From: Luteibacter aegosomatissinici
GTDB lineage: Bacteria > Pseudomonadota > Gammaproteobacteria > Xanthomonadales > Rhodanobacteraceae
Assembly: GCF_023078495.1 (NCBI RefSeq)
Contig: NZ_CP095742.1
Span: 434,001-498,000 of the forward strand
Length of the DNA: 64,000 nucleotides
Direction of reading: 5' to 3'
Part shown: piece by piece, positions 1 to 64,000 of the stretch
Numbering within the stretch: position 1 is the stretch's first letter
Layout of the letters: the number at the start of each line of letters is the position of its first letter
Notes under the pieces: model-generated
Told to the model about the DNA's origin: nothing
The model's input: the letters and a program-made list of their open reading frames with translations, nothing else
The model's database searches: none
Made by a program: the position numbers and the translations under genes

Positions 1-479
<479 letters not shown>

Positions 480-504
480 GGGCTGCGAACGGCGTAAGAT
501 CCGG

Positions 505-529
505 AACGGCCCCCTCGTGGGGCCGTTTT
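505..529 (+). terminator. Rho-independent terminator of rpoH
   Basis: A perfect 9-bp stem (505-513 with 519-527) has a 5-base loop and ends in a short T-run. It lies 25 bases after the rpoH stop and 30 bases before the next gene, so it separates rpoH from the two-component operon. Confidence 0.85.
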
Positions 530-557
530 CCGTTGTCCCCACCGTGGAGTGAGAAGG

Positions 558-1238
558 ATGCCCAGGGCCCTGGTCATCGAAGATGATGAAGTCACCGCCC
601 GCGATATCGTCGCGGAGCTTGGCGCGCATGGTTTGCAGGCCGATTGGGTGGCCAACGGCCGCGACGGCCTGGCGCGCGCGCTCGCCGACGGGTACGACAT
701 CATCACCCTCGACCGCATGCTGCCCGGCATGGACGGCATCGACGTGGTTTCCGAGCTTCGCAAGCGCGCGGTGGAAACCCCGGTGCTCATGATCAGTGCG
801 CTGTCGGACGTCGACGAACGGGTTCGTGGCCTCCGGGCCGGTGGCGACGATTACCTCACCAAGCCGTTCGCGCCGGATGAACTCGCCGCGCGCGCCGAGG
901 TGCTGCTACGCCGGAACCGGCCAGCCGCCAACGAGACCCGCCTGCGCGTGGAGGACCTTGAGCTCGACCTGGTCAAACACAACGCGTTGCGCAGTGGCCA
1001 ACCGCTGACGCTGCTGCCCACCGAGTTCCGCCTGCTCGAATTCCTCATGCGCAACGCGGGGCAGATCGTTACCCGGCAGATGATCTTCGAGCACGTCTGG
1101 GGTTTCCATTTCGATCCCGGCACCAACGTGATCGATGTCCATATCGGCCGGCTCCGTCGCAAGATCGACGGTGCTGGCCAGGTGCCGCTCATCCGCACGG
1201 TGCGCGGCTCGGGGTACGTCCTTGCGCCCGCTGACTGA
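558..1238 (+). CDS. OmpR/PhoB-family two-component response regulator
   Basis: A 226-residue DNA-binding response regulator. The receiver domain (about 1-120) has the acidic pair D9/D10, phospho-acceptor D52 in LDRMLPG, switch residue S80 and the invariant K102 in the TKPF motif. A C-terminal winged helix (about 130-225) has the usual LPTEFRLLEFLMRN and RGSGYVL motifs. The ATG at 558 is preferred over the GTG at 549 because GGAG at 546-549 is correctly spaced for it. The cognate sensor kinase overlaps its 3' end and an RND efflux operon follows, so control of efflux is a reasonable inference. The specific regulon is not identifiable from sequence. Confidence 0.92.
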   Translation: MPRALVIEDDEVTARDIVAELGAHGLQADWVANGRDGLARALADGYDIITLDRMLPGMDGIDVVSELRKRAVETPVLMISALSDVDERVRGLRAGGDDYLTKPFAPDELAARAEVLLRRNRPAANETRLRVEDLELDLVKHNALRSGQPLTLLPTEFRLLEFLMRNAGQIVTRQMIFEHVWGFHFDPGTNVIDVHIGRLRRKIDGAGQVPLIRTVRGSGYVLAPAD

Positions 1239-2586
1239 CGCCTGGCGTTCGGCCACCTCGCGCCTCATCCTCATCTATGGCGCGCTGTTCGCCATCTGGT
1301 GCGTCATCCTGCTGGGTGTCGTGCAGTGGGAATCGTCGCGCTACCTCACCAACGTAGTGGATGGCATGCTCGCTGCGCGCCTGCACTACCTCGAGCGCAC
1401 CGACACACGCCGCCTCACCGATACCGTCGATGCCGCCAGTGCCATCGATGCGACCGGTTTCATGGCCGCGGGCCTGTTTGATGCGCAGGGGCGCCGCCTC
1501 GCGGGCAATGTCGGGAAGATCCCCAAGGGCCTCGAAGAAGATGGCGTCGTCCGCGCCGTGACAGCGCAGGTGCAGGATCACCCGAGCGAAGCCGGCCGTC
1601 GTGCCCGCGGCCTGGCCAGTACGCTGCCGAATGGCCAGCGGCTGGTCGTGGTCAAGGAAAGCGCGACCATCGACGGGTTGGGCGCGATCATTCGTCGTGG
1701 TGCGCTTTGGGGCCTTTCGCTCACGCTTATCCCGGGTTTGCTGGGCGGCATCCTCATCGCCCGCCGCCCGGCGCGCCGCGTGCGCCAGATCCAGCTGGCC
1801 ATGGAGCCCATCCGCGAAGGCGACCTCAGCGTGCGCCTGCCGGTCAGCGGCGCCGGCGATGAGGTCGATCTGCTGGCCGGCACCGTGAACACCACGCTGG
1901 GCGAGATCGAGCGGCTGCTCGGCGAAGTCAAGGGCGTGACGGACAACATCGCGCACGACCTGCGTACGCCCCTCACCCGCATGCGCACGCGCCTGTACCG
2001 GGTGCAGCAGCAGATCGAGGGTACCCCGCAGGCCGAACAACTCGAGGCGGCGGTGGAGGAGATCGACACGGTGTTGGCGCGATTCCGGGCCCTGCTGCGT
2101 GTCTCCGAGCTGGAAGACCACCGGCGTAGTGCCTGTTTCGAGAACATGGACCTGGGCACGGTGCTCAAGAACGTCCACGATTTCTACGCACCGCTGGCCG
2201 AGGACCGCCACCAGCGGTTCGAGCTCGATGTGGGCAAGCTGCCGCCCCTGCGTGGCGATCCGCAGCTGATGTTCGAGGCGTTTGCGAACCTGGTGGGCAA
2301 CGCGATCAAGTTCACGCCAAATGGCGGGGCCATTCGCATGGTGGCACTTACTGATCCCACCGGCGATGCGCGTATCGATATTGCCGATACCGGTCCGGGC
2401 ATTCCCGTGGGCGAGCGCGATGCGGTATTTCGTCGCTTCTATCGCGGCGATGAGACCCGCGCCAAACCAGGCTGCGGCCTGGGCCTGGCCATCGTCAGTG
2501 CCATCGTCCGCCTGCATGGTTACTCGTTGGCAGTGGGCGGAAATGACGAAGGTGCGGTGTTCTCGGTGACCTGTCCGGCGGCCTAG
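1222..2586 (+). CDS. Two-component sensor histidine kinase (HAMP, HisKA, HATPase_c)
   Basis: Membrane sensor kinase of about 454 residues and presumed partner of the upstream regulator. It has TM1 near residues 15-36, a periplasmic sensor region of about 120 residues, TM2 near 160-180, then a HAMP linker. The phospho-acceptor box IAHDLRTPLTR places the histidine at about residue 245. The ATPase motifs NLVGNAIKFTPNGG, DTGPGIP and GCGLGLAIV follow. The start is uncertain: no ATG lies between the regulator's stop and TM1. I chose TTG at 1222, which overlaps the regulator by 17 bases and suggests coupled translation. No recognisable ligand-binding fold is visible in the sensor region. Confidence 0.88.
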   Translation: MRPLTDAWRSATSRLILIYGALFAIWCVILLGVVQWESSRYLTNVVDGMLAARLHYLERTDTRRLTDTVDAASAIDATGFMAAGLFDAQGRRLAGNVGKIPKGLEEDGVVRAVTAQVQDHPSEAGRRARGLASTLPNGQRLVVVKESATIDGLGAIIRRGALWGLSLTLIPGLLGGILIARRPARRVRQIQLAMEPIREGDLSVRLPVSGAGDEVDLLAGTVNTTLGEIERLLGEVKGVTDNIAHDLRTPLTRMRTRLYRVQQQIEGTPQAEQLEAAVEEIDTVLARFRALLRVSELEDHRRSACFENMDLGTVLKNVHDFYAPLAEDRHQRFELDVGKLPPLRGDPQLMFEAFANLVGNAIKFTPNGGAIRMVALTDPTGDARIDIADTGPGIPVGERDAVFRRFYRGDETRAKPGCGLGLAIVSAIVRLHGYSLAVGGNDEGAVFSVTCPAA

Positions 2587-2680
2587 CCGAATACGCCTAA
2601 ATAAATATTAACTACGCCGCAGGAACTGGCGGGGGCAAAATTCGCAGCGACGCAACATCGCGCTCGGAAACCGTCCCCCC

Positions 2681-5600
2681 ATGATTGGCATCGTCCGGAT
2701 CGCCCTCACGCGGCCGTATACCTTCGTCGTCCTCGCCCTGCTGATCCTGATCATAGGTCCGCTGTCGGCGATGCGTACGCCGACCGACATCTTCCCCGAC
2801 ATCAAGATCCCCGTGATCGCCGTGGTATGGCAGTACACCGGCCTGCCGCCCGACCAGATGGTCGGCCGCGTGTCGTCGCCGTTTGAACGTGTGCTCACCA
2901 CCACGGTGAACGACGTGGAGCACATCGAGGCCAACTCGATCAGCGGCTTCGGCATCGTCAAGATCTTCTTCCAGCCCACCGTGGATATCCGCACGGCCAA
3001 CGCGCAGGTCACCGCCGTGGCGCAGACCCTGCTTAGGCAGTTGCCCGCCGGTACCACGCCGCCGCTGATCCTGAACTACAACGCCTCGACGGTGCCGATC
3101 ATCCAGTTGGCGCTGTCGGGCGATGGCTTGACCGAACAGAACCTGGCCGATCTGGGCCTGAACATCATCCGCCCGCAGCTCACCTCGGTGGCCGGCGCGG
3201 CGATCCCGTTCCCGTTCGGCGGCAAGACCCGCCAGGTGCAGATCGATATCGACCCGGCCGCCCTCCAGGCGCGTGGGCTCTCGGCGCAGGACGTGGCGAA
3301 CGCCCTGGCTGCGCAGAACCTGATCACGCCGGTGGGTACGCAGAAGATCGGCGATTTCGAATACACGTTGCAGCTCAACAACTCGCCATCGGTGGTCGCG
3401 GAACTGGGCAACCTGCCGATCAAGTCGGTGAATGGCGCGACCGTCTTTATTCGCGATATCGCGCATGTGCGCGATGGTTCGCCGCCGCAGACCAACATCG
3501 TGCACGTCGACGGCAACCGTTCGGTGCTGATGACGGTGCTGAAAAACGGTTCGGCGTCCACGCTGGCGATCATCCAGGGCATCAAGGATCGCGTGAAGGG
3601 CATGAAGGATGCCCTGCCTGAAAACCTGAAGATCAGCCCGATCGGCGACCAGTCGTTGTTCGTGAGTGGTGCGATCTCGGGCGTGGCCCGCGAAGGCGTG
3701 ATCGCCGCGGCGCTCACCAGCCTCATGATCCTGCTGTTCCTCGGCAGCTGGCGTTCGACGGTGATCATCGCCACCTCGATTCCGCTGGCGATCCTTGGCG
3801 CGATCGCGATGCTCTCCGCGTTCGGCGAAACGCTGAACATCATGACCCTCGGTGGCCTGGCGCTCGCCGTGGGCATCCTGGTCGACGACGCCACGGTGAC
3901 CATCGAGAACATCAACTGGCACCTCGAGCACGGCAAGGATGTCGAAACGGCGATCCTCGATGGCGCGGCACAGATCGTGACCCCGGCCTTCGTTTCGCTG
4001 CTTTGTATCTGCATCGTGTTCGTGCCGATGTTCTTCCTCGATGGCGTCGCCCGTTTCCTCTTCGTGCCCATGGCCGAAGCAGTGATGTTCGCCATGATCT
4101 GCTCGTTCATCCTGTCGCGTACGCTTGTACCGACGATGGCGAAGTACCTGCTGCATCCGCATTCGGTGGACGACCCGCACGGAGAGCACGGCAAGGTGTC
4201 GCGCAACCCGCTGGTTCGGTTCCAACGCGGGTTCGAGAAGCGCTTCGAAGCGCTGCGCCAGGGCTACCACGGCCTGCTGGAAATGGCACTGCGTAACAGC
4301 AAGCCGTTCGTCATCGGATTCATGGCCTTCGTCATCCTGTCGTTCGCCCTGGTGCCGATGCTTGGCCGTAACTTCTTCCCCTCGGTGGACTCGGGCCAGA
4401 TCCTGATGCACGTGCGTGCCCCGGTGGGCACCCGTGTCGAAGAGACGGCCAACCTGTTCGCCGCGGTGACCAAGGAAGTGCGCAAGATCATCCCGGCCGA
4501 CGAGCTCGGTACGGTGGTCGATAACATGGGCCTGTCGTCGTCGGGTATTAACAACACCTACAACAACACGGGTACGGTCAGCTCGGCCGATGGCGATATC
4601 CAGATCTCGCTGAAGGAAGACCACAAGCCCACGGCCGATTATGTGCGCGAGATGCGCGAGAAACTGCCGCGCCTGTTCCCGACCGCGACCTTCTCGTTCC
4701 CGCCGGCCGACATCATCAGCCAGATCCTGAACTTCGGCTCGCCCGCGCCCATCGATCTGCAGATCCGTGGCCCGAACGTGGCGGCCAATTTCAAGTACGC
4801 GAACACGTTGCTGCGCGAGATCCGCCGCGTCCCGGGCATCGTCGATGCGCGCATCCAGCAGTCGCAGGCCAGCCCCACGTTCAACGTGGATGTGGACCGC
4901 AGCCGTGCACAGCAGGTGGGCATCACCGAGCGTGATGTCACCAACAGCCTGGGCGTGAACCTCGCCGGCTCCAGCCAGATCGCACCGACCTTCTGGCTGA
5001 ATCCGCAAAATGGTGTGTCGTACCCGATCGTGATGCAGACGCCGCAGTACGCGATCGATACGCTGCCGGACCTGGCCAACGTGCCGATCAGCCCCAGCAC
5101 GGGTGCGGCGGGCTCGCAGATCCTCGGTGGTTTCGCCTCGTTCACCCGCACGACCAGTAGCACGGTGGCCAGCCAGTACAACATCCAGTCGATGGTGGAG
5201 ATCTTCGCCACCACGCAGGATCGCGACCTGGGCGCCGTCGCTGCCGATATCCAGAAAATCCTGGATGCGCACAAGAATGATCTGCCGAAGGCATCCAGCA
5301 CCGCGCTGCTCGGCCAGGTGCAGACGATGAACAGCGCCTTCACCGGCCTGATCCTCGGCCTGCTCGGTGCCATCGTGCTGATCTACCTGCTGATCGTGGT
5401 GAACTTCCAGTCGTGGGCGGATCCGTTCGTGATCGTCACCGCGCTGCCTGCCGCTATCGCCGGCATCATCTGGATGCTGTTCGCCACGCATACCACGCTG
5501 TCGGTGCCCGCCCTGACCGGCGCCATCATGTGCATGGGCGTGGCCACGGCTAACTCGATCCTGGTGGTGAGCTTCTGCCGCGAGCGCCTGGCTGACACCG

Positions 5601-5884
5601 GTGATGCCTTCATTGCCGCATCGGAGGGTGGCTTCGTCCGCTTCCGCCCGGTGCTGATGACCGCCCTGGCCATGATCATCGGCATGCTGCCGATGGCACT
5701 GGGCATGGGCGAGGGCGGTGAACAGAACGCGCCCCTCGGCCGCGCCGTGATCGGCGGCCTCATCTTCGCCACCACGGCCACGCTGCTGTTCGTGCCGGTG
5801 GTCTTCAATATCGTCCATGGCCGTCGCGGCCACGCCTCCAAAACCCCGGCGAACGCTTCCGGAGAGCCCGTCCATGTCGCCTGA
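2681..5884 (+). CDS. RND efflux transporter permease (AcrB/HAE-type)
   Basis: A 1067-residue inner-membrane proton-driven pump subunit of the RND superfamily. It starts with the typical TM1 followed by a large periplasmic porter domain. It contains the TM4 motif GILVDDATVTIEN with the paired aspartates of the proton relay, and the domain organisation is duplicated (second porter domain about 560-860, second TM block to the end). Length matches AcrB-like proteins. The 94 bases upstream contain a notably AT-rich stretch (about 2600-2615) in an otherwise GC-rich region, a likely promoter position. The 3' end overlaps the adaptor gene by 11 bases. Substrates cannot be predicted. Confidence 0.93.
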   Translation: MIGIVRIALTRPYTFVVLALLILIIGPLSAMRTPTDIFPDIKIPVIAVVWQYTGLPPDQMVGRVSSPFERVLTTTVNDVEHIEANSISGFGIVKIFFQPTVDIRTANAQVTAVAQTLLRQLPAGTTPPLILNYNASTVPIIQLALSGDGLTEQNLADLGLNIIRPQLTSVAGAAIPFPFGGKTRQVQIDIDPAALQARGLSAQDVANALAAQNLITPVGTQKIGDFEYTLQLNNSPSVVAELGNLPIKSVNGATVFIRDIAHVRDGSPPQTNIVHVDGNRSVLMTVLKNGSASTLAIIQGIKDRVKGMKDALPENLKISPIGDQSLFVSGAISGVAREGVIAAALTSLMILLFLGSWRSTVIIATSIPLAILGAIAMLSAFGETLNIMTLGGLALAVGILVDDATVTIENINWHLEHGKDVETAILDGAAQIVTPAFVSLLCICIVFVPMFFLDGVARFLFVPMAEAVMFAMICSFILSRTLVPTMAKYLLHPHSVDDPHGEHGKVSRNPLVRFQRGFEKRFEALRQGYHGLLEMALRNSKPFVIGFMAFVILSFALVPMLGRNFFPSVDSGQILMHVRAPVGTRVEETANLFAAVTKEVRKIIPADELGTVVDNMGLSSSGINNTYNNTGTVSSADGDIQISLKEDHKPTADYVREMREKLPRLFPTATFSFPPADIISQILNFGSPAPIDLQIRGPNVAANFKYANTLLREIRRVPGIVDARIQQSQASPTFNVDVDRSRAQQVGITERDVTNSLGVNLAGSSQIAPTFWLNPQNGVSYPIVMQTPQYAIDTLPDLANVPISPSTGAAGSQILGGFASFTRTTSSTVASQYNIQSMVEIFATTQDRDLGAVAADIQKILDAHKNDLPKASSTALLGQVQTMNSAFTGLILGLLGAIVLIYLLIVVNFQSWADPFVIVTALPAAIAGIIWMLFATHTTLSVPALTGAIMCMGVATANSILVVSFCRERLADTGDAFIAASEGGFVRFRPVLMTALAMIIGMLPMALGMGEGGEQNAPLGRAVIGGLIFATTATLLFVPVVFNIVHGRRGHASKTPANASGEPVHVA

Positions 5885-7046
5885 TACGATCCATACCCCC
5901 CCGCCGCGCCGCCTGCGCCTGGCCGGCATCATCGCCGCCATCGTGGTGCTCGCCATTGTTGTCGCTGGCGTCGCCACGCGTGCCAACGAATCACGCAACC
6001 TGCGCGACTGGACCAACGAGCAGGCCGTCCCGAGCGTCACCCTGGTGACGCCCGAAGGTGGCCAGGGCGGTGGTGACCTGAACCTGCCCGGCCGCTTGCA
6101 GGCCTATGCCCGCGCGCCGATCTATGCACGCACCAGTGGCTACCTGAAGTCGTGGAAGTACGACATTGGGCAGAAGGTGAAGGCGGGCGATGTGCTGGGC
6201 GAGCTCGAGACGCCCGACCTCGACCAGCAGCTGCTGCAGGCCAAGGCCGACCTCGCCAGCGCGCGTGCCAACGAGGCACTCGCGCAGACGACGGCCAAGC
6301 GCTGGCAGTCCATGCGCGATTCGGATTCTGTCTCCAAGCAGGAAGTGGATGAGAAGACCGGTGACTACGACGCCAAGCGCGCGCTTGCCCAGGCGGCCCA
6401 GGCCAACCTCGAGCGCATCCAGGCCACGAAGGGCTTTGCGAAGCTTGTTGCGCCGTTCGATGGCGTGGTTACGGCACGCGAAACTGATGTCGGCGCGCTG
6501 ATCAATGCGGGTGGCGGCGGCCAGGAACTGTTCGTGGTTTCCGACACACACAAGCTGCGCATGTACGTGAACGTGCCGCAGAACTATGCGCCGTCGATCA
6601 AGCAGGGCGCCACCGTCAAGCTCACGGTGCCGGAGTACCCGGGCAAGACCTTCGAGGGCAAGGTGGAATCGACCTCGTCGGCGATCAATGCCGCCAGCGG
6701 TACCACCCTGGTCCAGGTCGCGGTGGATAACAACGATGGCCAGCTGCTCCCGGGTGGGTATGCCAGCGTCACCTTCGATCTGCCGACGAACGCCGCACTG
6801 TTCCGCGTGCCTGCCAGTGCGCTGGTGTACGACGGCAGCGGCCTGCGGGTTGCGGTGGTCGATGCGCAGAACAAGGTGACGTTCAAGGATGTGGTCATCG
6901 CCCAGGACTTCGGTAAGACCGTGCAGCTGGCATCGGGCATCGCCGCCGGTGATCGCCTGATCGAAAGCCCGCCCGATGGCCTGGCCAGTGGTGACACCGT
7001 GCGCGTGATCCCGGCGAAGAAGGAAGGCGGCAATGGCAAGGCGTGA
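5874..7046 (+). CDS. RND efflux periplasmic adaptor (membrane fusion protein)
   Basis: A 390-residue HlyD/AcrA-type adaptor that would link the RND permease to the outer-membrane channel. One N-terminal membrane anchor (about 14-38) is followed by a lipoyl half-motif, an alpha-helical hairpin rich in Ala/Gln/Lys (about 105-170), the second lipoyl half (FDGVVTARETDVGALI), and beta-barrel and membrane-proximal domains. The ATG at 5874 is chosen because GGAGAG at 5861-5866 precedes it and because upstream extension lies inside the permease gene. Its 3' end overlaps the outer-membrane factor gene by 14 bases. It lacks a lipobox, so it is anchored by a TM helix rather than a lipid. Confidence 0.92.
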   Translation: MSPDTIHTPPPRRLRLAGIIAAIVVLAIVVAGVATRANESRNLRDWTNEQAVPSVTLVTPEGGQGGGDLNLPGRLQAYARAPIYARTSGYLKSWKYDIGQKVKAGDVLGELETPDLDQQLLQAKADLASARANEALAQTTAKRWQSMRDSDSVSKQEVDEKTGDYDAKRALAQAAQANLERIQATKGFAKLVAPFDGVVTARETDVGALINAGGGGQELFVVSDTHKLRMYVNVPQNYAPSIKQGATVKLTVPEYPGKTFEGKVESTSSAINAASGTTLVQVAVDNNDGQLLPGGYASVTFDLPTNAALFRVPASALVYDGSGLRVAVVDAQNKVTFKDVVIAQDFGKTVQLASGIAAGDRLIESPPDGLASGDTVRVIPAKKEGGNGKA

Positions 7047-8463
7047 ATCCTTGCGGCTGCTGTCGGGCCTGCTGCTTTCGGCAGGCCTCGCCGCCTGTTC
7101 GATGGCGCCGACCTACAAGACGCCGGACGTACCGGTCGCACCGCAGTTCGCAAACACTAACTCACCGTGGGTGGAGGCCAAACCGGCCGATCATCTTGAT
7201 CGCTCGAGCTGGTGGTCGCTGTACGGTGATGCACGCCTCGACGGCCTGCAGGGCCAGCTGCTGAAGAACAACGCCACGCTGGCTGCGGCCTACGCGCACT
7301 ACCAGCAGGCGGAAGCCTTCACCAAGCAGGCACGCGCCGGCCTGTTCCCGACCTTTGGCCTGAACGGCAACGCCACGCGTAATCGCGAGTCGGATACCCG
7401 TCCGCTTCGTGGCGCCACATCGCCGGCTTACTACAACTCGTACACCATCGGCGGCCAGCTCGATTACGAAGTGGACCTGTGGGGGCGCGTGCGTGACACC
7501 GTCGCCGCGGGCACGGCCGAGCAGGCGGCATCGGCCGCTGACCTGGCAGGGGCGCAGCTCAGCCTGCAGGCGCAACTGGCGGATAACTACCTGCAGCTCA
7601 ATGGGCAGGACCGGCAGATCAAGGTGCTCAACGAGAGCATCGATGCCTTCAGCAAGGCATTGCAGCTCACCCAGTCGCGCCATGAGGGTGGCATCGCGTC
7701 CGGGCTGGATGTCGCGCGTGCGCAGACCCAGCTCTCCAGCGCGAAATCGCAGCTCACCCAGGCGCAGGCGCAGCGCGGCCTGGTCCTGCACGCCATCGCC
7801 GTGCTGGTGGGCGATAGTGCCTCCACCTTTGCACTGGAAACGAAGGACGACGCCGTCAAGGTGCCGACGATTCCGCTTGAAGTGCCCTCGGCGCTGCTGC
7901 AGCGCCGTCCCGACGTGGCCGCTGCGGAGCGCCGCACGGCTGCCGCTAACGCTCGCGTAGGCGTGGCCCGTTCGGCCTTCTTCCCGCAGGTAACGCTGGA
8001 CGGCCAGGGCGGTTGGCAGAGCGACGCCTGGGGCAGCATTGCCACGGCGCCGAACCGCTTCTGGGCCATTGGGCCGACCGTGCTGCTGAATGTATTTGAC
8101 GGTGGCCGCCGCAAGGCCGCCGTGGAATCGGCCAAGGCAGCCACGGACGAGGCCGGCGCGAAGTACCGCGATGTGGTGCTGAACGCGTTTGCACAGGTGG
8201 AAGACAACCTGACGCTGCTGCGTGACCTGGGTTCGGCACTGACCGACCAGCGCGCGGCCGCGGATGCCGCCCAGCGTTCGGTGGACCTGTCGCTCAACCG
8301 CTATCGCGAGGGCGCTGTCGGCTACCTTGACGTGGTGCAGGCACAGACCGCCGCGCTGGATGCGCGCCGCAGCGTGATCGATCTGGAAACCCGCCAGCTC
8401 CGCGCCAGCGTGGCCCTTATCCGCGCCCTCGGCGGCGGCTGGCAGGCGCCTGCGGCGTCGTAA
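7033..8463 (+). CDS. Outer-membrane efflux lipoprotein (NodT/OprM family)
   Basis: A 476-residue TolC-like channel subunit that completes the tripartite pump. It begins with a lipoprotein signal peptide whose lipobox LAAC places the lipidated cysteine at residue 22. Two repeats of the outer-membrane efflux protein domain follow, with long Ala/Gln-rich helices and the characteristic LLQRRPDVAAAERR segment about halfway. The gene is the last of three overlapping genes (permease, adaptor, channel). This order puts the permease first, whereas many RND operons begin with the adaptor. Confidence 0.93.
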   Translation: MARRESLRLLSGLLLSAGLAACSMAPTYKTPDVPVAPQFANTNSPWVEAKPADHLDRSSWWSLYGDARLDGLQGQLLKNNATLAAAYAHYQQAEAFTKQARAGLFPTFGLNGNATRNRESDTRPLRGATSPAYYNSYTIGGQLDYEVDLWGRVRDTVAAGTAEQAASAADLAGAQLSLQAQLADNYLQLNGQDRQIKVLNESIDAFSKALQLTQSRHEGGIASGLDVARAQTQLSSAKSQLTQAQAQRGLVLHAIAVLVGDSASTFALETKDDAVKVPTIPLEVPSALLQRRPDVAAAERRTAAANARVGVARSAFFPQVTLDGQGGWQSDAWGSIATAPNRFWAIGPTVLLNVFDGGRRKAAVESAKAATDEAGAKYRDVVLNAFAQVEDNLTLLRDLGSALTDQRAAADAAQRSVDLSLNRYREGAVGYLDVVQAQTAALDARRSVIDLETRQLRASVALIRALGGGWQAPAAS

Positions 8464-8490
8464 GGGCCCGGCTTTCGCCGACGGGCCGCT

Positions 8491-8555
8491 GTAGGAACGC
8501 GCTTGCGCGCGATGGGTGCTCGCCGCAACCCCATCGCGCACAAGTGCGCTCCTAC
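8491..8555 (+). repeat. REP-like palindromic element, copy 1 (paired arms)
   Basis: An inverted repeat begins GTAGGAACGCGCTTGCGCGC and ends with the complementary arm GCGCTCCTAC, each arm itself near-palindromic, with GATGGGTGCTCGC and a CCCATCGC counterpart between. The same unit recurs at 24994-25059 and as one arm at 21567-21592. It lies between two co-directional genes and may act as an mRNA stabiliser or terminator of the RND operon. The pattern resembles REP elements of pseudomonads and relatives. Confidence 0.8.
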
Positions 8556-8584
8556 ACGAGCATGAGGTCGCCTATGATCGGCCC

Positions 8585-9982
8585 ATGCAGACCATCCTTG
8601 ATCGCCAGCAAGCCGCCCACCGCCGCGATGGCACGCCACCGGCGGCCCTCCGCATCGATCGCCTCGATCGCGCCATCGGCCTGCTGGTCGATCACGCCAG
8701 CGACATTGCTGATGCACTGAGCGATGACTTCGGTCACCGCTCGCGCCAGGGGTCGTTGGTCAGTGATGTCGCGGCGTCCATCGAGCCGCTGAAGCATGCA
8801 AAGCACCAAGTGCGCCGCTGGATGCGCCGCGACTACCGCGGTGTATCGCCGGCACCGTTAGCATTGCTTGGCGCGCGGGCCTGGGTTGATTACCAGCCCA
8901 AGGGCGTCGTCGGTGTCATCGCACCGTGGAACTTCCCTTTCAACCTTACCTTCGCGCCACTGGCTGGCATCCTGGCGGCCGGCAACCGCGCCATGATCAA
9001 ACCCTCGGAGTTCACGCCACGCGCGTCGGCGCTGATGCAGGCGATGGTGGCGAAAGCGTTTGACGAAGCAGAAGTGGCTGTCATTACCGGCGATCAAGAT
9101 GTGGCCGAGGCCTTCTCGGCGCTCCCATTCGATCACCTGCTTTTCACGGGGGCTACGTCGGTTGCGAAGCATGTGATGCGCGCGGCGGCTGAAAACCTCG
9201 TGCCGGTGACCCTGGAGCTCGGCGGCAAGTCACCGGCGATCGTCGGGCGAGATGCGGATATCGATCTGGCAGCGCGCCGGCTGCTATTCGGGAAGACCCT
9301 CAACGCAGGGCAGATCTGCGTTGCGCCTGATTACGCATTGGTGCCGATGGAATCAGTCGACGCGTTCGTCGACGCGCTGGCGCGAAACGTCGCTGCCATG
9401 TTTCCCTCGCTGCGCGGGAATCCGGACTATACGTCCATCATTAACGACCGGCACAAGGAGCGCCTCGAAGGCTATCTCCGCGACGCTCGCGACAAGGGTG
9501 CAACGATCCGCGAACTGAACCCATCGAACGAGGTGTTGGATAGCCGACGCATGGCACCCACGGTTGTGCTGAACGCGAGTGACGACATGAGCGTGCTGCG
9601 CGAGGAAATTTTCGGGCCGATCCTTCCTGTCGTTCCGTACGGCCGGCTGGACGACGCGATCGCCTACGTCAACACGCACGCACGTCCCTTGAGCCTTTAT
9701 TACTTTGGCAATGCGCGCGCCGACCAGGAGCACGTGCTGGCAAACATCGTGGCTGGCGGTGTCACGATCAACGACACCGTCGTGCACCTCACCCAGGACA
9801 ACCTCCCGTTCGGCGGTATCGGTCCTTCAGGCATGGGCGCTTACCACGGCTTAGATGGCTTCCGCACCTTCAGCCACGCCCGCGCCGTCTACCGCCAATC
9901 GCGCTTCGACATCACCGCGATGCTTCGCCCACCCTACGGCAAGGCGATCGACCGCCTCCTGGCGTTCAAAATAAAGCTCTAA
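8585..9982 (+). CDS. Coniferyl-aldehyde-type aldehyde dehydrogenase (ALDH superfamily)
   Basis: A 465-residue NAD(P)-dependent aldehyde dehydrogenase that would oxidise an aldehyde to the acid. It has the PWNFPF nucleotide-binding segment, the general-base motif LELGGKSP, the catalytic cysteine in NAGQICVAPDY, and EEIFGPILPV. The short length and the C-terminal YGKAIDRLLAF tail match the coniferyl aldehyde dehydrogenase (CalB-like) subgroup, which in many bacteria also acts on medium-chain aldehydes. The ATG at 8585 is used; upstream frame extension runs through the REP element. It stands alone, flanked by the REP repeat and a bidirectional terminator. Substrate is uncertain. Confidence 0.85.
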   Translation: MQTILDRQQAAHRRDGTPPAALRIDRLDRAIGLLVDHASDIADALSDDFGHRSRQGSLVSDVAASIEPLKHAKHQVRRWMRRDYRGVSPAPLALLGARAWVDYQPKGVVGVIAPWNFPFNLTFAPLAGILAAGNRAMIKPSEFTPRASALMQAMVAKAFDEAEVAVITGDQDVAEAFSALPFDHLLFTGATSVAKHVMRAAAENLVPVTLELGGKSPAIVGRDADIDLAARRLLFGKTLNAGQICVAPDYALVPMESVDAFVDALARNVAAMFPSLRGNPDYTSIINDRHKERLEGYLRDARDKGATIRELNPSNEVLDSRRMAPTVVLNASDDMSVLREEIFGPILPVVPYGRLDDAIAYVNTHARPLSLYYFGNARADQEHVLANIVAGGVTINDTVVHLTQDNLPFGGIGPSGMGAYHGLDGFRTFSHARAVYRQSRFDITAMLRPPYGKAIDRLLAFKIKL

Positions 9983-9986
9983 AAGA

Positions 9987-10008
9987 AAAGGGCCCCGAAG
10001 GGCCCTTT
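9987..10008. terminator. Bidirectional terminator between aldehyde dehydrogenase and transaldolase
   Basis: A perfect 9-bp stem (9987-9995 with 10000-10008) with a CGAA tetraloop has an A-rich flank upstream and a T-rich flank downstream, so it can stop transcription from both converging genes. Confidence 0.88.
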
Positions 10009-10033
10009 CTTGTGTCGCTCGGTGAGGGGCGAT

Positions 10034-10990
10034 TTACAGCTTCGCGCCGAGCAGTTCTTCAAGCTTGCGCTGGTCCTTGGCGAAGTTGCGGATGCCTTCG
10101 CCGAGCTTGTCGGTGGCCATCGCGTCTTCGTTGTGGCCCCAGCGAAACTGGGCTTCGGTCATCTTGTTCTTCGGCGGCTCGTCCTTCTTGCCGGTGTCCT
10201 TCAGGGCCAGCGGCAGGTCGCCATCGGTCTCGTCCAGCTGCTTGAGCAGGTCCGGCGAGATGGTGAGGCGGTCGCAGCCGGCAAGGGCCTGGATCTGGCC
10301 GATGTTGCGGAAGCTGGCGCCCATCACGATCGTCTTGTAACCGTGGTCTTTGTAGTACTTGTAGATGCGCTGCACCGACTTCACGCCCGGGTCTTCAGCC
10401 GGCGCATAGGTCTTGGTATCAGTGTTCTTCACATACCAGTCGAAGATGCGGCCGACGAACGGCGAGATCAGGAACGCGCCGGCTTCTGCGCAGGCTACGG
10501 CCTGTTCGAAGCTGAAGAGCAGCGTCATGTTGCAGTTGATGCCTTCCTTCTGCAGGACCTCGGCGGCCTTGATGCCTTCCCAGGTGGAGGCCAGCTTGAT
10601 CAGCACGCGCTTCGGGTCGACGCCCACATCCTTGTACATGCCGATCAGGCGCTTGGCCTTGGTGATCGAGGCTTCGGTATCGAACGACAGGCGGGCGTCG
10701 ACTTCGGTCGAAACGTAGCCCGGGACGATCTTCAGGATCTCACGGCCCACGAGCACGGCCAGGCGGTCGCCTGCATCGATCAGCTGCTGGGAGCGGTCGC
10801 TGCTCTGCTCCTTGGCCCACTTCACCGCCTCGTCGATGTACGGGGCGTACTCGGGGATGCCGGCCGCCTTGAGCAGCAGGGACGGGTTGGTGGTCGCGTC
10901 CTCCGGCTTGAAGGTCTTCATGGCCGACATATCGCCCGTATCGGCGACGACCTTGGTTACTTTGCGCAGTTGTTCGAGTTGGCTGGTCAC
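10034..10990 (-). CDS. tal: Transaldolase
   Basis: A 318-residue enzyme of the non-oxidative pentose phosphate pathway that moves a dihydroxyacetone unit between sedoheptulose-7-phosphate and glyceraldehyde-3-phosphate. The Schiff-base lysine is K132 in [11 protein letters not shown], at the same position as in E. coli TalB, and the [10 protein letters not shown] motif near residue 31 is intact. Length matches TalB (317). The start is taken as GTG at 10990, giving MTSQLEQL as in TalB. An in-frame ATG at 11035 would add 15 residues without a better ribosome site. It is transcribed towards a shared terminator and lies just downstream of priA. Confidence 0.95.
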
Positions 10991-11078
10991 GTTTGCAGCT
11001 TCCGTTACCTGTGGGGAAAAAGATTGTCGCGCCATGGTGGCAGCGGGGATAGGCATCCGATGGTATCGGTCGCCATGT

Positions 11079-13253
11079 TCAATATAGGTCGATGGGGTCC
11101 ACATCAAGGGACCAGCGTACCTTGCGGGCCGATGGCAGCGCCGCCAGGGCGTGCTGCCAGGGCCGAAGGAACGCGTGCAGGCGCGCACGCGTCGCAGCCT
11201 CCACCAGCAGCTGGCCACGGAAGCGCCCGGCGCGCAGGGGCATGGGTGCGGGCATGGGGCCGGACAGGCGCAGGTCGCCCGGCTCGCCGATCGCCAGGTG
11301 TGCGTCGTGGAGGAACGCATCCACTTCGGCGCGGCCGTGTGCATCCGCCCGTAGCAACACCTGGTGTGAGAACGGCGGCAGTTCGAGCAGGCGGCGTTCG
11401 GCCAGGAGATCGGCGGCCACGGTGGCGTACCCACCGCGCAGCAGGCCATGCAGCATGGGGTGGTCGGGGTGGTGGGTCTGCAGGAGCACGCTGCCGGGGC
11501 GCGATGCGCGCCCGGCGCGGCCGGCCACCTGCACGACTAGCTGGGCCAGGCGTTCGCTGGCCCGGAAATCAACGCTGTGCAGCCCTTCGTCCACGCCCAC
11601 GATCGCCACCAGCGTGAGGTTCGGCAGGTCGTGGCCCTTCGCAAGCATTTGCGTGCCGACCAGGATGGCTGGCTTGTCCTCGCGAAGGCCGTCCAGGATC
11701 TCGCCGAAAGCCTCGCGCCGACGTGTCGTCTCGCGATCGATCCGGACAACGGGCACCTCGGGAAAGCGCTCGGCGAGGGCTTCCTCAAGCCGCTCCGTGC
11801 CCTGGCCCTGCGGGCTGAGGTTGGCCGAACCACAGGCGGGGCAGGCGGCGGGCTGCGCCTCGGTGTTGTCACAGTGGTGGCAGATGAGGCGGCGGCGACC
11901 AGCATGCAGGGTCATGGGCCGCTCGCAGCGCGGGCAGTCGGCATGCCAGCCGCAGTCGTAGCAGAGCAGTACCGGCGCATACCCGCGCCGGTTGCGGAAC
12001 ACCAGGGCCTGCTCCCCGCGGCCGATGCATGCGGCGACCGCATTCACCAGCGTGGGCGACAGCCCGTGATCGAGGCGCTGTGCACGCATGTCCACGATCT
12101 GCACGCGGGTAGGCTGCGACGCGCCCGGGCGGCCTCGCAGCACCAGCCGTTTGTAACGGCCGGCATCCACGTTCGCGAGGCTCTCCAACGAGGGCGTCGC
12201 CGATCCGAGCACCACGGGCACGCCGTGCGCGCGCGCCCGTACGAGGGCCAGGTCGCGGGCATGGTAGCGAAAGCCTTCCTGCTGCTTATAGGAGGCGTCG
12301 TGCTCTTCGTCGACAATGATGAGGCCCGCCGCCGGCAGTGGTGTGAACACGGCCGAGCGGGTGCCGATCACCACCCGGGCCGTGCCATCACGGGCGCGCA
12401 GCCAGGCACGGGCACGGTCCCCTTCGGCCAGGTTCGAGTGCAGTACCTCGATAGCGATGCCCAGGCGTTCGCGCAGGCGCCGCACGGTCTGTGGGGCCAG
12501 CCCGATCTCCGGTACCAACAGGAGGGTCTGCTTGCCTGCCGCGAGGGCCTTCTCGATCAGCGCGAGATACACCTCGGTCTTGCCACTGCCGGTCACGCCG
12601 TCGAGTAGATAAGGCTGGAAGGTACCCATGCCTTCGGCAACGCCCTCGACGGCCGCGGCCTGCTCGTCGCTCAACGCGGGGCCGGGTGCCGGCGTCGCCG
12701 GCAGCGAGCCTTCCTTGAGTTCGAGCTTCTCGACCAGGCCGGCTTCAATCAGGCGGCGGGCGGCCGCGCGCCAGTCGGGCAGGGCAAAGCCGAGTTCATC
12801 GGCGGCCCGCGGGCCTTCGTAGAGTGCCCCGAGCAACGCAGCCGAGCCGCCTTTGCGGCTGCGCGCGTCGTGGGCGGCACGACCTTGCTGGGTCAGTGCC
12901 CATACTTCCCGGCCTGTCGCAGGCAGCGGTTTTGGCTCGCGCAGCGCCAGGGGCAGGGCGTTGGCGAAGGCCTCGCCCGGCGCGCCCGCCCAGTAATCGG
13001 CGGCCCAGGCCAGCGTGGCCATTAATTCGGGATCGAGCAGCGGGGCTTCATCCAGCACCTCGCTGATCCTCTTGAGCCGCTTGACGCCCACGGCGGCCTC
13101 GGCGGCCGGATCGACCACGATGCCCACCATCTCGCCCCGACCGAACGGCACGCGCACGCGCGAGCCCGCCTCCGCGACCCCAGCCTGGGGCGGCAGGTAG
13201 TCGAAAAAGGTGAGCAGGGGAACCGGGAGGGCGACGCGGAGAACGGATGTCAT
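11079..13253 (-). CDS. priA: Primosomal protein N' (replication restart helicase PriA)
   Basis: A 724-residue superfamily 2 helicase that recognises stalled forks and reloads the replisome. The N-terminal DNA-binding domain starts [13 protein letters not shown]. The Walker A motif VTGSGKTEV has K225, the DEEH box is at about residues 315-318, and the aromatic-rich loop [14 protein letters not shown] follows. The zinc-binding insert has paired cysteines in [13 protein letters not shown] and [17 protein letters not shown]. Length matches E. coli PriA (732). A DnaA-box cluster lies about 135 bases upstream of its start. It is likely expressed from its own promoter in that gap. Confidence 0.95.
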
Positions 13254-13623
13254 GCGAGGCCTAGTTTAACGAGGTCCAGCGATTTCGCTGGTCAATGATT
13301 AACCAGCGTGGCGAGGGCTTGGATGGCAATGACGTGTCAGGCGGGAGGAATTGTGGCTAAGTGCCCGTCCTCGGGACCCTTTCCGGGTTATCCACAAGCG
13401 CTGTGGATAAGTCTGTGGATGAGACTCGGATGGAGGGCCTCCAGCCGCTTTCTCAGGCCGTGCCGGTTACCTTGAACACATTTTAACCAAGCTGAAATAT
13501 AGCGTGAAATCAATAGGTTAAAAATGCGATGCGATAGGCGTTCACTGGATGTCCGCAAAACCTTGACAAAGGCGAAGGGACCTCGCGGCCTGTGTACAAC
13601 CACTTGCTACGTAGGAAAAAATC
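13254..13623. other. Intergenic region upstream of priA with DnaA boxes and an AT-rich stretch
   Basis: This gap of 370 bases holds the priA 5' region and the 3' flank of the DUF3667-like gene, which is transcribed towards it. No gene-like frame is supported. It contains three DnaA-box sequences (13388-13422) and, from about 13470 to 13535, a stretch much richer in A and T than the surroundings. A TTGACA at 13563-13568 has no partner -10 at proper distance. No terminator for the facing gene is obvious. Confidence 0.6.
13388..13422. promoter_or_regulatory. Cluster of three DnaA boxes
   Basis: TTATCCACA (the consensus DnaA box) lies on the plus strand at 13388-13396. Its exact reverse complement TGTGGATAA is at 13402-13410, and a one-mismatch box TGTGGATGA is at 13414-13422. 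The first two face each other with 5 bases between. Three boxes within 35 bases is far more than chance. They could bind DnaA to regulate priA or titrate DnaA. No dnaA or dnaN gene is nearby, so calling this an origin is not justified. Confidence 0.7.
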
Positions 13624-14787
13624 CTAGTGGGAAATACCGATGATCACGGCAATGGTCAGGGCGAAACCAAGTAGCCAGAAATAGACACTGCCTATCAACC
13701 AATACTTAAGGATAGTCATTCCCCATCCCTGACGGTAAACCCGCTTTTGCATCAGCAGCAGGTAGACCGGCATCCAGATCCACATCGCCACCTCCACCAC
13801 CCGGATGAGGGTGCCCGCCGGCGCCAGGTGCGGGGCAATCGCTCCCCGCGCAAAGCTGAGCAGGGTCAGCAGCATGAGGGCGAGGAACAGGAAGGCGTGG
13901 CTGTGCAGCGCCACGATCAGGTGCTCCACGTACAGGCGCCGGCGGAACACGTAAAACACCTTCAGGATCAGGGCGAAGATCGGGATCATGATGAACATGG
14001 TCTGCGGCAGGACGCCGAAGATGCCCTCGACGATGCGCTGGATGGCTTCTTTCTTCTGCGGCCCCGGGTTGGACGCCTGGACCAGGTTCGCCTTGAGGCG
14101 ATCCAGGCCGGCATTGAGGCGGGCGTTTACCGCATCAGGGACCCAGCCAATGTTGAAGCGCATGTCGCCCGAATCGGAACTGAGGACATGGACATGCTTG
14201 AGCTTTACATCGTCCTCGTCGCCACTGCCCGGTGGTGCGATCGCTGGTGCGTTCAATTGGGCCAGGCGCTTGTTGGCGGCATCCCTGACCATGCCCTGCA
14301 TCATGGAAAGGCCACCCTTGGCGATCGCCGGCACGTTCGGGTCGGCCTGGGTCGCCAGCAGCGAGCGGACTTCCTTGCGGTACATCTCGTGCACGTCATC
14401 GGCCGTGGCAGCTTTCGTGAACTGGCCCAGCGAATCGGTATCGCCACCATCCGCCTCGCCAATCTTCACGCCGTTGATCGCCACATGCATGAAAAAGAAC
14501 GCCAGCAGGCAGAACACGAACATGAGCCGGAACGGGGCGATATAGCGCACCCGGCGGCCGGCGAAGTACTCCAGGGTAAGGAAGCCCGGCTTGGTATACA
14601 GCGGCGGCACGGTGTGGACGATGCGCTCATCCATGTGGAAGAAGATGTCGCCGGCATCCTCCAGCATGTGCGAGACCGGGCGCAGCACGCTGTGCACCGA
14701 TTGGCCGCATGCATGGCAGAACTCGCCCTGCAGCACGGCTTCGCAGTTCGCGCACATCAGCGCGGGAGACGGCTTGAGTTCGTTCAT
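13624..14787 (-). CDS. DUF3667-like membrane protein with N-terminal zinc ribbon
   Basis: A 387-residue protein of unknown function. It begins with a short zinc-ribbon signature, CANCEAVLQGEFCHACGQ, then a conserved amphipathic stretch and one TM segment (about 80-100). A soluble, probably periplasmic region of about 150 residues follows, and then four closely packed TM segments. The zinc ribbon plus multi-TM layout is typical of proteins labelled DUF3667. The start at 14787 is set by the zinc-ribbon N-terminus; further upstream the frame enters the divergent MATE gene. It is divergently arranged with the MATE transporter across about 90 bases. Confidence 0.75.
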   Translation of the reverse strand: MNELKPSPALMCANCEAVLQGEFCHACGQSVHSVLRPVSHMLEDAGDIFFHMDERIVHTVPPLYTKPGFLTLEYFAGRRVRYIAPFRLMFVFCLLAFFFMHVAINGVKIGEADGGDTDSLGQFTKAATADDVHEMYRKEVRSLLATQADPNVPAIAKGGLSMMQGMVRDAANKRLAQLNAPAIAPPGSGDEDDVKLKHVHVLSSDSGDMRFNIGWVPDAVNARLNAGLDRLKANLVQASNPGPQKKEAIQRIVEGIFGVLPQTMFIMIPIFALILKVFYVFRRRLYVEHLIVALHSHAFLFLALMLLTLLSFARGAIAPHLAPAGTLIRVVEVAMWIWMPVYLLLMQKRVYRQGWGMTILKYWLIGSVYFWLLGFALTIAVIIGISH

Positions 14788-14878
14788 TCCGCTGGTATCC
14801 CCGTATTTGTCCCCTTCCGGCTGCGGATGATGGCATGCCCCCGGGTACAATGGACGGCCCATTGGTTCTGAATTGCCC

Positions 14879-16264
14879 ATGCCCCTCGACCGTGCCCGTG
14901 CGCGCCGCGAGATCGGCGCCACCACCCGGCTGGCCCTGCCGATCATCGCCGCGCAGCTCTCCTCCGTTGGCCCCAATGTGGTCGACGCGGTGCTGGCTGG
15001 GCACCAGGGCGCCCACACGCAGGCCTCGGTGGTGACGGGTGTGAACATCTGGGTGCTGGCGATCGTGGCCGGCATCGGCACCATGATGGCCGTGCCGCCC
15101 ACCGTCGCGCAGCTGGATGGCGCGAACCGGCGCGCTGAAGTGGGCGCCGTGTTCCACCAGGCGCTCTACATCGCACTGGTCCTTGGCCTTGTCCTCGGAG
15201 TGGCGGTCTGGCATGCCTCGCCGCTGATGGGCCTGTTCCATGTGGTCGAATCCATGCGCGCCGACGTGACGGCGTTCCTGCACGCCATCGCCTTCGCGGC
15301 GCCCGCGCTCACGGTGTACTTCACCCTGCGTGGCCTGTCCGATGGCTTGTCCATGCCGAAGCCGTCGCTTTATTTCAGCCTGGCAGGCACGGTGGTGCTG
15401 GCACCGCTCGGTTACGTGCTCATGTACGGCAAGCTGGGTTTCCCGGCCATGGGCGCACGCGGCAGTGGCATCGCCACGGCCACGGTGCTGTGGCTGGAGA
15501 TGCTTGGCTTCGCTACCTATGTGCTCATGCACCGCAACTATCGCGACCTCAACCTGCGTAGCCGCATGGCGCCGCCGGACTGGGCCAAGATCCGGCAGTT
15601 GCTGCACGTGGGCCTGCCCATGGCGGTGACCCTGCTGATGGAGGCCGGCCTGTTCGTCGCGGTCGCGCTGCTCATCGGCCGTCTCGGTGAAACCGTATCC
15701 GCCGCGCATCACGTTGCCCTCAACGTGGCCCAGGTCGCCTTCATGGTCCCGCTCGGTGTTTCCATGGCGATCACGGTTCGCGTGGGTAACGCGGCCGGGC
15801 GCCGCGATGCCCAGGGCGTTCGCTATGCCGGCCTCTCCGGGCTGGCGCTGGTGCTCGTCACCCAGCTGTTTTCGTCCGGCATCATGATCCTGTTGCCGGG
15901 GCCGATCGCGCACCTTTACACCAACGATGCCGCGGTGGTCGCCACGGCCGCACAGCTCATGCTGCTGGCCGGCGTGTTCCAGTTCGCCGATGGCATCCAG
16001 GTGGCTTCGAACGGCGCGCTCCGCGGCCTGAAGGACACCCGGGTGCCGATGGGGCTGACGATGTTCGCGTACTGGATGGTAGGCATGCCGGTCGGCTGGT
16101 ACCTGGCTTTCCAGCACGACCTTGGCGCGCGTGGGATGTGGATGGGCCTGGTCGCCGGCCTGAGCGTGGCCGCCATCGTCCTGTTCGCAAGGTTCTGGCG
16201 CATCAGCGGCCGCGCCGACTGGCCCGAGGACGTCGGGAGCACCCCCGTGCCATTCCACACGTGA
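14879..16264 (+). CDS. MATE family multidrug/Na+ antiporter (NorM-like)
   Basis: A 461-residue inner-membrane exporter with about 12 hydrophobic segments in two similar halves, as in the NorM branch of the MATE family. It begins with the usual cytoplasmic REIGATTRLALPIIAAQLSS segment, and conserved prolines and charged loops such as GLRGLSDGLSMPKPSL and SNGALRGLKDTRVP sit at matching places in each half. It would export cationic drugs or metabolites in exchange for Na+ or H+. ATG 14879 is preferred to an upstream TTG at 14873. The gene stands alone; a TACAAT hexamer at 14846-14851 could be its -10. Confidence 0.92.
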   Translation: MPLDRARARREIGATTRLALPIIAAQLSSVGPNVVDAVLAGHQGAHTQASVVTGVNIWVLAIVAGIGTMMAVPPTVAQLDGANRRAEVGAVFHQALYIALVLGLVLGVAVWHASPLMGLFHVVESMRADVTAFLHAIAFAAPALTVYFTLRGLSDGLSMPKPSLYFSLAGTVVLAPLGYVLMYGKLGFPAMGARGSGIATATVLWLEMLGFATYVLMHRNYRDLNLRSRMAPPDWAKIRQLLHVGLPMAVTLLMEAGLFVAVALLIGRLGETVSAAHHVALNVAQVAFMVPLGVSMAITVRVGNAAGRRDAQGVRYAGLSGLALVLVTQLFSSGIMILLPGPIAHLYTNDAAVVATAAQLMLLAGVFQFADGIQVASNGALRGLKDTRVPMGLTMFAYWMVGMPVGWYLAFQHDLGARGMWMGLVAGLSVAAIVLFARFWRISGRADWPEDVGSTPVPFHT

Positions 16265-16316
16265 TGCCGACGAGGCAACGCGCTACGCTGCGCGTAACTC
16301 GTAAGGAAAGCCCACG

Positions 16317-18242
16317 ATGTCGGATCCGCTGAACACCACGCCGCCGCCCCTGCCCGGACGTCCGTCGCCCGTGCCGCCGGTACCGCCGCCCCGTCGCAAC
16401 GGCTTCGGCCGGTTCCTGCGCGGGCTGGGTCGTGGCCTGAACATCACGCGGCTCATCGTGTTGAACGTCATCTTCTTCGGCGTCCTCGGCATCTTTTTCC
16501 TGCTGGTCTTCATCGGCAACCGTGCCGACCAGATCGATGACAAGACCGTGCTGGTCCTCGCGCCCGATGGCGCCCTGGTCGAGCAGTACAGTGCCGACCC
16601 GGCATCGCGTGCCCTTTCGCGCCTGTCAGGCGATGGCGTGAAACAGGTGCAGGTCCGCGACCTGGTCCGCGCGATCGATGCCGCGGCGAAGGACGACCGC
16701 ATCACCCGCATCCTGCTGCGCACCGACAAGTTGCAGGCGGGCGGCTTCGCTGCGCTGCGCGAGGTGGGCGGTGCACTGGATCGCTTCCGCGCGGCCGGCA
16801 AGCCGGTGATCGCATGGGGCGCGAATCTCGAGCAGGGCCAGTACTACCTGGCCGCGCATGCCGACAAGATCTACGTGGACCCGCAGGGTGGCGTCATCGC
16901 CACTGGCCTCGCCAATTACCGCCTGTTCTACAAGGATCTGCTGGACAAGCTGGGTGTGCAGGTGCACCTGTTCCGCGTGGGCCAGTTCAAGAGCGCGGCG
17001 GAGCCGTTCATTCTCGATCACGCCTCGCCCGAGTCGAAGGAAGCCGATGGCTACTGGCTGGGTGGCTTGTGGAATACCTGGATCGATGAGGTTGCCAAGG
17101 CTCGCCATATCGATCCGGCCGAACTCCGCGCCGACGTGGATGGCCTCGCCGAGCGCGTGCGCGATGCGAAGGGCAGCCTGGCGCAGTTGGCCGTGGACGA
17201 AAAGCTTGCCGATGGCATTGCGACCGACCAGGACATCGTGCGTATGTTCCGCAAGGAAGGCGTGCCTGCCGGCCGGAAGGACACCGGCTTCCGCAACGTC
17301 GACCTGGGAACGTACCTCTCTGATCGCGGCCTGACGACGATCGATATGCTGCAGACCTCGCCCGGCGTGGCCGTGGTGGTGGCGGAAGGTGAAATCACCG
17401 GCGGCAAGCAGGCGCAGGGCACCATTGGTGGCGACTCCACGGCGGCGCTGATCCGCAGCGTGCGCCAGGATCGCCGCACGCGCGCGCTGGTGCTCCGGGT
17501 GAACTCACCCGGTGGCGAGGTGTACGCCGCCGAACAGATCCGTCGCGAAGTGGAGCTCACCCGCGAGGCGGGTATCCCGGTGGTGGTTTCCATGGGTGAT
17601 GTGGCGGCCAGTGGCGGCTACTGGATCTCGATGAACGCCAACCGCATTTACGCCGAGCCGAACACGATCACCGGTTCGATCGGCATCTTCGGCATGTTCT
17701 TCACCGTGCCCGATACGCTGGCCAAGCTGGGCGTGAAGAGCGACGGCGTAGGTACGAGCCCACTGGCCGGTGCATTCGACATGACCCGGCCGCTCGATCC
17801 GAAGGTCGGCATCCTGATCCAGAGCATCATCGACAAGGGTTATCGCGATTTCGTCGGTGGCGTGGCGCGTGCGCGCGGCAAGGATTTCGCCGCGATCGAC
17901 ACGATCGCCCAGGGCCGCGTGTGGACCGGCGAACAGGCCATGCAGCGTGGCCTCGTCGATCGCCTGGGTAGCCTGGATGATGCCGTGCGCGATGCCGCGC
18001 AGCAGGCCGGGCTCGGCAAGGACTACAACGTGCGTTATGCCGAGAAGCCGATGGGCGCGTTCGAACGCTTCCTTACCAGCGTCGGCGACAGCACCGAGGC
18101 GCGTGTCGCCGTATCGTGGGGCTTCCATGTCCCGTCGTGGGTGGCGGAGCTGCCGAAGCTGGCGCCGGAGTTTGCGTTGTTCCGCACGGCGGAAGCCGGC
18201 AAGCCGCATGTTTACGCTTATTGCTTCTGTTCGCCGCGGTAA
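16317..18242 (+). CDS. sppA: Signal peptide peptidase SppA, 67 kDa type
   Basis: A 641-residue membrane-bound serine protease of family S49 that degrades cleaved signal peptides. A proline-rich cytoplasmic N-terminus precedes one TM anchor (about residues 42-66), followed by two tandem S49 domains. The catalytic lysine is K225 in VGQFKSAAEPF and the nucleophile S432 in GDVAASGGYW, corresponding to the Lys/Ser dyad split across the two halves in E. coli SppA. Length is slightly above E. coli SppA (618). It converges with the small lipoprotein gene downstream with only 6 bases between. Confidence 0.95.
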   Translation: MSDPLNTTPPPLPGRPSPVPPVPPPRRNGFGRFLRGLGRGLNITRLIVLNVIFFGVLGIFFLLVFIGNRADQIDDKTVLVLAPDGALVEQYSADPASRALSRLSGDGVKQVQVRDLVRAIDAAAKDDRITRILLRTDKLQAGGFAALREVGGALDRFRAAGKPVIAWGANLEQGQYYLAAHADKIYVDPQGGVIATGLANYRLFYKDLLDKLGVQVHLFRVGQFKSAAEPFILDHASPESKEADGYWLGGLWNTWIDEVAKARHIDPAELRADVDGLAERVRDAKGSLAQLAVDEKLADGIATDQDIVRMFRKEGVPAGRKDTGFRNVDLGTYLSDRGLTTIDMLQTSPGVAVVVAEGEITGGKQAQGTIGGDSTAALIRSVRQDRRTRALVLRVNSPGGEVYAAEQIRREVELTREAGIPVVVSMGDVAASGGYWISMNANRIYAEPNTITGSIGIFGMFFTVPDTLAKLGVKSDGVGTSPLAGAFDMTRPLDPKVGILIQSIIDKGYRDFVGGVARARGKDFAAIDTIAQGRVWTGEQAMQRGLVDRLGSLDDAVRDAAQQAGLGKDYNVRYAEKPMGAFERFLTSVGDSTEARVAVSWGFHVPSWVAELPKLAPEFALFRTAEAGKPHVYAYCFCSPR

Positions 18243-18248
18243 CGCGGC

Positions 18249-18464
18249 TCACTGCGTCTGCGCGTCAATAGCCTTTTGCTGATCTACCGCCTGCTTGTCC
18301 ACCACCTTCTGCACGTCCTGCGCCTTCTTCTTCTGTGCCTCAAGGCTATCCCACGGCGTCTCGACGCGTGCCTGCGGCTCTGGCGGTTTCTGCTCGGGCG
18401 GGGGTGGCTTGTAGCACGCGGTGCACAGGGCCAGCAGGGCGAGGGGCAGGGCTTTGCGGATCAT
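18249..18464 (-). CDS. Small putative lipoprotein
   Basis: A 71-residue protein with a lipoprotein signal peptide (charged MIRK start, hydrophobic core, CTAC lipobox, lipidated C17). The mature part opens with a proline-rich tract (KPPPPEQKPPEP), and the second half is a Lys/Gln/Asp-rich helix that may form a coiled coil. GGAG with 7-base spacing precedes the ATG. Family and function are not recognised. It lies downstream of the ABC ATPase gene on the same strand and may be co-transcribed with it. Confidence 0.75.
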   Translation of the reverse strand: MIRKALPLALLALCTACYKPPPPEQKPPEPQARVETPWDSLEAQKKKAQDVQKVVDKQAVDQQKAIDAQTQ

Positions 18465-18511
18465 GAGGTGTCTCCAGGCGGCGTGGGCGTGAGTCTCGGG
18501 CGGCATGCCGG

Positions 18512-19324
18512 TTAGCGCAATCGCGCATCGTAAAAACCGTCGACTTGCGCCACTTCCATGTTCCAGTCGAACAGCGTTGAAAGGTGCGTGTCGGCCAACA
18601 GCTCGTCCTTCGGACCCTGGGCATGCAGCGCGCCATCGCGAAGCATCACGATGTGCCCGATCTCGGGAACGATCTCTTCGACATGGTGGGTGACCAGCAC
18701 CAGCGTAGTGCCCTCCCGCGCGAGCTGGCGAAGCAGGTCGAGGAAACGACGCCGCGTGCCCGGGTCCAGGCCCGCACAAGGTTCATCCAGAAGAACCGCA
18801 CGTGGCTCGTGAACCAGTGCCCGCGCAATGAGCACCCGGCGTGCCTCACCAGTCGACAGGGTGGAAACATCCCGACGTGCCAGGTGCGCGGCGCCGACGC
18901 GTTCCAGTGCGGCCACGGCCCGAGAGCGCATGCGGTCATCCACCACGTGGTCCAGCCCCAGTGTCATGGACGCGAAGAACCCCGACAGCACCGTATCGAT
19001 CGCCTTCTCATGTGTGGCCTCGAACTCACGGCGCAGGTCAGATGACACCACGCCCAGTAACGTCCGCAATTCGGCGACGTTCCAGCGATCGCGCCCGAAT
19101 ACGCGCACCACCGGTGAACCGTCGTCATGGACCAGTGGGTACAACCGACGTTCCACCAGCTTCACCAGCGTGGATTTGCCCGAACCGTTGGGCCCGAGGA
19201 TGGCGGTGTGCTGCCCTTGCGCGATCGTGAGCGAAAGGCGGTCGAGTAAGGCACGCCCGTCCCGCAGGACGGTGGCACGATCAATAGCGAGCAGGGGTGT
19301 CGTGGCATCCATGCTCCCGAGCAT
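18512..19324 (-). CDS. ABC transporter ATP-binding protein
   Basis: A 270-residue ABC ATPase with Walker A GPNGSGKST, signature LSTGEARRVLIARAL (a variant in which the second signature position is T rather than G/Q), Walker B AVLLDEP and the H-loop histidine in VLVTHH. No permease or solute-binding gene is adjacent, so the partner is unknown. It resembles ModF/YlmA-type stand-alone ATPases that end in a short extra tail. The start may be 19324 or the internal ATG at 19312. A 31-base gap separates it from the divergent SDR gene, so promoters must overlap. Confidence 0.87.
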   Translation of the reverse strand: MLGSMDATTPLLAIDRATVLRDGRALLDRLSLTIAQGQHTAILGPNGSGKSTLVKLVERRLYPLVHDDGSPVVRVFGRDRWNVAELRTLLGVVSSDLRREFEATHEKAIDTVLSGFFASMTLGLDHVVDDRMRSRAVAALERVGAAHLARRDVSTLSTGEARRVLIARALVHEPRAVLLDEPCAGLDPGTRRRFLDLLRQLAREGTTLVLVTHHVEEIVPEIGHIVMLRDGALHAQGPKDELLADTHLSTLFDWNMEVAQVDGFYDARLR

Positions 19325-19355
19325 ACGGTAGGATCACCCCATGGAGGACTATCCG

Positions 19356-20138
19356 ATGCATCCACGACTGGCCGCCTGGCGGCTCGATGGCCGTACGGCC
19401 CTGGTAACCGGTGCCAGCAAGGGGATTGGCTATGCCTGTGCCCGCGAGCTGGCGGTGCTTGGCGCCGATGTGCTCATGGTGGCGCGTGACGAAGCCGCGC
19501 TGGAAGAGGCCGCGCAGGAACTTGCCGAGGAATGCCCCGAGGTGGAGATCCTGGCGATGACCGCCGACCTCACCGATCACGAAGACCGCCTGGCGGTCTT
19601 CGATTGGGTTAACGACCTTGAGATCGAACTCTCGATCCTGGTCAACAACGTGGGCGGCAACATCGTGAAGTCCACGCTGGCGTACACCGCAGAGGAATAC
19701 CGCAGCATCTTCGAGTTGAACGTGTTCTCCGCATTCGAGATGTGCCGGCTGGCGCACCCGCACCTGGTGGAACACACGAACGCAGCCATCGTGAATGTGG
19801 GCTCGGTTTCGGGTATTCGCCACGTGCGCACCGGCTCGCCCTACGGCATGACCAAGGCGGCCATCCACCAGCTCACCCGCAACCTGGCCTGTGAATGGGG
19901 CGAGGACGGCATCCGTGTGAATGCGGTGGCGCCGTGGTATATCCGAACGCAGCGTACCGACCCGGCCCTGGCCGATGCGGAATACCTGGATGAGGTGCTC
20001 GATCACACGCCGATGGGGCGCATTGGCGAGCCGGAAGAAGTAGCAGGTGCGGTCGCTTTCCTGTGCCTACCGGCGTCCAGTTATGTCACAGGCGAAACCA
20101 TCGGCGTTGATGGTGGGTTCCTGCGTTACGGTTTCTAG
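19356..20138 (+). CDS. Short-chain dehydrogenase/reductase (tropinone-reductase-like SDR)
   Basis: A 260-residue classical SDR. It has the Rossmann motif TGASKGIG near residue 18, NNVGGN in the coenzyme region, catalytic Ser in VGSVSG, and the YxxxK pair in PYGMTK, then [11 protein letters not shown]. The second in-frame ATG (19356) is the likely start because GGAGG at 19343-19347 lies 8 bases before it, and that site is inside the codons that follow the earlier ATG at 19341. Sequence style is close to tropinone reductase-like bacterial SDRs, but the substrate is unknown. The next gene begins 29 bases downstream. Confidence 0.9.
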
Positions 20139-20167
20139 TATTTCATCCACCATCGATAAGGATTGTC

Positions 20168-20953
20168 ATGAACGTCACCCGCTGGTTCCTGGTCATGCTC
20201 GCTGGCTTCGGCACCCATGCCGTACACGCTGCGGCCTGCCCTGATGTCAAAACGCTCGATGCGATTACGAAGATGGGAAGCGTCTTCATCGGCGAGATGC
20301 ACGGTACCAACGAAGCGCCTGCATTCGTCCAGTGCGTGGTTGAACACGACGTTGCACGTGGCATCCACCCGACCGTGGCGCTGGAGCAGTTGTCCCCCGC
20401 GCGTGATCTTCACTGGCCTGGCTGGTCTGCCACCGATGGCCGTGCATCGAAGGCCATGGCGCGCCTGGTTCGCTGGCTGGATGGCCAGGAGAAGGCTGGC
20501 AAGCTGACGACGTATTGGATGTACGACAGTGTGATGCGTGATTTCCCCGCATCGCAGGACAAGGCCGATCAGTACATGGGCGAGGGCCTCATGCCGCTGG
20601 TGGCGAAGGGCACGGTCATCGCTTACGCGGGGAATGCCCATGCGCAGAAATCGCAGCACATGGGGGCAGACGTCAAACCCGCAGGCGCTTACGTTGCCGA
20701 TACCATGCGCCACATCATCGTGACCGCGGCGCACGACGGTACGACGTGGGCCTGCATGGGGGCGTGTGCGGTCCAGCACCTGCCCGGTGTCGCAGCGTTC
20801 ACCCCGGGGCAGCTTACCGCGGTCGGTACCGCGCAATCGGAACAGTTGCAGGGCTACGACTACGTGTATGCGGTGCCGTCGTTCTCCGCATCACCGCCGC
20901 AGCTCGGTGCTAGCCACACCCCTGCAACTGCGACCGCAGCTCCGCATCCTTAG
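20168..20953 (+). CDS. Secreted protein with ChaN/EreA-like motifs
   Basis: A 261-residue exported protein with a Sec signal peptide cleaved around residue 22 (AVHA-A). The mature part contains GEMHGTNEAP near its start and YAGNAHA in the middle. This paired G-E-x-H-G and G-N-x-H pattern is found in the ChaN/EreA/TraB-like fold group. In that group the histidines and glutamate bind metal or heme, or act in hydrolysis; which applies here is unknown. Two cysteines late in the protein (WACMGAC) could form a disulphide. The last 44 bases overlap the convergent gene that follows. Confidence 0.55.
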   Translation: MNVTRWFLVMLAGFGTHAVHAAACPDVKTLDAITKMGSVFIGEMHGTNEAPAFVQCVVEHDVARGIHPTVALEQLSPARDLHWPGWSATDGRASKAMARLVRWLDGQEKAGKLTTYWMYDSVMRDFPASQDKADQYMGEGLMPLVAKGTVIAYAGNAHAQKSQHMGADVKPAGAYVADTMRHIIVTAAHDGTTWACMGACAVQHLPGVAAFTPGQLTAVGTAQSEQLQGYDYVYAVPSFSASPPQLGASHTPATATAAPHP

Positions 20954-21635
20954 CATCCAGGGGCGCACGCTCGCTTTTGAACGCGTTGCGAATTGCTTTC
21001 TGGTTCGCGTCGTTCTGGTCGCGCAGTGCCTGGCAGGTTTCCGTCGGCGACATGGGGCGGCATTGGTCCTGCACCCAAACGTAGTTGCTGGTGGCCACGG
21101 ACGCGGCGTTGCCTTTGCCGCGGTTGAGTTCGGGGAAGGAGGACACCGCGGCGTTGCGGCTGCCGTAGGTATTGGCCAGGCCGTTGTCCACGGCGCCGAG
21201 CACACCCAGCGGCGCTGCGTACGAATCGGGATGGCCGTTGGTGCTGGTGTACGTCTTGCCATCGGTGGCGCGCACGCACAGGTACAACGCGGGTAGGGGG
21301 CGCGGTGGTTGTGGTGGTGGCGTCTCATCGACGAAGACGCCGTCGGTGGGTGGCTTAGGCATCGGCGCCACGCGGCCATCCGCGGGCGCCGAATCGGTCA
21401 GTTGGAGTTGTTCCTGGTGTTGCGATCTGGCACAGGGGGTTTGTTGATAGATCGTCTGGCCTGCCGTGGTGCATTTGTAGACGGTTTCGGCGTGGGCGTG
21501 CGAGGCGATCAGCCCAAGCGTGAGCAGGGTGATGAGCAGGAGCAAAGCCGGGGCGCGTGGCGAAAAGATATCGCGCGCAAGCGCGCTCCTACACGAGCGG
21601 ACTCCATCGCACCCGGAGTAGTCGCGTGGGGCCAT
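20910..21635 (-). CDS. DUF4124-type secreted protein
   Basis: About 241 residues if translated from the ATG at 21635. The mature region starts ETVYKCTTAGQTIYQQTPC, the DUF4124 signature of small exported proteins. A proline-rich linker, a cysteine-containing middle and a Gln/Lys/Asp-rich helical tail follow. The hydrophobic signal core begins only about residue 28, unusually far in, because codons 15-24 (CRSALARDIF) are encoded by one arm of the REP-like repeat. The true start may therefore lie elsewhere or the 5' end may have been remodelled. The start is 2 bases after the stop of the DegV gene, so coupled translation is possible. Function is unknown. Confidence 0.7.
   Translation of the reverse strand: MAPRDYSGCDGVRSCRSALARDIFSPRAPALLLLITLLTLGLIASHAHAETVYKCTTAGQTIYQQTPCARSQHQEQLQLTDSAPADGRVAPMPKPPTDGVFVDETPPPQPPRPLPALYLCVRATDGKTYTSTNGHPDSYAAPLGVLGAVDNGLANTYGSRNAAVSSFPELNRGKGNAASVATSNYVWVQDQCRPMSPTETCQALRDQNDANQKAIRNAFKSERAPLDAKDAELRSQLQGCG
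21567..21592 (-). repeat. REP-like element, single arm inside a coding region
   Basis: On the minus strand GTAGGAGCGCGCTTGCGCGC followed by GATATC matches one arm of the elements at 8491-8555 and 24994-25059. The companion arm is absent. It falls within the first 25 codons of the DUF4124-type gene. Confidence 0.75.
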
Positions 21636-21637
21636 CG

Positions 21638-22582
21638 TCAGAACTCGGCGACGTGCTCTTCGGAGGCGAAGCCAATGGTCATGGCGCCTTCGCCGACGTT
21701 GACCATGCCGGTGATGCTCATGGGTGTTTCGAGCATCTCGACGCCAGCATCGCCGCAGTGGCGCACCAACGAGGTGTAGCCGGGCAGGTTGCGCATCTCG
21801 TCCAGGTCGCCGCCGTAGCTCAGGGTGAGCGAGGGTACGAGCAGGCCCGCCTGGACACGTTTGGAGGCGTATTCGAACAGCACCTGGGCACCGTGTTCGA
21901 ACCCGCGCACCTTGCCCACCGGACCGGTCTCGCCGCGGTGGCCACGCAGGATCGGCTTGATATCGAGCGCGGTGCCAAGCATGGAGCTCATGAAGCTCAC
22001 ACTGCGGTCGCCCTTGCTGCGGGCGCGTGAACGCAGGTAATTCAGGTCGCGCGGCAGCATGTAGCCGTACGAGCAATCGGCGATATGCGCCGCGCGCTCA
22101 CGCACTTCGGCGGGTGATTTGCCCGCCTGGATCATCCGCACGGCTTCAGCCACGGCCGGCGCGGCGCCCGCGAAGATGTTGCGCGTATCCACCACGCGCA
22201 TAAGGAACGGCCCGCTGATGCCCGCCGCTTCACGGATCGGGCGATAGTTCTTCAGGATGGAGAAGCTGGCCTTGATCACGTTGTCGTGGATCGGGCTGCG
22301 CGTCGCCATGATGGTCAGGCAGACCACGCAGTCGTATTCCTTGACCAGGCGATCAAGGAACAGGCTCTGCACATCCTCCACGCTGCTGGCTTCGGTCTCG
22401 GCGGAGTGGCTGCGGCTGCCGAGCTTCTGGTCACGGAAGCGCTGGATCTCCGCCAGGTCGCGGTCATCCTTGAACTTGTGGTTATCCACCTTGACGGTGA
22501 TGGGCATCACCGCGATGCCGTTACGTTCCACGAAGTCCTGCGGTACGTCGACCGCCGCATCAATTGCCACACCGATCCGCAT
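21638..22582 (-). CDS. DegV family protein (fatty-acid-binding fold)
   Basis: A 314-residue DegV-like protein. DegV proteins bind a fatty acid and, in Gram-positives, present it to a fatty acid kinase. It has the family opening MRIGVAIDAAVDVPQDF with V-MPITV, the VVDTRNIFAGA segment in place of the usual D-S-x-x-x-S-x-G motif, and DIKPIL near the middle. A MARGGG-like sequence is not present, so ligand binding may differ. No DhaK/FakA-like kinase gene is in the window. GAGGGG lies upstream of the ATG at 22582. Confidence 0.82.
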   Translation of the reverse strand: MRIGVAIDAAVDVPQDFVERNGIAVMPITVKVDNHKFKDDRDLAEIQRFRDQKLGSRSHSAETEASSVEDVQSLFLDRLVKEYDCVVCLTIMATRSPIHDNVIKASFSILKNYRPIREAAGISGPFLMRVVDTRNIFAGAAPAVAEAVRMIQAGKSPAEVRERAAHIADCSYGYMLPRDLNYLRSRARSKGDRSVSFMSSMLGTALDIKPILRGHRGETGPVGKVRGFEHGAQVLFEYASKRVQAGLLVPSLTLSYGGDLDEMRNLPGYTSLVRHCGDAGVEMLETPMSITGMVNVGEGAMTIGFASEEHVAEF

Positions 22583-22784
22583 CGGGTCTACCCCTCATTC
22601 CAGTTGGGCCTGGACCAGGCCCAGCGGCGTCCGGGGCACCCATTGCGCCCTGCCCACCCCGCTGCGCCGGATGCTACACTTGCGCGAATGAATTTGGCAT
22701 CTTGCCGGCGTGGCGTCGCCGGTAACCGCGCCGGCCAGGCTGCAAAGGCCCGCCCTTCGCCGGCGCATTGGCACCGGGTTCCCC

Positions 22785-23570
22785 ATGAAAACCAAGAATG
22801 AAATCGTCTCCAACTGGCTGCCCCGCTACACGGGTACGCCGCTGGAAGGCTTCGGCGAGCACATCCTGCTCACCAACTTCGGCCATTACGTCGAGCGCTT
22901 TGCCCAGGAAAACGGCGTGGAAGTGCGTGGTCGCGACCGGCCCATGCCCAACGCCACGGCCGATGGCATTACCCTGATCAACTTCGGCATGGGCAGCCCC
23001 AATGCCGCGACCGTCATGGACCTGCTTAGCGCGATCGAGCCCAAGGCGGCGCTGTTCCTGGGCAAGTGCGGTGGCCTGAAGCGCAAGAACGCCATTGGCG
23101 ACCTTATCTTGCCGATTGCGGCTATCCGCGGCGAAGGCACCTCCAACGACTACCTCATGCCCGAAGTGCCGGCGCTACCCGCGTTCCAGCTGCAGCGTGC
23201 CGTCTCCACCATGATCCGCGACCTTGGCCACGATTATTGGACGGGTACCGTGTTCACCACGAACCGCCGGGTATGGGAGCACGACGAGGCGTTCAAGGAA
23301 CACCTGCGCCGGACGCGCAGCATGGCGATCGATATGGAGACGGCCACGATCTTCGCCGCGGGCTTCGCCAACCACATTCCGTGTGGCGCGCTGCTGCTGG
23401 TATCCGACCAGCCGATGATTCCCGAAGGCGTGAAGACCGAAGCGAGCGATGCCACGGTCACGGCCAATTTCGTCGAGAAGCACATCAAGGTAGGCGTGGA
23501 AGCCCTGAAGCTGGTGCGCCGCCACGGCCGCAGCGTGAAGCACCTGCGCTTCGAGGGTGAAAACGAGTAA
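22785..23570 (+). CDS. amn: AMP nucleosidase (short form)
   Basis: A 261-residue nucleoside phosphorylase-fold enzyme predicted to cleave AMP to adenine and ribose-5-phosphate. It has the typical ITLINFGMGSPNAATVMDLL, FLGKCGGLK, VFTTNRRVWEHDE and AIDMETATIF motifs; the last contains the purine/ribose-contacting acidic residue. It lacks the N-terminal regulatory domain of E. coli Amn (484 residues) and matches the short type found in Xanthomonadales and Bacteroidetes. ATG 22785 is chosen over an upstream in-frame ATG at 22710 because homology starts at MKTKNEIV. It converges with the sigma-factor operon. Confidence 0.9.
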   Translation: MKTKNEIVSNWLPRYTGTPLEGFGEHILLTNFGHYVERFAQENGVEVRGRDRPMPNATADGITLINFGMGSPNAATVMDLLSAIEPKAALFLGKCGGLKRKNAIGDLILPIAAIRGEGTSNDYLMPEVPALPAFQLQRAVSTMIRDLGHDYWTGTVFTTNRRVWEHDEAFKEHLRRTRSMAIDMETATIFAAGFANHIPCGALLLVSDQPMIPEGVKTEASDATVTANFVEKHIKVGVEALKLVRRHGRSVKHLRFEGENE

Positions 23571-23573
23571 CCG

Positions 23574-23948
23574 CTAGCCTCGCCGACCGGTGGGGCGCAG
23601 CCAGGCCATGGCCTGGGTGAGTGCCGCGCACCCAGCGAGCACGAGCAGCCACGGCTGGCGCATGGTATCGAGGGCGTGGGCATCGGTGGCAAGGAAGGCC
23701 ACGGCGCCACCGATCATGGTGGCGAGCAGGGATCCGATCAGCCATGCCTCGAACCGCGCTGGCTGGCGCCTGGCGCGCGCTTGCGCCTGGGCCAGTGTCG
23801 CCACCCGTTCCGCGAAGTCCGCAGGCAGGCCGGGCTCCATGGCGTGCCGCGCCGCGCGGGTCACCGCAGCGTAAGGCCCTGCGTTACCTTCCTGTGCCTG
23901 CCACTCGCGTTCGGCGGCCGGGTGGGTACGGAAATCGATGTCTTTCAT
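23574..23948 (-). CDS. Membrane protein coupled to ECF sigma factor (putative anti-sigma)
   Basis: A 124-residue protein with a cytoplasmic N-terminal half rich in Ala/Arg/Glu and two TM segments near residues 68-88 and 98-115. Its ATG overlaps the stop of the ECF sigma gene by 4 bases, the typical arrangement for an anti-sigma factor that holds the sigma factor at the membrane. No HxxxCxxC zinc anti-sigma signature is present, so the assignment rests on gene order and topology alone. Family not recognised. Confidence 0.65.
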   Translation of the reverse strand: MKDIDFRTHPAAEREWQAQEGNAGPYAAVTRAARHAMEPGLPADFAERVATLAQAQARARRQPARFEAWLIGSLLATMIGGAVAFLATDAHALDTMRQPWLLVLAGCAALTQAMAWLRPTGRRG

Positions 23949-24514
23949 AGCGGTGTCACTCCCATGCTCGGCTCCAGTTCGCCGCGCAGGCGCAGGCGGG
24001 CCCGGAACAGGTGGCTCTTGATCGTACCTGTGGCCATGCCCGTGATCTGGGCGATCTCGGCGATCGACAGCTCCTCCAGATGGTAGAGCGTCAGTACGGT
24101 GCGCTGTACGGGCGGCAGGGCATCGATGGCGGTATGCAGCAGGGCGTCGGCCTGGTCCTGGCCGATCCGGGCTTCCATGTCGGCGCCATCGCCGAGGTTC
24201 TCCAGGAACGCCATGCCGTCCTCATCGTCGCCCAGGTCGATGATGTCGATCCGCTTGCGCTCCAGGTGGCGCAGGGCCACGTGGTAGGCGACCCGGCCGA
24301 TCCAGGCGCGCAGCGGGCTTTCGTGGCGGAACTGGTGCAGCGTCCGGTGCACCCGCAGGAACACCTCCTGGCACAGCTCCGCCGTGTCGTCCGGCTGGCG
24401 GACCATCCGTTGCACGATGTGCCAGCACAGGCCCTGGTACTGGCGCACCAGGCGCGCGAACGCCCCCGGCGCCTCAGCCAGCACGGCCTCCACCAGGGCC
24501 CGGTCTTCAGTCAT
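23945..24514 (-). CDS. ECF-type RNA polymerase sigma factor
   Basis: A 189-residue extracytoplasmic-function sigma factor. Region 2 (about 22-90) contains the DDTAELCQEVFLRVHR core, and RAWIGRVAYHVALRHLERKR forms regions 2.3-2.4. Region 4 (about 125-180) has LPPVQRTVLTLYHLEELSI and the helix-turn-helix IAQITGMATGTIKSHLFRAR. Only regions 2 and 4 are present, as expected. The gene is divergent from a small membrane-protein gene across 119 bases that hold a strong nested dyad, and the downstream gene is a membrane partner. ECF factors commonly control their own promoter. Confidence 0.92.
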   Translation of the reverse strand: MTEDRALVEAVLAEAPGAFARLVRQYQGLCWHIVQRMVRQPDDTAELCQEVFLRVHRTLHQFRHESPLRAWIGRVAYHVALRHLERKRIDIIDLGDDEDGMAFLENLGDGADMEARIGQDQADALLHTAIDALPPVQRTVLTLYHLEELSIAEIAQITGMATGTIKSHLFRARLRLRGELEPSMGVTPL

Positions 24515-24537
24515 GTCGCGCTATCGTCCATGTGGAC

Positions 24538-24600
24538 CATGGATACGCCCACCCCCCGGTCGGTTGCAGTGCAACCGGTCATGGCTTGCCCGTATCCATG
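24538..24600. promoter_or_regulatory. Two concentric inverted repeats in a divergent promoter region
   Basis: The outer arms CATGGATACG (24538-24547) and CGTATCCATG (24591-24600) and the inner arms CGGTTGCA (24561-24568) and TGCAACCG (24570-24577) share exactly the same centre, base 24569. The arms are perfect and the sequence between them is not complementary. A smaller palindrome GTCCATGTGGAC abuts at 24526-24537. The site lies between the divergent ECF sigma and membrane-protein genes, so an operator for a dimeric regulator or an extrudable hairpin are both possible. Confidence 0.6.
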
Positions 24601-24633
24601 ATGCCAAGACCACCGGCCCCACAGGAGCCCCCC

Positions 24634-24975
24634 ATGAACGCCGTCGAAGCCCTCATTCCCATCAGCCTGTTCTTTGCCATCGCCCTGGTGATCAAGTGGA
24701 TCATCGACGCGCGGTTCCGCCACAAGATGATCCAGGCCGGCGTGACGGGCGAGCTGCAGAAGCAATGGTTTGAGGAAGAACTCAATCAGCGCCGCCAGTC
24801 CGCCCTTCGCTGGGGCACCGTCCTCACCCTGCTGGCCGTCGGTTTCGCCTTTATCCAGGCCAAGGGCTGGGACGAACTGAACCCGGGCGTCGTCGCTGTG
24901 CTCGTGGCCTGCACTGGCGTGGGCAATCTTGTTTATTACGCGGTGTCGCGCCGGCAGGTGTTGCCGGGCGCCTGA
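24634..24975 (+). CDS. Small two-to-three-TM membrane protein
   Basis: A 113-residue protein with TM segments near residues 5-24, 60-76 and 85-103 and a charged cytoplasmic loop (about 25-57, rich in Arg/Gln/Glu) between the first and second. AGGAG at 24623-24627 fixes the ATG at 24634. It resembles small DUF6249-like inner-membrane proteins often found beside ECF sigma genes, but that family match is from memory of the pattern. The shared promoter region suggests control by the neighbouring sigma factor. Function unknown. Confidence 0.72.
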   Translation: MNAVEALIPISLFFAIALVIKWIIDARFRHKMIQAGVTGELQKQWFEEELNQRRQSALRWGTVLTLLAVGFAFIQAKGWDELNPGVVAVLVACTGVGNLVYYAVSRRQVLPGA

Positions 24976-24993
24976 CCGGCGTGGTTCCCCCAT

Positions 24994-25059
24994 GTAGGAG
25001 CGCGCTTGCGCGCGATGGGTGCTCGCGGAAAGACCCATCGCGCGCTAGCGCGCTCCTAC
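24994..25059 (+). repeat. REP-like palindromic element, copy 2 (paired arms)
   Basis: It opens GTAGGAGCGCGCTTGCGCGC and closes with GCGCGCTAGCGCGCTCCTAC, with GATGGGTGCTCGCGGAAAG and a CCCATC counterpart between. Organisation and length match the copy at 8491-8555, with a few substitutions. It occupies the gap between two co-directional genes. Confidence 0.85.
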
Positions 25060-25144
25060 AAGGCTTGGAACGCAAAACGGTTGCGTAGTCAGTGGCCGCA
25101 CGAGGCCTTACGCTAGCGTTTTGCTGATGGCGAAGGGATACATC

Positions 25145-26023
25145 ATGCGGCCGTTCCACATTCTCCTGGGTGTTCTTGTGACGCTCATATGGGGAAGCAA
25201 CTTCTCGGTGATCGAAGTAGGCCTGGGCGCCCTCGATCCGTTCGTGCTCACGACGCTGCGCTTCGCCCTTACCGCGGTGCCGCTGGTGTTCTTCGTGCGA
25301 CGACCGGTGGGCGTGCCGCTCGCCGCGATGGCGGCCTACGGGCTGTTGTTCGGTGCGGGGCTATGGGGTGTCGTCAATATCGCGATGGCGCAGGGTATGT
25401 CGCCGGGCCTCTCATCGCTGGTGCTTCAGTTCGCCGCGTTCATGACCGTCGTGCTTAGCGCGATGGTGTTCCGCGAGCCGATACGCGCTCCCCAGGTGAC
25501 CGGCATGCTTCTGGGTACCGCGGGTCTCATCGTGGTGATCCGCGCAGCGCCGGGTACATCCACGCTTGTGGGCACATCCCTCATTCTTCTCGCCGCGTTC
25601 AACTGGAGCCTGTGCAATCTGCTGGTGAAGCGTTTCCGCCCACCCGACATGCTTGCGTTCGTCGTCTGGACAAGCGCCTTCGCGGTGCCGGCGCTGGTCG
25701 TGCTCACGCTCGTCGCGAAGGGGCCGGCGGCTTTTGCCACGTTGCCGGCGACCCTCACATGGGCGGCCGTGGGATCCGTACTGTTCCAGGCGTACATCAC
25801 CACCATCTTTGGCTACGCGGTGTGGAACTTCCTGATGAAGACCTATCCGGCCTCGTCGGTGGCGCCACTGTCGTTGCTCGTACCGGTATCGGGCATCGCC
25901 ACGTCATGGCTCGCCTTCGGCGAACGCTTCCCGCCGGCGTTGTGGCTAGGCGTCCTGCTCATCCTTCTCGGCATTGGCGTGTTCATCGTCTCGCCTTTGC
26001 TGCGCAAGCCGACCGCTGCCTAA
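25145..26023 (+). CDS. EamA/DMT family exporter
   Basis: A 292-residue inner-membrane transporter of the drug/metabolite superfamily with ten hydrophobic segments in two EamA repeats. The first repeat opens LVTLIWGSNFSVIEVGL and the second carries the matching FNWSLCNLLVKRF and ASSVAPLSLLVPVSGI segments. Members export amino acids or metabolites such as O-acetylserine (YdeD/EamA) or purines; the substrate here is unknown. ATG 25145 is preferred because AAGGGA sits 6 bases upstream; earlier in-frame ATGs lack a ribosome site. It converges with the TonB receptor gene; the shared hairpin begins at its stop codon. Confidence 0.9.
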   Translation: MRPFHILLGVLVTLIWGSNFSVIEVGLGALDPFVLTTLRFALTAVPLVFFVRRPVGVPLAAMAAYGLLFGAGLWGVVNIAMAQGMSPGLSSLVLQFAAFMTVVLSAMVFREPIRAPQVTGMLLGTAGLIVVIRAAPGTSTLVGTSLILLAAFNWSLCNLLVKRFRPPDMLAFVVWTSAFAVPALVVLTLVAKGPAAFATLPATLTWAAVGSVLFQAYITTIFGYAVWNFLMKTYPASSVAPLSLLVPVSGIATSWLAFGERFPPALWLGVLLILLGIGVFIVSPLLRKPTAA

Positions 26024-26050
26024 AAAAAGCCGCCCGTGGGAGCGGGCGGC
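26022..26050 (-). terminator. Terminator of the first TonB-dependent receptor gene
   Basis: A perfect 8-bp GC stem (26029-26036 with 26043-26050) is followed on the minus strand by seven T residues. The A-run overlaps the stop codon of the convergent EamA gene. Confidence 0.85.
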
Positions 26051-26119
26051 GATCCGGGGAGATCTGCAAGGCGGTGCGGCTGGGAGGGGCCGCACGCCCT
26101 GTCTTCTTGTAATGAACGG

Positions 26120-29100
26120 TTACAGCGTGAAGTCGTACTCGGCGGAAACCTGCACGTAACGTGGGCTCTGGAAGCTCGTCGGGATCTTGTACGTGCTATC
26201 CGTGAGCGGCGCGCCGTTCGGGTCTTCGCCCACCTCGTTGATGGTCAGCGTGTGCTGCTTGTTGAACACGTTGAACACGCTGGCCGAGAGCGTCAGGCCC
26301 TTCGCCCACTGCGGCTTGTACGAGGTGTTCAGGTCGATGTTCCAGTACGACGGTGTACGGCCCACCGAACCGCGTTTCACGATCATGCCATCGCAGTACA
26401 GGTACGCGCCGGAACCATAGCCGCCGTTCACCACGCCATCGATCGGGTTGAGGCCATAGCAGTTCTCCGGACGGCCGGTCTGGAACACGCCATTGGCGCC
26501 GACCAGCCATTCGTCGTTGATCTGCCACGCGCCATACACCTTGAAGGTGTGCTTGCGATCGTTGGGAAGGTAGCCGTTGGAACCCGCCATGATCTCCGGA
26601 TAGTCGAAAAGCTCAGTGGTGCCGGTATCAGCCTGGCCGTTGCTGGAATCCACGCCGCCTTCGGAGTTGCCGCGCAGGTGCGACCACACGTACGAGGCCT
26701 TCAGGTACCACTTGTCGTCGAAGTTGCGTTCGGCGGTCAGCTGCAGGGCTTCATAGGCACGCTTGTACTTCGGCTCGCCGACGTCATCGCCGGTGAGGTG
26801 GATGTTGTACAGCTTGCCCGTCGCATCGACCGGCGTGGTCAGCGTGACGGCACTGCCTGGGTTGAAGATGTAGCAGCCCGGGACGTTTGCGGCTTCCGGC
26901 GTCAGGCTCGTCGTATCCAGGTTCAGGCCGTACTGCGCGTTCGCGGCTTTGGCGATCGGGCGGAAATCACACGAATCGTCGACACCAGTGAGAATCTTGC
27001 GGTAAATCGCCTTTACACCCAGCGTCCAGTCTTCCACCTGCTGCTGCGCGCCCAGGATGAACTCACGCTGCTTGAACGGCTTGAGGTCCTGCGTGGCCAC
27101 GGCCTGCGGATTCGGTACCTGTCCGGCTTCGCCGTTCGCGTACGTCGTGCCCGTACGTGCCGGGAACGCCGCTGCATAAGCCGGGGGAAGGGCGCCCAGG
27201 CCCAGCGGCGCGCCGGTCACCGGGTCTACGCCGGTGTAGCTGAAGTACTTGATCTGGTACAGCGAGGCCGAGGCGCCGCGGAGGGCGACATTGCCATCGA
27301 GGGGTAGCGAGTAATCGCCCGCGCTGCCGTAGATCTTGAGCGTGGAATCGCCGTGCACGTCCCACGAGAAGCCAAGGCGCGGCTGCCAGCTGTGCACCTG
27401 CTTCACGTAGGTCTGGCCCAGGCTGTTGCTGTTCTCGAAGCCGTCGTTGCGCACGCCGATGCGCGCCATGAAGTTGTCGGTGACGTGCCAGTTGTCTTCC
27501 AGGTAGTAGGACTTCTGGGTGATACCGACCTTGGCGCCGGTCGCGAATACGGTCTGCCGAACGACGCTGTCAGCCGGATCGAGGCCCGGCGCATGTCCTA
27601 GGATGTCTTCGGGGATCGAGCTGTACTGATAGAGCGCGCCGCCTTCATAGGCGGTACCGGTATCGGTCTTGAAGTGGTCGCGGGCCCAGCCCGCCTTCAG
27701 TTCGTGGTCGCCCAGGTGGTACTCGAAGTCGATGCGGCCTGCCTCACGCCGGTCTTCGCCGTTCGGTGTATCGAGCGACCCGGTGGGTGTAAACGAGCAG
27801 TGCGGATAGCCTGCCGCGCCGTTCGTGACGGGCGTGCGTGAATCGGTGATGGCGGGGCAGCCAGGCGAGTTGGCGGCATCGAAGATGTTGCCGTCGTAGG
27901 ATTCGACCGTGCCGTCCGCGGCGGTCGCGGTATTGACGCGCTTGTTGACACTCTTGCCGTACTGCGCTGTCACCGTGAAATCATCGGTGATATAGCTGGT
28001 GTACTTCAGGATGTTGGTCATGCCACCCGTCTTGTCGTACACCTGGCCCAGGTAGTCGCTGCGCTGCGGCTGGCCGTTGTCGTCGTAGCTGTAGCCGTAG
28101 ATGCTCTGCTGCTGCGTGCTGGTGTCGCTAAAGCCGGTGTACTCGAGAATGTTGCTGTCGTTGATGTTCCAGTCCAGCTTCACCAGGTAACGCGGGTCCT
28201 TGATCGTGGTCTTGTTGAAGTTGCCGCCACCGGTCGTATCACCGTAATGCTCATCCGCCGTGCGAGTACCGCCGACCAGCGCGAACATGAAGAGCTTGTC
28301 CTTGATCAGCGGGCCGCCGAGCCAGGCGTTCCAGCGCTGGCCAAAGTCTGTCGCATTACCCGATTGGTTGTTGCCAACCAGGTAATTGCTGTTATGCCGG
28401 TTGTTCTGCAGCAGCGCGCCGTTCTGCAGATAGATGTTGGGCTGGTTCGCCTGCAGCTGGTACGGGTTCCAGGTGAAGTCGATGCCACCCTGCCACGTGT
28501 TCGTACCGCGCTTGGTGTTCACCGAGATCACGCCGCCGGTGGAGTTACCGTACTGCGCGCCGTAGCCGCCATCCTGGATATCTTCCGAATCGATGGCTTC
28601 GAAGGGCACCTGCGAGTAGGTCAGGCTCTGGAAGAAGTTGGTGACGTTGAAGCCATTCACGTAGTAGCTGTTCTCGGCGACCGATGCACCGCTGAACGAA
28701 GCCAGGTTGCCAAACGCGCTGTCACCCTTGGTCGCGCCCGGTGCGAGCAGGGCCACCGCCGTCTGGTTGCGCGCCAGCGGCAGCTGCTTGATCTGCTCGG
28801 CGGTCATGACCGTGCTGGTCTGCGCCGAAGCCACATCGATGGGAGGCAGGGCGTTCGCGGTCACCGAAACGGCGGAAAGATCTTCCGCGTTACCCGCCGT
28901 CGTCGGTGCCGCAGCGAGGTTCACGTTGAATCCCTGGCCGGCCACGACCGAGACGTCGCGCGTCGTCGCGGCGCCACCGCCGCCACTGGTCGTGACTTTG
29001 TAGTTGCCAGGTAACAGCGAGACGATGTTGAACCGCCCGTCGCTGCCGATCGTGGCAGAGCGGCTCACGCCACTGCCGGTGTTGGTGGCCGTAACCGTTG

Positions 29101-29239
29101 TGCCCGGCTGGCCGGTACCAAAGATGCTGCCGGCGGTGCTCTGTGCGAGCGTGGCCGTGCTGATAAAGCCCAGGCCCACAGCGACGGCAAGCGCGAGCGT
29201 ACGCCGCCCCGGCTGCCTGTTGATGGAACGCGTATTCAT
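26120..29239 (-). CDS. Oar-like TonB-dependent outer-membrane receptor (first of a tandem pair)
   Basis: A 1039-residue outer-membrane protein. After a Sec signal peptide (cleavage near TLAQ-S) comes a carboxypeptidase-regulatory-like beta-sandwich (about 35-110: GSIFGTGQPGTTVTATNTGS, LLPGNYKV). A plug domain (about 125-260, with NGFNVTN, GGYGAQYGNSTGGVI and NTKRGTNTWQGG) and a C-terminal beta-barrel ending PRYVQVSAEYDFTL follow. This is the Oar subgroup, not the siderophore-receptor type. GGGGAG precedes the ATG. The cargo is unknown; family members may import or help export proteins or peptides. It is a paralogue of the next receptor gene. Confidence 0.9.
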   Translation of the reverse strand: MNTRSINRQPGRRTLALAVAVGLGFISTATLAQSTAGSIFGTGQPGTTVTATNTGSGVSRSATIGSDGRFNIVSLLPGNYKVTTSGGGGAATTRDVSVVAGQGFNVNLAAAPTTAGNAEDLSAVSVTANALPPIDVASAQTSTVMTAEQIKQLPLARNQTAVALLAPGATKGDSAFGNLASFSGASVAENSYYVNGFNVTNFFQSLTYSQVPFEAIDSEDIQDGGYGAQYGNSTGGVISVNTKRGTNTWQGGIDFTWNPYQLQANQPNIYLQNGALLQNNRHNSNYLVGNNQSGNATDFGQRWNAWLGGPLIKDKLFMFALVGGTRTADEHYGDTTGGGNFNKTTIKDPRYLVKLDWNINDSNILEYTGFSDTSTQQQSIYGYSYDDNGQPQRSDYLGQVYDKTGGMTNILKYTSYITDDFTVTAQYGKSVNKRVNTATAADGTVESYDGNIFDAANSPGCPAITDSRTPVTNGAAGYPHCSFTPTGSLDTPNGEDRREAGRIDFEYHLGDHELKAGWARDHFKTDTGTAYEGGALYQYSSIPEDILGHAPGLDPADSVVRQTVFATGAKVGITQKSYYLEDNWHVTDNFMARIGVRNDGFENSNSLGQTYVKQVHSWQPRLGFSWDVHGDSTLKIYGSAGDYSLPLDGNVALRGASASLYQIKYFSYTGVDPVTGAPLGLGALPPAYAAAFPARTGTTYANGEAGQVPNPQAVATQDLKPFKQREFILGAQQQVEDWTLGVKAIYRKILTGVDDSCDFRPIAKAANAQYGLNLDTTSLTPEAANVPGCYIFNPGSAVTLTTPVDATGKLYNIHLTGDDVGEPKYKRAYEALQLTAERNFDDKWYLKASYVWSHLRGNSEGGVDSSNGQADTGTTELFDYPEIMAGSNGYLPNDRKHTFKVYGAWQINDEWLVGANGVFQTGRPENCYGLNPIDGVVNGGYGSGAYLYCDGMIVKRGSVGRTPSYWNIDLNTSYKPQWAKGLTLSASVFNVFNKQHTLTINEVGEDPNGAPLTDSTYKIPTSFQSPRYVQVSAEYDFTL

Positions 29240-29590
29240 TTTTTCTCCCCGGCCCTAGGCCAAATCATGCAAACCGTGCCGCGGACCTTGGCGGGGTGCG
29301 GACGGATGGTGTGTGCGCTGCCGTGGCGTTAACAAAACCGCAACAAGCGAGCGCAAACTACGCCGGGCTGCAAATCGCACTCAATGCGACATTCATGAAC
29401 GCAGGGATTTGGACGGCTTGCGTTGCCGCCATTCGCAAAGGCCGGAAGGCGGCCTTGCGAGAGCAAGGCGGCCCTTAAGGCGGGTATTACCTTTCATGAC
29501 GCACGCCTTTGCGGCGTTCGTTAATGCGTGGATGAAAAAGGTTTCATCCAGCACGAGTTTTTACGCGGGTTCTTGCGGGGAAAAGCGGGC
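29240..29590. other. Intergenic region between the two receptor genes
   Basis: About 350 bases with no supported gene. It should contain the promoter and leader of the first receptor gene (minus strand). A small 7-bp hairpin with a GAGA loop lies at 29452-29469. No obvious sigma-70 promoter pair was identified by eye. Confidence 0.5.
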
Positions 29591-29625
29591 AAAAAAATGG
29601 CTGGTTCCCTCCAGGGAACCAGCCA
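29591..29625 (-). terminator. Terminator of the second TonB-dependent receptor gene
   Basis: A perfect 12-bp stem (29598-29609 with 29614-29625) with a 4-base loop is followed on the minus strand by a run of seven T residues. It lies about 40 bases after the stop of the receptor gene, so the two receptor genes are separate transcription units. Confidence 0.92.
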
Positions 29626-29666
29626 AGATCCGGGGAAATGCTGCTGTTGTTGTTATGCGTGGTGCA

Positions 29667-32600
29667 TCAGAGGGTGAAGTCGTAACGCGCGCCAAGGCGA
29701 ACGTAACGCGGGTCCTGGAACGAACGGGCGCGCTTGTACTGCGGGTTCGGGTCGCCCGACGCAAGCTCACCGGTTTCGTAGTACTGCGTGACCTGCTGCT
29801 TACCGAGCAGGTTGAACACGTCCACCGAGAACGTCAGCTTGTGATCGGCGAAGGCCGGCTTCCAGGCGGTGCTCACATCGATCGTGTACGTCCACGGCGT
29901 GCGGCCATACGAGCCGCGCGGGGCCGGCTCACCGTTGCACCAGAAGTAGTTGGCGCCGTACCCGTACGGGTCGCCACCGGCCGACTCCGGGCGGGTACCC
30001 AGGCAGCTAACCGGTGCACCGGAGGTGACGCGGGTGACCGTCGAGAACTGCCACTCGTCCGTCGGCGCGTAGGTGCCGTACACGCGCAACTGATGCTTGC
30101 GGTCGTTCGGCAGGTCGCCGTTGGTGTTCTCCATGATGGCCGGGAAGTCCCAGCTTTCGGTCGTGGACACGTCGGCCTGGACGATGTTCGAGTCCAGCTG
30201 GCCTTCGGAGTTACCGTAGCTGCGCGAGTAGGTGTAATCGATCTTGCCGTACCACTTGTCGCTGAACTGGTGTTCGGCGTACAGATCGAGCATGTAGTAG
30301 TGGCGCTTGGGCTTCGGGAACCCCAGGTCGGCTGCGCTGAGAGGCACACTCAGGTACTGGCCGTCACTCGGGGACAAGGTGAAGGTGTTTGCGCGGCCCG
30401 GGTTGAACAGCCAGCAACCCGTGCTTCGGCCGATACCCGCCGCCACTTCGTCGCTCAGGCCGTTCTCGTCGCCCCACTTCTGCAACGAGGACGGATCGCA
30501 CATATCGTCGATGAGGCTGCGTAGCCGGCGGTACATGCCCTTGGCACCGACCACCCAGTTGTCTTCCAGCTGCTTGTCGAAGCCCAGGATGTATTCATCC
30601 TGATAGTACGAGTGCAGGTCCTGGGCCGACACCGTCTTGGCATCCGGCGGCGTACCGTTGGCACCGTTCAGGTAGTAGGTCTGCGAGAACGGACCGGTGA
30701 CCAGCCCGGTCGGCGCGCCGGTGACCGGATCGATGCCCGTGAAGCCGAAGTACTGCGACGGATACGTCGAGGGGCCGGCGCCACGGACCGCCACGGAGGT
30801 GGGTAGGCCGAGATGGTAACGGCCGGCATTGGCGTACACCTTCAGCGAGCTGTCGCCGTACACGTCCCACGACACACCCAGGCGCGGATCGAGCTGGTGG
30901 CGCGAACGGGCATAGGCCTGGCCCACGCCGTTGTAGTTGGAGAACTGCTCGTTACGCAGGCCGATGTAGCTGTGCCAGCGGTCGGTGACCTGCCAGTTAT
31001 CTTCGACGAACTGCGAGCGCTGGTTAGTACGTGCCGAGGTACCCGTGGAGAGAGCGGTGGATTCGACGTAGTAGCCGTTCGCGAAATCAGCGGGGTTATA
31101 CAGGTTCGGGTCGAGACCGAGATTGCTCAGGCGATTACGAATGGATGAGCCATCGCCGATGTCGTTGTAAATGTAGCCGGTACCGCCGACCGGTGCCGCA
31201 CCCCAGCTGGCACGAAGCACGTAGTTATCCACGCCGCCACGCAGGTCGTGGTCGCCCAGGCGGTATTCGATGTTGGCGCTCCAGCCCTTGGTGCTGTCCT
31301 TGGAGCCCGGGGCGAGCTGGGTGGATGCACCCACCAGACAGCCGCTTTGCGGGTTGCCCTTGAAGGCGGCACGCTGGTCGGAGATCGAGGTACACGTGAG
31401 GCCGCTGGCTTCGTCCACGACCTGCGAGTGCTTCGAGTTGGCGCGGCCGTACATCGCGTTGACGGTCAGGTCGTCGGTGATGTAGCCGGTGTAGTGCGCG
31501 ATATACGTATCGCCACCTGGCGTCGCGTTGGTCTGCGTGTTGTTGTAGTTCTTTGTGTACTGGTGGCCCAGGTAGTCACCGCGGCCGGTGTTGTAGTTGT
31601 AGCCGAAGATCGAGGCGTCCGTGGTCTCGGTATCACCAATGCCGGTGAGTTCCAGGATGTTGTTGTCGGTGATGTTCCAGTCGATCTTGGTCAACCAGCG
31701 CTTGGTCTTGCCGGTATCGTGTTCATCATCGTTCGCGCCGCTCGGGGCGGTGTAATTACCGGTCTGCTTGATCCAGTCGGCGGCGGCAAAGAAGAACAGC
31801 TTGTCCTTGACCAGCGCACCGCCGATCGACCCGGAGTACTGCAGGTTCTCCTGGTCGCGCCAGGTATACGGATTACCACGCTGGTACTTGGTTCCGTCGC
31901 GGTAATAGATGTTGCGCGGTTCCTGGGCCAGCGACGACGGCGAGAACAGCACCTGCACGTCGCCCTTCCACTCGTTCGAGCCGCGCTTGGACACGACGTT
32001 GATGACGCCACCGGTGGAGCGGCCATATTCCGCGCCGTAGCCACCGATCAGCACCTGTTCCTGGTCGATCGCGTCATACGGCAGCTGGCGCGAGCTCACG
32101 CCGGTCAGCGGGTTGGTGACCTGGAAGCCGTTGATGTAGTACGCGTTTTCCGACGCTGACGAACCGCCGAAGGAGAGCGCGTTGCCATAGCCGCGGGCTG
32201 CCGAGGTCGTGCCCGGGGCGAGCAGCGCGATGGAGCTGATGGACGTACGTGCGATAGGCAGCTTGGCCAGCTGATCGGAGCTGAGCACGGTGCGTGAGTC
32301 GACCGAGCTGACGTCGATGCTGGGCAGGCTGTTGGCCGTGACCTGCACACTACCGAGATCGGTGGCGTTGCTTGCCGACGCCGTGGCGGCGAACGACACA
32401 TCGGTACCCTGGCTGATCTGGGTCTGTACACCCTTGTGGGTATCGACAGCGGTGCCGTTGCGCATCAGCGTGACATCGTAGGTGCCGATGGGCAGCGAGT
32501 TGGCGCGGTAACGGCCACTGCTGTCCACGGTGATGTCGCGCTTCAGGCCGGTGGCGCTGTTTTCGACGTGCACGACGTCGCCAGGGTTGGCCGAGCCATA

Positions 32601-32723
32601 GATGGCACCCGTGGCGTTGCTCTGCGCGAGTGCGCCGCCGCTGGCGGCTGCCGCGACGGCGAACGCCACGGCCAGTGTAAGTTTGCGGCGCGGTGGAACC
32701 GCGATACGCGAGACGGACTGCAT
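29667..32723 (-). CDS. Oar-like TonB-dependent outer-membrane receptor (second of a tandem pair)
   Basis: A 1018-residue paralogue of the neighbouring receptor with the same layout. It has a signal peptide ending GGALAQ, a regulatory-like beta-sandwich (ATGAIYGSANPGDVVHVENS, LPIGTYDVTL), and a plug with INGFQVTNPLTG, GGYGAEYGRSTGGVINVVSK and RGSNEWKGDV. The beta-barrel ends DPRYVRLGARYDFTL. Each barrel contains matching scattered cysteine-bearing loops, e.g. around the DMCDPSSLQKW and GCWLFNPG segments, that resemble those of the first receptor. AGGAGGG lies 7 bases before the ATG. Its own terminator and 5' region indicate independent expression. Cargo unknown. Confidence 0.9.
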   Translation of the reverse strand: MQSVSRIAVPPRRKLTLAVAFAVAAAASGGALAQSNATGAIYGSANPGDVVHVENSATGLKRDITVDSSGRYRANSLPIGTYDVTLMRNGTAVDTHKGVQTQISQGTDVSFAATASASNATDLGSVQVTANSLPSIDVSSVDSRTVLSSDQLAKLPIARTSISSIALLAPGTTSAARGYGNALSFGGSSASENAYYINGFQVTNPLTGVSSRQLPYDAIDQEQVLIGGYGAEYGRSTGGVINVVSKRGSNEWKGDVQVLFSPSSLAQEPRNIYYRDGTKYQRGNPYTWRDQENLQYSGSIGGALVKDKLFFFAAADWIKQTGNYTAPSGANDDEHDTGKTKRWLTKIDWNITDNNILELTGIGDTETTDASIFGYNYNTGRGDYLGHQYTKNYNNTQTNATPGGDTYIAHYTGYITDDLTVNAMYGRANSKHSQVVDEASGLTCTSISDQRAAFKGNPQSGCLVGASTQLAPGSKDSTKGWSANIEYRLGDHDLRGGVDNYVLRASWGAAPVGGTGYIYNDIGDGSSIRNRLSNLGLDPNLYNPADFANGYYVESTALSTGTSARTNQRSQFVEDNWQVTDRWHSYIGLRNEQFSNYNGVGQAYARSRHQLDPRLGVSWDVYGDSSLKVYANAGRYHLGLPTSVAVRGAGPSTYPSQYFGFTGIDPVTGAPTGLVTGPFSQTYYLNGANGTPPDAKTVSAQDLHSYYQDEYILGFDKQLEDNWVVGAKGMYRRLRSLIDDMCDPSSLQKWGDENGLSDEVAAGIGRSTGCWLFNPGRANTFTLSPSDGQYLSVPLSAADLGFPKPKRHYYMLDLYAEHQFSDKWYGKIDYTYSRSYGNSEGQLDSNIVQADVSTTESWDFPAIMENTNGDLPNDRKHQLRVYGTYAPTDEWQFSTVTRVTSGAPVSCLGTRPESAGGDPYGYGANYFWCNGEPAPRGSYGRTPWTYTIDVSTAWKPAFADHKLTFSVDVFNLLGKQQVTQYYETGELASGDPNPQYKRARSFQDPRYVRLGARYDFTL

Positions 32724-33190
32724 GAACCTACCCTCCTAAAGGACGCATGTGACGAATGTCGGAACGAGCGGGCCCGCGTCCGCGCGGCACGCGGACGTTC
32801 GCCGCGAGTGCGGCGGGGGCTGATCGATATGCACGGCTACGCGGTGCCGTCTGCCTTCTGGTGAGCAGGCGGCATCACGCGGTCAAGGCGAGCGACGAGG
32901 CGCACCTTTGGAAGGGACTACAAACCGGAGCGAAGCTGGCATGTTGGATTCCCCAAAAAGACGACAAGAAAGGTTCTGCCGTGGAAGACGCGCTGTTCCG
33001 TTTGTACCCCCTGGAAACAGCTGCGACAGCACCGGAGTCCGGCGCGTGAAACCAACGTAAACCTGTGAAATACCTGTAAACAATAGGAATAAGTCCTAAG
33101 CAGGTATTTACGCATCGAATCGCAAATCCATGCGCCGCGGGAGGCCTCAGTGCTTGCCGCTCGCGCGCGTGCCCCGGTAGCGTTAACGAC
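32724..33190. other. Intergenic region between receptor and antiporter genes
   Basis: About 465 bases separate these divergent genes. No gene-like frame is supported. Base composition becomes clearly more AT-rich from about 33050, where a set of inverted and direct repeats lies (33068-33109). Both the receptor and antiporter promoters should be here. Confidence 0.55.
33068..33109. promoter_or_regulatory. Inverted repeats upstream of receptor and antiporter genes
   Basis: AAATACCTG (33068-33076) is the exact inverse of CAGGTATTT (33101-33109). Between them lies a second inverted repeat, TAGGA (33084-33088) with TCCTA (33094-33098). ACCTGTGAAAT at 33061 and ACCTGTAAA at 33072 also form a short direct repeat. 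The pattern fits an operator but the regulator is unknown. Confidence 0.45.
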
Positions 33191-34849
33191 ATGGACCTTG
33201 TCATCACCATTCTTGTATTGCTGCTGGTCGTCGCGCTCTCCGGCGCGATGGTCCGGATCCTGCCTATCCGGCTCCCCCTCCCGCTGGTACAGATCGCACT
33301 CGGTGCGCTACTGGCCCGTCCGTTCGGCATGCACGTGCAATTCGACCCCGAGCTGTTCTTCCTGTTGTTCATTCCACCGCTGCTGTTTGCCGATGGATGG
33401 CGCATTCCCAAGCGAGAACTGTTCCTCCTGCGTGGCCCGATCCTCGCGCTTGCCGTGGGGCTCGTGATCTTCACGATCGTCGGCGTGGGCTACTTCGTGC
33501 ACTGGATGATTCCCACCGTGCCACTGGCTGTCGCGTTCGCCCTTGCCGCGGTGTTGTCGCCGACGGACGCGGTCGCGACATCGTCGGTCACGGGCGGTAC
33601 GCGGATGCCACCCAGGCTGATGCATATCCTCTCCGGCGAGGCGCTCCTCAATGATGCATCGGGACTCGTGGCGCTGCAGTTCGCGGTAGCGGCGGAGGTG
33701 ACGGGGCACTTCTCCGCGTTGCACGCGGCGCGCGACTTTGCGATCACCGCGTTGGGCGGTGTCGCTGCTGGCGCCCTGGTTGCCTTTACGTTTGGCGCGT
33801 TCCGCCGTCGGCTGGTGCGCTGGAGCGGCGAAGTGGATCCTGCCAGCCAGGTTGCGATGTTGCTGCTGCTGCCCTTCGCCGCGTACTTGCTGGCGGAGCA
33901 CTTCGACGTATCGGGCATCCTTGCCGCCGTCGCAGCGGGCATGCTGATGAACTACACCGATGTGCTGAAGGGCGGCTATGTGGCCATGCGCATGCAGAAC
34001 AGCGCGGTGTGGTCCATGGTGGAGTTCATCTTCAACGGGCTCATCTTTCTCCTGCTGGGCATGCAGTTGCCGGGCATTATCGATGGCGCGAAAGCCGATC
34101 TGCAGCAAGCCGGTGGCGGTGAGCTCTGGTACCTCGGCGCGTATGTCGTCGCCATCACGCTGGCGCTCGTCGTGCTGCGTTTCATCTGGGTGTGGGTGTC
34201 GCTGCGGTTCGTGCTGATGCGCGCTTTGCACCGCGGCGAGCAGCGTCCCAAGGTAGGCACGCGCCTGATGTGGACGACGGCGCTGGCCGGTGTCCGTGGC
34301 GCGATCACCATGGCTGGTGTGTTGTCGCTCCCCTTCATGAAGGCACCTGGCGTGCCTTTTCCCGTCCGCGACCTGATGATCTTCCTTGCCACTGGCGTCA
34401 TCCTGTGCACGTTGCTGTTCGGTGCGGTGGGGCTTCCGCTATCGGTGAAAGGGTTGAAGTTGCCGGGCGAAGATCCACGGGTACGCGAGGAGCGCAAGGC
34501 ACGGGCGTTGACGGCGGAAGCGGCCCTGCGCGGCATTGCCGATGAGCAGCAGAAGGTGGAGGAGAGCGGTGACGCCGATGCGATCGCGCTCGCCTCGCGC
34601 GTAGCGGCACGCGTGATGGCGGATTACCAGCAAAGGCTCGAGGCGGCGGCGGAAGAGGGTGACGTGCCCGGTAAGGCCCGTGCCGAAGCAGGCACCGAGC
34701 GCGTCATGCGCCTGGCCGCGTTGCGCGCCGAGCGCCATCAACTGATCCACTTGCGTCGCGACCACACGATCAACGATGAGACGCTGCGTACGCTGATGCG
34801 CGAAGTGGATCTGGCCGAGGCCGCCTTGACCGGCCTGCACGCGGGCTAG
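33191..34849 (+). CDS. Na+/H+ antiporter, CPA1 family (YjcE/NhaP-like)
   Basis: A 552-residue cation/proton antiporter. About 12 TM segments fill residues 1-420. The ion-binding helices show LSPTDAVATSSV and EALLNDASGLVALQ, the CPA1 hallmark with the essential Asp. A cytoplasmic C-terminal tail of about 130 residues is rich in Arg, Glu and Ala and probably regulatory, as in YjcE-type proteins. It would expel Na+ (or K+) in exchange for protons for pH and salt homeostasis. It ends 4 bases before the convergent tatD gene with no visible terminator. Confidence 0.92.
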   Translation: MDLVITILVLLLVVALSGAMVRILPIRLPLPLVQIALGALLARPFGMHVQFDPELFFLLFIPPLLFADGWRIPKRELFLLRGPILALAVGLVIFTIVGVGYFVHWMIPTVPLAVAFALAAVLSPTDAVATSSVTGGTRMPPRLMHILSGEALLNDASGLVALQFAVAAEVTGHFSALHAARDFAITALGGVAAGALVAFTFGAFRRRLVRWSGEVDPASQVAMLLLLPFAAYLLAEHFDVSGILAAVAAGMLMNYTDVLKGGYVAMRMQNSAVWSMVEFIFNGLIFLLLGMQLPGIIDGAKADLQQAGGGELWYLGAYVVAITLALVVLRFIWVWVSLRFVLMRALHRGEQRPKVGTRLMWTTALAGVRGAITMAGVLSLPFMKAPGVPFPVRDLMIFLATGVILCTLLFGAVGLPLSVKGLKLPGEDPRVREERKARALTAEAALRGIADEQQKVEESGDADAIALASRVAARVMADYQQRLEAAAEEGDVPGKARAEAGTERVMRLAALRAERHQLIHLRRDHTINDETLRTLMREVDLAEAALTGLHAG

Positions 34850-34853
34850 GCGC

Positions 34854-35642
34854 TCACGGCAGCCGGAAGAACGCTTCCGCCGTGCGCGTGGAGGCCTCAG
34901 TCACCGCGTCGCGCGTCTCGCCGCGGTCCTTCGCTACTTCATCGCGGATGTGCGCGAGGTACATCGGCTCGTTGCGGCGATCCTTGGGCATCGGGCGCAG
35001 CGTGCGCGGCAGCAGGTAAGGTGCATCCGTCTCCAGCATCAACCGGTCAGCGGGGATCAGCTTCACCAGTTCGCGCAGGTGCGCGCCACGGCGTTCGTCG
35101 CAGATCCAGCCCGTGACGCCGATGTGGCAATCCAGGTCGAGGTAGTCACGCAGCGCCTCGCCGGTGTCCGTGAAGCAATGCACGACTGCGGCGGGCACGC
35201 GATCGCGGTAGCGCTTGAGTAGCGCGAGGAAATCGTGGTGTGCGTCGCGCTGGTGCAGGAACAGGGGCATGCCGAACTCGGCGGCGATCGCCAGCTGCCG
35301 CTCGAACACCTCGCGCTGGATGTCGCGGGGTGAGTAATTGCGGTTGTAATCCAGGCCGGTTTCACCGACCGCACGAACTTCCGGCTCGGCGGCCAGCTGG
35401 CGCAGGAAGGTGTCGGTCGCGTCGTCGTAGTCCACGGCATGGTGCGGGTGAACGCCGGCCGTCGCGAACAAACGGCCCCCGCTGGCCCTGGCCAGCGCCA
35501 GCGCGTGCTCACTCCCTTCCCGCGAAGCGCCCGTAACGATCATGCGGCCTACGCCATGGCTCAAAGCCCGGGCAAGGACGGCGTCCAGATCCTGGTGGAA
35601 CGACTCGTGGGTGAGGTTCGCGCCGATGTCGATCAAGTCCAT
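34854..35642 (-). CDS. tatD: TatD family metal-dependent deoxyribonuclease
   Basis: A 262-residue TIM-barrel hydrolase. It follows E. coli TatD closely: DIGANLT at the start, TAGVHPHH (metal-binding histidines), VGETGLDYNRNY with the bridging glutamate, VVHCFTDT, VTGWICDERRG, and LMLETDAPYLLPR with the metal-binding aspartate. Length equals E. coli TatD (260). TatD is a Mg2+-dependent 3'-5' exonuclease involved in DNA repair and DNA fragment processing. No tatABC genes are nearby, so the name reflects homology only. Confidence 0.93.
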   Translation of the reverse strand: MDLIDIGANLTHESFHQDLDAVLARALSHGVGRMIVTGASREGSEHALALARASGGRLFATAGVHPHHAVDYDDATDTFLRQLAAEPEVRAVGETGLDYNRNYSPRDIQREVFERQLAIAAEFGMPLFLHQRDAHHDFLALLKRYRDRVPAAVVHCFTDTGEALRDYLDLDCHIGVTGWICDERRGAHLRELVKLIPADRLMLETDAPYLLPRTLRPMPKDRRNEPMYLAHIRDEVAKDRGETRDAVTEASTRTAEAFFRLP

Positions 35643-35990
35643 GATTTAGTTCGCAAAGTGGTTGACGGTTGTGCGGCCGGTTGATGCGTTATCGCCGCGC
35701 AAAGCCATGAATTAGAACACATATGGCCATCCGGTCAGGGTTTCCACGGGGTTTGCCGGATAGGCCGTTCGGACGACACGAAATAACGCGTCAAATTATT
35801 GACGGTCGCATTTTCCTACTGCTAGGTTCCTGCGACGGCTGGCGAAATCTCGCCAAGAAGTCGTCTTATGGAGGTTTTTCGAAAGGGAACTCAAATTCTT
35901 TTTTGCAGGGGATGCCCGCCACGGGCATCAAAAGGAAGGCGGCCCGCAAGTGGTCGCCCAGGCAGTACCACGGGCTAAGGGGTAGTGCAG
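35643..35990. other. Intergenic region upstream of the subtilisin-like protease
   Basis: About 350 bases between divergent tatD and the protease gene. No gene is supported. It is less GC-rich than neighbouring coding DNA, notably 35700-35910. A TTGACG-containing palindrome at 35789-35804 could act as a -35/operator region; a TAGGTT at 35823-35828 is a weak -10 match at 18-base spacing. AAGGGG precedes the protease start. Confidence 0.5.
35789..35804. promoter_or_regulatory. Palindrome overlapping a putative -35 element
   Basis: CGTCAA and TTGACG form perfect inverted arms with 4 bases between them. The right arm itself matches a -35 hexamer at 5 of 6 positions. It lies about 190 bases upstream of the protease gene and would fit a repressor site, but the regulator is unknown. 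Confidence 0.4.
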
Positions 35991-37946
35991 ATGGGAAATC
36001 GTATCCTCGCGAGGTCGCTCGTCGCCTCGTTCGTCCTGGCCGCCGCGCCAGCGATCTTCGCAGCAGGGGCCGCCGCGCCCCACGCCACGTTCAACGTCAG
36101 CACCTTGCGTGCATCCAGCGGCTACGACCGCTTCATCATCAAGTACCGCGATGGCACCACGCAGCGCACGGATCACGCCGCGGCCGCACAGGCCGTCAGC
36201 GCCGCGCTCTCACGCGCTGCCGCCACCACCAGTTCACTGCGCGCGGGCAAGTCGGCGGCACCGCTGGCCAGCTACTCGCGCAAGCTGGGCACCGGTGCCG
36301 ATCTGGTGCGTATCTCGCGCAAGCTCACGGCGAGCGAGGCCGATGCGCTGATCCGACAGATCGCCACCGATCCCGCCGTCGCGCACGTGCAGGCCGACGT
36401 GATGATGCAGAAGGTACGTGACATTTCCGCGACCGGGCTGGCCGCCGCCGCGGCGCCTACGCCGGTCGTCGTGAATGACCAGTACTACGCGCGTTACCAA
36501 TGGCATTTCCGTGCCCCTGACGGGACCGCCGAGAAGATTGGTTCGGATGCGAGCAGTTACGCGAACAAGGGCGGCAGCAACGTCGCTAACGCGTGGAATC
36601 TTTCCGACGGCACCGGCGTTACCGTGGCGGTGCTGGATACGGGCATTACCAACCACCCGGATATCGATCTCTCGCTGGCCGATGCCGGCTACGACTTCAT
36701 CATCGATAGCTATGTCTCCGGTCGTGCCACCGATGGGCGCGTGCCCGGCGGCTGGGACCTGGGTGACTGGACCACCGATGACAAGTACCTCGCCACCAAC
36801 GGCGGTTGCGTGGATGCGAACAACCCGGCGGAAGATTCCAGCTGGCACGGTACCCACGTATCGGGCAACGTCGCCGAACTGACCAATAACACCACCGGCA
36901 TGGCGGGTATCGCTTACAAGGCGAAGGTGCTCCCGGTTCGCGTGCTGGGCCACTGCGGTGGCTATAGCTCCGATATCGCCGATGCGATCGTGTGGGCGTC
37001 GGGCGGCCATGTCGATGGTGTGCCGGATAACACCCACCCGGCGCAGGTGATCAACATGAGCCTGGGCGGCGAAGGCAAGTGCAGCGACGATGATGTCACG
37101 GCCGACGCGATCACGGGTGCCATCGGTCGCGGCACCACCGTGGTCGTTGCCGCCGGCAACGAGAACGACGATACCGCCAACTACTCGCCGTCGAGCTGCC
37201 CGGGTGTGATCGCGGTCGCCTCCAACGGCATCACCGGCAAGCGTGCGTATTACTCGAACTACGGCACGGGCGTAACGCTTTCCGCGCCGGGCGGCGGTGT
37301 CTACGCCAACGATGCGGCCTCGGGCACCGTCGTGTCCGCCGGCTTCTCGTGGTCGGCCATCAACGACGGCACGCATGAGCCGACCACCGCCGATTACGGC
37401 GGCATGGCGGGCACTTCGCAGGCCACGCCGCACGTCACCGGCACGGTGGCACTGATGCTTGCGGCGGTGAAGGGGGCCAACCTTCCCACGCCGACGCCCG
37501 CACAGATCCGCACGCTGCTCACGTCCACCGCCCATCCGTTCCCGTCCACGCCCGACAAGGCGATCGGTGCCGGCATCGTCGATGCCTACGCCGCGGTCAA
37601 CAAGGCGCTTGGCAACGATTCGGGCAACCCGGGGGAACCGGATGTCACCGCGCTCACCAACGGCACGAGCGTCAAGGCGTCGGGTGATGGGTCGGCCAAG
37701 GTGTATTCGATCGATGTGCCCTCCGGTGCGCGCACGCTCGTATTCACGACCTCGGGTGGCACGGGTGATGTGTCCATCGCGGTGAAGAACGGTACGGCAG
37801 GCACCGAGACGGTGTCGGCCAAGAAAGCCACGAACAACGAGACGGTGACGGTCGCACGGCCGGCGGCGGGCACCTGGTACCTCACGGTGACCAGCCCGGC
37901 GGCGTACGCCAACGTCAGCGTCCTCGCACGCTTCGTCGCACCTTGA
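35991..37946 (+). CDS. Secreted subtilisin-like serine protease (S8) with PPC domain
   Basis: A 651-residue extracellular protease. Its parts are a Sec signal peptide (about 1-25), an I9-type inhibitor propeptide (about 40-145, with YDRFIIKYRDG and VAHVQADVMM), the S8 catalytic domain, and a C-terminal pre-peptidase (PPC) beta-sandwich from about 555. The triad is D216 (VAVLDTGI), H286 (SSWHGTHVSGN) and S476 (GMAGTSQATPH). It belongs to the secreted proteases of Xanthomonadales that use type II secretion, and a type II operon lies 10 kb downstream. ATG 35991 is preferred to GTG 35985 for spacing from AAGGGG. A hairpin follows the stop. Confidence 0.95.
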   Translation: MGNRILARSLVASFVLAAAPAIFAAGAAAPHATFNVSTLRASSGYDRFIIKYRDGTTQRTDHAAAAQAVSAALSRAAATTSSLRAGKSAAPLASYSRKLGTGADLVRISRKLTASEADALIRQIATDPAVAHVQADVMMQKVRDISATGLAAAAAPTPVVVNDQYYARYQWHFRAPDGTAEKIGSDASSYANKGGSNVANAWNLSDGTGVTVAVLDTGITNHPDIDLSLADAGYDFIIDSYVSGRATDGRVPGGWDLGDWTTDDKYLATNGGCVDANNPAEDSSWHGTHVSGNVAELTNNTTGMAGIAYKAKVLPVRVLGHCGGYSSDIADAIVWASGGHVDGVPDNTHPAQVINMSLGGEGKCSDDDVTADAITGAIGRGTTVVVAAGNENDDTANYSPSSCPGVIAVASNGITGKRAYYSNYGTGVTLSAPGGGVYANDAASGTVVSAGFSWSAINDGTHEPTTADYGGMAGTSQATPHVTGTVALMLAAVKGANLPTPTPAQIRTLLTSTAHPFPSTPDKAIGAGIVDAYAAVNKALGNDSGNPGEPDVTALTNGTSVKASGDGSAKVYSIDVPSGARTLVFTTSGGTGDVSIAVKNGTAGTETVSAKKATNNETVTVARPAAGTWYLTVTSPAAYANVSVLARFVAP

Positions 37947-37953
37947 TGGAAAT

Positions 37954-37980
37954 GGCCCGTCGGCCGTGTGCCGGCGGGCC
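37954..37980 (+). terminator. Hairpin after the S8 protease gene
   Basis: An 11-bp stem with one G-U wobble (37954-37964 with 37970-37980) starts 7 bases after the stop. No T-run follows, so it may be a 3' mRNA stabiliser or weak terminator. Confidence 0.55.
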
Positions 37981-38091
37981 GGGGAAGCCCTGGCCAGGGG
38001 GCGGGCTTCTCGTCTTGCGCCAGCGAGGGGGTCTTCGCTGGCGTGGCGTGCAGGGAGGGGTCCCTGCCGCCGTATAAGGGAGGTAAGGGCA

Positions 38092-38538
38092 ATGTATTCA
38101 CGAACACTGGCACAGGCCGCGGGCCTGGTGCTGACGGGCGTCTTCACCCTCGCGGCAGCGGTACATGCCGCCGAGGCACCGAAGACCGCCGCGCCTCAGA
38201 CCGTCGTCGTCCAAGGCGTACAGGTGGCGATCGATCCGGCAACGGGCCGGTTGCGTGAACCGACCGCTGAAGAGCGCGCTGCGCTGTCCAGGGCGTTTGG
38301 TGTGCAAAACGTATCGGCGGCGAAGCTTTCCGCTGGCCAGCCACGTACCGCGGCCGAAGCGAAATCCACCTTCCGCAGCGTCTCGCTCGATAACGGCGTC
38401 CGCGCCAAGGCCGTGCGGGTGCCGCAGGAGCTGATGAGCAGCGTGGTTGCCGAACGTCAGCCGGATGGCAGCCTCAGCATTCACCACGATGATCACGGCG
38501 TCCAGGCCGCGCCGAAGGCACCGGAGGTGGTGAAATGA
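38092..38538 (+). CDS. Small secreted protein coupled to the metalloprotease gene
   Basis: A 148-residue exported protein with a Sec signal peptide (cleavage near VHA-A at about residue 23). The mature part contains VVVQGVQVAIDPATGRLREP followed by TAEERAALSRAFG, and later a section with AVRVPQELMSSVV and a His/Asp-rich HHDDHG tail. GGGAGG precedes the ATG. Its stop overlaps the start of the PA-domain metalloprotease gene in an ATGA. Similar small genes accompany secreted PA-domain proteases in Xanthomonadales. An inhibitor, chaperone or substrate-recruiting role is plausible, but no family function is known to me. Confidence 0.75.
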   Translation: MYSRTLAQAAGLVLTGVFTLAAAVHAAEAPKTAAPQTVVVQGVQVAIDPATGRLREPTAEERAALSRAFGVQNVSAAKLSAGQPRTAAEAKSTFRSVSLDNGVRAKAVRVPQELMSSVVAERQPDGSLSIHHDDHGVQAAPKAPEVVK

Positions 38539-40514
38539 TCCGCCGTAATCTTCTCTTTACCGCTATCGCCGCCGCCGGGCTCTTCTACGCCATGGGCGCC
38601 AGTGCCGCGGAGATCAAGATCGTCAACCAGGATGTCGGTACCGGCAAGGGCCTGGATGATCCGACCCCGGCAACGCCGGTAGGCGGCAACCCGGGTACGA
38701 CGGTGGGCAAGCAGGCATTGAACGTCTACCAGTTCGCCGCCGATGTGTGGGGCGCCGTGCTGCAGAGCGATGTCACCATCGTCAATAACGCGACGTTCGA
38801 GAAACTTTCCTGCGACGCGACCTCCGGCGTGCTGGGTTCATCGGGCACGACTTACATTTTCTACTTCGACGACACCAGCACGTTGCCGCCGCGCGCCGTG
38901 CGCAACACCTGGTACCACTCGGCCCTGTTCGATGCGCTGAGTGGTTCCGACGGCATCCCGGGCGAAGCGGATATCCAGAGCCAGTTCAATGGTGCGCTGG
39001 GCTCCACCGGTTGCCTTGAAGGTTCGAAGTGGTACTTCGGCCTGGATGGGCAGACGCCGGCCGGATCGATCAACTTCCTCAACGTCGTGCTGCACGAAAT
39101 GGCGCACGGCCTGGGCTTCTCCGGCTTCAACAGCCTGACTACGGGCTCCCCCTACGTCGGCGACGACGGCGTGGCCCGCCCCGATATCTATTCCACGTTC
39201 GTCTTCAACGATACGAAGATGAAGAAGTGGTATGACCTGACCAACGCCGAACGTGTCACGGCGGCGCTGGATGATGGCAACCTGGTCTTCACCGGCGCCA
39301 CGGTCAAGGCGGAAGCGCCGCTCGCGCTAGGGCTGCCGGATATCTTCCGGGTGACGGCACCGGCCGCTGCCGCGGGCGATTACCAGTACGCGCAGGGTGC
39401 GTTTGGCCCGCTCGCCACGGCTTCGAACTTCAGCGGCAGCGTGGTGCAGGCCGCGCCGGCCGATGGTTGCGCGGCCATCACCAATGGCTCCGCCATCAGC
39501 GGAAAGATCGCGCTGATCGATCGCGGCACCTGCAACTTCACCGACAAGGTGGCGAACGCGCAGACCGCCGGTGCGAAGGCCGTGCTTATCGCCAATAACC
39601 AGGCCGGTGCGATCACCCCGGGCGGCACACCGACGACCACGATCAACATCCCGACGATCGCCATCAGCCAGGTGGACGGCAACAAGCTCAAGGCCAACCT
39701 CACCGGGCTGACCGGCGCGGTGGGCAAGGGCACGGGCCTGGCCGGCGCCGACGCGCAGGGCAATGTGCAGCTGTATGCACCGACGGTGCTTGCGCAGGGC
39801 TCGTCGTTCTCGCATTACGACACCCGCCTGACCCCGAACGCGATCATGGAATACGCGATCAACCAGGACCTGATGGGCCAGATCGATGTCGACCTGACCC
39901 CTGCGTTGTTCAAGGATGAAGGCTGGGGCCTCAACACCACCGGGCAGCTGCTGCTTACCTGCAATACGGGTATCCCGACGCTGGTACCGGGCGGCGTGAT
40001 CGTGGGTGCGAACGTCATCTCCAATGCGAAGACGATTGCCGGCGATGCCGCCACGCTCGCGGTGTATCGCACCGGCGTGCGGGCCTACGCGTCCACCCTC
40101 GCCAGCTCGGGCCTGATCACTGCAGCGCAGGCATCCAGCCTGAATGCGTGCCTGAGCGATGCGGAAACGCAGAAGCAGTACACCGCGTGGCATGTCGCGG
40201 TACCCGATGCGATCAGCCTGGGTAACAACGTTGGCCTCGGCAACCAGTCGGGCGCGGCGGGCAGCACCAAGGTGTACTCGCTCTCGGTGCCGGCTGGCGC
40301 GAAGTCGCTGACGTTCCGTACGGCAGGCGGCTCGGGTGATGTGTCTATCGCCGTGCAGGCACCAGGCGCCACGGCATTCACCGCGGTCGCCAACCGTACC
40401 GGCAACGCCGAGGTGTACACCAAGGCCAGCCCGGCGCAGGGCACCTGGTATCTCCAGGTCACTGGGGTGAAGGCCTACAGCGGGGTCACGGTGCAGGCGG
40501 TTTACACGCAGTAA
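38535..40514 (+). CDS. Secreted zinc metalloprotease with PA and PPC domains
   Basis: A 659-residue exported protein. After a signal peptide (cleavage near ASA-A, residue 24) comes a catalytic region with the zinc motif H187-E-M-A-H191-G-L-G-F. A protease-associated (PA) insert lies near 295-395 (SGKIALIDRGTCNFTDKVANAQ), and a C-terminal PPC domain covers about 560-659 (KVYSLSVPAGAKSLTFRTAG). The third zinc ligand is not evident at the metzincin position. The PPC domain resembles that of the upstream S8 protease. Its ATG overlaps the preceding gene's stop. Substrate unknown; type II secretion is the likely export route. Confidence 0.9.
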   Translation: MIRRNLLFTAIAAAGLFYAMGASAAEIKIVNQDVGTGKGLDDPTPATPVGGNPGTTVGKQALNVYQFAADVWGAVLQSDVTIVNNATFEKLSCDATSGVLGSSGTTYIFYFDDTSTLPPRAVRNTWYHSALFDALSGSDGIPGEADIQSQFNGALGSTGCLEGSKWYFGLDGQTPAGSINFLNVVLHEMAHGLGFSGFNSLTTGSPYVGDDGVARPDIYSTFVFNDTKMKKWYDLTNAERVTAALDDGNLVFTGATVKAEAPLALGLPDIFRVTAPAAAAGDYQYAQGAFGPLATASNFSGSVVQAAPADGCAAITNGSAISGKIALIDRGTCNFTDKVANAQTAGAKAVLIANNQAGAITPGGTPTTTINIPTIAISQVDGNKLKANLTGLTGAVGKGTGLAGADAQGNVQLYAPTVLAQGSSFSHYDTRLTPNAIMEYAINQDLMGQIDVDLTPALFKDEGWGLNTTGQLLLTCNTGIPTLVPGGVIVGANVISNAKTIAGDAATLAVYRTGVRAYASTLASSGLITAAQASSLNACLSDAETQKQYTAWHVAVPDAISLGNNVGLGNQSGAAGSTKVYSLSVPAGAKSLTFRTAGGSGDVSIAVQAPGATAFTAVANRTGNAEVYTKASPAQGTWYLQVTGVKAYSGVTVQAVYTQ

Positions 40515-40523
40515 GCGCGACAC

Positions 40524-40550
40524 ACCCGGGCCGCCACGCGCGGCCCGGGT
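40524..40550 (+). terminator. Terminator-like hairpin after the metalloprotease gene
   Basis: A perfect 11-bp GC-rich stem (40524-40534 with 40540-40550) with a 5-base loop starts 9 bases after the stop; only a short T-containing tail follows. Confidence 0.7.
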
Positions 40551-40635
40551 TCCATTCAGGCGGCAGGCACTGGAGGCAGCGCGCGGCGCGCCCCGTCGCT
40601 GGCCGCACATAGCGGCACCCACGGGAGGAAGTTAC

Positions 40636-43600
40636 GTGAATACGATCTACAGCAAGGTATGGAAAAAGTCGCTCGGGATCCTGGTCGTTGCATCGGAACA
40701 TGCCCGTGCGAACGGCAAGGGCGGCGCCTCCCGACGCCTCCGCGCGAGCATGGCCGCGTTGCCGCTGCTTGCGGGCGCGGTGTTCGCGCTGGCCAGCCCG
40801 GCGGCGCATGCGGGTTCATCCGGGAGCAACAACGCACAGGCCGGCAACATCTGCAGCGGGTTCTCTTCCTTGCTCGCGCCGGTCGCCAAGGGCTACCAGG
40901 CTTTCGCGTGCGGGGCCCAGGCGAAGGCGGCGGGGGATTACAGCGTCGCGCTTGGCAACGCAGCCACATCGAAAGGGGATTACAGCACCGCCGTTGGCCA
41001 GGATGCGCAAGCAGCCGGGGACTTCGCGACGGCGCTTGGCCAGGGTGCCCGCGCCAGCGCGACGGATAGCGTAGCGCTCGGCCAGGGCGCGAACGCCGCC
41101 AACACGGGAAGCACGGCGGTGGGACGGGGTGCCCGCGCCATTGCCAATAACGCGGTGGCACTGGGTTCGGATTCCGTGGCCAACCGCGCGAACACGGTAT
41201 CGGTAGGCCGCAGCGGCGGTGAGCGCCAGGTCGTGAACGTCGCCGATGGTTCGCAGGCCACCGATGCGGTGAACAAGCGCCAGCTCGATACCGTCAATTC
41301 ACGCGTCACGACCGTCAACGGAAGGGTCGATACCGTCAATGGGCGCGTGGATACGGTGAATGGCCGTGTCGACACCGTGGCGGCGAACGTCGCGACCGTA
41401 TCCGGCAAGGTGAACGCAGTCGATGCGGCCACCGCGGATGCACAGCATTACTTCAAGGCCCAGGGTACGGGTGATGGCAGCGATGATGCCACCGCCGCGG
41501 GAACGTTTAGCACCGCCGCGGGATCGGGTGCCTTCGCTGGCAGCGCTGGTGACAGTGCATTCGGCAGCGGTGCGTTCGCCACTGGTGGCAATGCTACCGC
41601 CGCTGGCTACGGCGCGACGGCGACCGGCCAGAACAGCGCGGCGTACGGTGCGGGCTCGCAGGCCAATGGCCCGGGCAGTGTGGCCGTGGGTGGCGTCGCC
41701 GTGGATGCGGATGGCAATCCGCTGATCACCAACGGTGGTGTTCCGGTCGACACCGGTGCGACCAGCGCGGATGTGGGGGGCACTGCCGTTGGTGCCAGCG
41801 CGCAGGCGGCTGGCTTCGCCGCATCGGCGGTCGGCGTGGGCGCCTATGCTGGCGGTGCGCAATCGGCTGCCGTGGGTGCGGTGGCAAACGCGATAGGTGA
41901 TTACTCCACGGCGCTCGGTACGCAAAGCGTGGCGACGGGCGTCGCCAGCGTCGCACTGGGCGCGGGCTCGGTCGCCGATCGCGATAACACGGTTTCCGTC
42001 GGCGATGTCGGTGCCGAGCGGCAGATCACGAACGTTGCAGCGGGTACGGAAGATACCGATGCGGCGAACGTCGGCCAGGTGAACGATGCGGTCAATGGCG
42101 CCACTCGCTACTTCAAGGCGACCGGTGCCAACGACGGTAGCGATGATGCGACGGCGGTAGGTGACTATGCCGTAGCCTCGGGTTCCGGCGCGTTTGCCGG
42201 TGCGAATGGCGCAAGCGCCTACGGCAGTGGTTCGTTCGCATCGGGCGTCAACAGCACGGCGACCGGCTACGGCGCAACAGCAACCGGCCAGAACAGCGCG
42301 GCGTACGGCGCGGGCTCGCAGGCCAATGGCCCGGGCAGTGTGGCCGTGGGTGGCGTCGCCGTCGATGAAGACGGCAATCCGCTGATCACGAATGGTGGCG
42401 TCCCCGTCGATACCGGTGCGACCAGCGCCGATGTCGGTGGTACCGCGGTGGGTGCGAGTGCGCAGGCCGGTGGTTTCGCCGCTTCGGCGGTGGGTGTCGG
42501 TGCGTACGCAAGCGGCGCGCAGTCGTCGGCATTCGGCGCCGTGGCCAACGCGCTGGGTGACTACTCCACCGCCGTGGGTACGCAAAGCACGGCGGGTGGC
42601 ACGAGCAGCGTTGCCGTGGGCGAAAGCGCAACGGCGACGGGCGACGAGAGCGTGGCTGTCGGCGGCAGCGCTTTTGGTTTCTTCACGGCACAGGCGACTG
42701 GGTACGCGACGACTGCGCTGGGTGCGGGCGCCTGGGCGACGGCGGACTACGCAACGGCGATTGGCTGGAATACGTACGCAGCGGCGGATAGTTCCACGGC
42801 GCTTGGCGAGTCGGCATCGGCACAGGATCTCGGCTCAAGCGCACTGGGCGCGGAAGCCATCGCCGTGGGCACGCAGTCCACAGCGGTGGGTGCTGTCTCG
42901 ACGACGAATGGCGATTTCGCTTCGGCGATTGGCAGTGGTAGCTATGCGGGAGCAAACAACGCGACGGCGGTAGGTGGCCTGGCGAGCGCGACCGGCGAGG
43001 ACAGTACAGCGGTAGGCGCGAACAGCGAAGCCTCCGGTGCCCGTTCGACGACGACCGGTGCATCAAGTGCCGCGTTCGGTGACGACAGCACGGCGAACGG
43101 CTACAGCGCGATCGCCGATGGCAGCGGTGCTACGGCCGTGGGTGCGAGCAGCGTGGCCGATAGCGATTACGCGACGGCGGTGGGCAACGGCGCCAGTGCG
43201 AATGGCGTGGGTGCATCGTCGCTGGGTGCGGGAGCCTTCGCCCAGGGCGATGGCGCCATCGCTGGCGGTTACGGTGCGACGTCGCAAGGCAAGAACACGG
43301 CGTCGTACGGCAGTGGTGCACAGGCCACGGCGAACAGCGCCACGGCGATCGGTGGCCAGGCGGTGGATGAGAATGGCGATCCGCTGATCACCTACAACGC
43401 GACGGGTGAAGCCGTGGGGCCGGCAACAGCATCGGGCCTGGCCGCGACGGCGGTGGGTGCGAGCGCGCAGGCCGAAGGACAGTTCGCCACGGCACTGGGC
43501 ACAGCGGCGTTCGCGCAGGGAGAGCAGTCGCTGGCCGGCGGGTTCCTCTCCGAAGCCTCCGGCCAGGGTGCGACCGCGCTGGGTGGCCAGGCCTACGCGG

Positions 43601-46600
43601 CCGGCGCGCTCTCCACCTCGGTGGGCTACGGCACGGCCGCCTACAGCGACGGCGCGGTAGCGATCGGTGGTGGCGCGAGCGCGGCGGGTACCGGCAGCGT
43701 CGCGATCGGCCAGTACGCCGAGACCGGCTTCGCACTGTTCGGCCTCGAATCGGCCAACGCCGTGGCGCTGGGCACGAACAGCTGGGCGCTTGGCGATAGC
43801 AGTACCGCACTGGGCGCTGGGGCATGGGTCCTTGGCGATAACAGCGTGGCCCTGGGTGCCAATTCTTCCGCCGACCGTGACAACACGGTGTCGGTGGGTG
43901 ACGTGGGTAGTGAGCGTCAGATCACCAATGTGGCCGCGGGCACCGAAGCGACGGATGCGGTGAACAAATCCCAGTTGGACGCGGTGTCGAATAACGTGAC
44001 CGACGCGACGCGTTACTTCAAGGCCACGGGTGCGAACGATGGCAGCGATGACGCGACGGCGGTAGGTGACTATGCCGTAGCCTCGGGTTCCGGCGCGTTT
44101 GCCGGTGCGAATGGCGCAAGCGCCTACGGCAGTGGTTCGTTCGCATCGGGCGTCAACAGCACGGCGACCGGCTACGGCGCAACAGCAACCGGCCAGAACA
44201 GCGCGGCGTACGGCGCGGGCTCGCAGGCCAATGGCCCGGGCAGTGTGGCCGTGGGTGGTGTCGCCGTCGATGAAGACGGCAATCCGCTGATCACGAATGG
44301 TGGCGTCCCCGTCGATACCGGTGCGACCAGCGCCGATGTCGGTGGCACCGCGGTGGGTGCGAGTGCGCAGGCCGGTGGTTTCGCCGCGTCGGCCTTCGGC
44401 GTCGGTGCATTTGCCAATGGCACGCAATCGGTGGCGGTCGGTGCGGTAGCGAATGCGCTGGGCGAGATGTCGACGGCCGTGGGTACGCAGAGTGAAGCCA
44501 GCGGCGACAGCAGCACGGCGCTGGGCGAAAGCGCGACCGCGCAGGACCTGGGCTCGAGCGCCCTGGGTGCGCAGTCGCTGGCCAGCGGTACGCAGTCGAC
44601 GGCCGTAGGTGCCGCGGCCGTCGCACAAGGTGATTTCGCCTCGGCGGTCGGTAGCGGCAGCTACGCAGGCAACACGAACGCGACCGCGGTTGGCGGGTTG
44701 GCGACGGCCACGGGCAGCGATAGCACGGCGGTGGGCCAGGCTAGCGAAGCCTCGGGTGCACGTTCGACCGCAACGGGTGGATCGAGCGCCGCGTTCGGCG
44801 ACGACAGCACGGCGAATGGCTACAGCGCGATCGCCGATGGCAGCGGCGCGACGGCGGTAGGTGCGAGCAGCGTGGCCGATAGCGATTACGCGACGGCGGT
44901 GGGCAACGGCGCCAGTGCGAATGGCGTGGGTGCATCGTCGCTGGGTGCGGGAGCCTTCGCCCAGGGTGATGGCGCCATCGCTGGCGGTTACGGTGCGACG
45001 TCGCAAGGCAAGAACACGGCGTCGTACGGCAGTGGTGCACAGGCCACGGCGAACAGCGCCACGGCGATCGGTGGCCAGGCGGTGGATGAGAATGGCGATC
45101 CGCTGATCACCTACAACGCGACGGGTGAAGCCGTGGGGCCGGCAACAGCATCGGGCCTGGCCGCGACGGCGGTGGGTGCGAGCGCGCAGGCCGAAGGACA
45201 GTTCGCCACGGCACTGGGCACAGCGGCGTTCGCGCAGGGAGAGCAGTCGCTGGCCGGCGGGTTCCTCTCCGAAGCCTCCGGCCAGGGTGCGACCGCGCTG
45301 GGTGGCCAGGCCTACGCGGCCGGCGCGCTCTCCACCTCGGTGGGCTACGGCACGGCCGCCTACAGCGACGGCGCGGTAGCGATCGGTGGTGGCGCGAGCG
45401 CGGCGGGTACCGGCAGCGTCGCGATCGGCCAGTACGCCGAGACCGGCTTCGCGCTCTTCGGCCTCGAATCGGCCAATGCCGTGGCGCTGGGCACGAACAG
45501 CTGGGCGCTTGGCGATAGCAGCACCGCACTGGGTGCCGGGGCATGGGCCCTTGGCGATAACAGCGTGGCCCTGGGTGCCAATTCTTCCGCCGACCGTGAC
45601 AACACGGTGTCGGTGGGTGACGTGGGTAGTGAGCGTCAGATCACCAATGTGGCCGCGGGCACCGAAGCGACGGATGCGGTGAACAAATCCCAGCTGGATG
45701 CCGTGGCCGGCAGCGTCAGTGACGCCAGCCATTTCTTCAAGGCAACCGGCACGGGCGACGGATCGGACGACGCCACGGCGGCTGGCCAGTTCGCTACCGC
45801 CGCAGGTTCGGGTGCGTTTGCTGGCGGCACCGGTGACAGTGCCATCGGCAGTGGCGCGTTCGCCAACGGGGGCAACGCCACCGCCATCGGCACTACGTCG
45901 ACGGCGACGGGCGCGGCGAGTACCGCGCTGGGTGCGCAGTCCGAAGCCAGCGCCGCAAACAGCGTGGCGTTGGGCGCCGGGTCGGTGGCGCAGCGGGACA
46001 ACACGGTATCCGTGGGTTCGGCGGGCGCCGAACGCCAGGTCACCAACGTCGCGGCTGCCACGCAGTCGACCGATGCGGTGAACAAGGGCCAGCTCGATAC
46101 CCTGGCGGACAGCGTGAGCAGTGCGGCGCACTATGTGTCTGCCACGGGCGCCAACGATGGATCGGATGACGCCAGCGCGGCCGGAGCGTATGCAACGGCA
46201 GTGGGCGCCGGCAGCAGCGCAGCGGGTGACCTGTCGACGGCGATAGGCTCGTTCGCTACCGCCAGCAAGGAGTCCGGCACGGCGATCGGCGCCTCGGCAA
46301 ACGCCGCCGGTGCGGGCGCCACAGCCATAGGCGACAGCGCGCGTGCGACCGCGGCCAACTCCGTGGCGCTCGGTAGCGGTTCGGTCGCGACCCGCGCCAA
46401 CACCGTATCGGTCGGTTCGGCGAGCGGTAACCGGCAGATCACTAACGTGGCGGCAGGTACCCAGGGCACGGATGCGGTCAACCTCACCCAGCTGAATTCG
46501 GCCTTGAGCAGTGCGTTTGCCGGTACCAGCAACGCCGCAGGCAATGCGGTGGCGCTGGCCCTCGGTGGCGGCGCCACCATGGGCGCCAACGGGTTCATTG

Positions 46601-47517
46601 GTCCGGTGTACCGCGTCCAGGGGAGCTCGTACGGGACGGTGGGTGATGCGGTGGGTGCGTTGGACGGGGCACTCAGCTCGATCAATACGCGGGTCAGCAA
46701 GCTGGAATCGGGAACGGCAGGTTCGCCCGGAACGGGCCCGACCCGTCCGCGCGTGAACGCGGCGGTGGCCGCCGCCCCTGCACCGGCTGCCGCCACGCCC
46801 GCGGCGGTGGCACCGGTCGCCCAGGCGCAGGCCATCGTGGAAGGCACCGGTGATGGCACGGCGATCGGTACGGGCAGCTACGCCAAGGATCCGACCGACC
46901 TTGCCATCGGCAACAACGCAACCATCGGTGCGGCCGACAGCACGGCGGTGGGTACGGGCGCTACGGTGACGGCGGCGGCAACCAACAGTGTCGCGTTGGG
47001 TGCCAACTCGGTGGCCGATCAGCCGAACACGGTGTCCGTCGGTTCGGCCGGCGCCGAGCGGCGGGTGACGAACGTCGCGGCCGGTACCGCGCCGACCGAC
47101 GCGGCCAACGTCAGCCAGGTGGACCAGGCCCTGACCACGGCCAAGTCGTATGCCGACCAGGGCGATGCCAGCACGCTGACCCAGGCCAAGGCGTACACCG
47201 ACCAGAAGTTCGGCGACATCGTGAGTGGCGGTGCGTTCGATGAGTACAAGCGTGAGGTCGACCACCGTTTCAACAATCTCAACGATCGTCTGAACAAGGT
47301 CGGCGCCATGGGAGCGGCCATGTCGCAGATGGCCTTCAGCGCCCAGGGCGTCAGCGGGGATAACCGGCTGGGTGTCGGCGCGGGCGGCTACAAGGGCCAG
47401 GGCGCGCTGTCGGTGGGTTACTCACGGGCACTGTCGTCGCACGCGGCGCTGACCTTCGGCGCCGCCGTCAGCGGAGGTGAGACTTCCGGTGGTGTCGGTG
47501 TAGGCATCGGCTGGTAA
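40636..47517 (+). CDS. Trimeric autotransporter adhesin (YadA/Hia-like)
   Basis: A 2293-residue type Vc surface adhesin. It starts at GTG 40636 after GGGAGGAA, with an extended signal peptide (ESPR: MNTIYSKVWKKSLGILVVASE) and cleavage near AHA-G at about residue 60. The passenger is built from YadA-type head repeats (S/T-x-A-x-G pattern, many GATAVG-like turns) punctuated by seven neck motifs (NTVSVG...R-x-TNVA...TDAVN). It ends in a coiled-coil stalk and a C-terminal YadA anchor (about 2230-2293: GAMGAAMSQMAFSAQG to GIGW) that trimerises into the outer-membrane barrel. A 1.9 kb tandem duplication fills the middle. It likely mediates adhesion or biofilm formation. Confidence 0.96.
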   Translation: MNTIYSKVWKKSLGILVVASEHARANGKGGASRRLRASMAALPLLAGAVFALASPAAHAGSSGSNNAQAGNICSGFSSLLAPVAKGYQAFACGAQAKAAGDYSVALGNAATSKGDYSTAVGQDAQAAGDFATALGQGARASATDSVALGQGANAANTGSTAVGRGARAIANNAVALGSDSVANRANTVSVGRSGGERQVVNVADGSQATDAVNKRQLDTVNSRVTTVNGRVDTVNGRVDTVNGRVDTVAANVATVSGKVNAVDAATADAQHYFKAQGTGDGSDDATAAGTFSTAAGSGAFAGSAGDSAFGSGAFATGGNATAAGYGATATGQNSAAYGAGSQANGPGSVAVGGVAVDADGNPLITNGGVPVDTGATSADVGGTAVGASAQAAGFAASAVGVGAYAGGAQSAAVGAVANAIGDYSTALGTQSVATGVASVALGAGSVADRDNTVSVGDVGAERQITNVAAGTEDTDAANVGQVNDAVNGATRYFKATGANDGSDDATAVGDYAVASGSGAFAGANGASAYGSGSFASGVNSTATGYGATATGQNSAAYGAGSQANGPGSVAVGGVAVDEDGNPLITNGGVPVDTGATSADVGGTAVGASAQAGGFAASAVGVGAYASGAQSSAFGAVANALGDYSTAVGTQSTAGGTSSVAVGESATATGDESVAVGGSAFGFFTAQATGYATTALGAGAWATADYATAIGWNTYAAADSSTALGESASAQDLGSSALGAEAIAVGTQSTAVGAVSTTNGDFASAIGSGSYAGANNATAVGGLASATGEDSTAVGANSEASGARSTTTGASSAAFGDDSTANGYSAIADGSGATAVGASSVADSDYATAVGNGASANGVGASSLGAGAFAQGDGAIAGGYGATSQGKNTASYGSGAQATANSATAIGGQAVDENGDPLITYNATGEAVGPATASGLAATAVGASAQAEGQFATALGTAAFAQGEQSLAGGFLSEASGQGATALGGQAYAAGALSTSVGYGTAAYSDGAVAIGGGASAAGTGSVAIGQYAETGFALFGLESANAVALGTNSWALGDSSTALGAGAWVLGDNSVALGANSSADRDNTVSVGDVGSERQITNVAAGTEATDAVNKSQLDAVSNNVTDATRYFKATGANDGSDDATAVGDYAVASGSGAFAGANGASAYGSGSFASGVNSTATGYGATATGQNSAAYGAGSQANGPGSVAVGGVAVDEDGNPLITNGGVPVDTGATSADVGGTAVGASAQAGGFAASAFGVGAFANGTQSVAVGAVANALGEMSTAVGTQSEASGDSSTALGESATAQDLGSSALGAQSLASGTQSTAVGAAAVAQGDFASAVGSGSYAGNTNATAVGGLATATGSDSTAVGQASEASGARSTATGGSSAAFGDDSTANGYSAIADGSGATAVGASSVADSDYATAVGNGASANGVGASSLGAGAFAQGDGAIAGGYGATSQGKNTASYGSGAQATANSATAIGGQAVDENGDPLITYNATGEAVGPATASGLAATAVGASAQAEGQFATALGTAAFAQGEQSLAGGFLSEASGQGATALGGQAYAAGALSTSVGYGTAAYSDGAVAIGGGASAAGTGSVAIGQYAETGFALFGLESANAVALGTNSWALGDSSTALGAGAWALGDNSVALGANSSADRDNTVSVGDVGSERQITNVAAGTEATDAVNKSQLDAVAGSVSDASHFFKATGTGDGSDDATAAGQFATAAGSGAFAGGTGDSAIGSGAFANGGNATAIGTTSTATGAASTALGAQSEASAANSVALGAGSVAQRDNTVSVGSAGAERQVTNVAAATQSTDAVNKGQLDTLADSVSSAAHYVSATGANDGSDDASAAGAYATAVGAGSSAAGDLSTAIGSFATASKESGTAIGASANAAGAGATAIGDSARATAANSVALGSGSVATRANTVSVGSASGNRQITNVAAGTQGTDAVNLTQLNSALSSAFAGTSNAAGNAVALALGGGATMGANGFIGPVYRVQGSSYGTVGDAVGALDGALSSINTRVSKLESGTAGSPGTGPTRPRVNAAVAAAPAPAAATPAAVAPVAQAQAIVEGTGDGTAIGTGSYAKDPTDLAIGNNATIGAADSTAVGTGATVTAAATNSVALGANSVADQPNTVSVGSAGAERRVTNVAAGTAPTDAANVSQVDQALTTAKSYADQGDASTLTQAKAYTDQKFGDIVSGGAFDEYKREVDHRFNNLNDRLNKVGAMGAAMSQMAFSAQGVSGDNRLGVGAGGYKGQGALSVGYSRALSSHAALTFGAAVSGGETSGGVGVGIGW
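42103..44007 (+). repeat. Adhesin tandem duplication, unit 1 (635 codons)
   Basis: This begins at codons TRYFKATGANDGSDDATAVG (residue 490) and ends after neck motif 3. It abuts unit 2 exactly. The start of the unit matches unit 2 at an offset of 1905 bases, and its end matches at 1719 bases. Unit 1 therefore has an extra 186 bases (62 codons), around 42600-42790, containing SAFGFFTAQATGYATTALGA. Long stretches (about 42150-42480 and 43140-43740) are nearly identical at DNA level. Confidence 0.9.
44008..45726 (+). repeat. Adhesin tandem duplication, unit 2 (573 codons)
   Basis: The second copy begins with the same TRYFKATGANDGSDD codons (residue 1125) and ends after neck motif 4. It lacks the 62-codon segment of unit 1 and has a variable region around 44385-44780. 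Otherwise it differs from unit 1 by scattered substitutions, many synonymous. Shorter related units flank the pair (about 41440-42102 and 45727-46115). Confidence 0.9.
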
Positions 47518-47560
47518 TTGACTAGGCGGCCGCCTACACGGGGCCGCCGAAACCTTGCGA

Positions 47561-47580
47561 GGCCGGCGGCGACGCCGGCC
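47561..47580 (+). terminator. Hairpin after the adhesin gene
   Basis: A perfect 8-bp stem (47561-47568 with 47573-47580) with a GCGA loop is followed by TTCGCTTTGTT. It lies about 45 bases after the adhesin stop and about 135 before gspE, whose promoter should lie in the remainder of this gap. Confidence 0.7.
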
Positions 47581-47713
47581 TTCGCTTTGTTGCAGCGCGT
47601 CGCAGGATGCGCGTCGCACGGTCGCCCCGGAAGCATGGTCTGTGCTACCAATAGCGGCCCATGGCCCCAGGAACGGGGGCATCGATACCGCAACGTACGG
47701 AGCGTGATAAAGC

Positions 47714-49438
47714 ATGTCTGCGATGACCGAGCATAGGGACATGCTTACCGGCGAACCGGGCGAAGCCCAGGTCTGCGCGCACCTGGTCGCGCATGGCCGC
47801 CTGAAAGACACTGACCTCGCCCGGGCACGGCGCCTGCACGACGAGACGCCCGAGGGCACCCTCACGGCGTTGATGGCCCGCCTCGGCCTGGTGTCGGAGC
47901 GTGACCTGGCGGATGCCTGGGCGGCCTTGCTGGGGCTGCCGCTGCTGGCCGCGAAGGACGCCCCCGAGATGCCGCCGGCCGATGTCGAACTTTCGGTCCG
48001 CTTCCTGAAGCAGTACCACGTCGTGCCCGTGCGCGAGGGCGACGATGGCCTGGCCTTGCTGGTGTCCGACCCCGCCGATCCTTACCCGCTCCAGGCTGTC
48101 GCGCTGGCTACCGGCCGGGAGGTGCAGTTGCGCGTGGGCCTGCGTTCGGAGATCGATGACCTGATCGAGCGCTATTACGGCCAGGGCCGTTCGGCGATGG
48201 GCAGCATCGTCGAGAGCCTCGATGGCAGCGCGGCGGTCGAAGACGACGTGGAACACCTGCGCGACCTGGCCTCGGAGGCCCCGGTCATCCGGCTGGTCAA
48301 CCTGATCCTGCAGCGCGCCGTCGAGCAGCGTGCTTCCGACGTACACATCGAACCGTTTGAGAACCGCCTGAAGGTGCGCTATCGCATCGACGGTGTGCTG
48401 CACGAAGTCGAAGCGCCGCCCTCGAGTTCCACCGCCGCCGTGATCTCGCGCGTCAAGATCATGGCCCGGCTGAATATCGCCGAGCGCCGCCTGCCGCAGG
48501 ATGGCCGCATCCAGCTGCGCGTGCAGGGCAAGGAGCTCGACCTGCGCGTTTCCACCGTGCCCACCAGCTTCGGCGAATCGGTGGTCATGCGTATCCTCGA
48601 TCGCGAATCGGTCGTGTTCGATTTCGAATCGCTTGGCTTCACCGACAGTTTCCGCGACAGCTTCGTCGAGGTGCTCGATCGCCCGCACGGCATCCTGCTG
48701 GTCACGGGTCCCACCGGCTCAGGCAAGACCACCACGCTGTACACCGCGCTGTCGCAGATCAACACGCCCGACGTCAAGATCATCACCGTCGAAGACCCGG
48801 TGGAATACCAGATCGAGGGCATCAACCAGATCCAGGTGAAGCCGCAGATCGGCCTGGATTTTGCCGGTGCGCTTCGCTCGATCGTGCGCCAGGATCCCGA
48901 CGTGATCATGATCGGCGAAATGCGTGACCTGGAAACCTGCCGAATCGCCATCCAGTCCGCACTGACCGGCCACCTTGTGCTGTCCACGCTGCATACCAAC
49001 AGCGCGGCGGGCGGTGTGACCCGCCTGCTGGACATGGGTGTGGAAGATTACCTGCTGGGCTCCACGGTCAACGGCATCCTTGCGCAGCGCCTTGTACGCC
49101 GCCTGGATCCCGAGACGGCCGTTGCATACGAGGCATTGCCCGAGGTCATCGAGCAGTTCCAGCTACACAAGTACACCGACGAGCGCCCGATCCGGCTGTG
49201 GAAACCCGGTTCGAGCGCGGCCAATCCCACCGGCTACCGCGGCCGTCGCGCCATCATGGAGTTCCTGGTGATGAGCGATCCCATCCGCCGGCTTGTCATG
49301 CAGCGCGCGGATGCGGGCGAGATCGAGCGGCAGGCGCGCTCCGAAGGCATGCGTACGATGTATGAGGATGGCCTGGCCAAGGCCGTATTGGGCGTCACCA
49401 CCATTGAGGAAGTCCTGCGCGTCACGCAGGAGAGCTGA
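47714..49438 (+). CDS. gspE: Type II secretion ATPase GspE (XpsE-like)
   Basis: A 574-residue cytoplasmic hexameric ATPase powering pseudopilus assembly. An N-terminal domain binds GspL and is followed by the N2 and catalytic domains. The Walker A motif GPTGSGKTTT has K338; the Asp box, Walker B (DPDVIMIGEMRD) and His box (STLHTNSA) follow. The zinc-binding tetracysteine element usual in GspE is missing: the segment RRLDPETAVAYEALPEV has no cysteines. ATG 47714 is chosen; ATG 47723 is a possible alternative. It is the first gene of an 11-gene operon in Xps order, and gspF begins 2 bases after its stop. Confidence 0.95.
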   Translation: MSAMTEHRDMLTGEPGEAQVCAHLVAHGRLKDTDLARARRLHDETPEGTLTALMARLGLVSERDLADAWAALLGLPLLAAKDAPEMPPADVELSVRFLKQYHVVPVREGDDGLALLVSDPADPYPLQAVALATGREVQLRVGLRSEIDDLIERYYGQGRSAMGSIVESLDGSAAVEDDVEHLRDLASEAPVIRLVNLILQRAVEQRASDVHIEPFENRLKVRYRIDGVLHEVEAPPSSSTAAVISRVKIMARLNIAERRLPQDGRIQLRVQGKELDLRVSTVPTSFGESVVMRILDRESVVFDFESLGFTDSFRDSFVEVLDRPHGILLVTGPTGSGKTTTLYTALSQINTPDVKIITVEDPVEYQIEGINQIQVKPQIGLDFAGALRSIVRQDPDVIMIGEMRDLETCRIAIQSALTGHLVLSTLHTNSAAGGVTRLLDMGVEDYLLGSTVNGILAQRLVRRLDPETAVAYEALPEVIEQFQLHKYTDERPIRLWKPGSSAANPTGYRGRRAIMEFLVMSDPIRRLVMQRADAGEIERQARSEGMRTMYEDGLAKAVLGVTTIEEVLRVTQES

Positions 49439-49440
49439 CC

Positions 49441-50658
49441 ATGAGCCAGTTCCGCTACCGCGCGATCAGCGCCGCCGGCGAGATGCTGGCGGGACGCATG
49501 GAAGCCACGTCAATCGAGGACGTCGTGGCACGGCTGCAGGAGCAGGGCCATGTGCCACTCGAAGCGGCACCGGCCGAAGGCGACGCCGGCGGCGGCAGCC
49601 TCGCCGCGCTGTTTCGCAAAGGGCCCTTCACAGGTGACCAGCTGGCCCAGTTCACGCACCAGCTCGCCACGCTGCTGGGTGCCGGCCAGCCACTGGATCG
49701 CGCCCTTGGCATCCTCCTCGACCTGCCCGAAGGCGAGCGTGCGAAGAACATGGTGGAGCGGATCCGCGACCGCGTACGCGGCGGCACCACGCTCTCTACC
49801 GCGCTGGATGAAGAAAACGGCGTGTTCCCGCGCCTGTACATCAGCCTGGTTCGTGCGGGCGAGGCGGGCGGTTCGCTCGACGAAACCCTGCGCCGGCTTG
49901 CCGATTACCTCGAGCGCGCCCAGGCGCTGCGCGGCAGCATCATCAATGCATTGATCTATCCGGCCTTCCTCATGGTCGGCGTACTTGGTTCGCTGGTGTT
50001 GCTGCTGGCTTACGTGGTGCCCCAGTTCGTTCCGATTTTTGCCGATATGCAGGTGCCGATTCCGCTCATCACCCAGATCGTGCTGGCGATCGGTACGGTG
50101 ATTGGCGACTGGTGGTGGGCCATCGCGCTCCTGATCGTCGTGCTGGTGGTGTTCCTGCAGATGCGCCTGCGTGACCCGGATGCGAAGCTGCGCTTCCACG
50201 CGCGCCTGCTCGGCATGCGTGTCGCTGGCCCGCTGCTGCTAAAGGTGGAGACAGCACGAATCGCACGCACGCTGGGCACGCTGTTGAAAAACGGGGTGCC
50301 CTTGCTCGGCGCACTTTCCATTGCGCGCCAGGTGACCGGTAACCGGGCACTCGACATGGCCCTCGAACAGGCCGCCGATCGCGTGAAGGGGGGAACGGGG
50401 CTGGGCAGCGCGTTGTCACAGACAGAGCGTTTCCCCCGTCTTGCCCTGCAGATGATCCAGGTGGGTGAGGAGGCCGGCGCGCTGGACACCATGTTGCTGA
50501 AAGTAGCGGATACGTTCGATGTTGAGGCGAAGCGCGCGATCGACCGGCTGTTGGCCGCCCTCGTTCCTACGCTCACCATCGTCATGACCGTCCTCGTGGC
50601 TTTCATCATGGCGGCGATCCTGCTGCCGCTGCTCAGCCTCACCAGCAATATCAATTGA
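49441..50658 (+). CDS. gspF: Type II secretion inner-membrane platform protein GspF
   Basis: A 405-residue polytopic protein at the core of the assembly platform. It has two homologous T2SSF domains (about 70-195 and 270-395) of helical bundles, separated by TM segments near 170-195 and 220-245, with a last TM at the C-terminus. It starts MSQFRYRAISAAGE as usual, and motifs such as FTHQLATLLGAGQPLDRAL and RAGEAGGSLDETLRRLADYLE match the family. It would contact GspE and GspL at the inner face. Length is typical (about 400). Confidence 0.95.
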   Translation: MSQFRYRAISAAGEMLAGRMEATSIEDVVARLQEQGHVPLEAAPAEGDAGGGSLAALFRKGPFTGDQLAQFTHQLATLLGAGQPLDRALGILLDLPEGERAKNMVERIRDRVRGGTTLSTALDEENGVFPRLYISLVRAGEAGGSLDETLRRLADYLERAQALRGSIINALIYPAFLMVGVLGSLVLLLAYVVPQFVPIFADMQVPIPLITQIVLAIGTVIGDWWWAIALLIVVLVVFLQMRLRDPDAKLRFHARLLGMRVAGPLLLKVETARIARTLGTLLKNGVPLLGALSIARQVTGNRALDMALEQAADRVKGGTGLGSALSQTERFPRLALQMIQVGEEAGALDTMLLKVADTFDVEAKRAIDRLLAALVPTLTIVMTVLVAFIMAAILLPLLSLTSNIN

Positions 50659-50685
50659 CCGAATCGTTCCCCAGGAGTTTTGCCC

Positions 50686-51111
50686 ATGCGCTCGACCCGT
50701 ACCCTCCGACACAGCCACGCCCGCGGCTTCACGCTGCTGGAAATGCTCGCGGTGATCGTGCTGATCGGCATCATCGGCGCCATCGTCGTCACCCAGGTCG
50801 GCAAGAACGTCGACAAGGGCAAGTACGGCGCCGGCAAGGCCCAGCTCACCACGCTCACGCAGAAGATCGACAACTACTCGCTCGATAATGGCGCGCCGCC
50901 CGCATCGCTTGATGCGCTGGTGACCAAGCCCGCGGATGCGCAGAACTGGCAGGGCCCCTACGCCAAGGCGTCTGACCTGAAGGATCCGTGGGGCCACGCG
51001 TTCGGCTACCGTTTCCCGGGTGAGCATGGCCAGTACGACCTGGTGTTCTATGGCCAGGATGGCAAGGCCGGCGGCGACGGCTATTCGGCCGACGTTGGTA
51101 ACTGGCAGTAA
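50686..51111 (+). CDS. gspG: Major pseudopilin GspG
   Basis: A 141-residue major subunit of the type II pseudopilus. A prepilin leader ends RG before the cleavage site G-FTLLEMLAVIVLIG with the invariant Glu at +5. The globular part ends with the calcium-binding region: DPWG, YDLVFYGQDGKAGGDGYSADVGNW. The ATG at 50686 follows AGGAG by 8 bases; an earlier TTG at 50680 is disfavoured. Processing needs a prepilin peptidase (GspO/PilD) that is not encoded in the window. Confidence 0.95.
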   Translation: MRSTRTLRHSHARGFTLLEMLAVIVLIGIIGAIVVTQVGKNVDKGKYGAGKAQLTTLTQKIDNYSLDNGAPPASLDALVTKPADAQNWQGPYAKASDLKDPWGHAFGYRFPGEHGQYDLVFYGQDGKAGGDGYSADVGNWQ

Positions 51112-51131
51112 GGCAGGCGGGGTTCACGGCC

Positions 51132-51572
51132 ATGCGCGTGCGCGGTTTCACGCTGTTCGAGATGCTGGCCGTGATCCTGCTGATCGGCCTCGCCGCAGCC
51201 GCCGTTTCCATACCGGTCACGCAGGGCCTGGCCAGTGCGCGCGTCAATGCGGCGAGCGGCGAACTCGCCGCGGCGCTGCGTTATACGCGCACCCAGGCCA
51301 TCGTAAAGGGCGAAAGCCAGGCGCTTGAGGTCGATGTGCGTGCCGCCACGTACCGGCCACCCGGCAAGGGCGATGTGCACCTGCCTCGTGACATGCGCGT
51401 CGCCATTACCAGCGCGCGCGAAGACCAGGCCAACGCCACCACGGGTCGTATTCGTTTCTTCCCCGATGGCAGCTCCACCGGCGGGCGCATCACGTTGACG
51501 CGCGGCCAACGCGAATGGCATGTCAACGTGGGCTGGCTCACCGGCGCGGTCAGTGTGGTGGCGCCACGATGA
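51132..51572 (+). CDS. gspH: Minor pseudopilin GspH
   Basis: A 146-residue minor pseudopilin with a very short leader (MRVRG) before FTLFEMLAVILLIG, Glu at +5. The rest forms the GspH/FimT-like beta domain. It likely sits in the shaft or tip of the pseudopilus. Its stop overlaps the gspI start in an ATGA. Confidence 0.92.
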   Translation: MRVRGFTLFEMLAVILLIGLAAAAVSIPVTQGLASARVNAASGELAAALRYTRTQAIVKGESQALEVDVRAATYRPPGKGDVHLPRDMRVAITSAREDQANATTGRIRFFPDGSSTGGRITLTRGQREWHVNVGWLTGAVSVVAPR

Positions 51573-51994
51573 TCCGGCATGGCATGCACGCCCGCCGCCG
51601 TGCGGCGGGTTTCAGCCTGCTCGAGGTCATTGCGGCCATTGCGGTGCTGGCGATCACGTTTGCCGCCCTTATGCAGGTCGCGGGCAGCGCCATAAGCCTC
51701 ACCACGCGCGCCAACGAGCGCACGCAGGCCGCGCTGCGCGCGCGCAGCCTGCTCGATGGTGCATTCATCATGGAGCCGGTGCAGGAAGGCAGCAGCGAAG
51801 GACGATTTGACGACACGTACCGCTGGCGATTGAACGTGGCGCCGTTCAACGTTGGCGATGCGCCCACGGATACCGGCAACGGCGCGCGCATGTACCGCCT
51901 CGACCTGGACGTGCTGTGGGGCGACGATGGGCGCGAGCGTCGTGCCCATTTTTCCACGCTGCGCTTTGGTGTTCCGCAAGGTAGTGGGCCATGA
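51569..51994 (+). CDS. gspI: Minor pseudopilin GspI
   Basis: A 141-residue minor pseudopilin. A basic leader (MIRHGMHARRRAAG) precedes FSLLEVIAAIAVLAI with Glu at +5. GspI forms the tip complex with GspJ and GspK. The start overlaps gspH by 4 bases and the stop overlaps gspJ by 4 bases, indicating translational coupling and equimolar synthesis. Confidence 0.92.
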   Translation: MIRHGMHARRRAAGFSLLEVIAAIAVLAITFAALMQVAGSAISLTTRANERTQAALRARSLLDGAFIMEPVQEGSSEGRFDDTYRWRLNVAPFNVGDAPTDTGNGARMYRLDLDVLWGDDGRERRAHFSTLRFGVPQGSGP

Positions 51995-52656
51995 AGCGCT
52001 CGCATGGCTTCAGCCTGATGGAGGTACTGGCGGCGCTCGCGCTGCTTTCCATCGTGCTGCTTGGCGTGTACTCAGGCATCAGTACCGCGGGGCGTATCGT
52101 CCGCAGCGGCGATCGCGCCATCGAACGCATGGATGAGGTTCGCTCCACCCAGGCGTACCTGCGTAGTGAGCTGGCGCAGGCGCTGGTCATGCCTTTCGGT
52201 GAAACCGACGACGGCGATCCGGTCGTCTTCGCTGGCGCATCGGACAAGATCACGTTCGTCGCTCCCATGCCGGGCTATCTGTCGCGGCTGGGTCCGCAAA
52301 TGCAGGTGGTGGCGCTGGTGGCCGATGGTCGTGACGACTACCGGCTCGAGGTGAGCCTGTTCCTCTTGCCCCCGGATGGCAGTGAGCCAAAGGCGCTGGG
52401 CGATCCGCAGGTTTTGCTCCGCGGCATCCACAAGGGGACCTTCAGCTATCGCGGCATGGACGAACAGAACAAGCCGATGGATTGGCAGGAAAAATGGGCC
52501 GATGGACGCCGGACACCCTCGCTGGTACGCATAGCGCTCGATCTCGACGGGACGACCGCGTTTCCCACGATGATCGCCCCGCTACGTATCGATCCATCGG
52601 CATCCCGCAACGGTTTCTCACTGTCGCGCGGGTCGCGCGGGCCGGTGGTGCGATGA
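51991..52656 (+). CDS. gspJ: Minor pseudopilin GspJ
   Basis: A 221-residue minor pseudopilin with leader MKRSHG before FSLMEVLAALALLS, Glu at +5, and a large beta-rich globular domain as expected for GspJ. It takes part in the tip complex. Overlaps of 4 bases on both sides tie it into the operon. Confidence 0.92.
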   Translation: MKRSHGFSLMEVLAALALLSIVLLGVYSGISTAGRIVRSGDRAIERMDEVRSTQAYLRSELAQALVMPFGETDDGDPVVFAGASDKITFVAPMPGYLSRLGPQMQVVALVADGRDDYRLEVSLFLLPPDGSEPKALGDPQVLLRGIHKGTFSYRGMDEQNKPMDWQEKWADGRRTPSLVRIALDLDGTTAFPTMIAPLRIDPSASRNGFSLSRGSRGPVVR

Positions 52657-53510
52657 GTACGCTGCGGGTTCAGCGCGGCGTGGCGTTGCTCATCGTGCTG
52701 TGGGGCTGCACGTTGCTCGCCATCATGCTGGGCGGGTTCGCCGCCCTGGCACGTACCGAGGGCCTTCAGGCGCGCTACCAGTTCGCGCAGACGCGCGCGC
52801 ACTACGCGGCCGAGGCGGGCATCATGCGGGCCATCGATGGCCTGCAGACGCCTGATCCGCAGGCACGCTGGATCGCCGATGGCCGGAGCTACACGTTTGC
52901 CTTCGACGATGCGAAGGTCGACATCACCATCGTCGATGAAGACGGCAAGGTCGACTTGAATGCCGCCTCGGCGGACGTGCTATCCGGGTTGTTCAAGGCC
53001 GCTGGCGCCGACGACGACCGGGCGCAGAAGTTGTCCGCCGCCGTGCAGGACTGGCGTCGACCCGGCGACGCGGCATTGCCTAACGGGGCAAAGCGACCGC
53101 AGTACGAAGCGGCAGGCCTGGATTACGGCCCGCGCAATGGCCCGTTCGCGACCGTCGAAGAGGCCCGCATGGTGCTTGGCATGGACGCGAAGCTGTGGAC
53201 CGTTATCGCGCCCGCCATCACCATCTGGTCGGGGCGCGAACGGCCCAACACCGAACACGCGCAGCCGCTCGCACTGGCCGCCATCCCCGGCCTGGGGAGT
53301 GCCGGCGCCACGGCCATTCTCGCTACGCGCGCCCAGGCGGGCGGTGCCGCGGTCGCGGGCGGCAATGGCGTCACCCACACGATCCACGCGGAGGCGATCC
53401 TTGACGACGGAACGAGGAGTTCCCTGACATCAACGATCAGACTTCGTGGGATAAGATCCGGAAACCAGCCCTACGCGATCTTGCGTTGGCGCGAAGGAGA
53501 CAGCGAATGA
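52653..53510 (+). CDS. gspK: Minor pseudopilin GspK
   Basis: A 285-residue tip pseudopilin. The leader MSTLRVQRG precedes VALLIVLWGCTLLAIM, where +5 is isoleucine rather than Glu, the normal exception for GspK. The globular domain contains VDLNAASADVLSGLFKAAG, the helical alpha-domain feature of GspK, and IWSGRERPN. It is shorter than many GspK proteins (about 320). Overlaps gspJ and gspL by 4 bases each. Confidence 0.92.
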   Translation: MSTLRVQRGVALLIVLWGCTLLAIMLGGFAALARTEGLQARYQFAQTRAHYAAEAGIMRAIDGLQTPDPQARWIADGRSYTFAFDDAKVDITIVDEDGKVDLNAASADVLSGLFKAAGADDDRAQKLSAAVQDWRRPGDAALPNGAKRPQYEAAGLDYGPRNGPFATVEEARMVLGMDAKLWTVIAPAITIWSGRERPNTEHAQPLALAAIPGLGSAGATAILATRAQAGGAAVAGGNGVTHTIHAEAILDDGTRSSLTSTIRLRGIRSGNQPYAILRWREGDSE

Positions 53511-54688
53511 CGGCCCTGCAGGATGCCTCCCAGCTACAGCTCGAACGCTTCCGTCGCGCATGGCGCGGCAGCGCGTTGCCGGGCTTCCTGAGCTGGTGGT
53601 TCGGCGAGCTGGCGAACCTCGTCCCTGCGCGTTGGCGGGATGCCTTTACCGGTGGGCAGCGCTGGTACATCATCGAGCGCGGCGAGGACGGGTGGATACT
53701 TCGCCGGGCTGGTGAAGCCACAGTGCTCGCCACTGCCGATGACATCGATGCCGTCGAACACCGCACGGCCCAGTTTTCACGCGTCCTGGCCGAGGCGGAT
53801 CCGGCCGACCGCCGCGTCGCCCTGGTGTTGCCGGCGGGCCATGTCCTGCGCCGCCGGCTTGTATTGCCTGTCGCCGCGCGCGACAACCTCCGCCAGGTCG
53901 TCGGGTTCGATGTGGACCGGCAAACACCGTTCCGCGCCGACGAGGTGCACTTCGGTGTACGCGACCTGGGTGAACCGGCAGGCGAAAACCGGTTCGCGGC
54001 GGAACTGGCGGCGACGCCGCGCAGTGCGCTCGATCCCCTGCTCGATGAGCTCGGTGCGCTTGGCATCACGCCCGACCGGGTCGATGTCGCAAAAGGCCAT
54101 GGGCTGGCTGGGGTCGATCTTCTTCCGCCGCAGCGCGCACCACGCCGCGTCGATCGCCGACGCCGCATCAACATCGCACTTGCCGTGGGCGTCATCATCC
54201 TGGCCGTGGCAGCCATGGCTACCTGGCTCCATAACCGTGCGGTCGCGCTGGATGCGATGCGCGCAGAGGTTGACGCCATGCAGGCCGATGCAAAACGCGT
54301 CGGCGCATTACGCCAGCGCCTCACCGAGAGTGCAGGGGCATCGGGCTTTCTCGCCAGGCGCAAGGCCGAATCGGCTGCCATCCTGCCGGTACTGAACGAA
54401 CTTACGGCTCGCCTGCCGGATGACACGTGGCTGGAGCGTTTCACGCTGAACGCCAGTGGGCAGATCGGCTTCCAGGGCCAGAGTCCCCAGGCAGCGCGTC
54501 TTATCGATGCACTCAAGGGGGCGAAGACCATCGCCGAACCCAGCTTCCAGGGCACGATCCAGACCGACCCGACCTCAGGCAAGGAGCGCTTTTACATGCA
54601 AGCGAAGGCATTGACGCCGAAGCCGGCCGCCGCGGGGGCACCCGTGCCGTCGGCCAGCACCGCGGGCCCGAAGGGGGCCGCACCATGA
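53507..54688 (+). CDS. gspL: Type II secretion protein GspL
   Basis: A 393-residue bitopic protein linking GspE to GspM. It has a cytoplasmic actin-like region (about 1-215), one TM helix near 223-243 (NIALAVGVIILAVAAMATWL), and a periplasmic ferredoxin-like part with PilN-like sequence (LPDDTWLERFTLNASGQIGF). It is close in size to XpsL. The last residues are Ala/Pro-rich. Overlaps gspK and gspM by 4 bases. Confidence 0.92.
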   Translation: MTALQDASQLQLERFRRAWRGSALPGFLSWWFGELANLVPARWRDAFTGGQRWYIIERGEDGWILRRAGEATVLATADDIDAVEHRTAQFSRVLAEADPADRRVALVLPAGHVLRRRLVLPVAARDNLRQVVGFDVDRQTPFRADEVHFGVRDLGEPAGENRFAAELAATPRSALDPLLDELGALGITPDRVDVAKGHGLAGVDLLPPQRAPRRVDRRRRINIALAVGVIILAVAAMATWLHNRAVALDAMRAEVDAMQADAKRVGALRQRLTESAGASGFLARRKAESAAILPVLNELTARLPDDTWLERFTLNASGQIGFQGQSPQAARLIDALKGAKTIAEPSFQGTIQTDPTSGKERFYMQAKALTPKPAAAGAPVPSASTAGPKGAAP

Positions 54689-55299
54689 TCACCGTGGCAA
54701 AGATGAAGCCGGGCGAGTCGCGTATCGCGGCTATCGTGTTGCTGCTCATTGCGCTCACGGCCGTGTATTTCCTGTTCATACACTGGTGGTTTGTCGCCCC
54801 GCAGCTCAGCATGGCCGATGAGATGGATGACCTGCGCGATACGCAGCGGCGTTACGCGGCAGCCATCGCCGAGCGCCCGCAGCTGGAAAAGCGCCTAGCC
54901 ACCCTGGAGCAGGGGCAGACGCGCAGTGATGCGTTCCTCGCGGGCGATGACACCAACGCCGCAGCGGCGGGGCTCATGCAGCGAGTCGTCGATGTGGCGG
55001 CGGCACACAAGGAAGATGGTGCCTGCGACGTGGTGCAGAAAATGCCCGTGCCTGCGCAGGACAAGGCAGGCGATCCTTACCGCAAGGTCACCGTGAACAT
55101 CAGCCTGCGCTGCCAGATGCAGCCCATGGCCGCGGTGCTGCACGATATCGAAGAAGAGGCACCTTACCTGTTCATCGAGGATTTCAGCATTTATCGCAAC
55201 CCGGTCGCCGCGCGCAACGGCGGCAATGCACCCCTCGAAGTCCAGTTCACCGTATCCGGTTACATCCATGCCGCGCGCGCGGCGAAGGCGGCCTCGTGA
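54685..55299 (+). CDS. gspM: Type II secretion protein GspM
   Basis: A 204-residue inner-membrane protein with one TM near residues 15-36, a short coiled-coil stretch (about 45-85, QLEKRLATLEQGQ), and a periplasmic domain containing two cysteines that might pair. It stabilises GspL. Sequence is weakly conserved in this family, so identification relies on topology and gene order as well. Overlaps neighbours by 4 bases. Confidence 0.9.
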   Translation: MITVAKMKPGESRIAAIVLLLIALTAVYFLFIHWWFVAPQLSMADEMDDLRDTQRRYAAAIAERPQLEKRLATLEQGQTRSDAFLAGDDTNAAAAGLMQRVVDVAAAHKEDGACDVVQKMPVPAQDKAGDPYRKVTVNISLRCQMQPMAAVLHDIEEEAPYLFIEDFSIYRNPVAARNGGNAPLEVQFTVSGYIHAARAAKAAS

Positions 55300-56066
55300 A
55301 CGCGGCGGGCCAGCGTCGCCTGACGCCCATCCTCGCCGGCATTGCCATCGCACTTGCCTGTACCACCGCCGCTTTTGCCGTCGGCGTGGGCCGTGGCGTG
55401 CACTGGGATGATCCAAACGCACCCGAGCCGTTACCGCCCGTGCGTGCCGCAAGCATGCCGGCGCCATCGCCACTGGCGAACTTCGCCGAGACCTGGCAGC
55501 GTCCGTTGTTCATGGCCGATCGCAAGCCGGTCGCCTCGACGGGGGGCGACGATAACGCGGCGAACATCGGTGATCTGGAACTGACAGGCATCATCATGAC
55601 CGATGGCCTGCACATGGCCCTGTTGCGTGACCGCGACAAGGGTACCGCCGTACGCGTGAAAGAAGGCGCCGCGCTGCAGGAGGGGCACTGGACGCTTGCC
55701 TCGCTCACGCCGCGCAGTGCCGTGTTTGATAACGGTGGCCAGCGACGCGAGCTCACGTTGAAGGTGGCGGCCCCCGATCCGCTCGCCAATGCGAAGCCGG
55801 GTGGCCCGACGCCGCCGGGCGCGCAGCCGCCACGGCCGCCGCAAGCCAGCGCCGATGATGGCGTCAGGGTTGTCCAGCCGCAGGGCGGTGGCATGACCGG
55901 CCCGGCGCTACCCCATCCACCGGCGTCCTCCGGTACGCGTAGTCCGCCACCGCGTCAGGACGATGCCGATCTGCAGCGGGCGCGTATCGAAGCCTTGAAG
56001 CAGGCGGTACAGAAGCGCCGCATGGAGCAGCAGCAGGAGCAGCAAAGGCAACAGGACGTCCGTTAA
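55296..56066 (+). CDS. XpsN-like type II secretion protein (GspC/GspN-type)
   Basis: A 256-residue protein with one N-terminal TM anchor (about 9-30). A periplasmic homology-region-like domain (about 85-170: LELTGIIMTDGLHMALLRDR, then VRVKEGAALQEGHW) resembles the GspC HR domain that binds the secretin. The C-terminal part is Pro/Gly-rich and ends in a Gln/Arg-rich helix. No separate gspC is present; in the Xanthomonas Xps system XpsN takes this position and is thought to replace GspC. Start is GTG 55296, overlapping gspM by 4 bases. Confidence 0.85.
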   Translation: MNAAGQRRLTPILAGIAIALACTTAAFAVGVGRGVHWDDPNAPEPLPPVRAASMPAPSPLANFAETWQRPLFMADRKPVASTGGDDNAANIGDLELTGIIMTDGLHMALLRDRDKGTAVRVKEGAALQEGHWTLASLTPRSAVFDNGGQRRELTLKVAAPDPLANAKPGGPTPPGAQPPRPPQASADDGVRVVQPQGGGMTGPALPHPPASSGTRSPPPRQDDADLQRARIEALKQAVQKRRMEQQQEQQRQQDVR

Positions 56067-56106
56067 TCGGCGCATCGCGCCCCCTCATGGAAAGAGGAAC
56101 ACGACC

Positions 56107-58251
56107 ATGCAAGCTAAGAAACTGGGGGTGGCGATCGCCACCGCCCTGCTCGCGACCGCCTGTGCACAGGCGCCATCACGCCTCGCAGGCAATCTCGAGC
56201 GGGAATCACTCGCCGACCTGGCACGGCCCGTTCCGGCGCCATTGCCGTTGCCAGCGGCGCCTGCCAGCACCGAGCCGGGAGAGCCCTCGCCTTCGGTCAT
56301 GCATGGGGCCGCCACCGTATGGCGTCCTAAAACCCTCGACACACCCAGGGCTGAAGCCAAAGGCGAGGGCACCCTGACCTTCAACTTTGAAGATCAACCC
56401 GTCGAGGCGGTTGTACGTGCGATCCTGGGCGATGTACTGGGCGCCAACTATGCGATTACGCCTGGCGTCACAGGTACGGTCTCATTTTCTACAGCACGTC
56501 CTGTTCACCGCGAGCAGGCCTTGCCCATTCTTGAGACGCTGCTTAGTTGGACCGGGAATGCATTGGTGCATCGCGAGGAACGTTACGACGTGATGCCTCG
56601 CCGCGACGCCGTCGCGGGCCGTGCCGTGCCTAAGCTTGCGGCAGCGGCACCCAGGGATGGCCATGCCGTGCGGCTGTTTCCATTGCGTTACGTCAGCGCG
56701 AACGAGATGGAGAAGCTGGTCGCACCGTTCGCAAGCGCCGATGCCATGCTCCTGGTGGACCCGGTTCGCAACTTCCTCGTGATGGCGGGCACTCCGGAAG
56801 AACTCGACAACTACGCGGCGAGCATCGAAACCTTCGATGTCGACTGGGTCAGCGGCATGTCGGTTGGCGTATTCCCGCTCAATCACGCAACGACGCGCGA
56901 GATTCTCCCTGGCCTGGAGCAGATGTTCGGGGCGAGGGGCAAATCGCCCGCGGCAGGTCTCGTGAGGTTCCTGCCCATCGAGCGAAGCAACGCGGTGGTC
57001 GTGATCTCCACCCAGGCGGACTATCTCGCGCGTGTTGGCGAATGGATCGAGCGCATCGATCAAGGCGGAGGAAACGAGCCGCGACTTTACGTCTACGATG
57101 TGCGCAACCTGCCCGCGAGCGATGTTGCGCGGCATATCGGCCAGATATACGGCGGCTATCTCTCCATTGGCGATTCCGCTGGCGGCGTGGCTCCCGGCCT
57201 GGCGTCCGGCCGAGTCGAAGGCGGGCTGGATGATGAAGCGGAGGACAACGCAGCTGAACGCCCACAAGTCGATCCGGATCCGGATTTTTACCAGGCGCCG
57301 TCCCAAGGCCTGGGTGGTGCCAACCATGACCTTCGCATTACCGCCGTCGATGCAAACAACCAGGTGCTGGTTCATGCAAGGCCAGCCCAATGGAAGGGGA
57401 TCCGCGATGCGATCGAGCGCCTCGACGCATTACCTCTACAGGTGCAGATCGAAACGCGCATTCTCGAAGTGTCGCTGCAGGACAACTTCCGCTTCGGCGT
57501 GCAGTGGTATCTCGAGGGCCTGGCGGGTAGCAGCGGCAGCGGCAAACCTACACAGCCCGGTAACCAGCAAGGCTGGGGCCTTGGCCGCAACCCGCCCGCG
57601 CGTGGCGGCGCCGATACGTTCTTCTATTCATTCATCAACAAGGACTTGCAGGCCGTCGTGCGTGCGCTTGAAGAGGATACGCATGCACGGACGCTTTCTG
57701 CGCCCTCGCTTGTGGTCGTCAACAACCGCCACGCGCAAATCCTTGTTGGCGACGAGGTGCCGGTTACCCAGACCTACGTGAATACGCAGTCGGGTGGCAG
57801 CAACGAAGTGGGGCAGGTCAGCTACAAGAAAACAGGTGTCATCCTGAAGGTTCGGCCGCGGGTCAACCCTGGCGGTCTTGTATACCTTGATGTCACGCAA
57901 GAGGTTAGCAAGGTCGGTGAGACGACAAACGCCTCGGGCAATGCACCGATCGAGAAGCGACGCCTGCAGACCGAAGTGGCCGTGCAAAGTGGCCAGACGG
58001 TGCTCTTAGGGGGCCTGATCCGCGAGATGGGAGCGCATGGCCGAAGTGGCGTACCGGGGCTGTCGCGAATACCGCTGCTGGGCCACCTGTTCGGCAACCG
58101 CTGGGATAACAACCAGCGCACCGAGACCCTGGTCCTTATTACGCCCCGGGTGATCGCCAGCGCCGAGGACGCCCGTCGCGTAGCCGACGATTACCGGCGG
58201 CGCTTCCGTTCACTTGAGCCGTTTGCAAAGAAGGCGGCGGGCGACGGGTGA
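56107..58251 (+). CDS. gspD: Type II secretion secretin GspD (lipoprotein, XpsD-like)
   Basis: A 714-residue outer-membrane secretin. It has a lipoprotein signal peptide with lipobox ATAC (C19), as known for XpsD; no GspS pilotin gene is nearby. Domains are N0 (about 90-170), N1-N3 (about 185-450) with an acidic insert between about 355 and 395, and the secretin pore domain (about 470-690). That pore domain includes LSAPSLVVVNNRHAQILVGDEVP and VLLGGLIREMGAHGRSGVPGL. It forms the outer-membrane channel for exoproteins. AGAGGA precedes the ATG. Last gene of the operon. Confidence 0.95.
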   Translation: MQAKKLGVAIATALLATACAQAPSRLAGNLERESLADLARPVPAPLPLPAAPASTEPGEPSPSVMHGAATVWRPKTLDTPRAEAKGEGTLTFNFEDQPVEAVVRAILGDVLGANYAITPGVTGTVSFSTARPVHREQALPILETLLSWTGNALVHREERYDVMPRRDAVAGRAVPKLAAAAPRDGHAVRLFPLRYVSANEMEKLVAPFASADAMLLVDPVRNFLVMAGTPEELDNYAASIETFDVDWVSGMSVGVFPLNHATTREILPGLEQMFGARGKSPAAGLVRFLPIERSNAVVVISTQADYLARVGEWIERIDQGGGNEPRLYVYDVRNLPASDVARHIGQIYGGYLSIGDSAGGVAPGLASGRVEGGLDDEAEDNAAERPQVDPDPDFYQAPSQGLGGANHDLRITAVDANNQVLVHARPAQWKGIRDAIERLDALPLQVQIETRILEVSLQDNFRFGVQWYLEGLAGSSGSGKPTQPGNQQGWGLGRNPPARGGADTFFYSFINKDLQAVVRALEEDTHARTLSAPSLVVVNNRHAQILVGDEVPVTQTYVNTQSGGSNEVGQVSYKKTGVILKVRPRVNPGGLVYLDVTQEVSKVGETTNASGNAPIEKRRLQTEVAVQSGQTVLLGGLIREMGAHGRSGVPGLSRIPLLGHLFGNRWDNNQRTETLVLITPRVIASAEDARRVADDYRRRFRSLEPFAKKAAGDG

Positions 58252-58272
58252 GGGCGGTAACATATACGCCGC

Positions 58273-60783
58273 ATGGCTGCCGTTTTCCCCATCACCTCGC
58301 TTCTGCCCGATATCGTCGCTTCGCTCGCGGAGCGGCCCCGGCTTGTGCTTGAGGCCCCTCCAGGGGCAGGTAAAACCACGCAGGTGCCGCTGGCCTTGCT
58401 GGATGCCCCATGGCTGGCAGGTCAGCGGATCCTCATGCTGGAGCCGCGACGTATCGCCGCCCGCGCGGCAGCCACCTTCATGGCCGGCCAGCTCGGCGAA
58501 GAGGTGGGCGCAACGGTGGGTTACCGCATCCGCTTCGAATCCCGGGTTGGCCCGCGTACCCGCATCGAAGTGGTCACCGAAGGCATCCTCGGGCGGATGA
58601 TCCAGGATGACCCTTCGCTTGAGGGTGTCGGCGCGGTGCTGTTCGATGAGTTCCACGAGCGGCACCTCGCAGGCGACCTGGGTGCGGCACTGGCGCTCGA
58701 TGTCCAGGCAAGCCTCCGGCCTGACCTCCGCTTGCTCGTCATGTCCGCAACACTCGAGGGTGAGCGCGTTGCGCAGTGGTTCGATGCGCCACGCATCACC
58801 AGCCCGGGGCGCAGCTTTCCCGTCGATTGCACGTACCCGCCCGCGCGCGCGCAGGAATCCATCGAGCAGCACCTTGCCCGAACCGTGCAACTGGCACTGC
58901 GTGAAAACGACGGCGACGTCCTGGCGTTTCTCCCGGGTCGTCGCGAAATCGAACGCACTCGTGGCATGCTCGAGCGGCTCGATGGCGATGTCGATGTCGT
59001 GGTGCTGCATGGCGAACTTTCCCTAGCCGAGCAGCAGTTGGCCCTTGCACCGGCGGATCCCGGCACGCGGCGTGTCGTGCTGGCAACCAACGTGGCCGAA
59101 TCCAGCGTAACGTTGCCAGGCATTCGTGCCGTGGTGGACAGCGGCCTCGCGCGCGAGCCGCGGTTCGATCCCAGCTCAGGGTTCACGCGACTCGATACCG
59201 TCACGATCTCGCAAGCTTCCGCGGACCAGCGTGCGGGGCGTGCCGGCCGCGTGGCCGCCGGGCGTGCTTACCGGCTGTGGCCGCAGAGCCGCCGGCTCGA
59301 ACCTTCCCGCACGGCGGAGATCGAGCAGGCCGAACTCTCTGGCCTGGCGCTGGAATTGGCTGGTTGGGGCAGCGATGCGCTGCCATGGCTCGATGCACCG
59401 CCTGCGGGCGCGATGGGCCAGGCGCGGGACCTGTTGCGCAGGCTCGGCGCCATGGACCCATCCCTGAAGATCACCGCACTTGGACGCGAGATGCTGGCGC
59501 TCGGCGCGACGCCAAGGCTCGGGGCGGCGGCTATGCGCGCGCACGTCGAACAACGGCCGCTGGTAGCCGATCTTCTGGCCCTGGCAGAAGCACGTTCCCC
59601 TTTGCGTGGCGATGCCGCGCGTAACGATGATTTCCGCCAGCGGGTACATGCGCTGCACATGTGGCGCGATGGGGGTGCACGTGCGGCGCGGCTTGCTTCG
59701 GCAGATACCGGCGCGCTCGCCGCCATCGACAAGGCGGCGACCGGCTGGCGTCGCCGTCTCGATATCAAGACCGCGGCCAGCGGTGTACCCGATGCCCACG
59801 CTGTCGGCGACCTGTTGGCCCACGCGTTTCCCGATCGCGTCGCGCGACGTGACGACACTCAGCCGCTACGTTATCAACTTGCGAGCGGACGCGGCGCGCG
59901 CCTTCACGAAAACAGTGCGCTCATCGGTGAGCCGTGGCTGGTGGTGCTCGATCTTCGCCTGGAGGCACGTGATAGCCTGATCTATGCGGCGGCCCCCCTC
60001 GATCCGGACGTGCTTGAGCGCGAGCACGCCGATCGTTTCGTCACTGAGCGTGTCATGCGCTGGGATGATACGCGCCAGATTGCCGAGGCCTTCGAGGAGC
60101 GCCGCTTCGATGCGTTGGTGGTTGCGCGGAAGCCAGTGCCGGTGCAGGGCGATGATGCACTCCCCGCATTGCTGGCCGCGGTGCGTTCGAAGGGCGTTGC
60201 CAGCCTGCCATGGACCGAACACGCCCTGCGGTTGCGCGCGCGCATCAATGCCCTGCGCACGTGGCGTCCGGAGCTGGGCCTGCCCGATGTCGGCGACGAA
60301 GCCCTGGGGGATGCCCTGGAAAGCTGGCTTGCGCCGTACCTCACGGGGAAGCGTCGCCTGGAGGCATTGCAGGCATCGGACCTTGGCGATGCCTTGGCCT
60401 CGCTGCTTGACTACGAGCAGCGACGAACACTTGATGCGCAGGCGCCTGAAGACCTTGCCGTGCCCAGCGGCATGACGCGTCGGCTGGAATACGGCGTGCG
60501 CGATGGTGATCCGGGTGCATCGCCGGTGCTTGCCGTGAAGCTGCAGGAGCTGTTTGGCCTGGCCGATACGCCGCGTGTCGCCGACGGACGCGTTGCGGTC
60601 ACGCTGCATCTTCTCTCACCGGCTGGCCGGCCCATCCAGGTGACGCAAGATCTCTCCGGCTTCTGGAACCGTACTTATCCCGAAGTGAAGAAGGAATTGA
60701 AGGGGCGTTATCCCAAGCATCCGTGGCCCGACGATCCCTGGACCGCCACCGCCACGCACCGGGCGAAACCACGCGGGACGTGA
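58273..60783 (+). CDS. hrpB: ATP-dependent helicase HrpB
   Basis: An 836-residue DExH-box RNA helicase. The Walker A motif APPGAGKTTQ has K34, the D125-E-F-H box is in LFDEFHERHL, and SAT (VMSATLEG) and motif VI (ASADQRAGRAGRVAAGRAYRLW) are present. A C-terminal HrpB-specific region extends to the end, with YPEVKKELKGRYPKHPWPDDP near it. Length is typical (about 810-840). Not to be confused with the type III HrpB regulator of plant pathogens. It begins 21 bases after gspD and may be co-transcribed. Confidence 0.94.
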   Translation: MAAVFPITSLLPDIVASLAERPRLVLEAPPGAGKTTQVPLALLDAPWLAGQRILMLEPRRIAARAAATFMAGQLGEEVGATVGYRIRFESRVGPRTRIEVVTEGILGRMIQDDPSLEGVGAVLFDEFHERHLAGDLGAALALDVQASLRPDLRLLVMSATLEGERVAQWFDAPRITSPGRSFPVDCTYPPARAQESIEQHLARTVQLALRENDGDVLAFLPGRREIERTRGMLERLDGDVDVVVLHGELSLAEQQLALAPADPGTRRVVLATNVAESSVTLPGIRAVVDSGLAREPRFDPSSGFTRLDTVTISQASADQRAGRAGRVAAGRAYRLWPQSRRLEPSRTAEIEQAELSGLALELAGWGSDALPWLDAPPAGAMGQARDLLRRLGAMDPSLKITALGREMLALGATPRLGAAAMRAHVEQRPLVADLLALAEARSPLRGDAARNDDFRQRVHALHMWRDGGARAARLASADTGALAAIDKAATGWRRRLDIKTAASGVPDAHAVGDLLAHAFPDRVARRDDTQPLRYQLASGRGARLHENSALIGEPWLVVLDLRLEARDSLIYAAAPLDPDVLEREHADRFVTERVMRWDDTRQIAEAFEERRFDALVVARKPVPVQGDDALPALLAAVRSKGVASLPWTEHALRLRARINALRTWRPELGLPDVGDEALGDALESWLAPYLTGKRRLEALQASDLGDALASLLDYEQRRTLDAQAPEDLAVPSGMTRRLEYGVRDGDPGASPVLAVKLQELFGLADTPRVADGRVAVTLHLLSPAGRPIQVTQDLSGFWNRTYPEVKKELKGRYPKHPWPDDPWTATATHRAKPRGT

Positions 60784-60892
60784 CACGACCGCGGCAGCGT
60801 ATCGGATTCTTCCTACATGACGACCGGGCGCGAACGCACGAGCTAAGACGGCAAACACCGGTATCGGTACGCGCCGTGAATCGGTGAAATGG

Positions 60893-60914
60893 AACATCCC
60901 TCGACATGGATGTT
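60893..60914 (+). promoter_or_regulatory. Hairpin just upstream of a GTG start
   Basis: AACATCC (60893-60899) and GGATGTT (60908-60914) form a 7-bp stem ending 6 bases before the GTG at 60921. No Shine-Dalgarno sequence is evident, so this structure lies where the ribosome would bind and might modulate translation. Confidence 0.4.
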
Positions 60915-60920
60915 TAACCC

Positions 60921-62132
60921 GTGGCCTCTTCCCGATCGGCTTCCGTGCGTGCACGCGCTTCGGTCACCATCGCCTTCCTGGGCGTCATGCTGGTCGCTTG
61001 CCCGACCTGGGCATCGCCCCCCCAGCCGGCCAACCGGTTTCATCTTGCACCGCGTGCCGGGGACGCATACCAGGCATGGACGCGCGCAGCGCTTCATCAA
61101 CTGACCGAGACGCCGTCCGCGAGCTTCGAGCCGTTCATGCCTGACCCCCAATGGGTTGCTGCACTTCTTGACGAACCGGCCTCGCCATACAGCGATCTTC
61201 GTCCCGCCGTGTTCTCCTCGGATGTGATTCGCGGGTTACCCGGGTCCATGCAAAAGCGCCGGGCCATCGCATGGGACCTGGGCCTCGACAAGGCGCTTAC
61301 CGGATACCAGGCCCGTGCCCAGCGCTTTTCGGCTGACGTTGAAACGCAGTGGCCTGCCGTGCGACCGCATATCATCAAGGCCGGTGTGAAGCCGTATTAC
61401 CTGCACCGGGCCCACGAGCACGGGGGCGGGGCCAGCTATCCTGCGCTGACGGCCGAGTTGGCCGTCGCGGCGCAGACTCTCCGCGATTGGGTGGATTCGA
61501 CACCGGAATCACTTCGTGATGCGGTGGGTGTGCGTATCGATGTGCTGCGTCGATTCGAAGCGACAGGTGATCGAGAGCCGCTTTCGGCGGACGATCTGGC
61601 GTACCTGGCCGATATCCTGCGCGGCGAGTTATCGATGTTCCGCGCGGGAAACGTGAATATATTCGGCCAACGCGAGCTGCCCGCGCCGTTGCGTATCGCA
61701 CGCGCGGCGGCCGCCAGCTGGTTGGCCGTGCGAACATCGGCAGCACCCGAATGCCACGAGGATGGCAGCGTGAATCGTTCGCACGCGGCTTCGCGCCCGG
61801 AGGATCCTGCGCGGCCCATGTGCTTCTCCGACGCGACCGACAGGGCAGTGTATGCGTGGTATCTGGCCGAGCGAAACCGGGAACTGGCCGCGACGCTGGA
61901 TACCTGTGAAGGCGGTCCGGTGTTGTGCGAACGGCTGCGCCGGGCCTTCGCAAGCGTGGCCCCCACCTGGATGGGTGCGTTCCCACGCGCTGTCATGCGC
62001 TACGCCAATCACGCCGAGGTCGCTGAATTGCTTATGGCGCAGGATGTGGACGCAGGTGCACCGGGCGATACCGCGTACCTGCATCTTCTCCAGCGGGCCC
62101 ATCTCCTTGTCTACCCAGGAGACCGTCCATGA
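60921..62132 (+). CDS. Secreted protein of unknown family, paralogue of the gene at 63040
   Basis: A 403-residue exported protein. Its Sec signal ends near residue 32 (TWA-S), though LVAC at 24-27 could also be a lipobox. The mature part is mainly helical with motifs shared by the gene at 63040: KRRAIAWDLGL, then ADDLAYLADILRGELSMFRAG, RELPAPLRIARAAA and FSDATDRAVYAWYL. Shared cysteines occur before the last block. The GTG at 60921 is the earliest possible start (an in-frame stop lies just upstream). Its 3' end overlaps the deaminase-like gene by 4 bases. I recognise no family. Possible roles are a co-secreted effector, scaffold, or periplasmic protection protein. Confidence 0.75.
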   Translation: MASSRSASVRARASVTIAFLGVMLVACPTWASPPQPANRFHLAPRAGDAYQAWTRAALHQLTETPSASFEPFMPDPQWVAALLDEPASPYSDLRPAVFSSDVIRGLPGSMQKRRAIAWDLGLDKALTGYQARAQRFSADVETQWPAVRPHIIKAGVKPYYLHRAHEHGGGASYPALTAELAVAAQTLRDWVDSTPESLRDAVGVRIDVLRRFEATGDREPLSADDLAYLADILRGELSMFRAGNVNIFGQRELPAPLRIARAAAASWLAVRTSAAPECHEDGSVNRSHAASRPEDPARPMCFSDATDRAVYAWYLAERNRELAATLDTCEGGPVLCERLRRAFASVAPTWMGAFPRAVMRYANHAEVAELLMAQDVDAGAPGDTAYLHLLQRAHLLVYPGDRP

Positions 62133-63022
62133 GCTTGCGACGCACGCTCGCGCGAGGGGTCCTTGCGGCCTTCCTGGCGCTCCCGCAACTCGCGTCGGCC
62201 CAGGCCTTCATCCAGCGCGAAATACGCGACGACCCGCGTGGCAGTGTGATCGCCCGCCTACTTTCGGCCTTCAACGCACATGCAGAGCCGATGTCGCGCT
62301 GGTACATCGATGCGCTAGGCGGGCGCCACGTCAACACGGGTGAGTACGCGTCCTTCTCCCGCCAAATGGAGACCGCGACGTTCGTGAGCGCCACCTATGC
62401 CTACACGGTGGGGGGTGAAACGCGCCACCGGATATATCACGCGCGAAGTGGCCGCAACGAGCCTGATACCGGGTTGCCAGGCGTGCAAGCATTGCGTAGC
62501 TACAGGGATTACGTTGATGCCACGCAGCCGGGCGTCGTCGCCTGGGATCAGATGCCGCCGCCGTCCAGCCACGTCACGCATAGCCCCCTTGACGACGGGA
62601 GGCACGCGGACGCTCGCCGACGCGATGCCGAACTGAAGATCGCGCGCCGGATCGAGGCGGATATCCGCGCCGGCGTTGTAGCGATGGGCGGGTGGTTGAA
62701 TGTGTACGCGAGCCAGGTGCCGTGTGGTTCGTGCGAGCAGGCTCTGCTGGAACTATCACGCCAGGCCGACATAAGTGTGCACATCGCGTACCTGGGTCGT
62801 GGCAGTGCCGCCTATAGACGCTTCCAGCGGCAGCGCGAGGCATTCATGACGACGATCCAGGTGGCTGCCAATGGCGGTCAACGGAATACATTGCACATCG
62901 AGTCAACCGTCGCGCTGTGTGACCGCGCCTGCCTTGGCTCGGATGATGCCGCTAACGACCAGTCGAATGAAATTGACGATTCCCCCGCCCGGAGCGGTGC
63001 CGAAAGTGCACCAGGGCCATAA
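62129..63022 (+). CDS. Secreted deaminase-fold protein (XOO_2897-like)
   Basis: A 297-residue exported protein with signal peptide cleaved near ASA-Q (about residue 25). Residues 80-240 show the layout of the cytidine-deaminase fold used in bacterial toxins. A beta-hairpin region (TYAYTVGGETRHRIYHA) comes first. Next is the first zinc/catalytic motif D166-A-E168 in RDAELKIARRIEADI, followed by a strand and P-C199-G-S-C202 in SQVPCGSCEQALLELS, then HIAYL. The D-x-E plus PCxxC pattern resembles the XOO_2897-like group. An ATGA overlap couples it to the upstream gene. A stand-alone protein with a Sec signal is unusual, as these domains are usually C-terminal tips of larger toxins. Enzymatic target (free base, nucleotide, RNA, DNA) is unknown. 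Confidence 0.65.
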   Translation: MSLRRTLARGVLAAFLALPQLASAQAFIQREIRDDPRGSVIARLLSAFNAHAEPMSRWYIDALGGRHVNTGEYASFSRQMETATFVSATYAYTVGGETRHRIYHARSGRNEPDTGLPGVQALRSYRDYVDATQPGVVAWDQMPPPSSHVTHSPLDDGRHADARRRDAELKIARRIEADIRAGVVAMGGWLNVYASQVPCGSCEQALLELSRQADISVHIAYLGRGSAAYRRFQRQREAFMTTIQVAANGGQRNTLHIESTVALCDRACLGSDDAANDQSNEIDDSPARSGAESAPGP

Positions 63023-63039
63023 AAGGAGTGATACCTGCC

Positions 63040-64000
63040 ATGAGAAACACAGGGGCGTGCGCCATCGCGGCCACGCTATTGACCATGCTGGCTACCGCAC
63101 CGGCCTCCAGCTTCGCGAGTTCGCGGGTGGGGCCACCGGCCGGCGACATCCTCTCAGCCTGGGTGCGGCAGCGCCTTACCGACGTACCGGCGCACGATCA
63201 ACTGGTAGCCGATAACGCCGTTACGCGCGATATGGTGACGCTGCCCGATTCGATCTACACATGGGTCCGCAACCAGCCCCTCGGATTTCGGGGCAGTGTC
63301 TGGACACGTGCCTTCTCGTCGCTGGCAACGAACGGCACACCCATGACACGTGCCGAGGCCACACAGGCCATCGCCTGGGACCTGGGAATGACAAACGGCT
63401 ATCCCGGAATTGTCGATCCGGTCTTCCCGGTACCCGTCATGGGCGATGCCTGGGCGGGCACCCAGCTCGCGAAGGCGGGCGTGACGGAGGAAATTGCGCG
63501 CAAAGCCCTGGCACTGACTGGACACGGTGCATCCGCGGTCGCTGCGAACTATGCCGTGGCCGTGCAGATCCTTGTCGACAAACTGGCGTGCTTCGATGCG
63601 ACGCAATGGCCCGCGCTGGGCTTGCGCAAGGATGTGCTTGAGCGCTTCATGCTCGCGACGAGTGCGGCGGATCTGCGCAACTACGACCTGGTGTACCTCG
63701 TTCGGCTTTTGCAAGGCGAACTTTCCACGTGGCACGCCGGCGAGATCGCCTCCTCAGGCCGTCGCGAATTACCCACGATGCTACGCGTAGCGCGTGTGGC
63801 CGCCGCGTTCCGTGACATGCAAGGATACGTCGCCGATCCCTGCAATGTTGACGGGTCAGCTCGCCTCGGTGTCGCGGCGACCCACCCGGACGACGCAACC
63901 AACGCCATGTGCATGGTCGCTGCAACCGATCGCGCAGTACTCCGTTGGTACCTGCAAAGCCTCGATCGCCAGACCGATCCGGTGCGGGTTAACTTTGTCA
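63040..64000 (+). CDS. Secreted protein of unknown family, 5' part (runs off window)
   Basis: An open frame from ATG 63040 to the window edge (320 codons visible) with a Sec signal peptide cleaved near SFA-S (about residue 27). It is a diverged paralogue of the gene at 60921. Shared blocks are AIAWDLGM, YDLVYLVRLLQGELSTWHAGE, RRELPTMLRVARVAA and a late AATDRAVLRWYL, with cysteines in DPCNVDG and AMCMVA at matching positions. AGGAG at 63024-63028 lies 11 bases before the start. It probably ends within a few hundred bases of the edge. It follows the deaminase-like gene by 17 bases, so the three form one operon. Confidence 0.75.
   Translation, partial: MRNTGACAIAATLLTMLATAPASSFASSRVGPPAGDILSAWVRQRLTDVPAHDQLVADNAVTRDMVTLPDSIYTWVRNQPLGFRGSVWTRAFSSLATNGTPMTRAEATQAIAWDLGMTNGYPGIVDPVFPVPVMGDAWAGTQLAKAGVTEEIARKALALTGHGASAVAANYAVAVQILVDKLACFDATQWPALGLRKDVLERFMLATSAADLRNYDLVYLVRLLQGELSTWHAGEIASSGRRELPTMLRVARVAAAFRDMQGYVADPCNVDGSARLGVAATHPDDATNAMCMVAATDRAVLRWYLQSLDRQTDPVRVNFV

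Follow-up and report, generated by a model that had tools for sequence, protein, structure and literature searches.

The window analysed here, a stretch of 64,000 nucleotides of Luteibacter aegosomatissinici DNA, contains a type II secretion operon of the Xps type (47714..58251, + strand) that encodes GspE, GspF, GspG, GspH, GspI, GspJ, GspK, a PilM-like protein (53486-54688, +), two further genes outside the scan and GspD (56107-58251, +). The NCBIfam matches to GspE (E 5.8e-206), GspF, GspG and GspD (E 1.7e-133) are above the curated cut-offs, those to GspH, GspI, GspJ and GspK below them. Directly upstream of gspE, at 40636-47517 (+), is a gene for a 2293-aa trimeric autotransporter adhesin with 33 YadA head repeats, 7 stalk repeats and an extended signal peptide. 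Downstream of gspD, a housekeeping helicase gene, hrpB (58273..60783, +; TIGR01970, E 0), is followed by an array of two alternating kinds of genes, designated A and D. A1 (60921..62132, +) encodes an exported protein of 403 aa that is modelled as all-helical, D1 (62129..63022, +) an exported protein of 297 aa with a predicted deaminase fold, and A2 (63028..64000, +, continuing to 64218 beyond the window; 396 aa from its first start) a relative of A1 that is truncated at the end of the window. In the same genome the array continues past this point (window positions equal positions in locus L008 plus 58000) in the order A1-D1-A2-D2-D3-A3-D4, and ends at an RluF-like pseudouridine synthase gene on the opposite strand. 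All three A-D junctions are overlaps of 4 bases, consistent with probable translational coupling, and the other gaps are of 5, 43 and 96 bases. The preliminary description of this DNA had placed the 297-aa ORF and the nearby type II operon correctly but regarded D1 as stand-alone; given the overlap with A1 and the array of A and D genes, D1 is instead one of four deaminase-like paralogues.

A Sec-type signal peptide is apparent by eye in the D1 translation (residues 1-24, 62129..62200, +) and is also recognized by a crude script rule that assigns signal peptides to 59 of 60 D proteins and to 101 of the 483 other ORFs in these loci that are 200 aa or longer. By this rule, D1 and its family carry the Sec or Tat signal peptide required of type II substrates. 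The first predicted zinc and catalytic motif, D166-A167-E168 (62624..62632, +), and the second, C199-x-x-C202 (62723..62734, +), in which P198 directly precedes C199, are conserved far beyond chance given a median pairwise identity of ~23% (computed over 55 pairs). In 60 aligned D sequences, D1 included, D166 is retained in 59, A167 in 53, and E168, C199 and C202 in all 60. A 116-aa fragment (L042), among the 61 D matches, was left out of the alignments and these counts and kept only in the counts of tail cysteines reported below. In a confident AlphaFold (AF2) model of D1, numbered so that model residue equals protein residue minus 24, the motifs lie at the starts of helices 143-156 and 176-189. 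All 50 PDB entries among the matches listed for this model are cytidine-deaminase (CDA) superfamily enzymes, with several guanine, guanosine or cytidine deaminases among the top folds. The superfamily features, [HCD]xE and CxxC at the starts of two core helices within a CDA fold, are thus all found in the model, and the assignment of D1 as a predicted zinc deaminase of this superfamily is supported. The preliminary description had proposed the signal peptide, motifs and fold from the letters alone, and had suggested that the fold be sought in a model and D166, E168, C199 and C202 in homologues; both were found.

The nearest family appears, from profile comparisons, to be BURPS668_1122 (PF14424), matched at E <= 0.1 by 36 of the 47 D members (best E 9.6e-9), and not visibly XOO_2897, the type first suggested for D1, whose model is absent among the 18 Pfam families matched by any of these members. 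One D protein (L035:6488-7312) scores 29.8 bits, just above the PF14424 cut-off of 29.6, and D1 itself scores 19 bits, below it. A profile-profile comparison of D with three toxin deaminase C-termini gave E 3.7e-7; the Asp-x-Glu first motif, the C-x-S-C second motif and the strand that follows align, and one of the three aligned members is the C-terminus of a 3486-aa frame. BURPS668_1122 domains are described as parts of polymorphic toxins (PMC3482391). Unlike the PF14424 toxins, D is Sec-exported, has N-terminal helices of its own and a variable tail that in most cases ends close to a cysteine, and is encoded downstream of an exported partner. The length of 297 aa and its own signal peptide rule out D1 being the C-terminal domain of a large polymorphic toxin; relatives for which a start could be placed are about 250-370 aa. 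A 3645-aa frame in the same genus (G016:C9:3903-4208), which may encode a large CdiA-like toxin, does have a D-like stretch (E 1e-4). SsdA, DddA and DddB (BaDTF1-3) are reported from toxin systems used between bacteria, type VI for example, in which an immunity protein is also present (PMC7901873); D matches their sequence families weakly (Pput2613-deam in 5 of 47 D members, best E 0.0032) or not at all. Weak matches to Pfam SNAD4 were obtained with 7 of 47 (best E likewise 0.0032). To our knowledge, SNADs have no A-like partner. These secreted AID/APOBEC-like deaminases of fish resemble D in combining a signal peptide with a deaminase fold, but are described as a vertebrate family (PMC11004436).

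The A family, with members of ~370-400 aa, was seen in Luteibacter alone in the searches made, and revealed no shared Pfam family, no PDB-sequence match and no clear PDB-fold match. With no known fold to go by, the role of A is a guess. By the crude rule 52 of 57 A proteins have signal peptides; in A1, as read from the translation, this would be residues 1-32 (60921..61016, +) if cleaved after W-A-S. An alternative cut, before C27, is offered by a lipobox-like LVAC at residues 24-27, and as such motifs occur in nine of the 57 A, A1 among them, some A proteins may be membrane-anchored rather than released.

Pairing of A with D is close to strict. In a first set of 21 loci from 20 genomes, with 57 A and 61 D genes, a D follows every A, and an A precedes 57 of the 61 D. 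In five further loci, held out from the discovery of this pattern, an A precedes nine of ten D, and the tenth (in L112, the second locus of G004) is followed by its A. At L044 (10128-12245, - strand) a single 705-aa frame consists of D and then A with no stop codon between them, either because the genes are naturally fused or because a stop was lost. A and D co-evolve: in a mirror-tree comparison of 55 of the 57 pairs, A and D distances correlate with r 0.79, and the highest value reached by any of 2000 permutations is 0.16. FastTree trees of the same pairs have 20 of 52 splits in common, including one that separates 27 from 28 pairs, and of the splits with support >=0.9, 15 of 23 in the D tree and 15 of 30 in the A tree are common to both. 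The other 32 of the 52 splits are not shared, and A and D have matching nearest neighbours in only 32 of 55 pairs; it is thus possible that some partners have been exchanged, or that the divergence is large enough to add noise. Overall, the trees fit best with inheritance of A and D as a unit, which does not in itself prove that the proteins are in contact. Median identities are 28% for A and 23% for D. Between two close species (loci L029 and L047, the one locus pair used), dN/dS is 0.16-0.31 for three A and 0.15-0.24 for three D, as compared with 0-0.13 for four neighbouring genes, where the value for the ABC ATPase rests on a small dS of 0.045. These ratios reveal constraint, and A and D are therefore probably functional, yet fast-evolving.

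Exactly one cysteine follows the zinc site in 66 of 71 D sequences (fragment included); the last cysteine is no more than 6 residues from the end in 61 of the 71 and is the terminal residue in 20, in a tail that looks hypervariable. Exactly one cysteine follows the W-Y block, near the C-terminus, in the A of 60 of 66 pairs, and both partners have a single C-terminal cysteine in 58 of the 66. In the held-out loci the pattern recurs in 10 of 10 D and eight of nine A. D proteins with zero or two tail cysteines accompany three of the six A that have no C-terminal cysteine but only one of the other 59 (Fisher 0.0018, uncorrected for kinship; 65 of the 66 pairs, the L044 fusion being left out and A1 counted as without a C-terminal cysteine). 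The simplest reading, judged from residue patterns, suggests that A and D form a complex tethered by a disulfide between their C-terminal cysteines. The window pair is one of the eight exceptions: the cysteines of A1 (27, 278, 301, 329 and 336) are not near its end, and the D1 tail has two, C264 and C268 (62918..62932, +), where the family mostly has one near the C-terminus. Since the four D of the first set that have no upstream A still have a tail cysteine, this residue may serve some other purpose. At L038 (5167-6192) and L115 (9368-10357), A is apparently shortened at the C-terminus and has no terminal cysteine, and the D encoded with it retains one.

The array occupies a fixed genomic slot. 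Within the stretches fetched, HrpB and GspD matches lie to one side of the array at 19 of the 20 other Luteibacter loci examined, which links the array genomically to type II secretion, as the preliminary description had surmised from one locus, and a block encoding a pseudouridine synthase and an ABC exporter adjoins its other side in 18 of the 20. The exceptions are the second locus of G018, which has neither flank, and L032, where the fetched stretch ends too early. In L032, L040 and L041, gspD and hrpB directly flank one pair, which is oriented like gspD. This fixed position beside gspD is the strongest support for the idea that the proteins are secreted, although adjacency is not export. 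It also counts against a role in periplasmic defence, with D editing foreign DNA, whether from phages, plasmids or transformation, during its passage through the periplasm. The export signal and predicted deaminase fold of D would suit such a role, but D1 has no PADLOC match and A1 only a weak one, to ZorA (E 0.028), and we consider it very improbable. Among the neighbours of the arrays, the secretin gene is fast-evolving: GspD of other Luteibacter species is only 58-77% identical to that of the window, as compared with 79-86% for HrpB and 87-96% for the ABC ATPase.

The ten distinct A/D loci obtained from GTDB contigs are all from Luteibacter. Profile searches found D in all 23 Luteibacter genomes (72 matches, including one fragment and the weak match in the 3645-aa frame of G016), with one to five divergent copies per genome, and A also in all 23 (67 matches). 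The first profiles were built from 47 of 60 D sequences (13 being left out) and 53 of 57 A; later profiles, from ten named Luteibacter loci, comprised the window protein plus 32 of 33 D or 31 of 32 A. With D1 alone as query, matches were found in 21 of 61 genomes, all Luteibacter; G001 and G013 were missed and then recovered by profile. Of 299 genomes sampled from the order, 15 gave a D match, 14 of them Luteibacter and one with a weak match (E 6.4e-4), and 14 gave an A match, all Luteibacter. In a sample of the phylum, D was found in eight of 398 genomes at E <= 0.01, its own and seven with weak, partial matches, and A in three, its own and two at E 0.005-0.007. No full-length A or D was found outside Luteibacter in these order and phylum samples, and searches of plasmid records with one A and of phage records with D1 gave no match. 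Three genomes have a second, separate A/D locus: L043 (G018), L112 (G004) and L114 (G020). Occurrence in every Luteibacter genome searched could also be expected of extracellular nutrient enzymes, with D deaminating free nucleosides or bases so that the cell can scavenge nitrogen or pyrimidines, and A as a folding helper. Type II systems commonly export hydrolases, and the guanine, guanosine or cytidine deaminases among the top folds would fit. However, divergent copies numbering up to five per genome, rapid evolution and kinship to toxin deaminases would be unusual for scavenging enzymes, and the cytidine deaminase models TIGR01354/01355 match only one of 47 D members (E 0.08-0.09). We therefore regard this explanation as quite improbable.

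The reading that we favour, with a probability that we put at about even, is that A and D constitute exported two-protein deaminase effectors, encoded in a genus-wide array and probably released by the adjoining type II system. Sec would carry both proteins through the inner membrane, and they would fold in the periplasm; there D would acquire zinc in an Asp-Cys-Cys site with Glu168 as proton shuttle, and A1 could form a C278-C301 disulfide. Thereafter the two would remain associated, probably in a dedicated complex, often joined by an interchain disulfide from C-terminus to C-terminus, and be released, most likely by the adjoining type II system, to act as an effector on the nucleic acids of other cells. 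In an unlikely elaboration, which would make the pairs a new class of two-chain effectors, A, as a protein of a putatively new fold, would recognize or enter the target cell and reduction of the C-terminal disulfide of the exported heterodimer would then free D in the target cytosol to edit nucleic acids, the units having diversified in one slot on the type II locus of a genus that includes fungal endosymbionts.

The nearest architecture, by analogy, may be that of MafA-MafB in Neisseria, described as a genus-restricted system with a Sec-exported toxin, several loci per genome and an exported partner often encoded immediately upstream (PMC4287609, PMC3482391). In those accounts, the toxin domains at the C-terminus of MafB are exchangeable and an immunity gene, MafI, lies downstream; MafA is a lipoprotein of the cell surface, and secretion of MafB does not require it (PMC4287609, PMC3482391). 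In Luteibacter, on the other hand, all toxin domains seen are deaminases, and no other toxin fold on a conserved N-terminus is present among the 60 aligned D, a set collected by D similarity from which others could be missing. Polymorphic toxins are described as marked by a downstream immunity gene (PMC4287609), and none was seen in the gaps of the window-genome array or among the gap genes scanned in other loci. Of 14 gaps examined, ten of 1.4-1.6 kb have a DbpA helicase gene (nine scanned and confirmed) and the other four, of 93-186 bases, have no frame of 90 aa. A itself might be the cognate inhibitor of D, co-exported or periplasmic, in competition between bacteria of the MafB kind. Near-strict pairing, co-evolution, the fast divergence of both proteins and the PF14424 relatives, including the C-terminus of the 3486-aa frame, are all consistent with this, as are the lipobox-like motif of A1, MafA being a lipoprotein, and the existence of an all-alpha inhibitor of a deaminase toxin, reported for SsdA-I (PMC7901873). 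Yet A precedes D rather than following it, is slightly better conserved, is absent upstream of four first-set D, and mostly has a signal peptide; a deaminase that acts on nucleic acids has to be inhibited in the cytosol, a compartment from which mature A would be missing. We judge this toxin-immunity arrangement to be somewhat unlikely.

If A and D are instead an effector, its target would be equally likely to be a rival bacterium or a eukaryotic host, fungal or other, since the pairs were not seen to come with a gene for cytosolic immunity. Zhang et al. argue for host-directed action in the case of Wolbachia deaminase proteins that have no immunity gene (PMC3482391). Strain 9143 is described as an endohyphal symbiont with type I, II, IV and VI systems and no type III system (PMC9040847). 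As the arrays appear to be carried by the endohyphal strains 9135 and 9143, among others, a role in bacterial-fungal symbiosis is directly testable. Release by type II secretion had been put forward in the preliminary description as a new route for a deaminase; this is weakened by a 2012 catalogue of polymorphic toxins that includes Sec/type II-exported ones, deaminases among them (PMC3482391), and the pairing of an apparently exported deaminase with an exported partner may represent a mode of release that has not been described for such enzymes. Provided that D is active and that the type II system does release it, enzymes that edit nucleic acids would gain a secretion route with a dedicated exported partner, and the ~70 divergent copies present in the 23 genomes would offer a new supply of deaminases, possibly with different specificities. 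RNA-related housekeeping genes, hrpB, dbpA and the RluF-like pseudouridine synthase gene, interleave the arrays, as seen between array and hrpB or between array halves in L028, L029, L030, L031, L033, L034, L036, L044 and L046.
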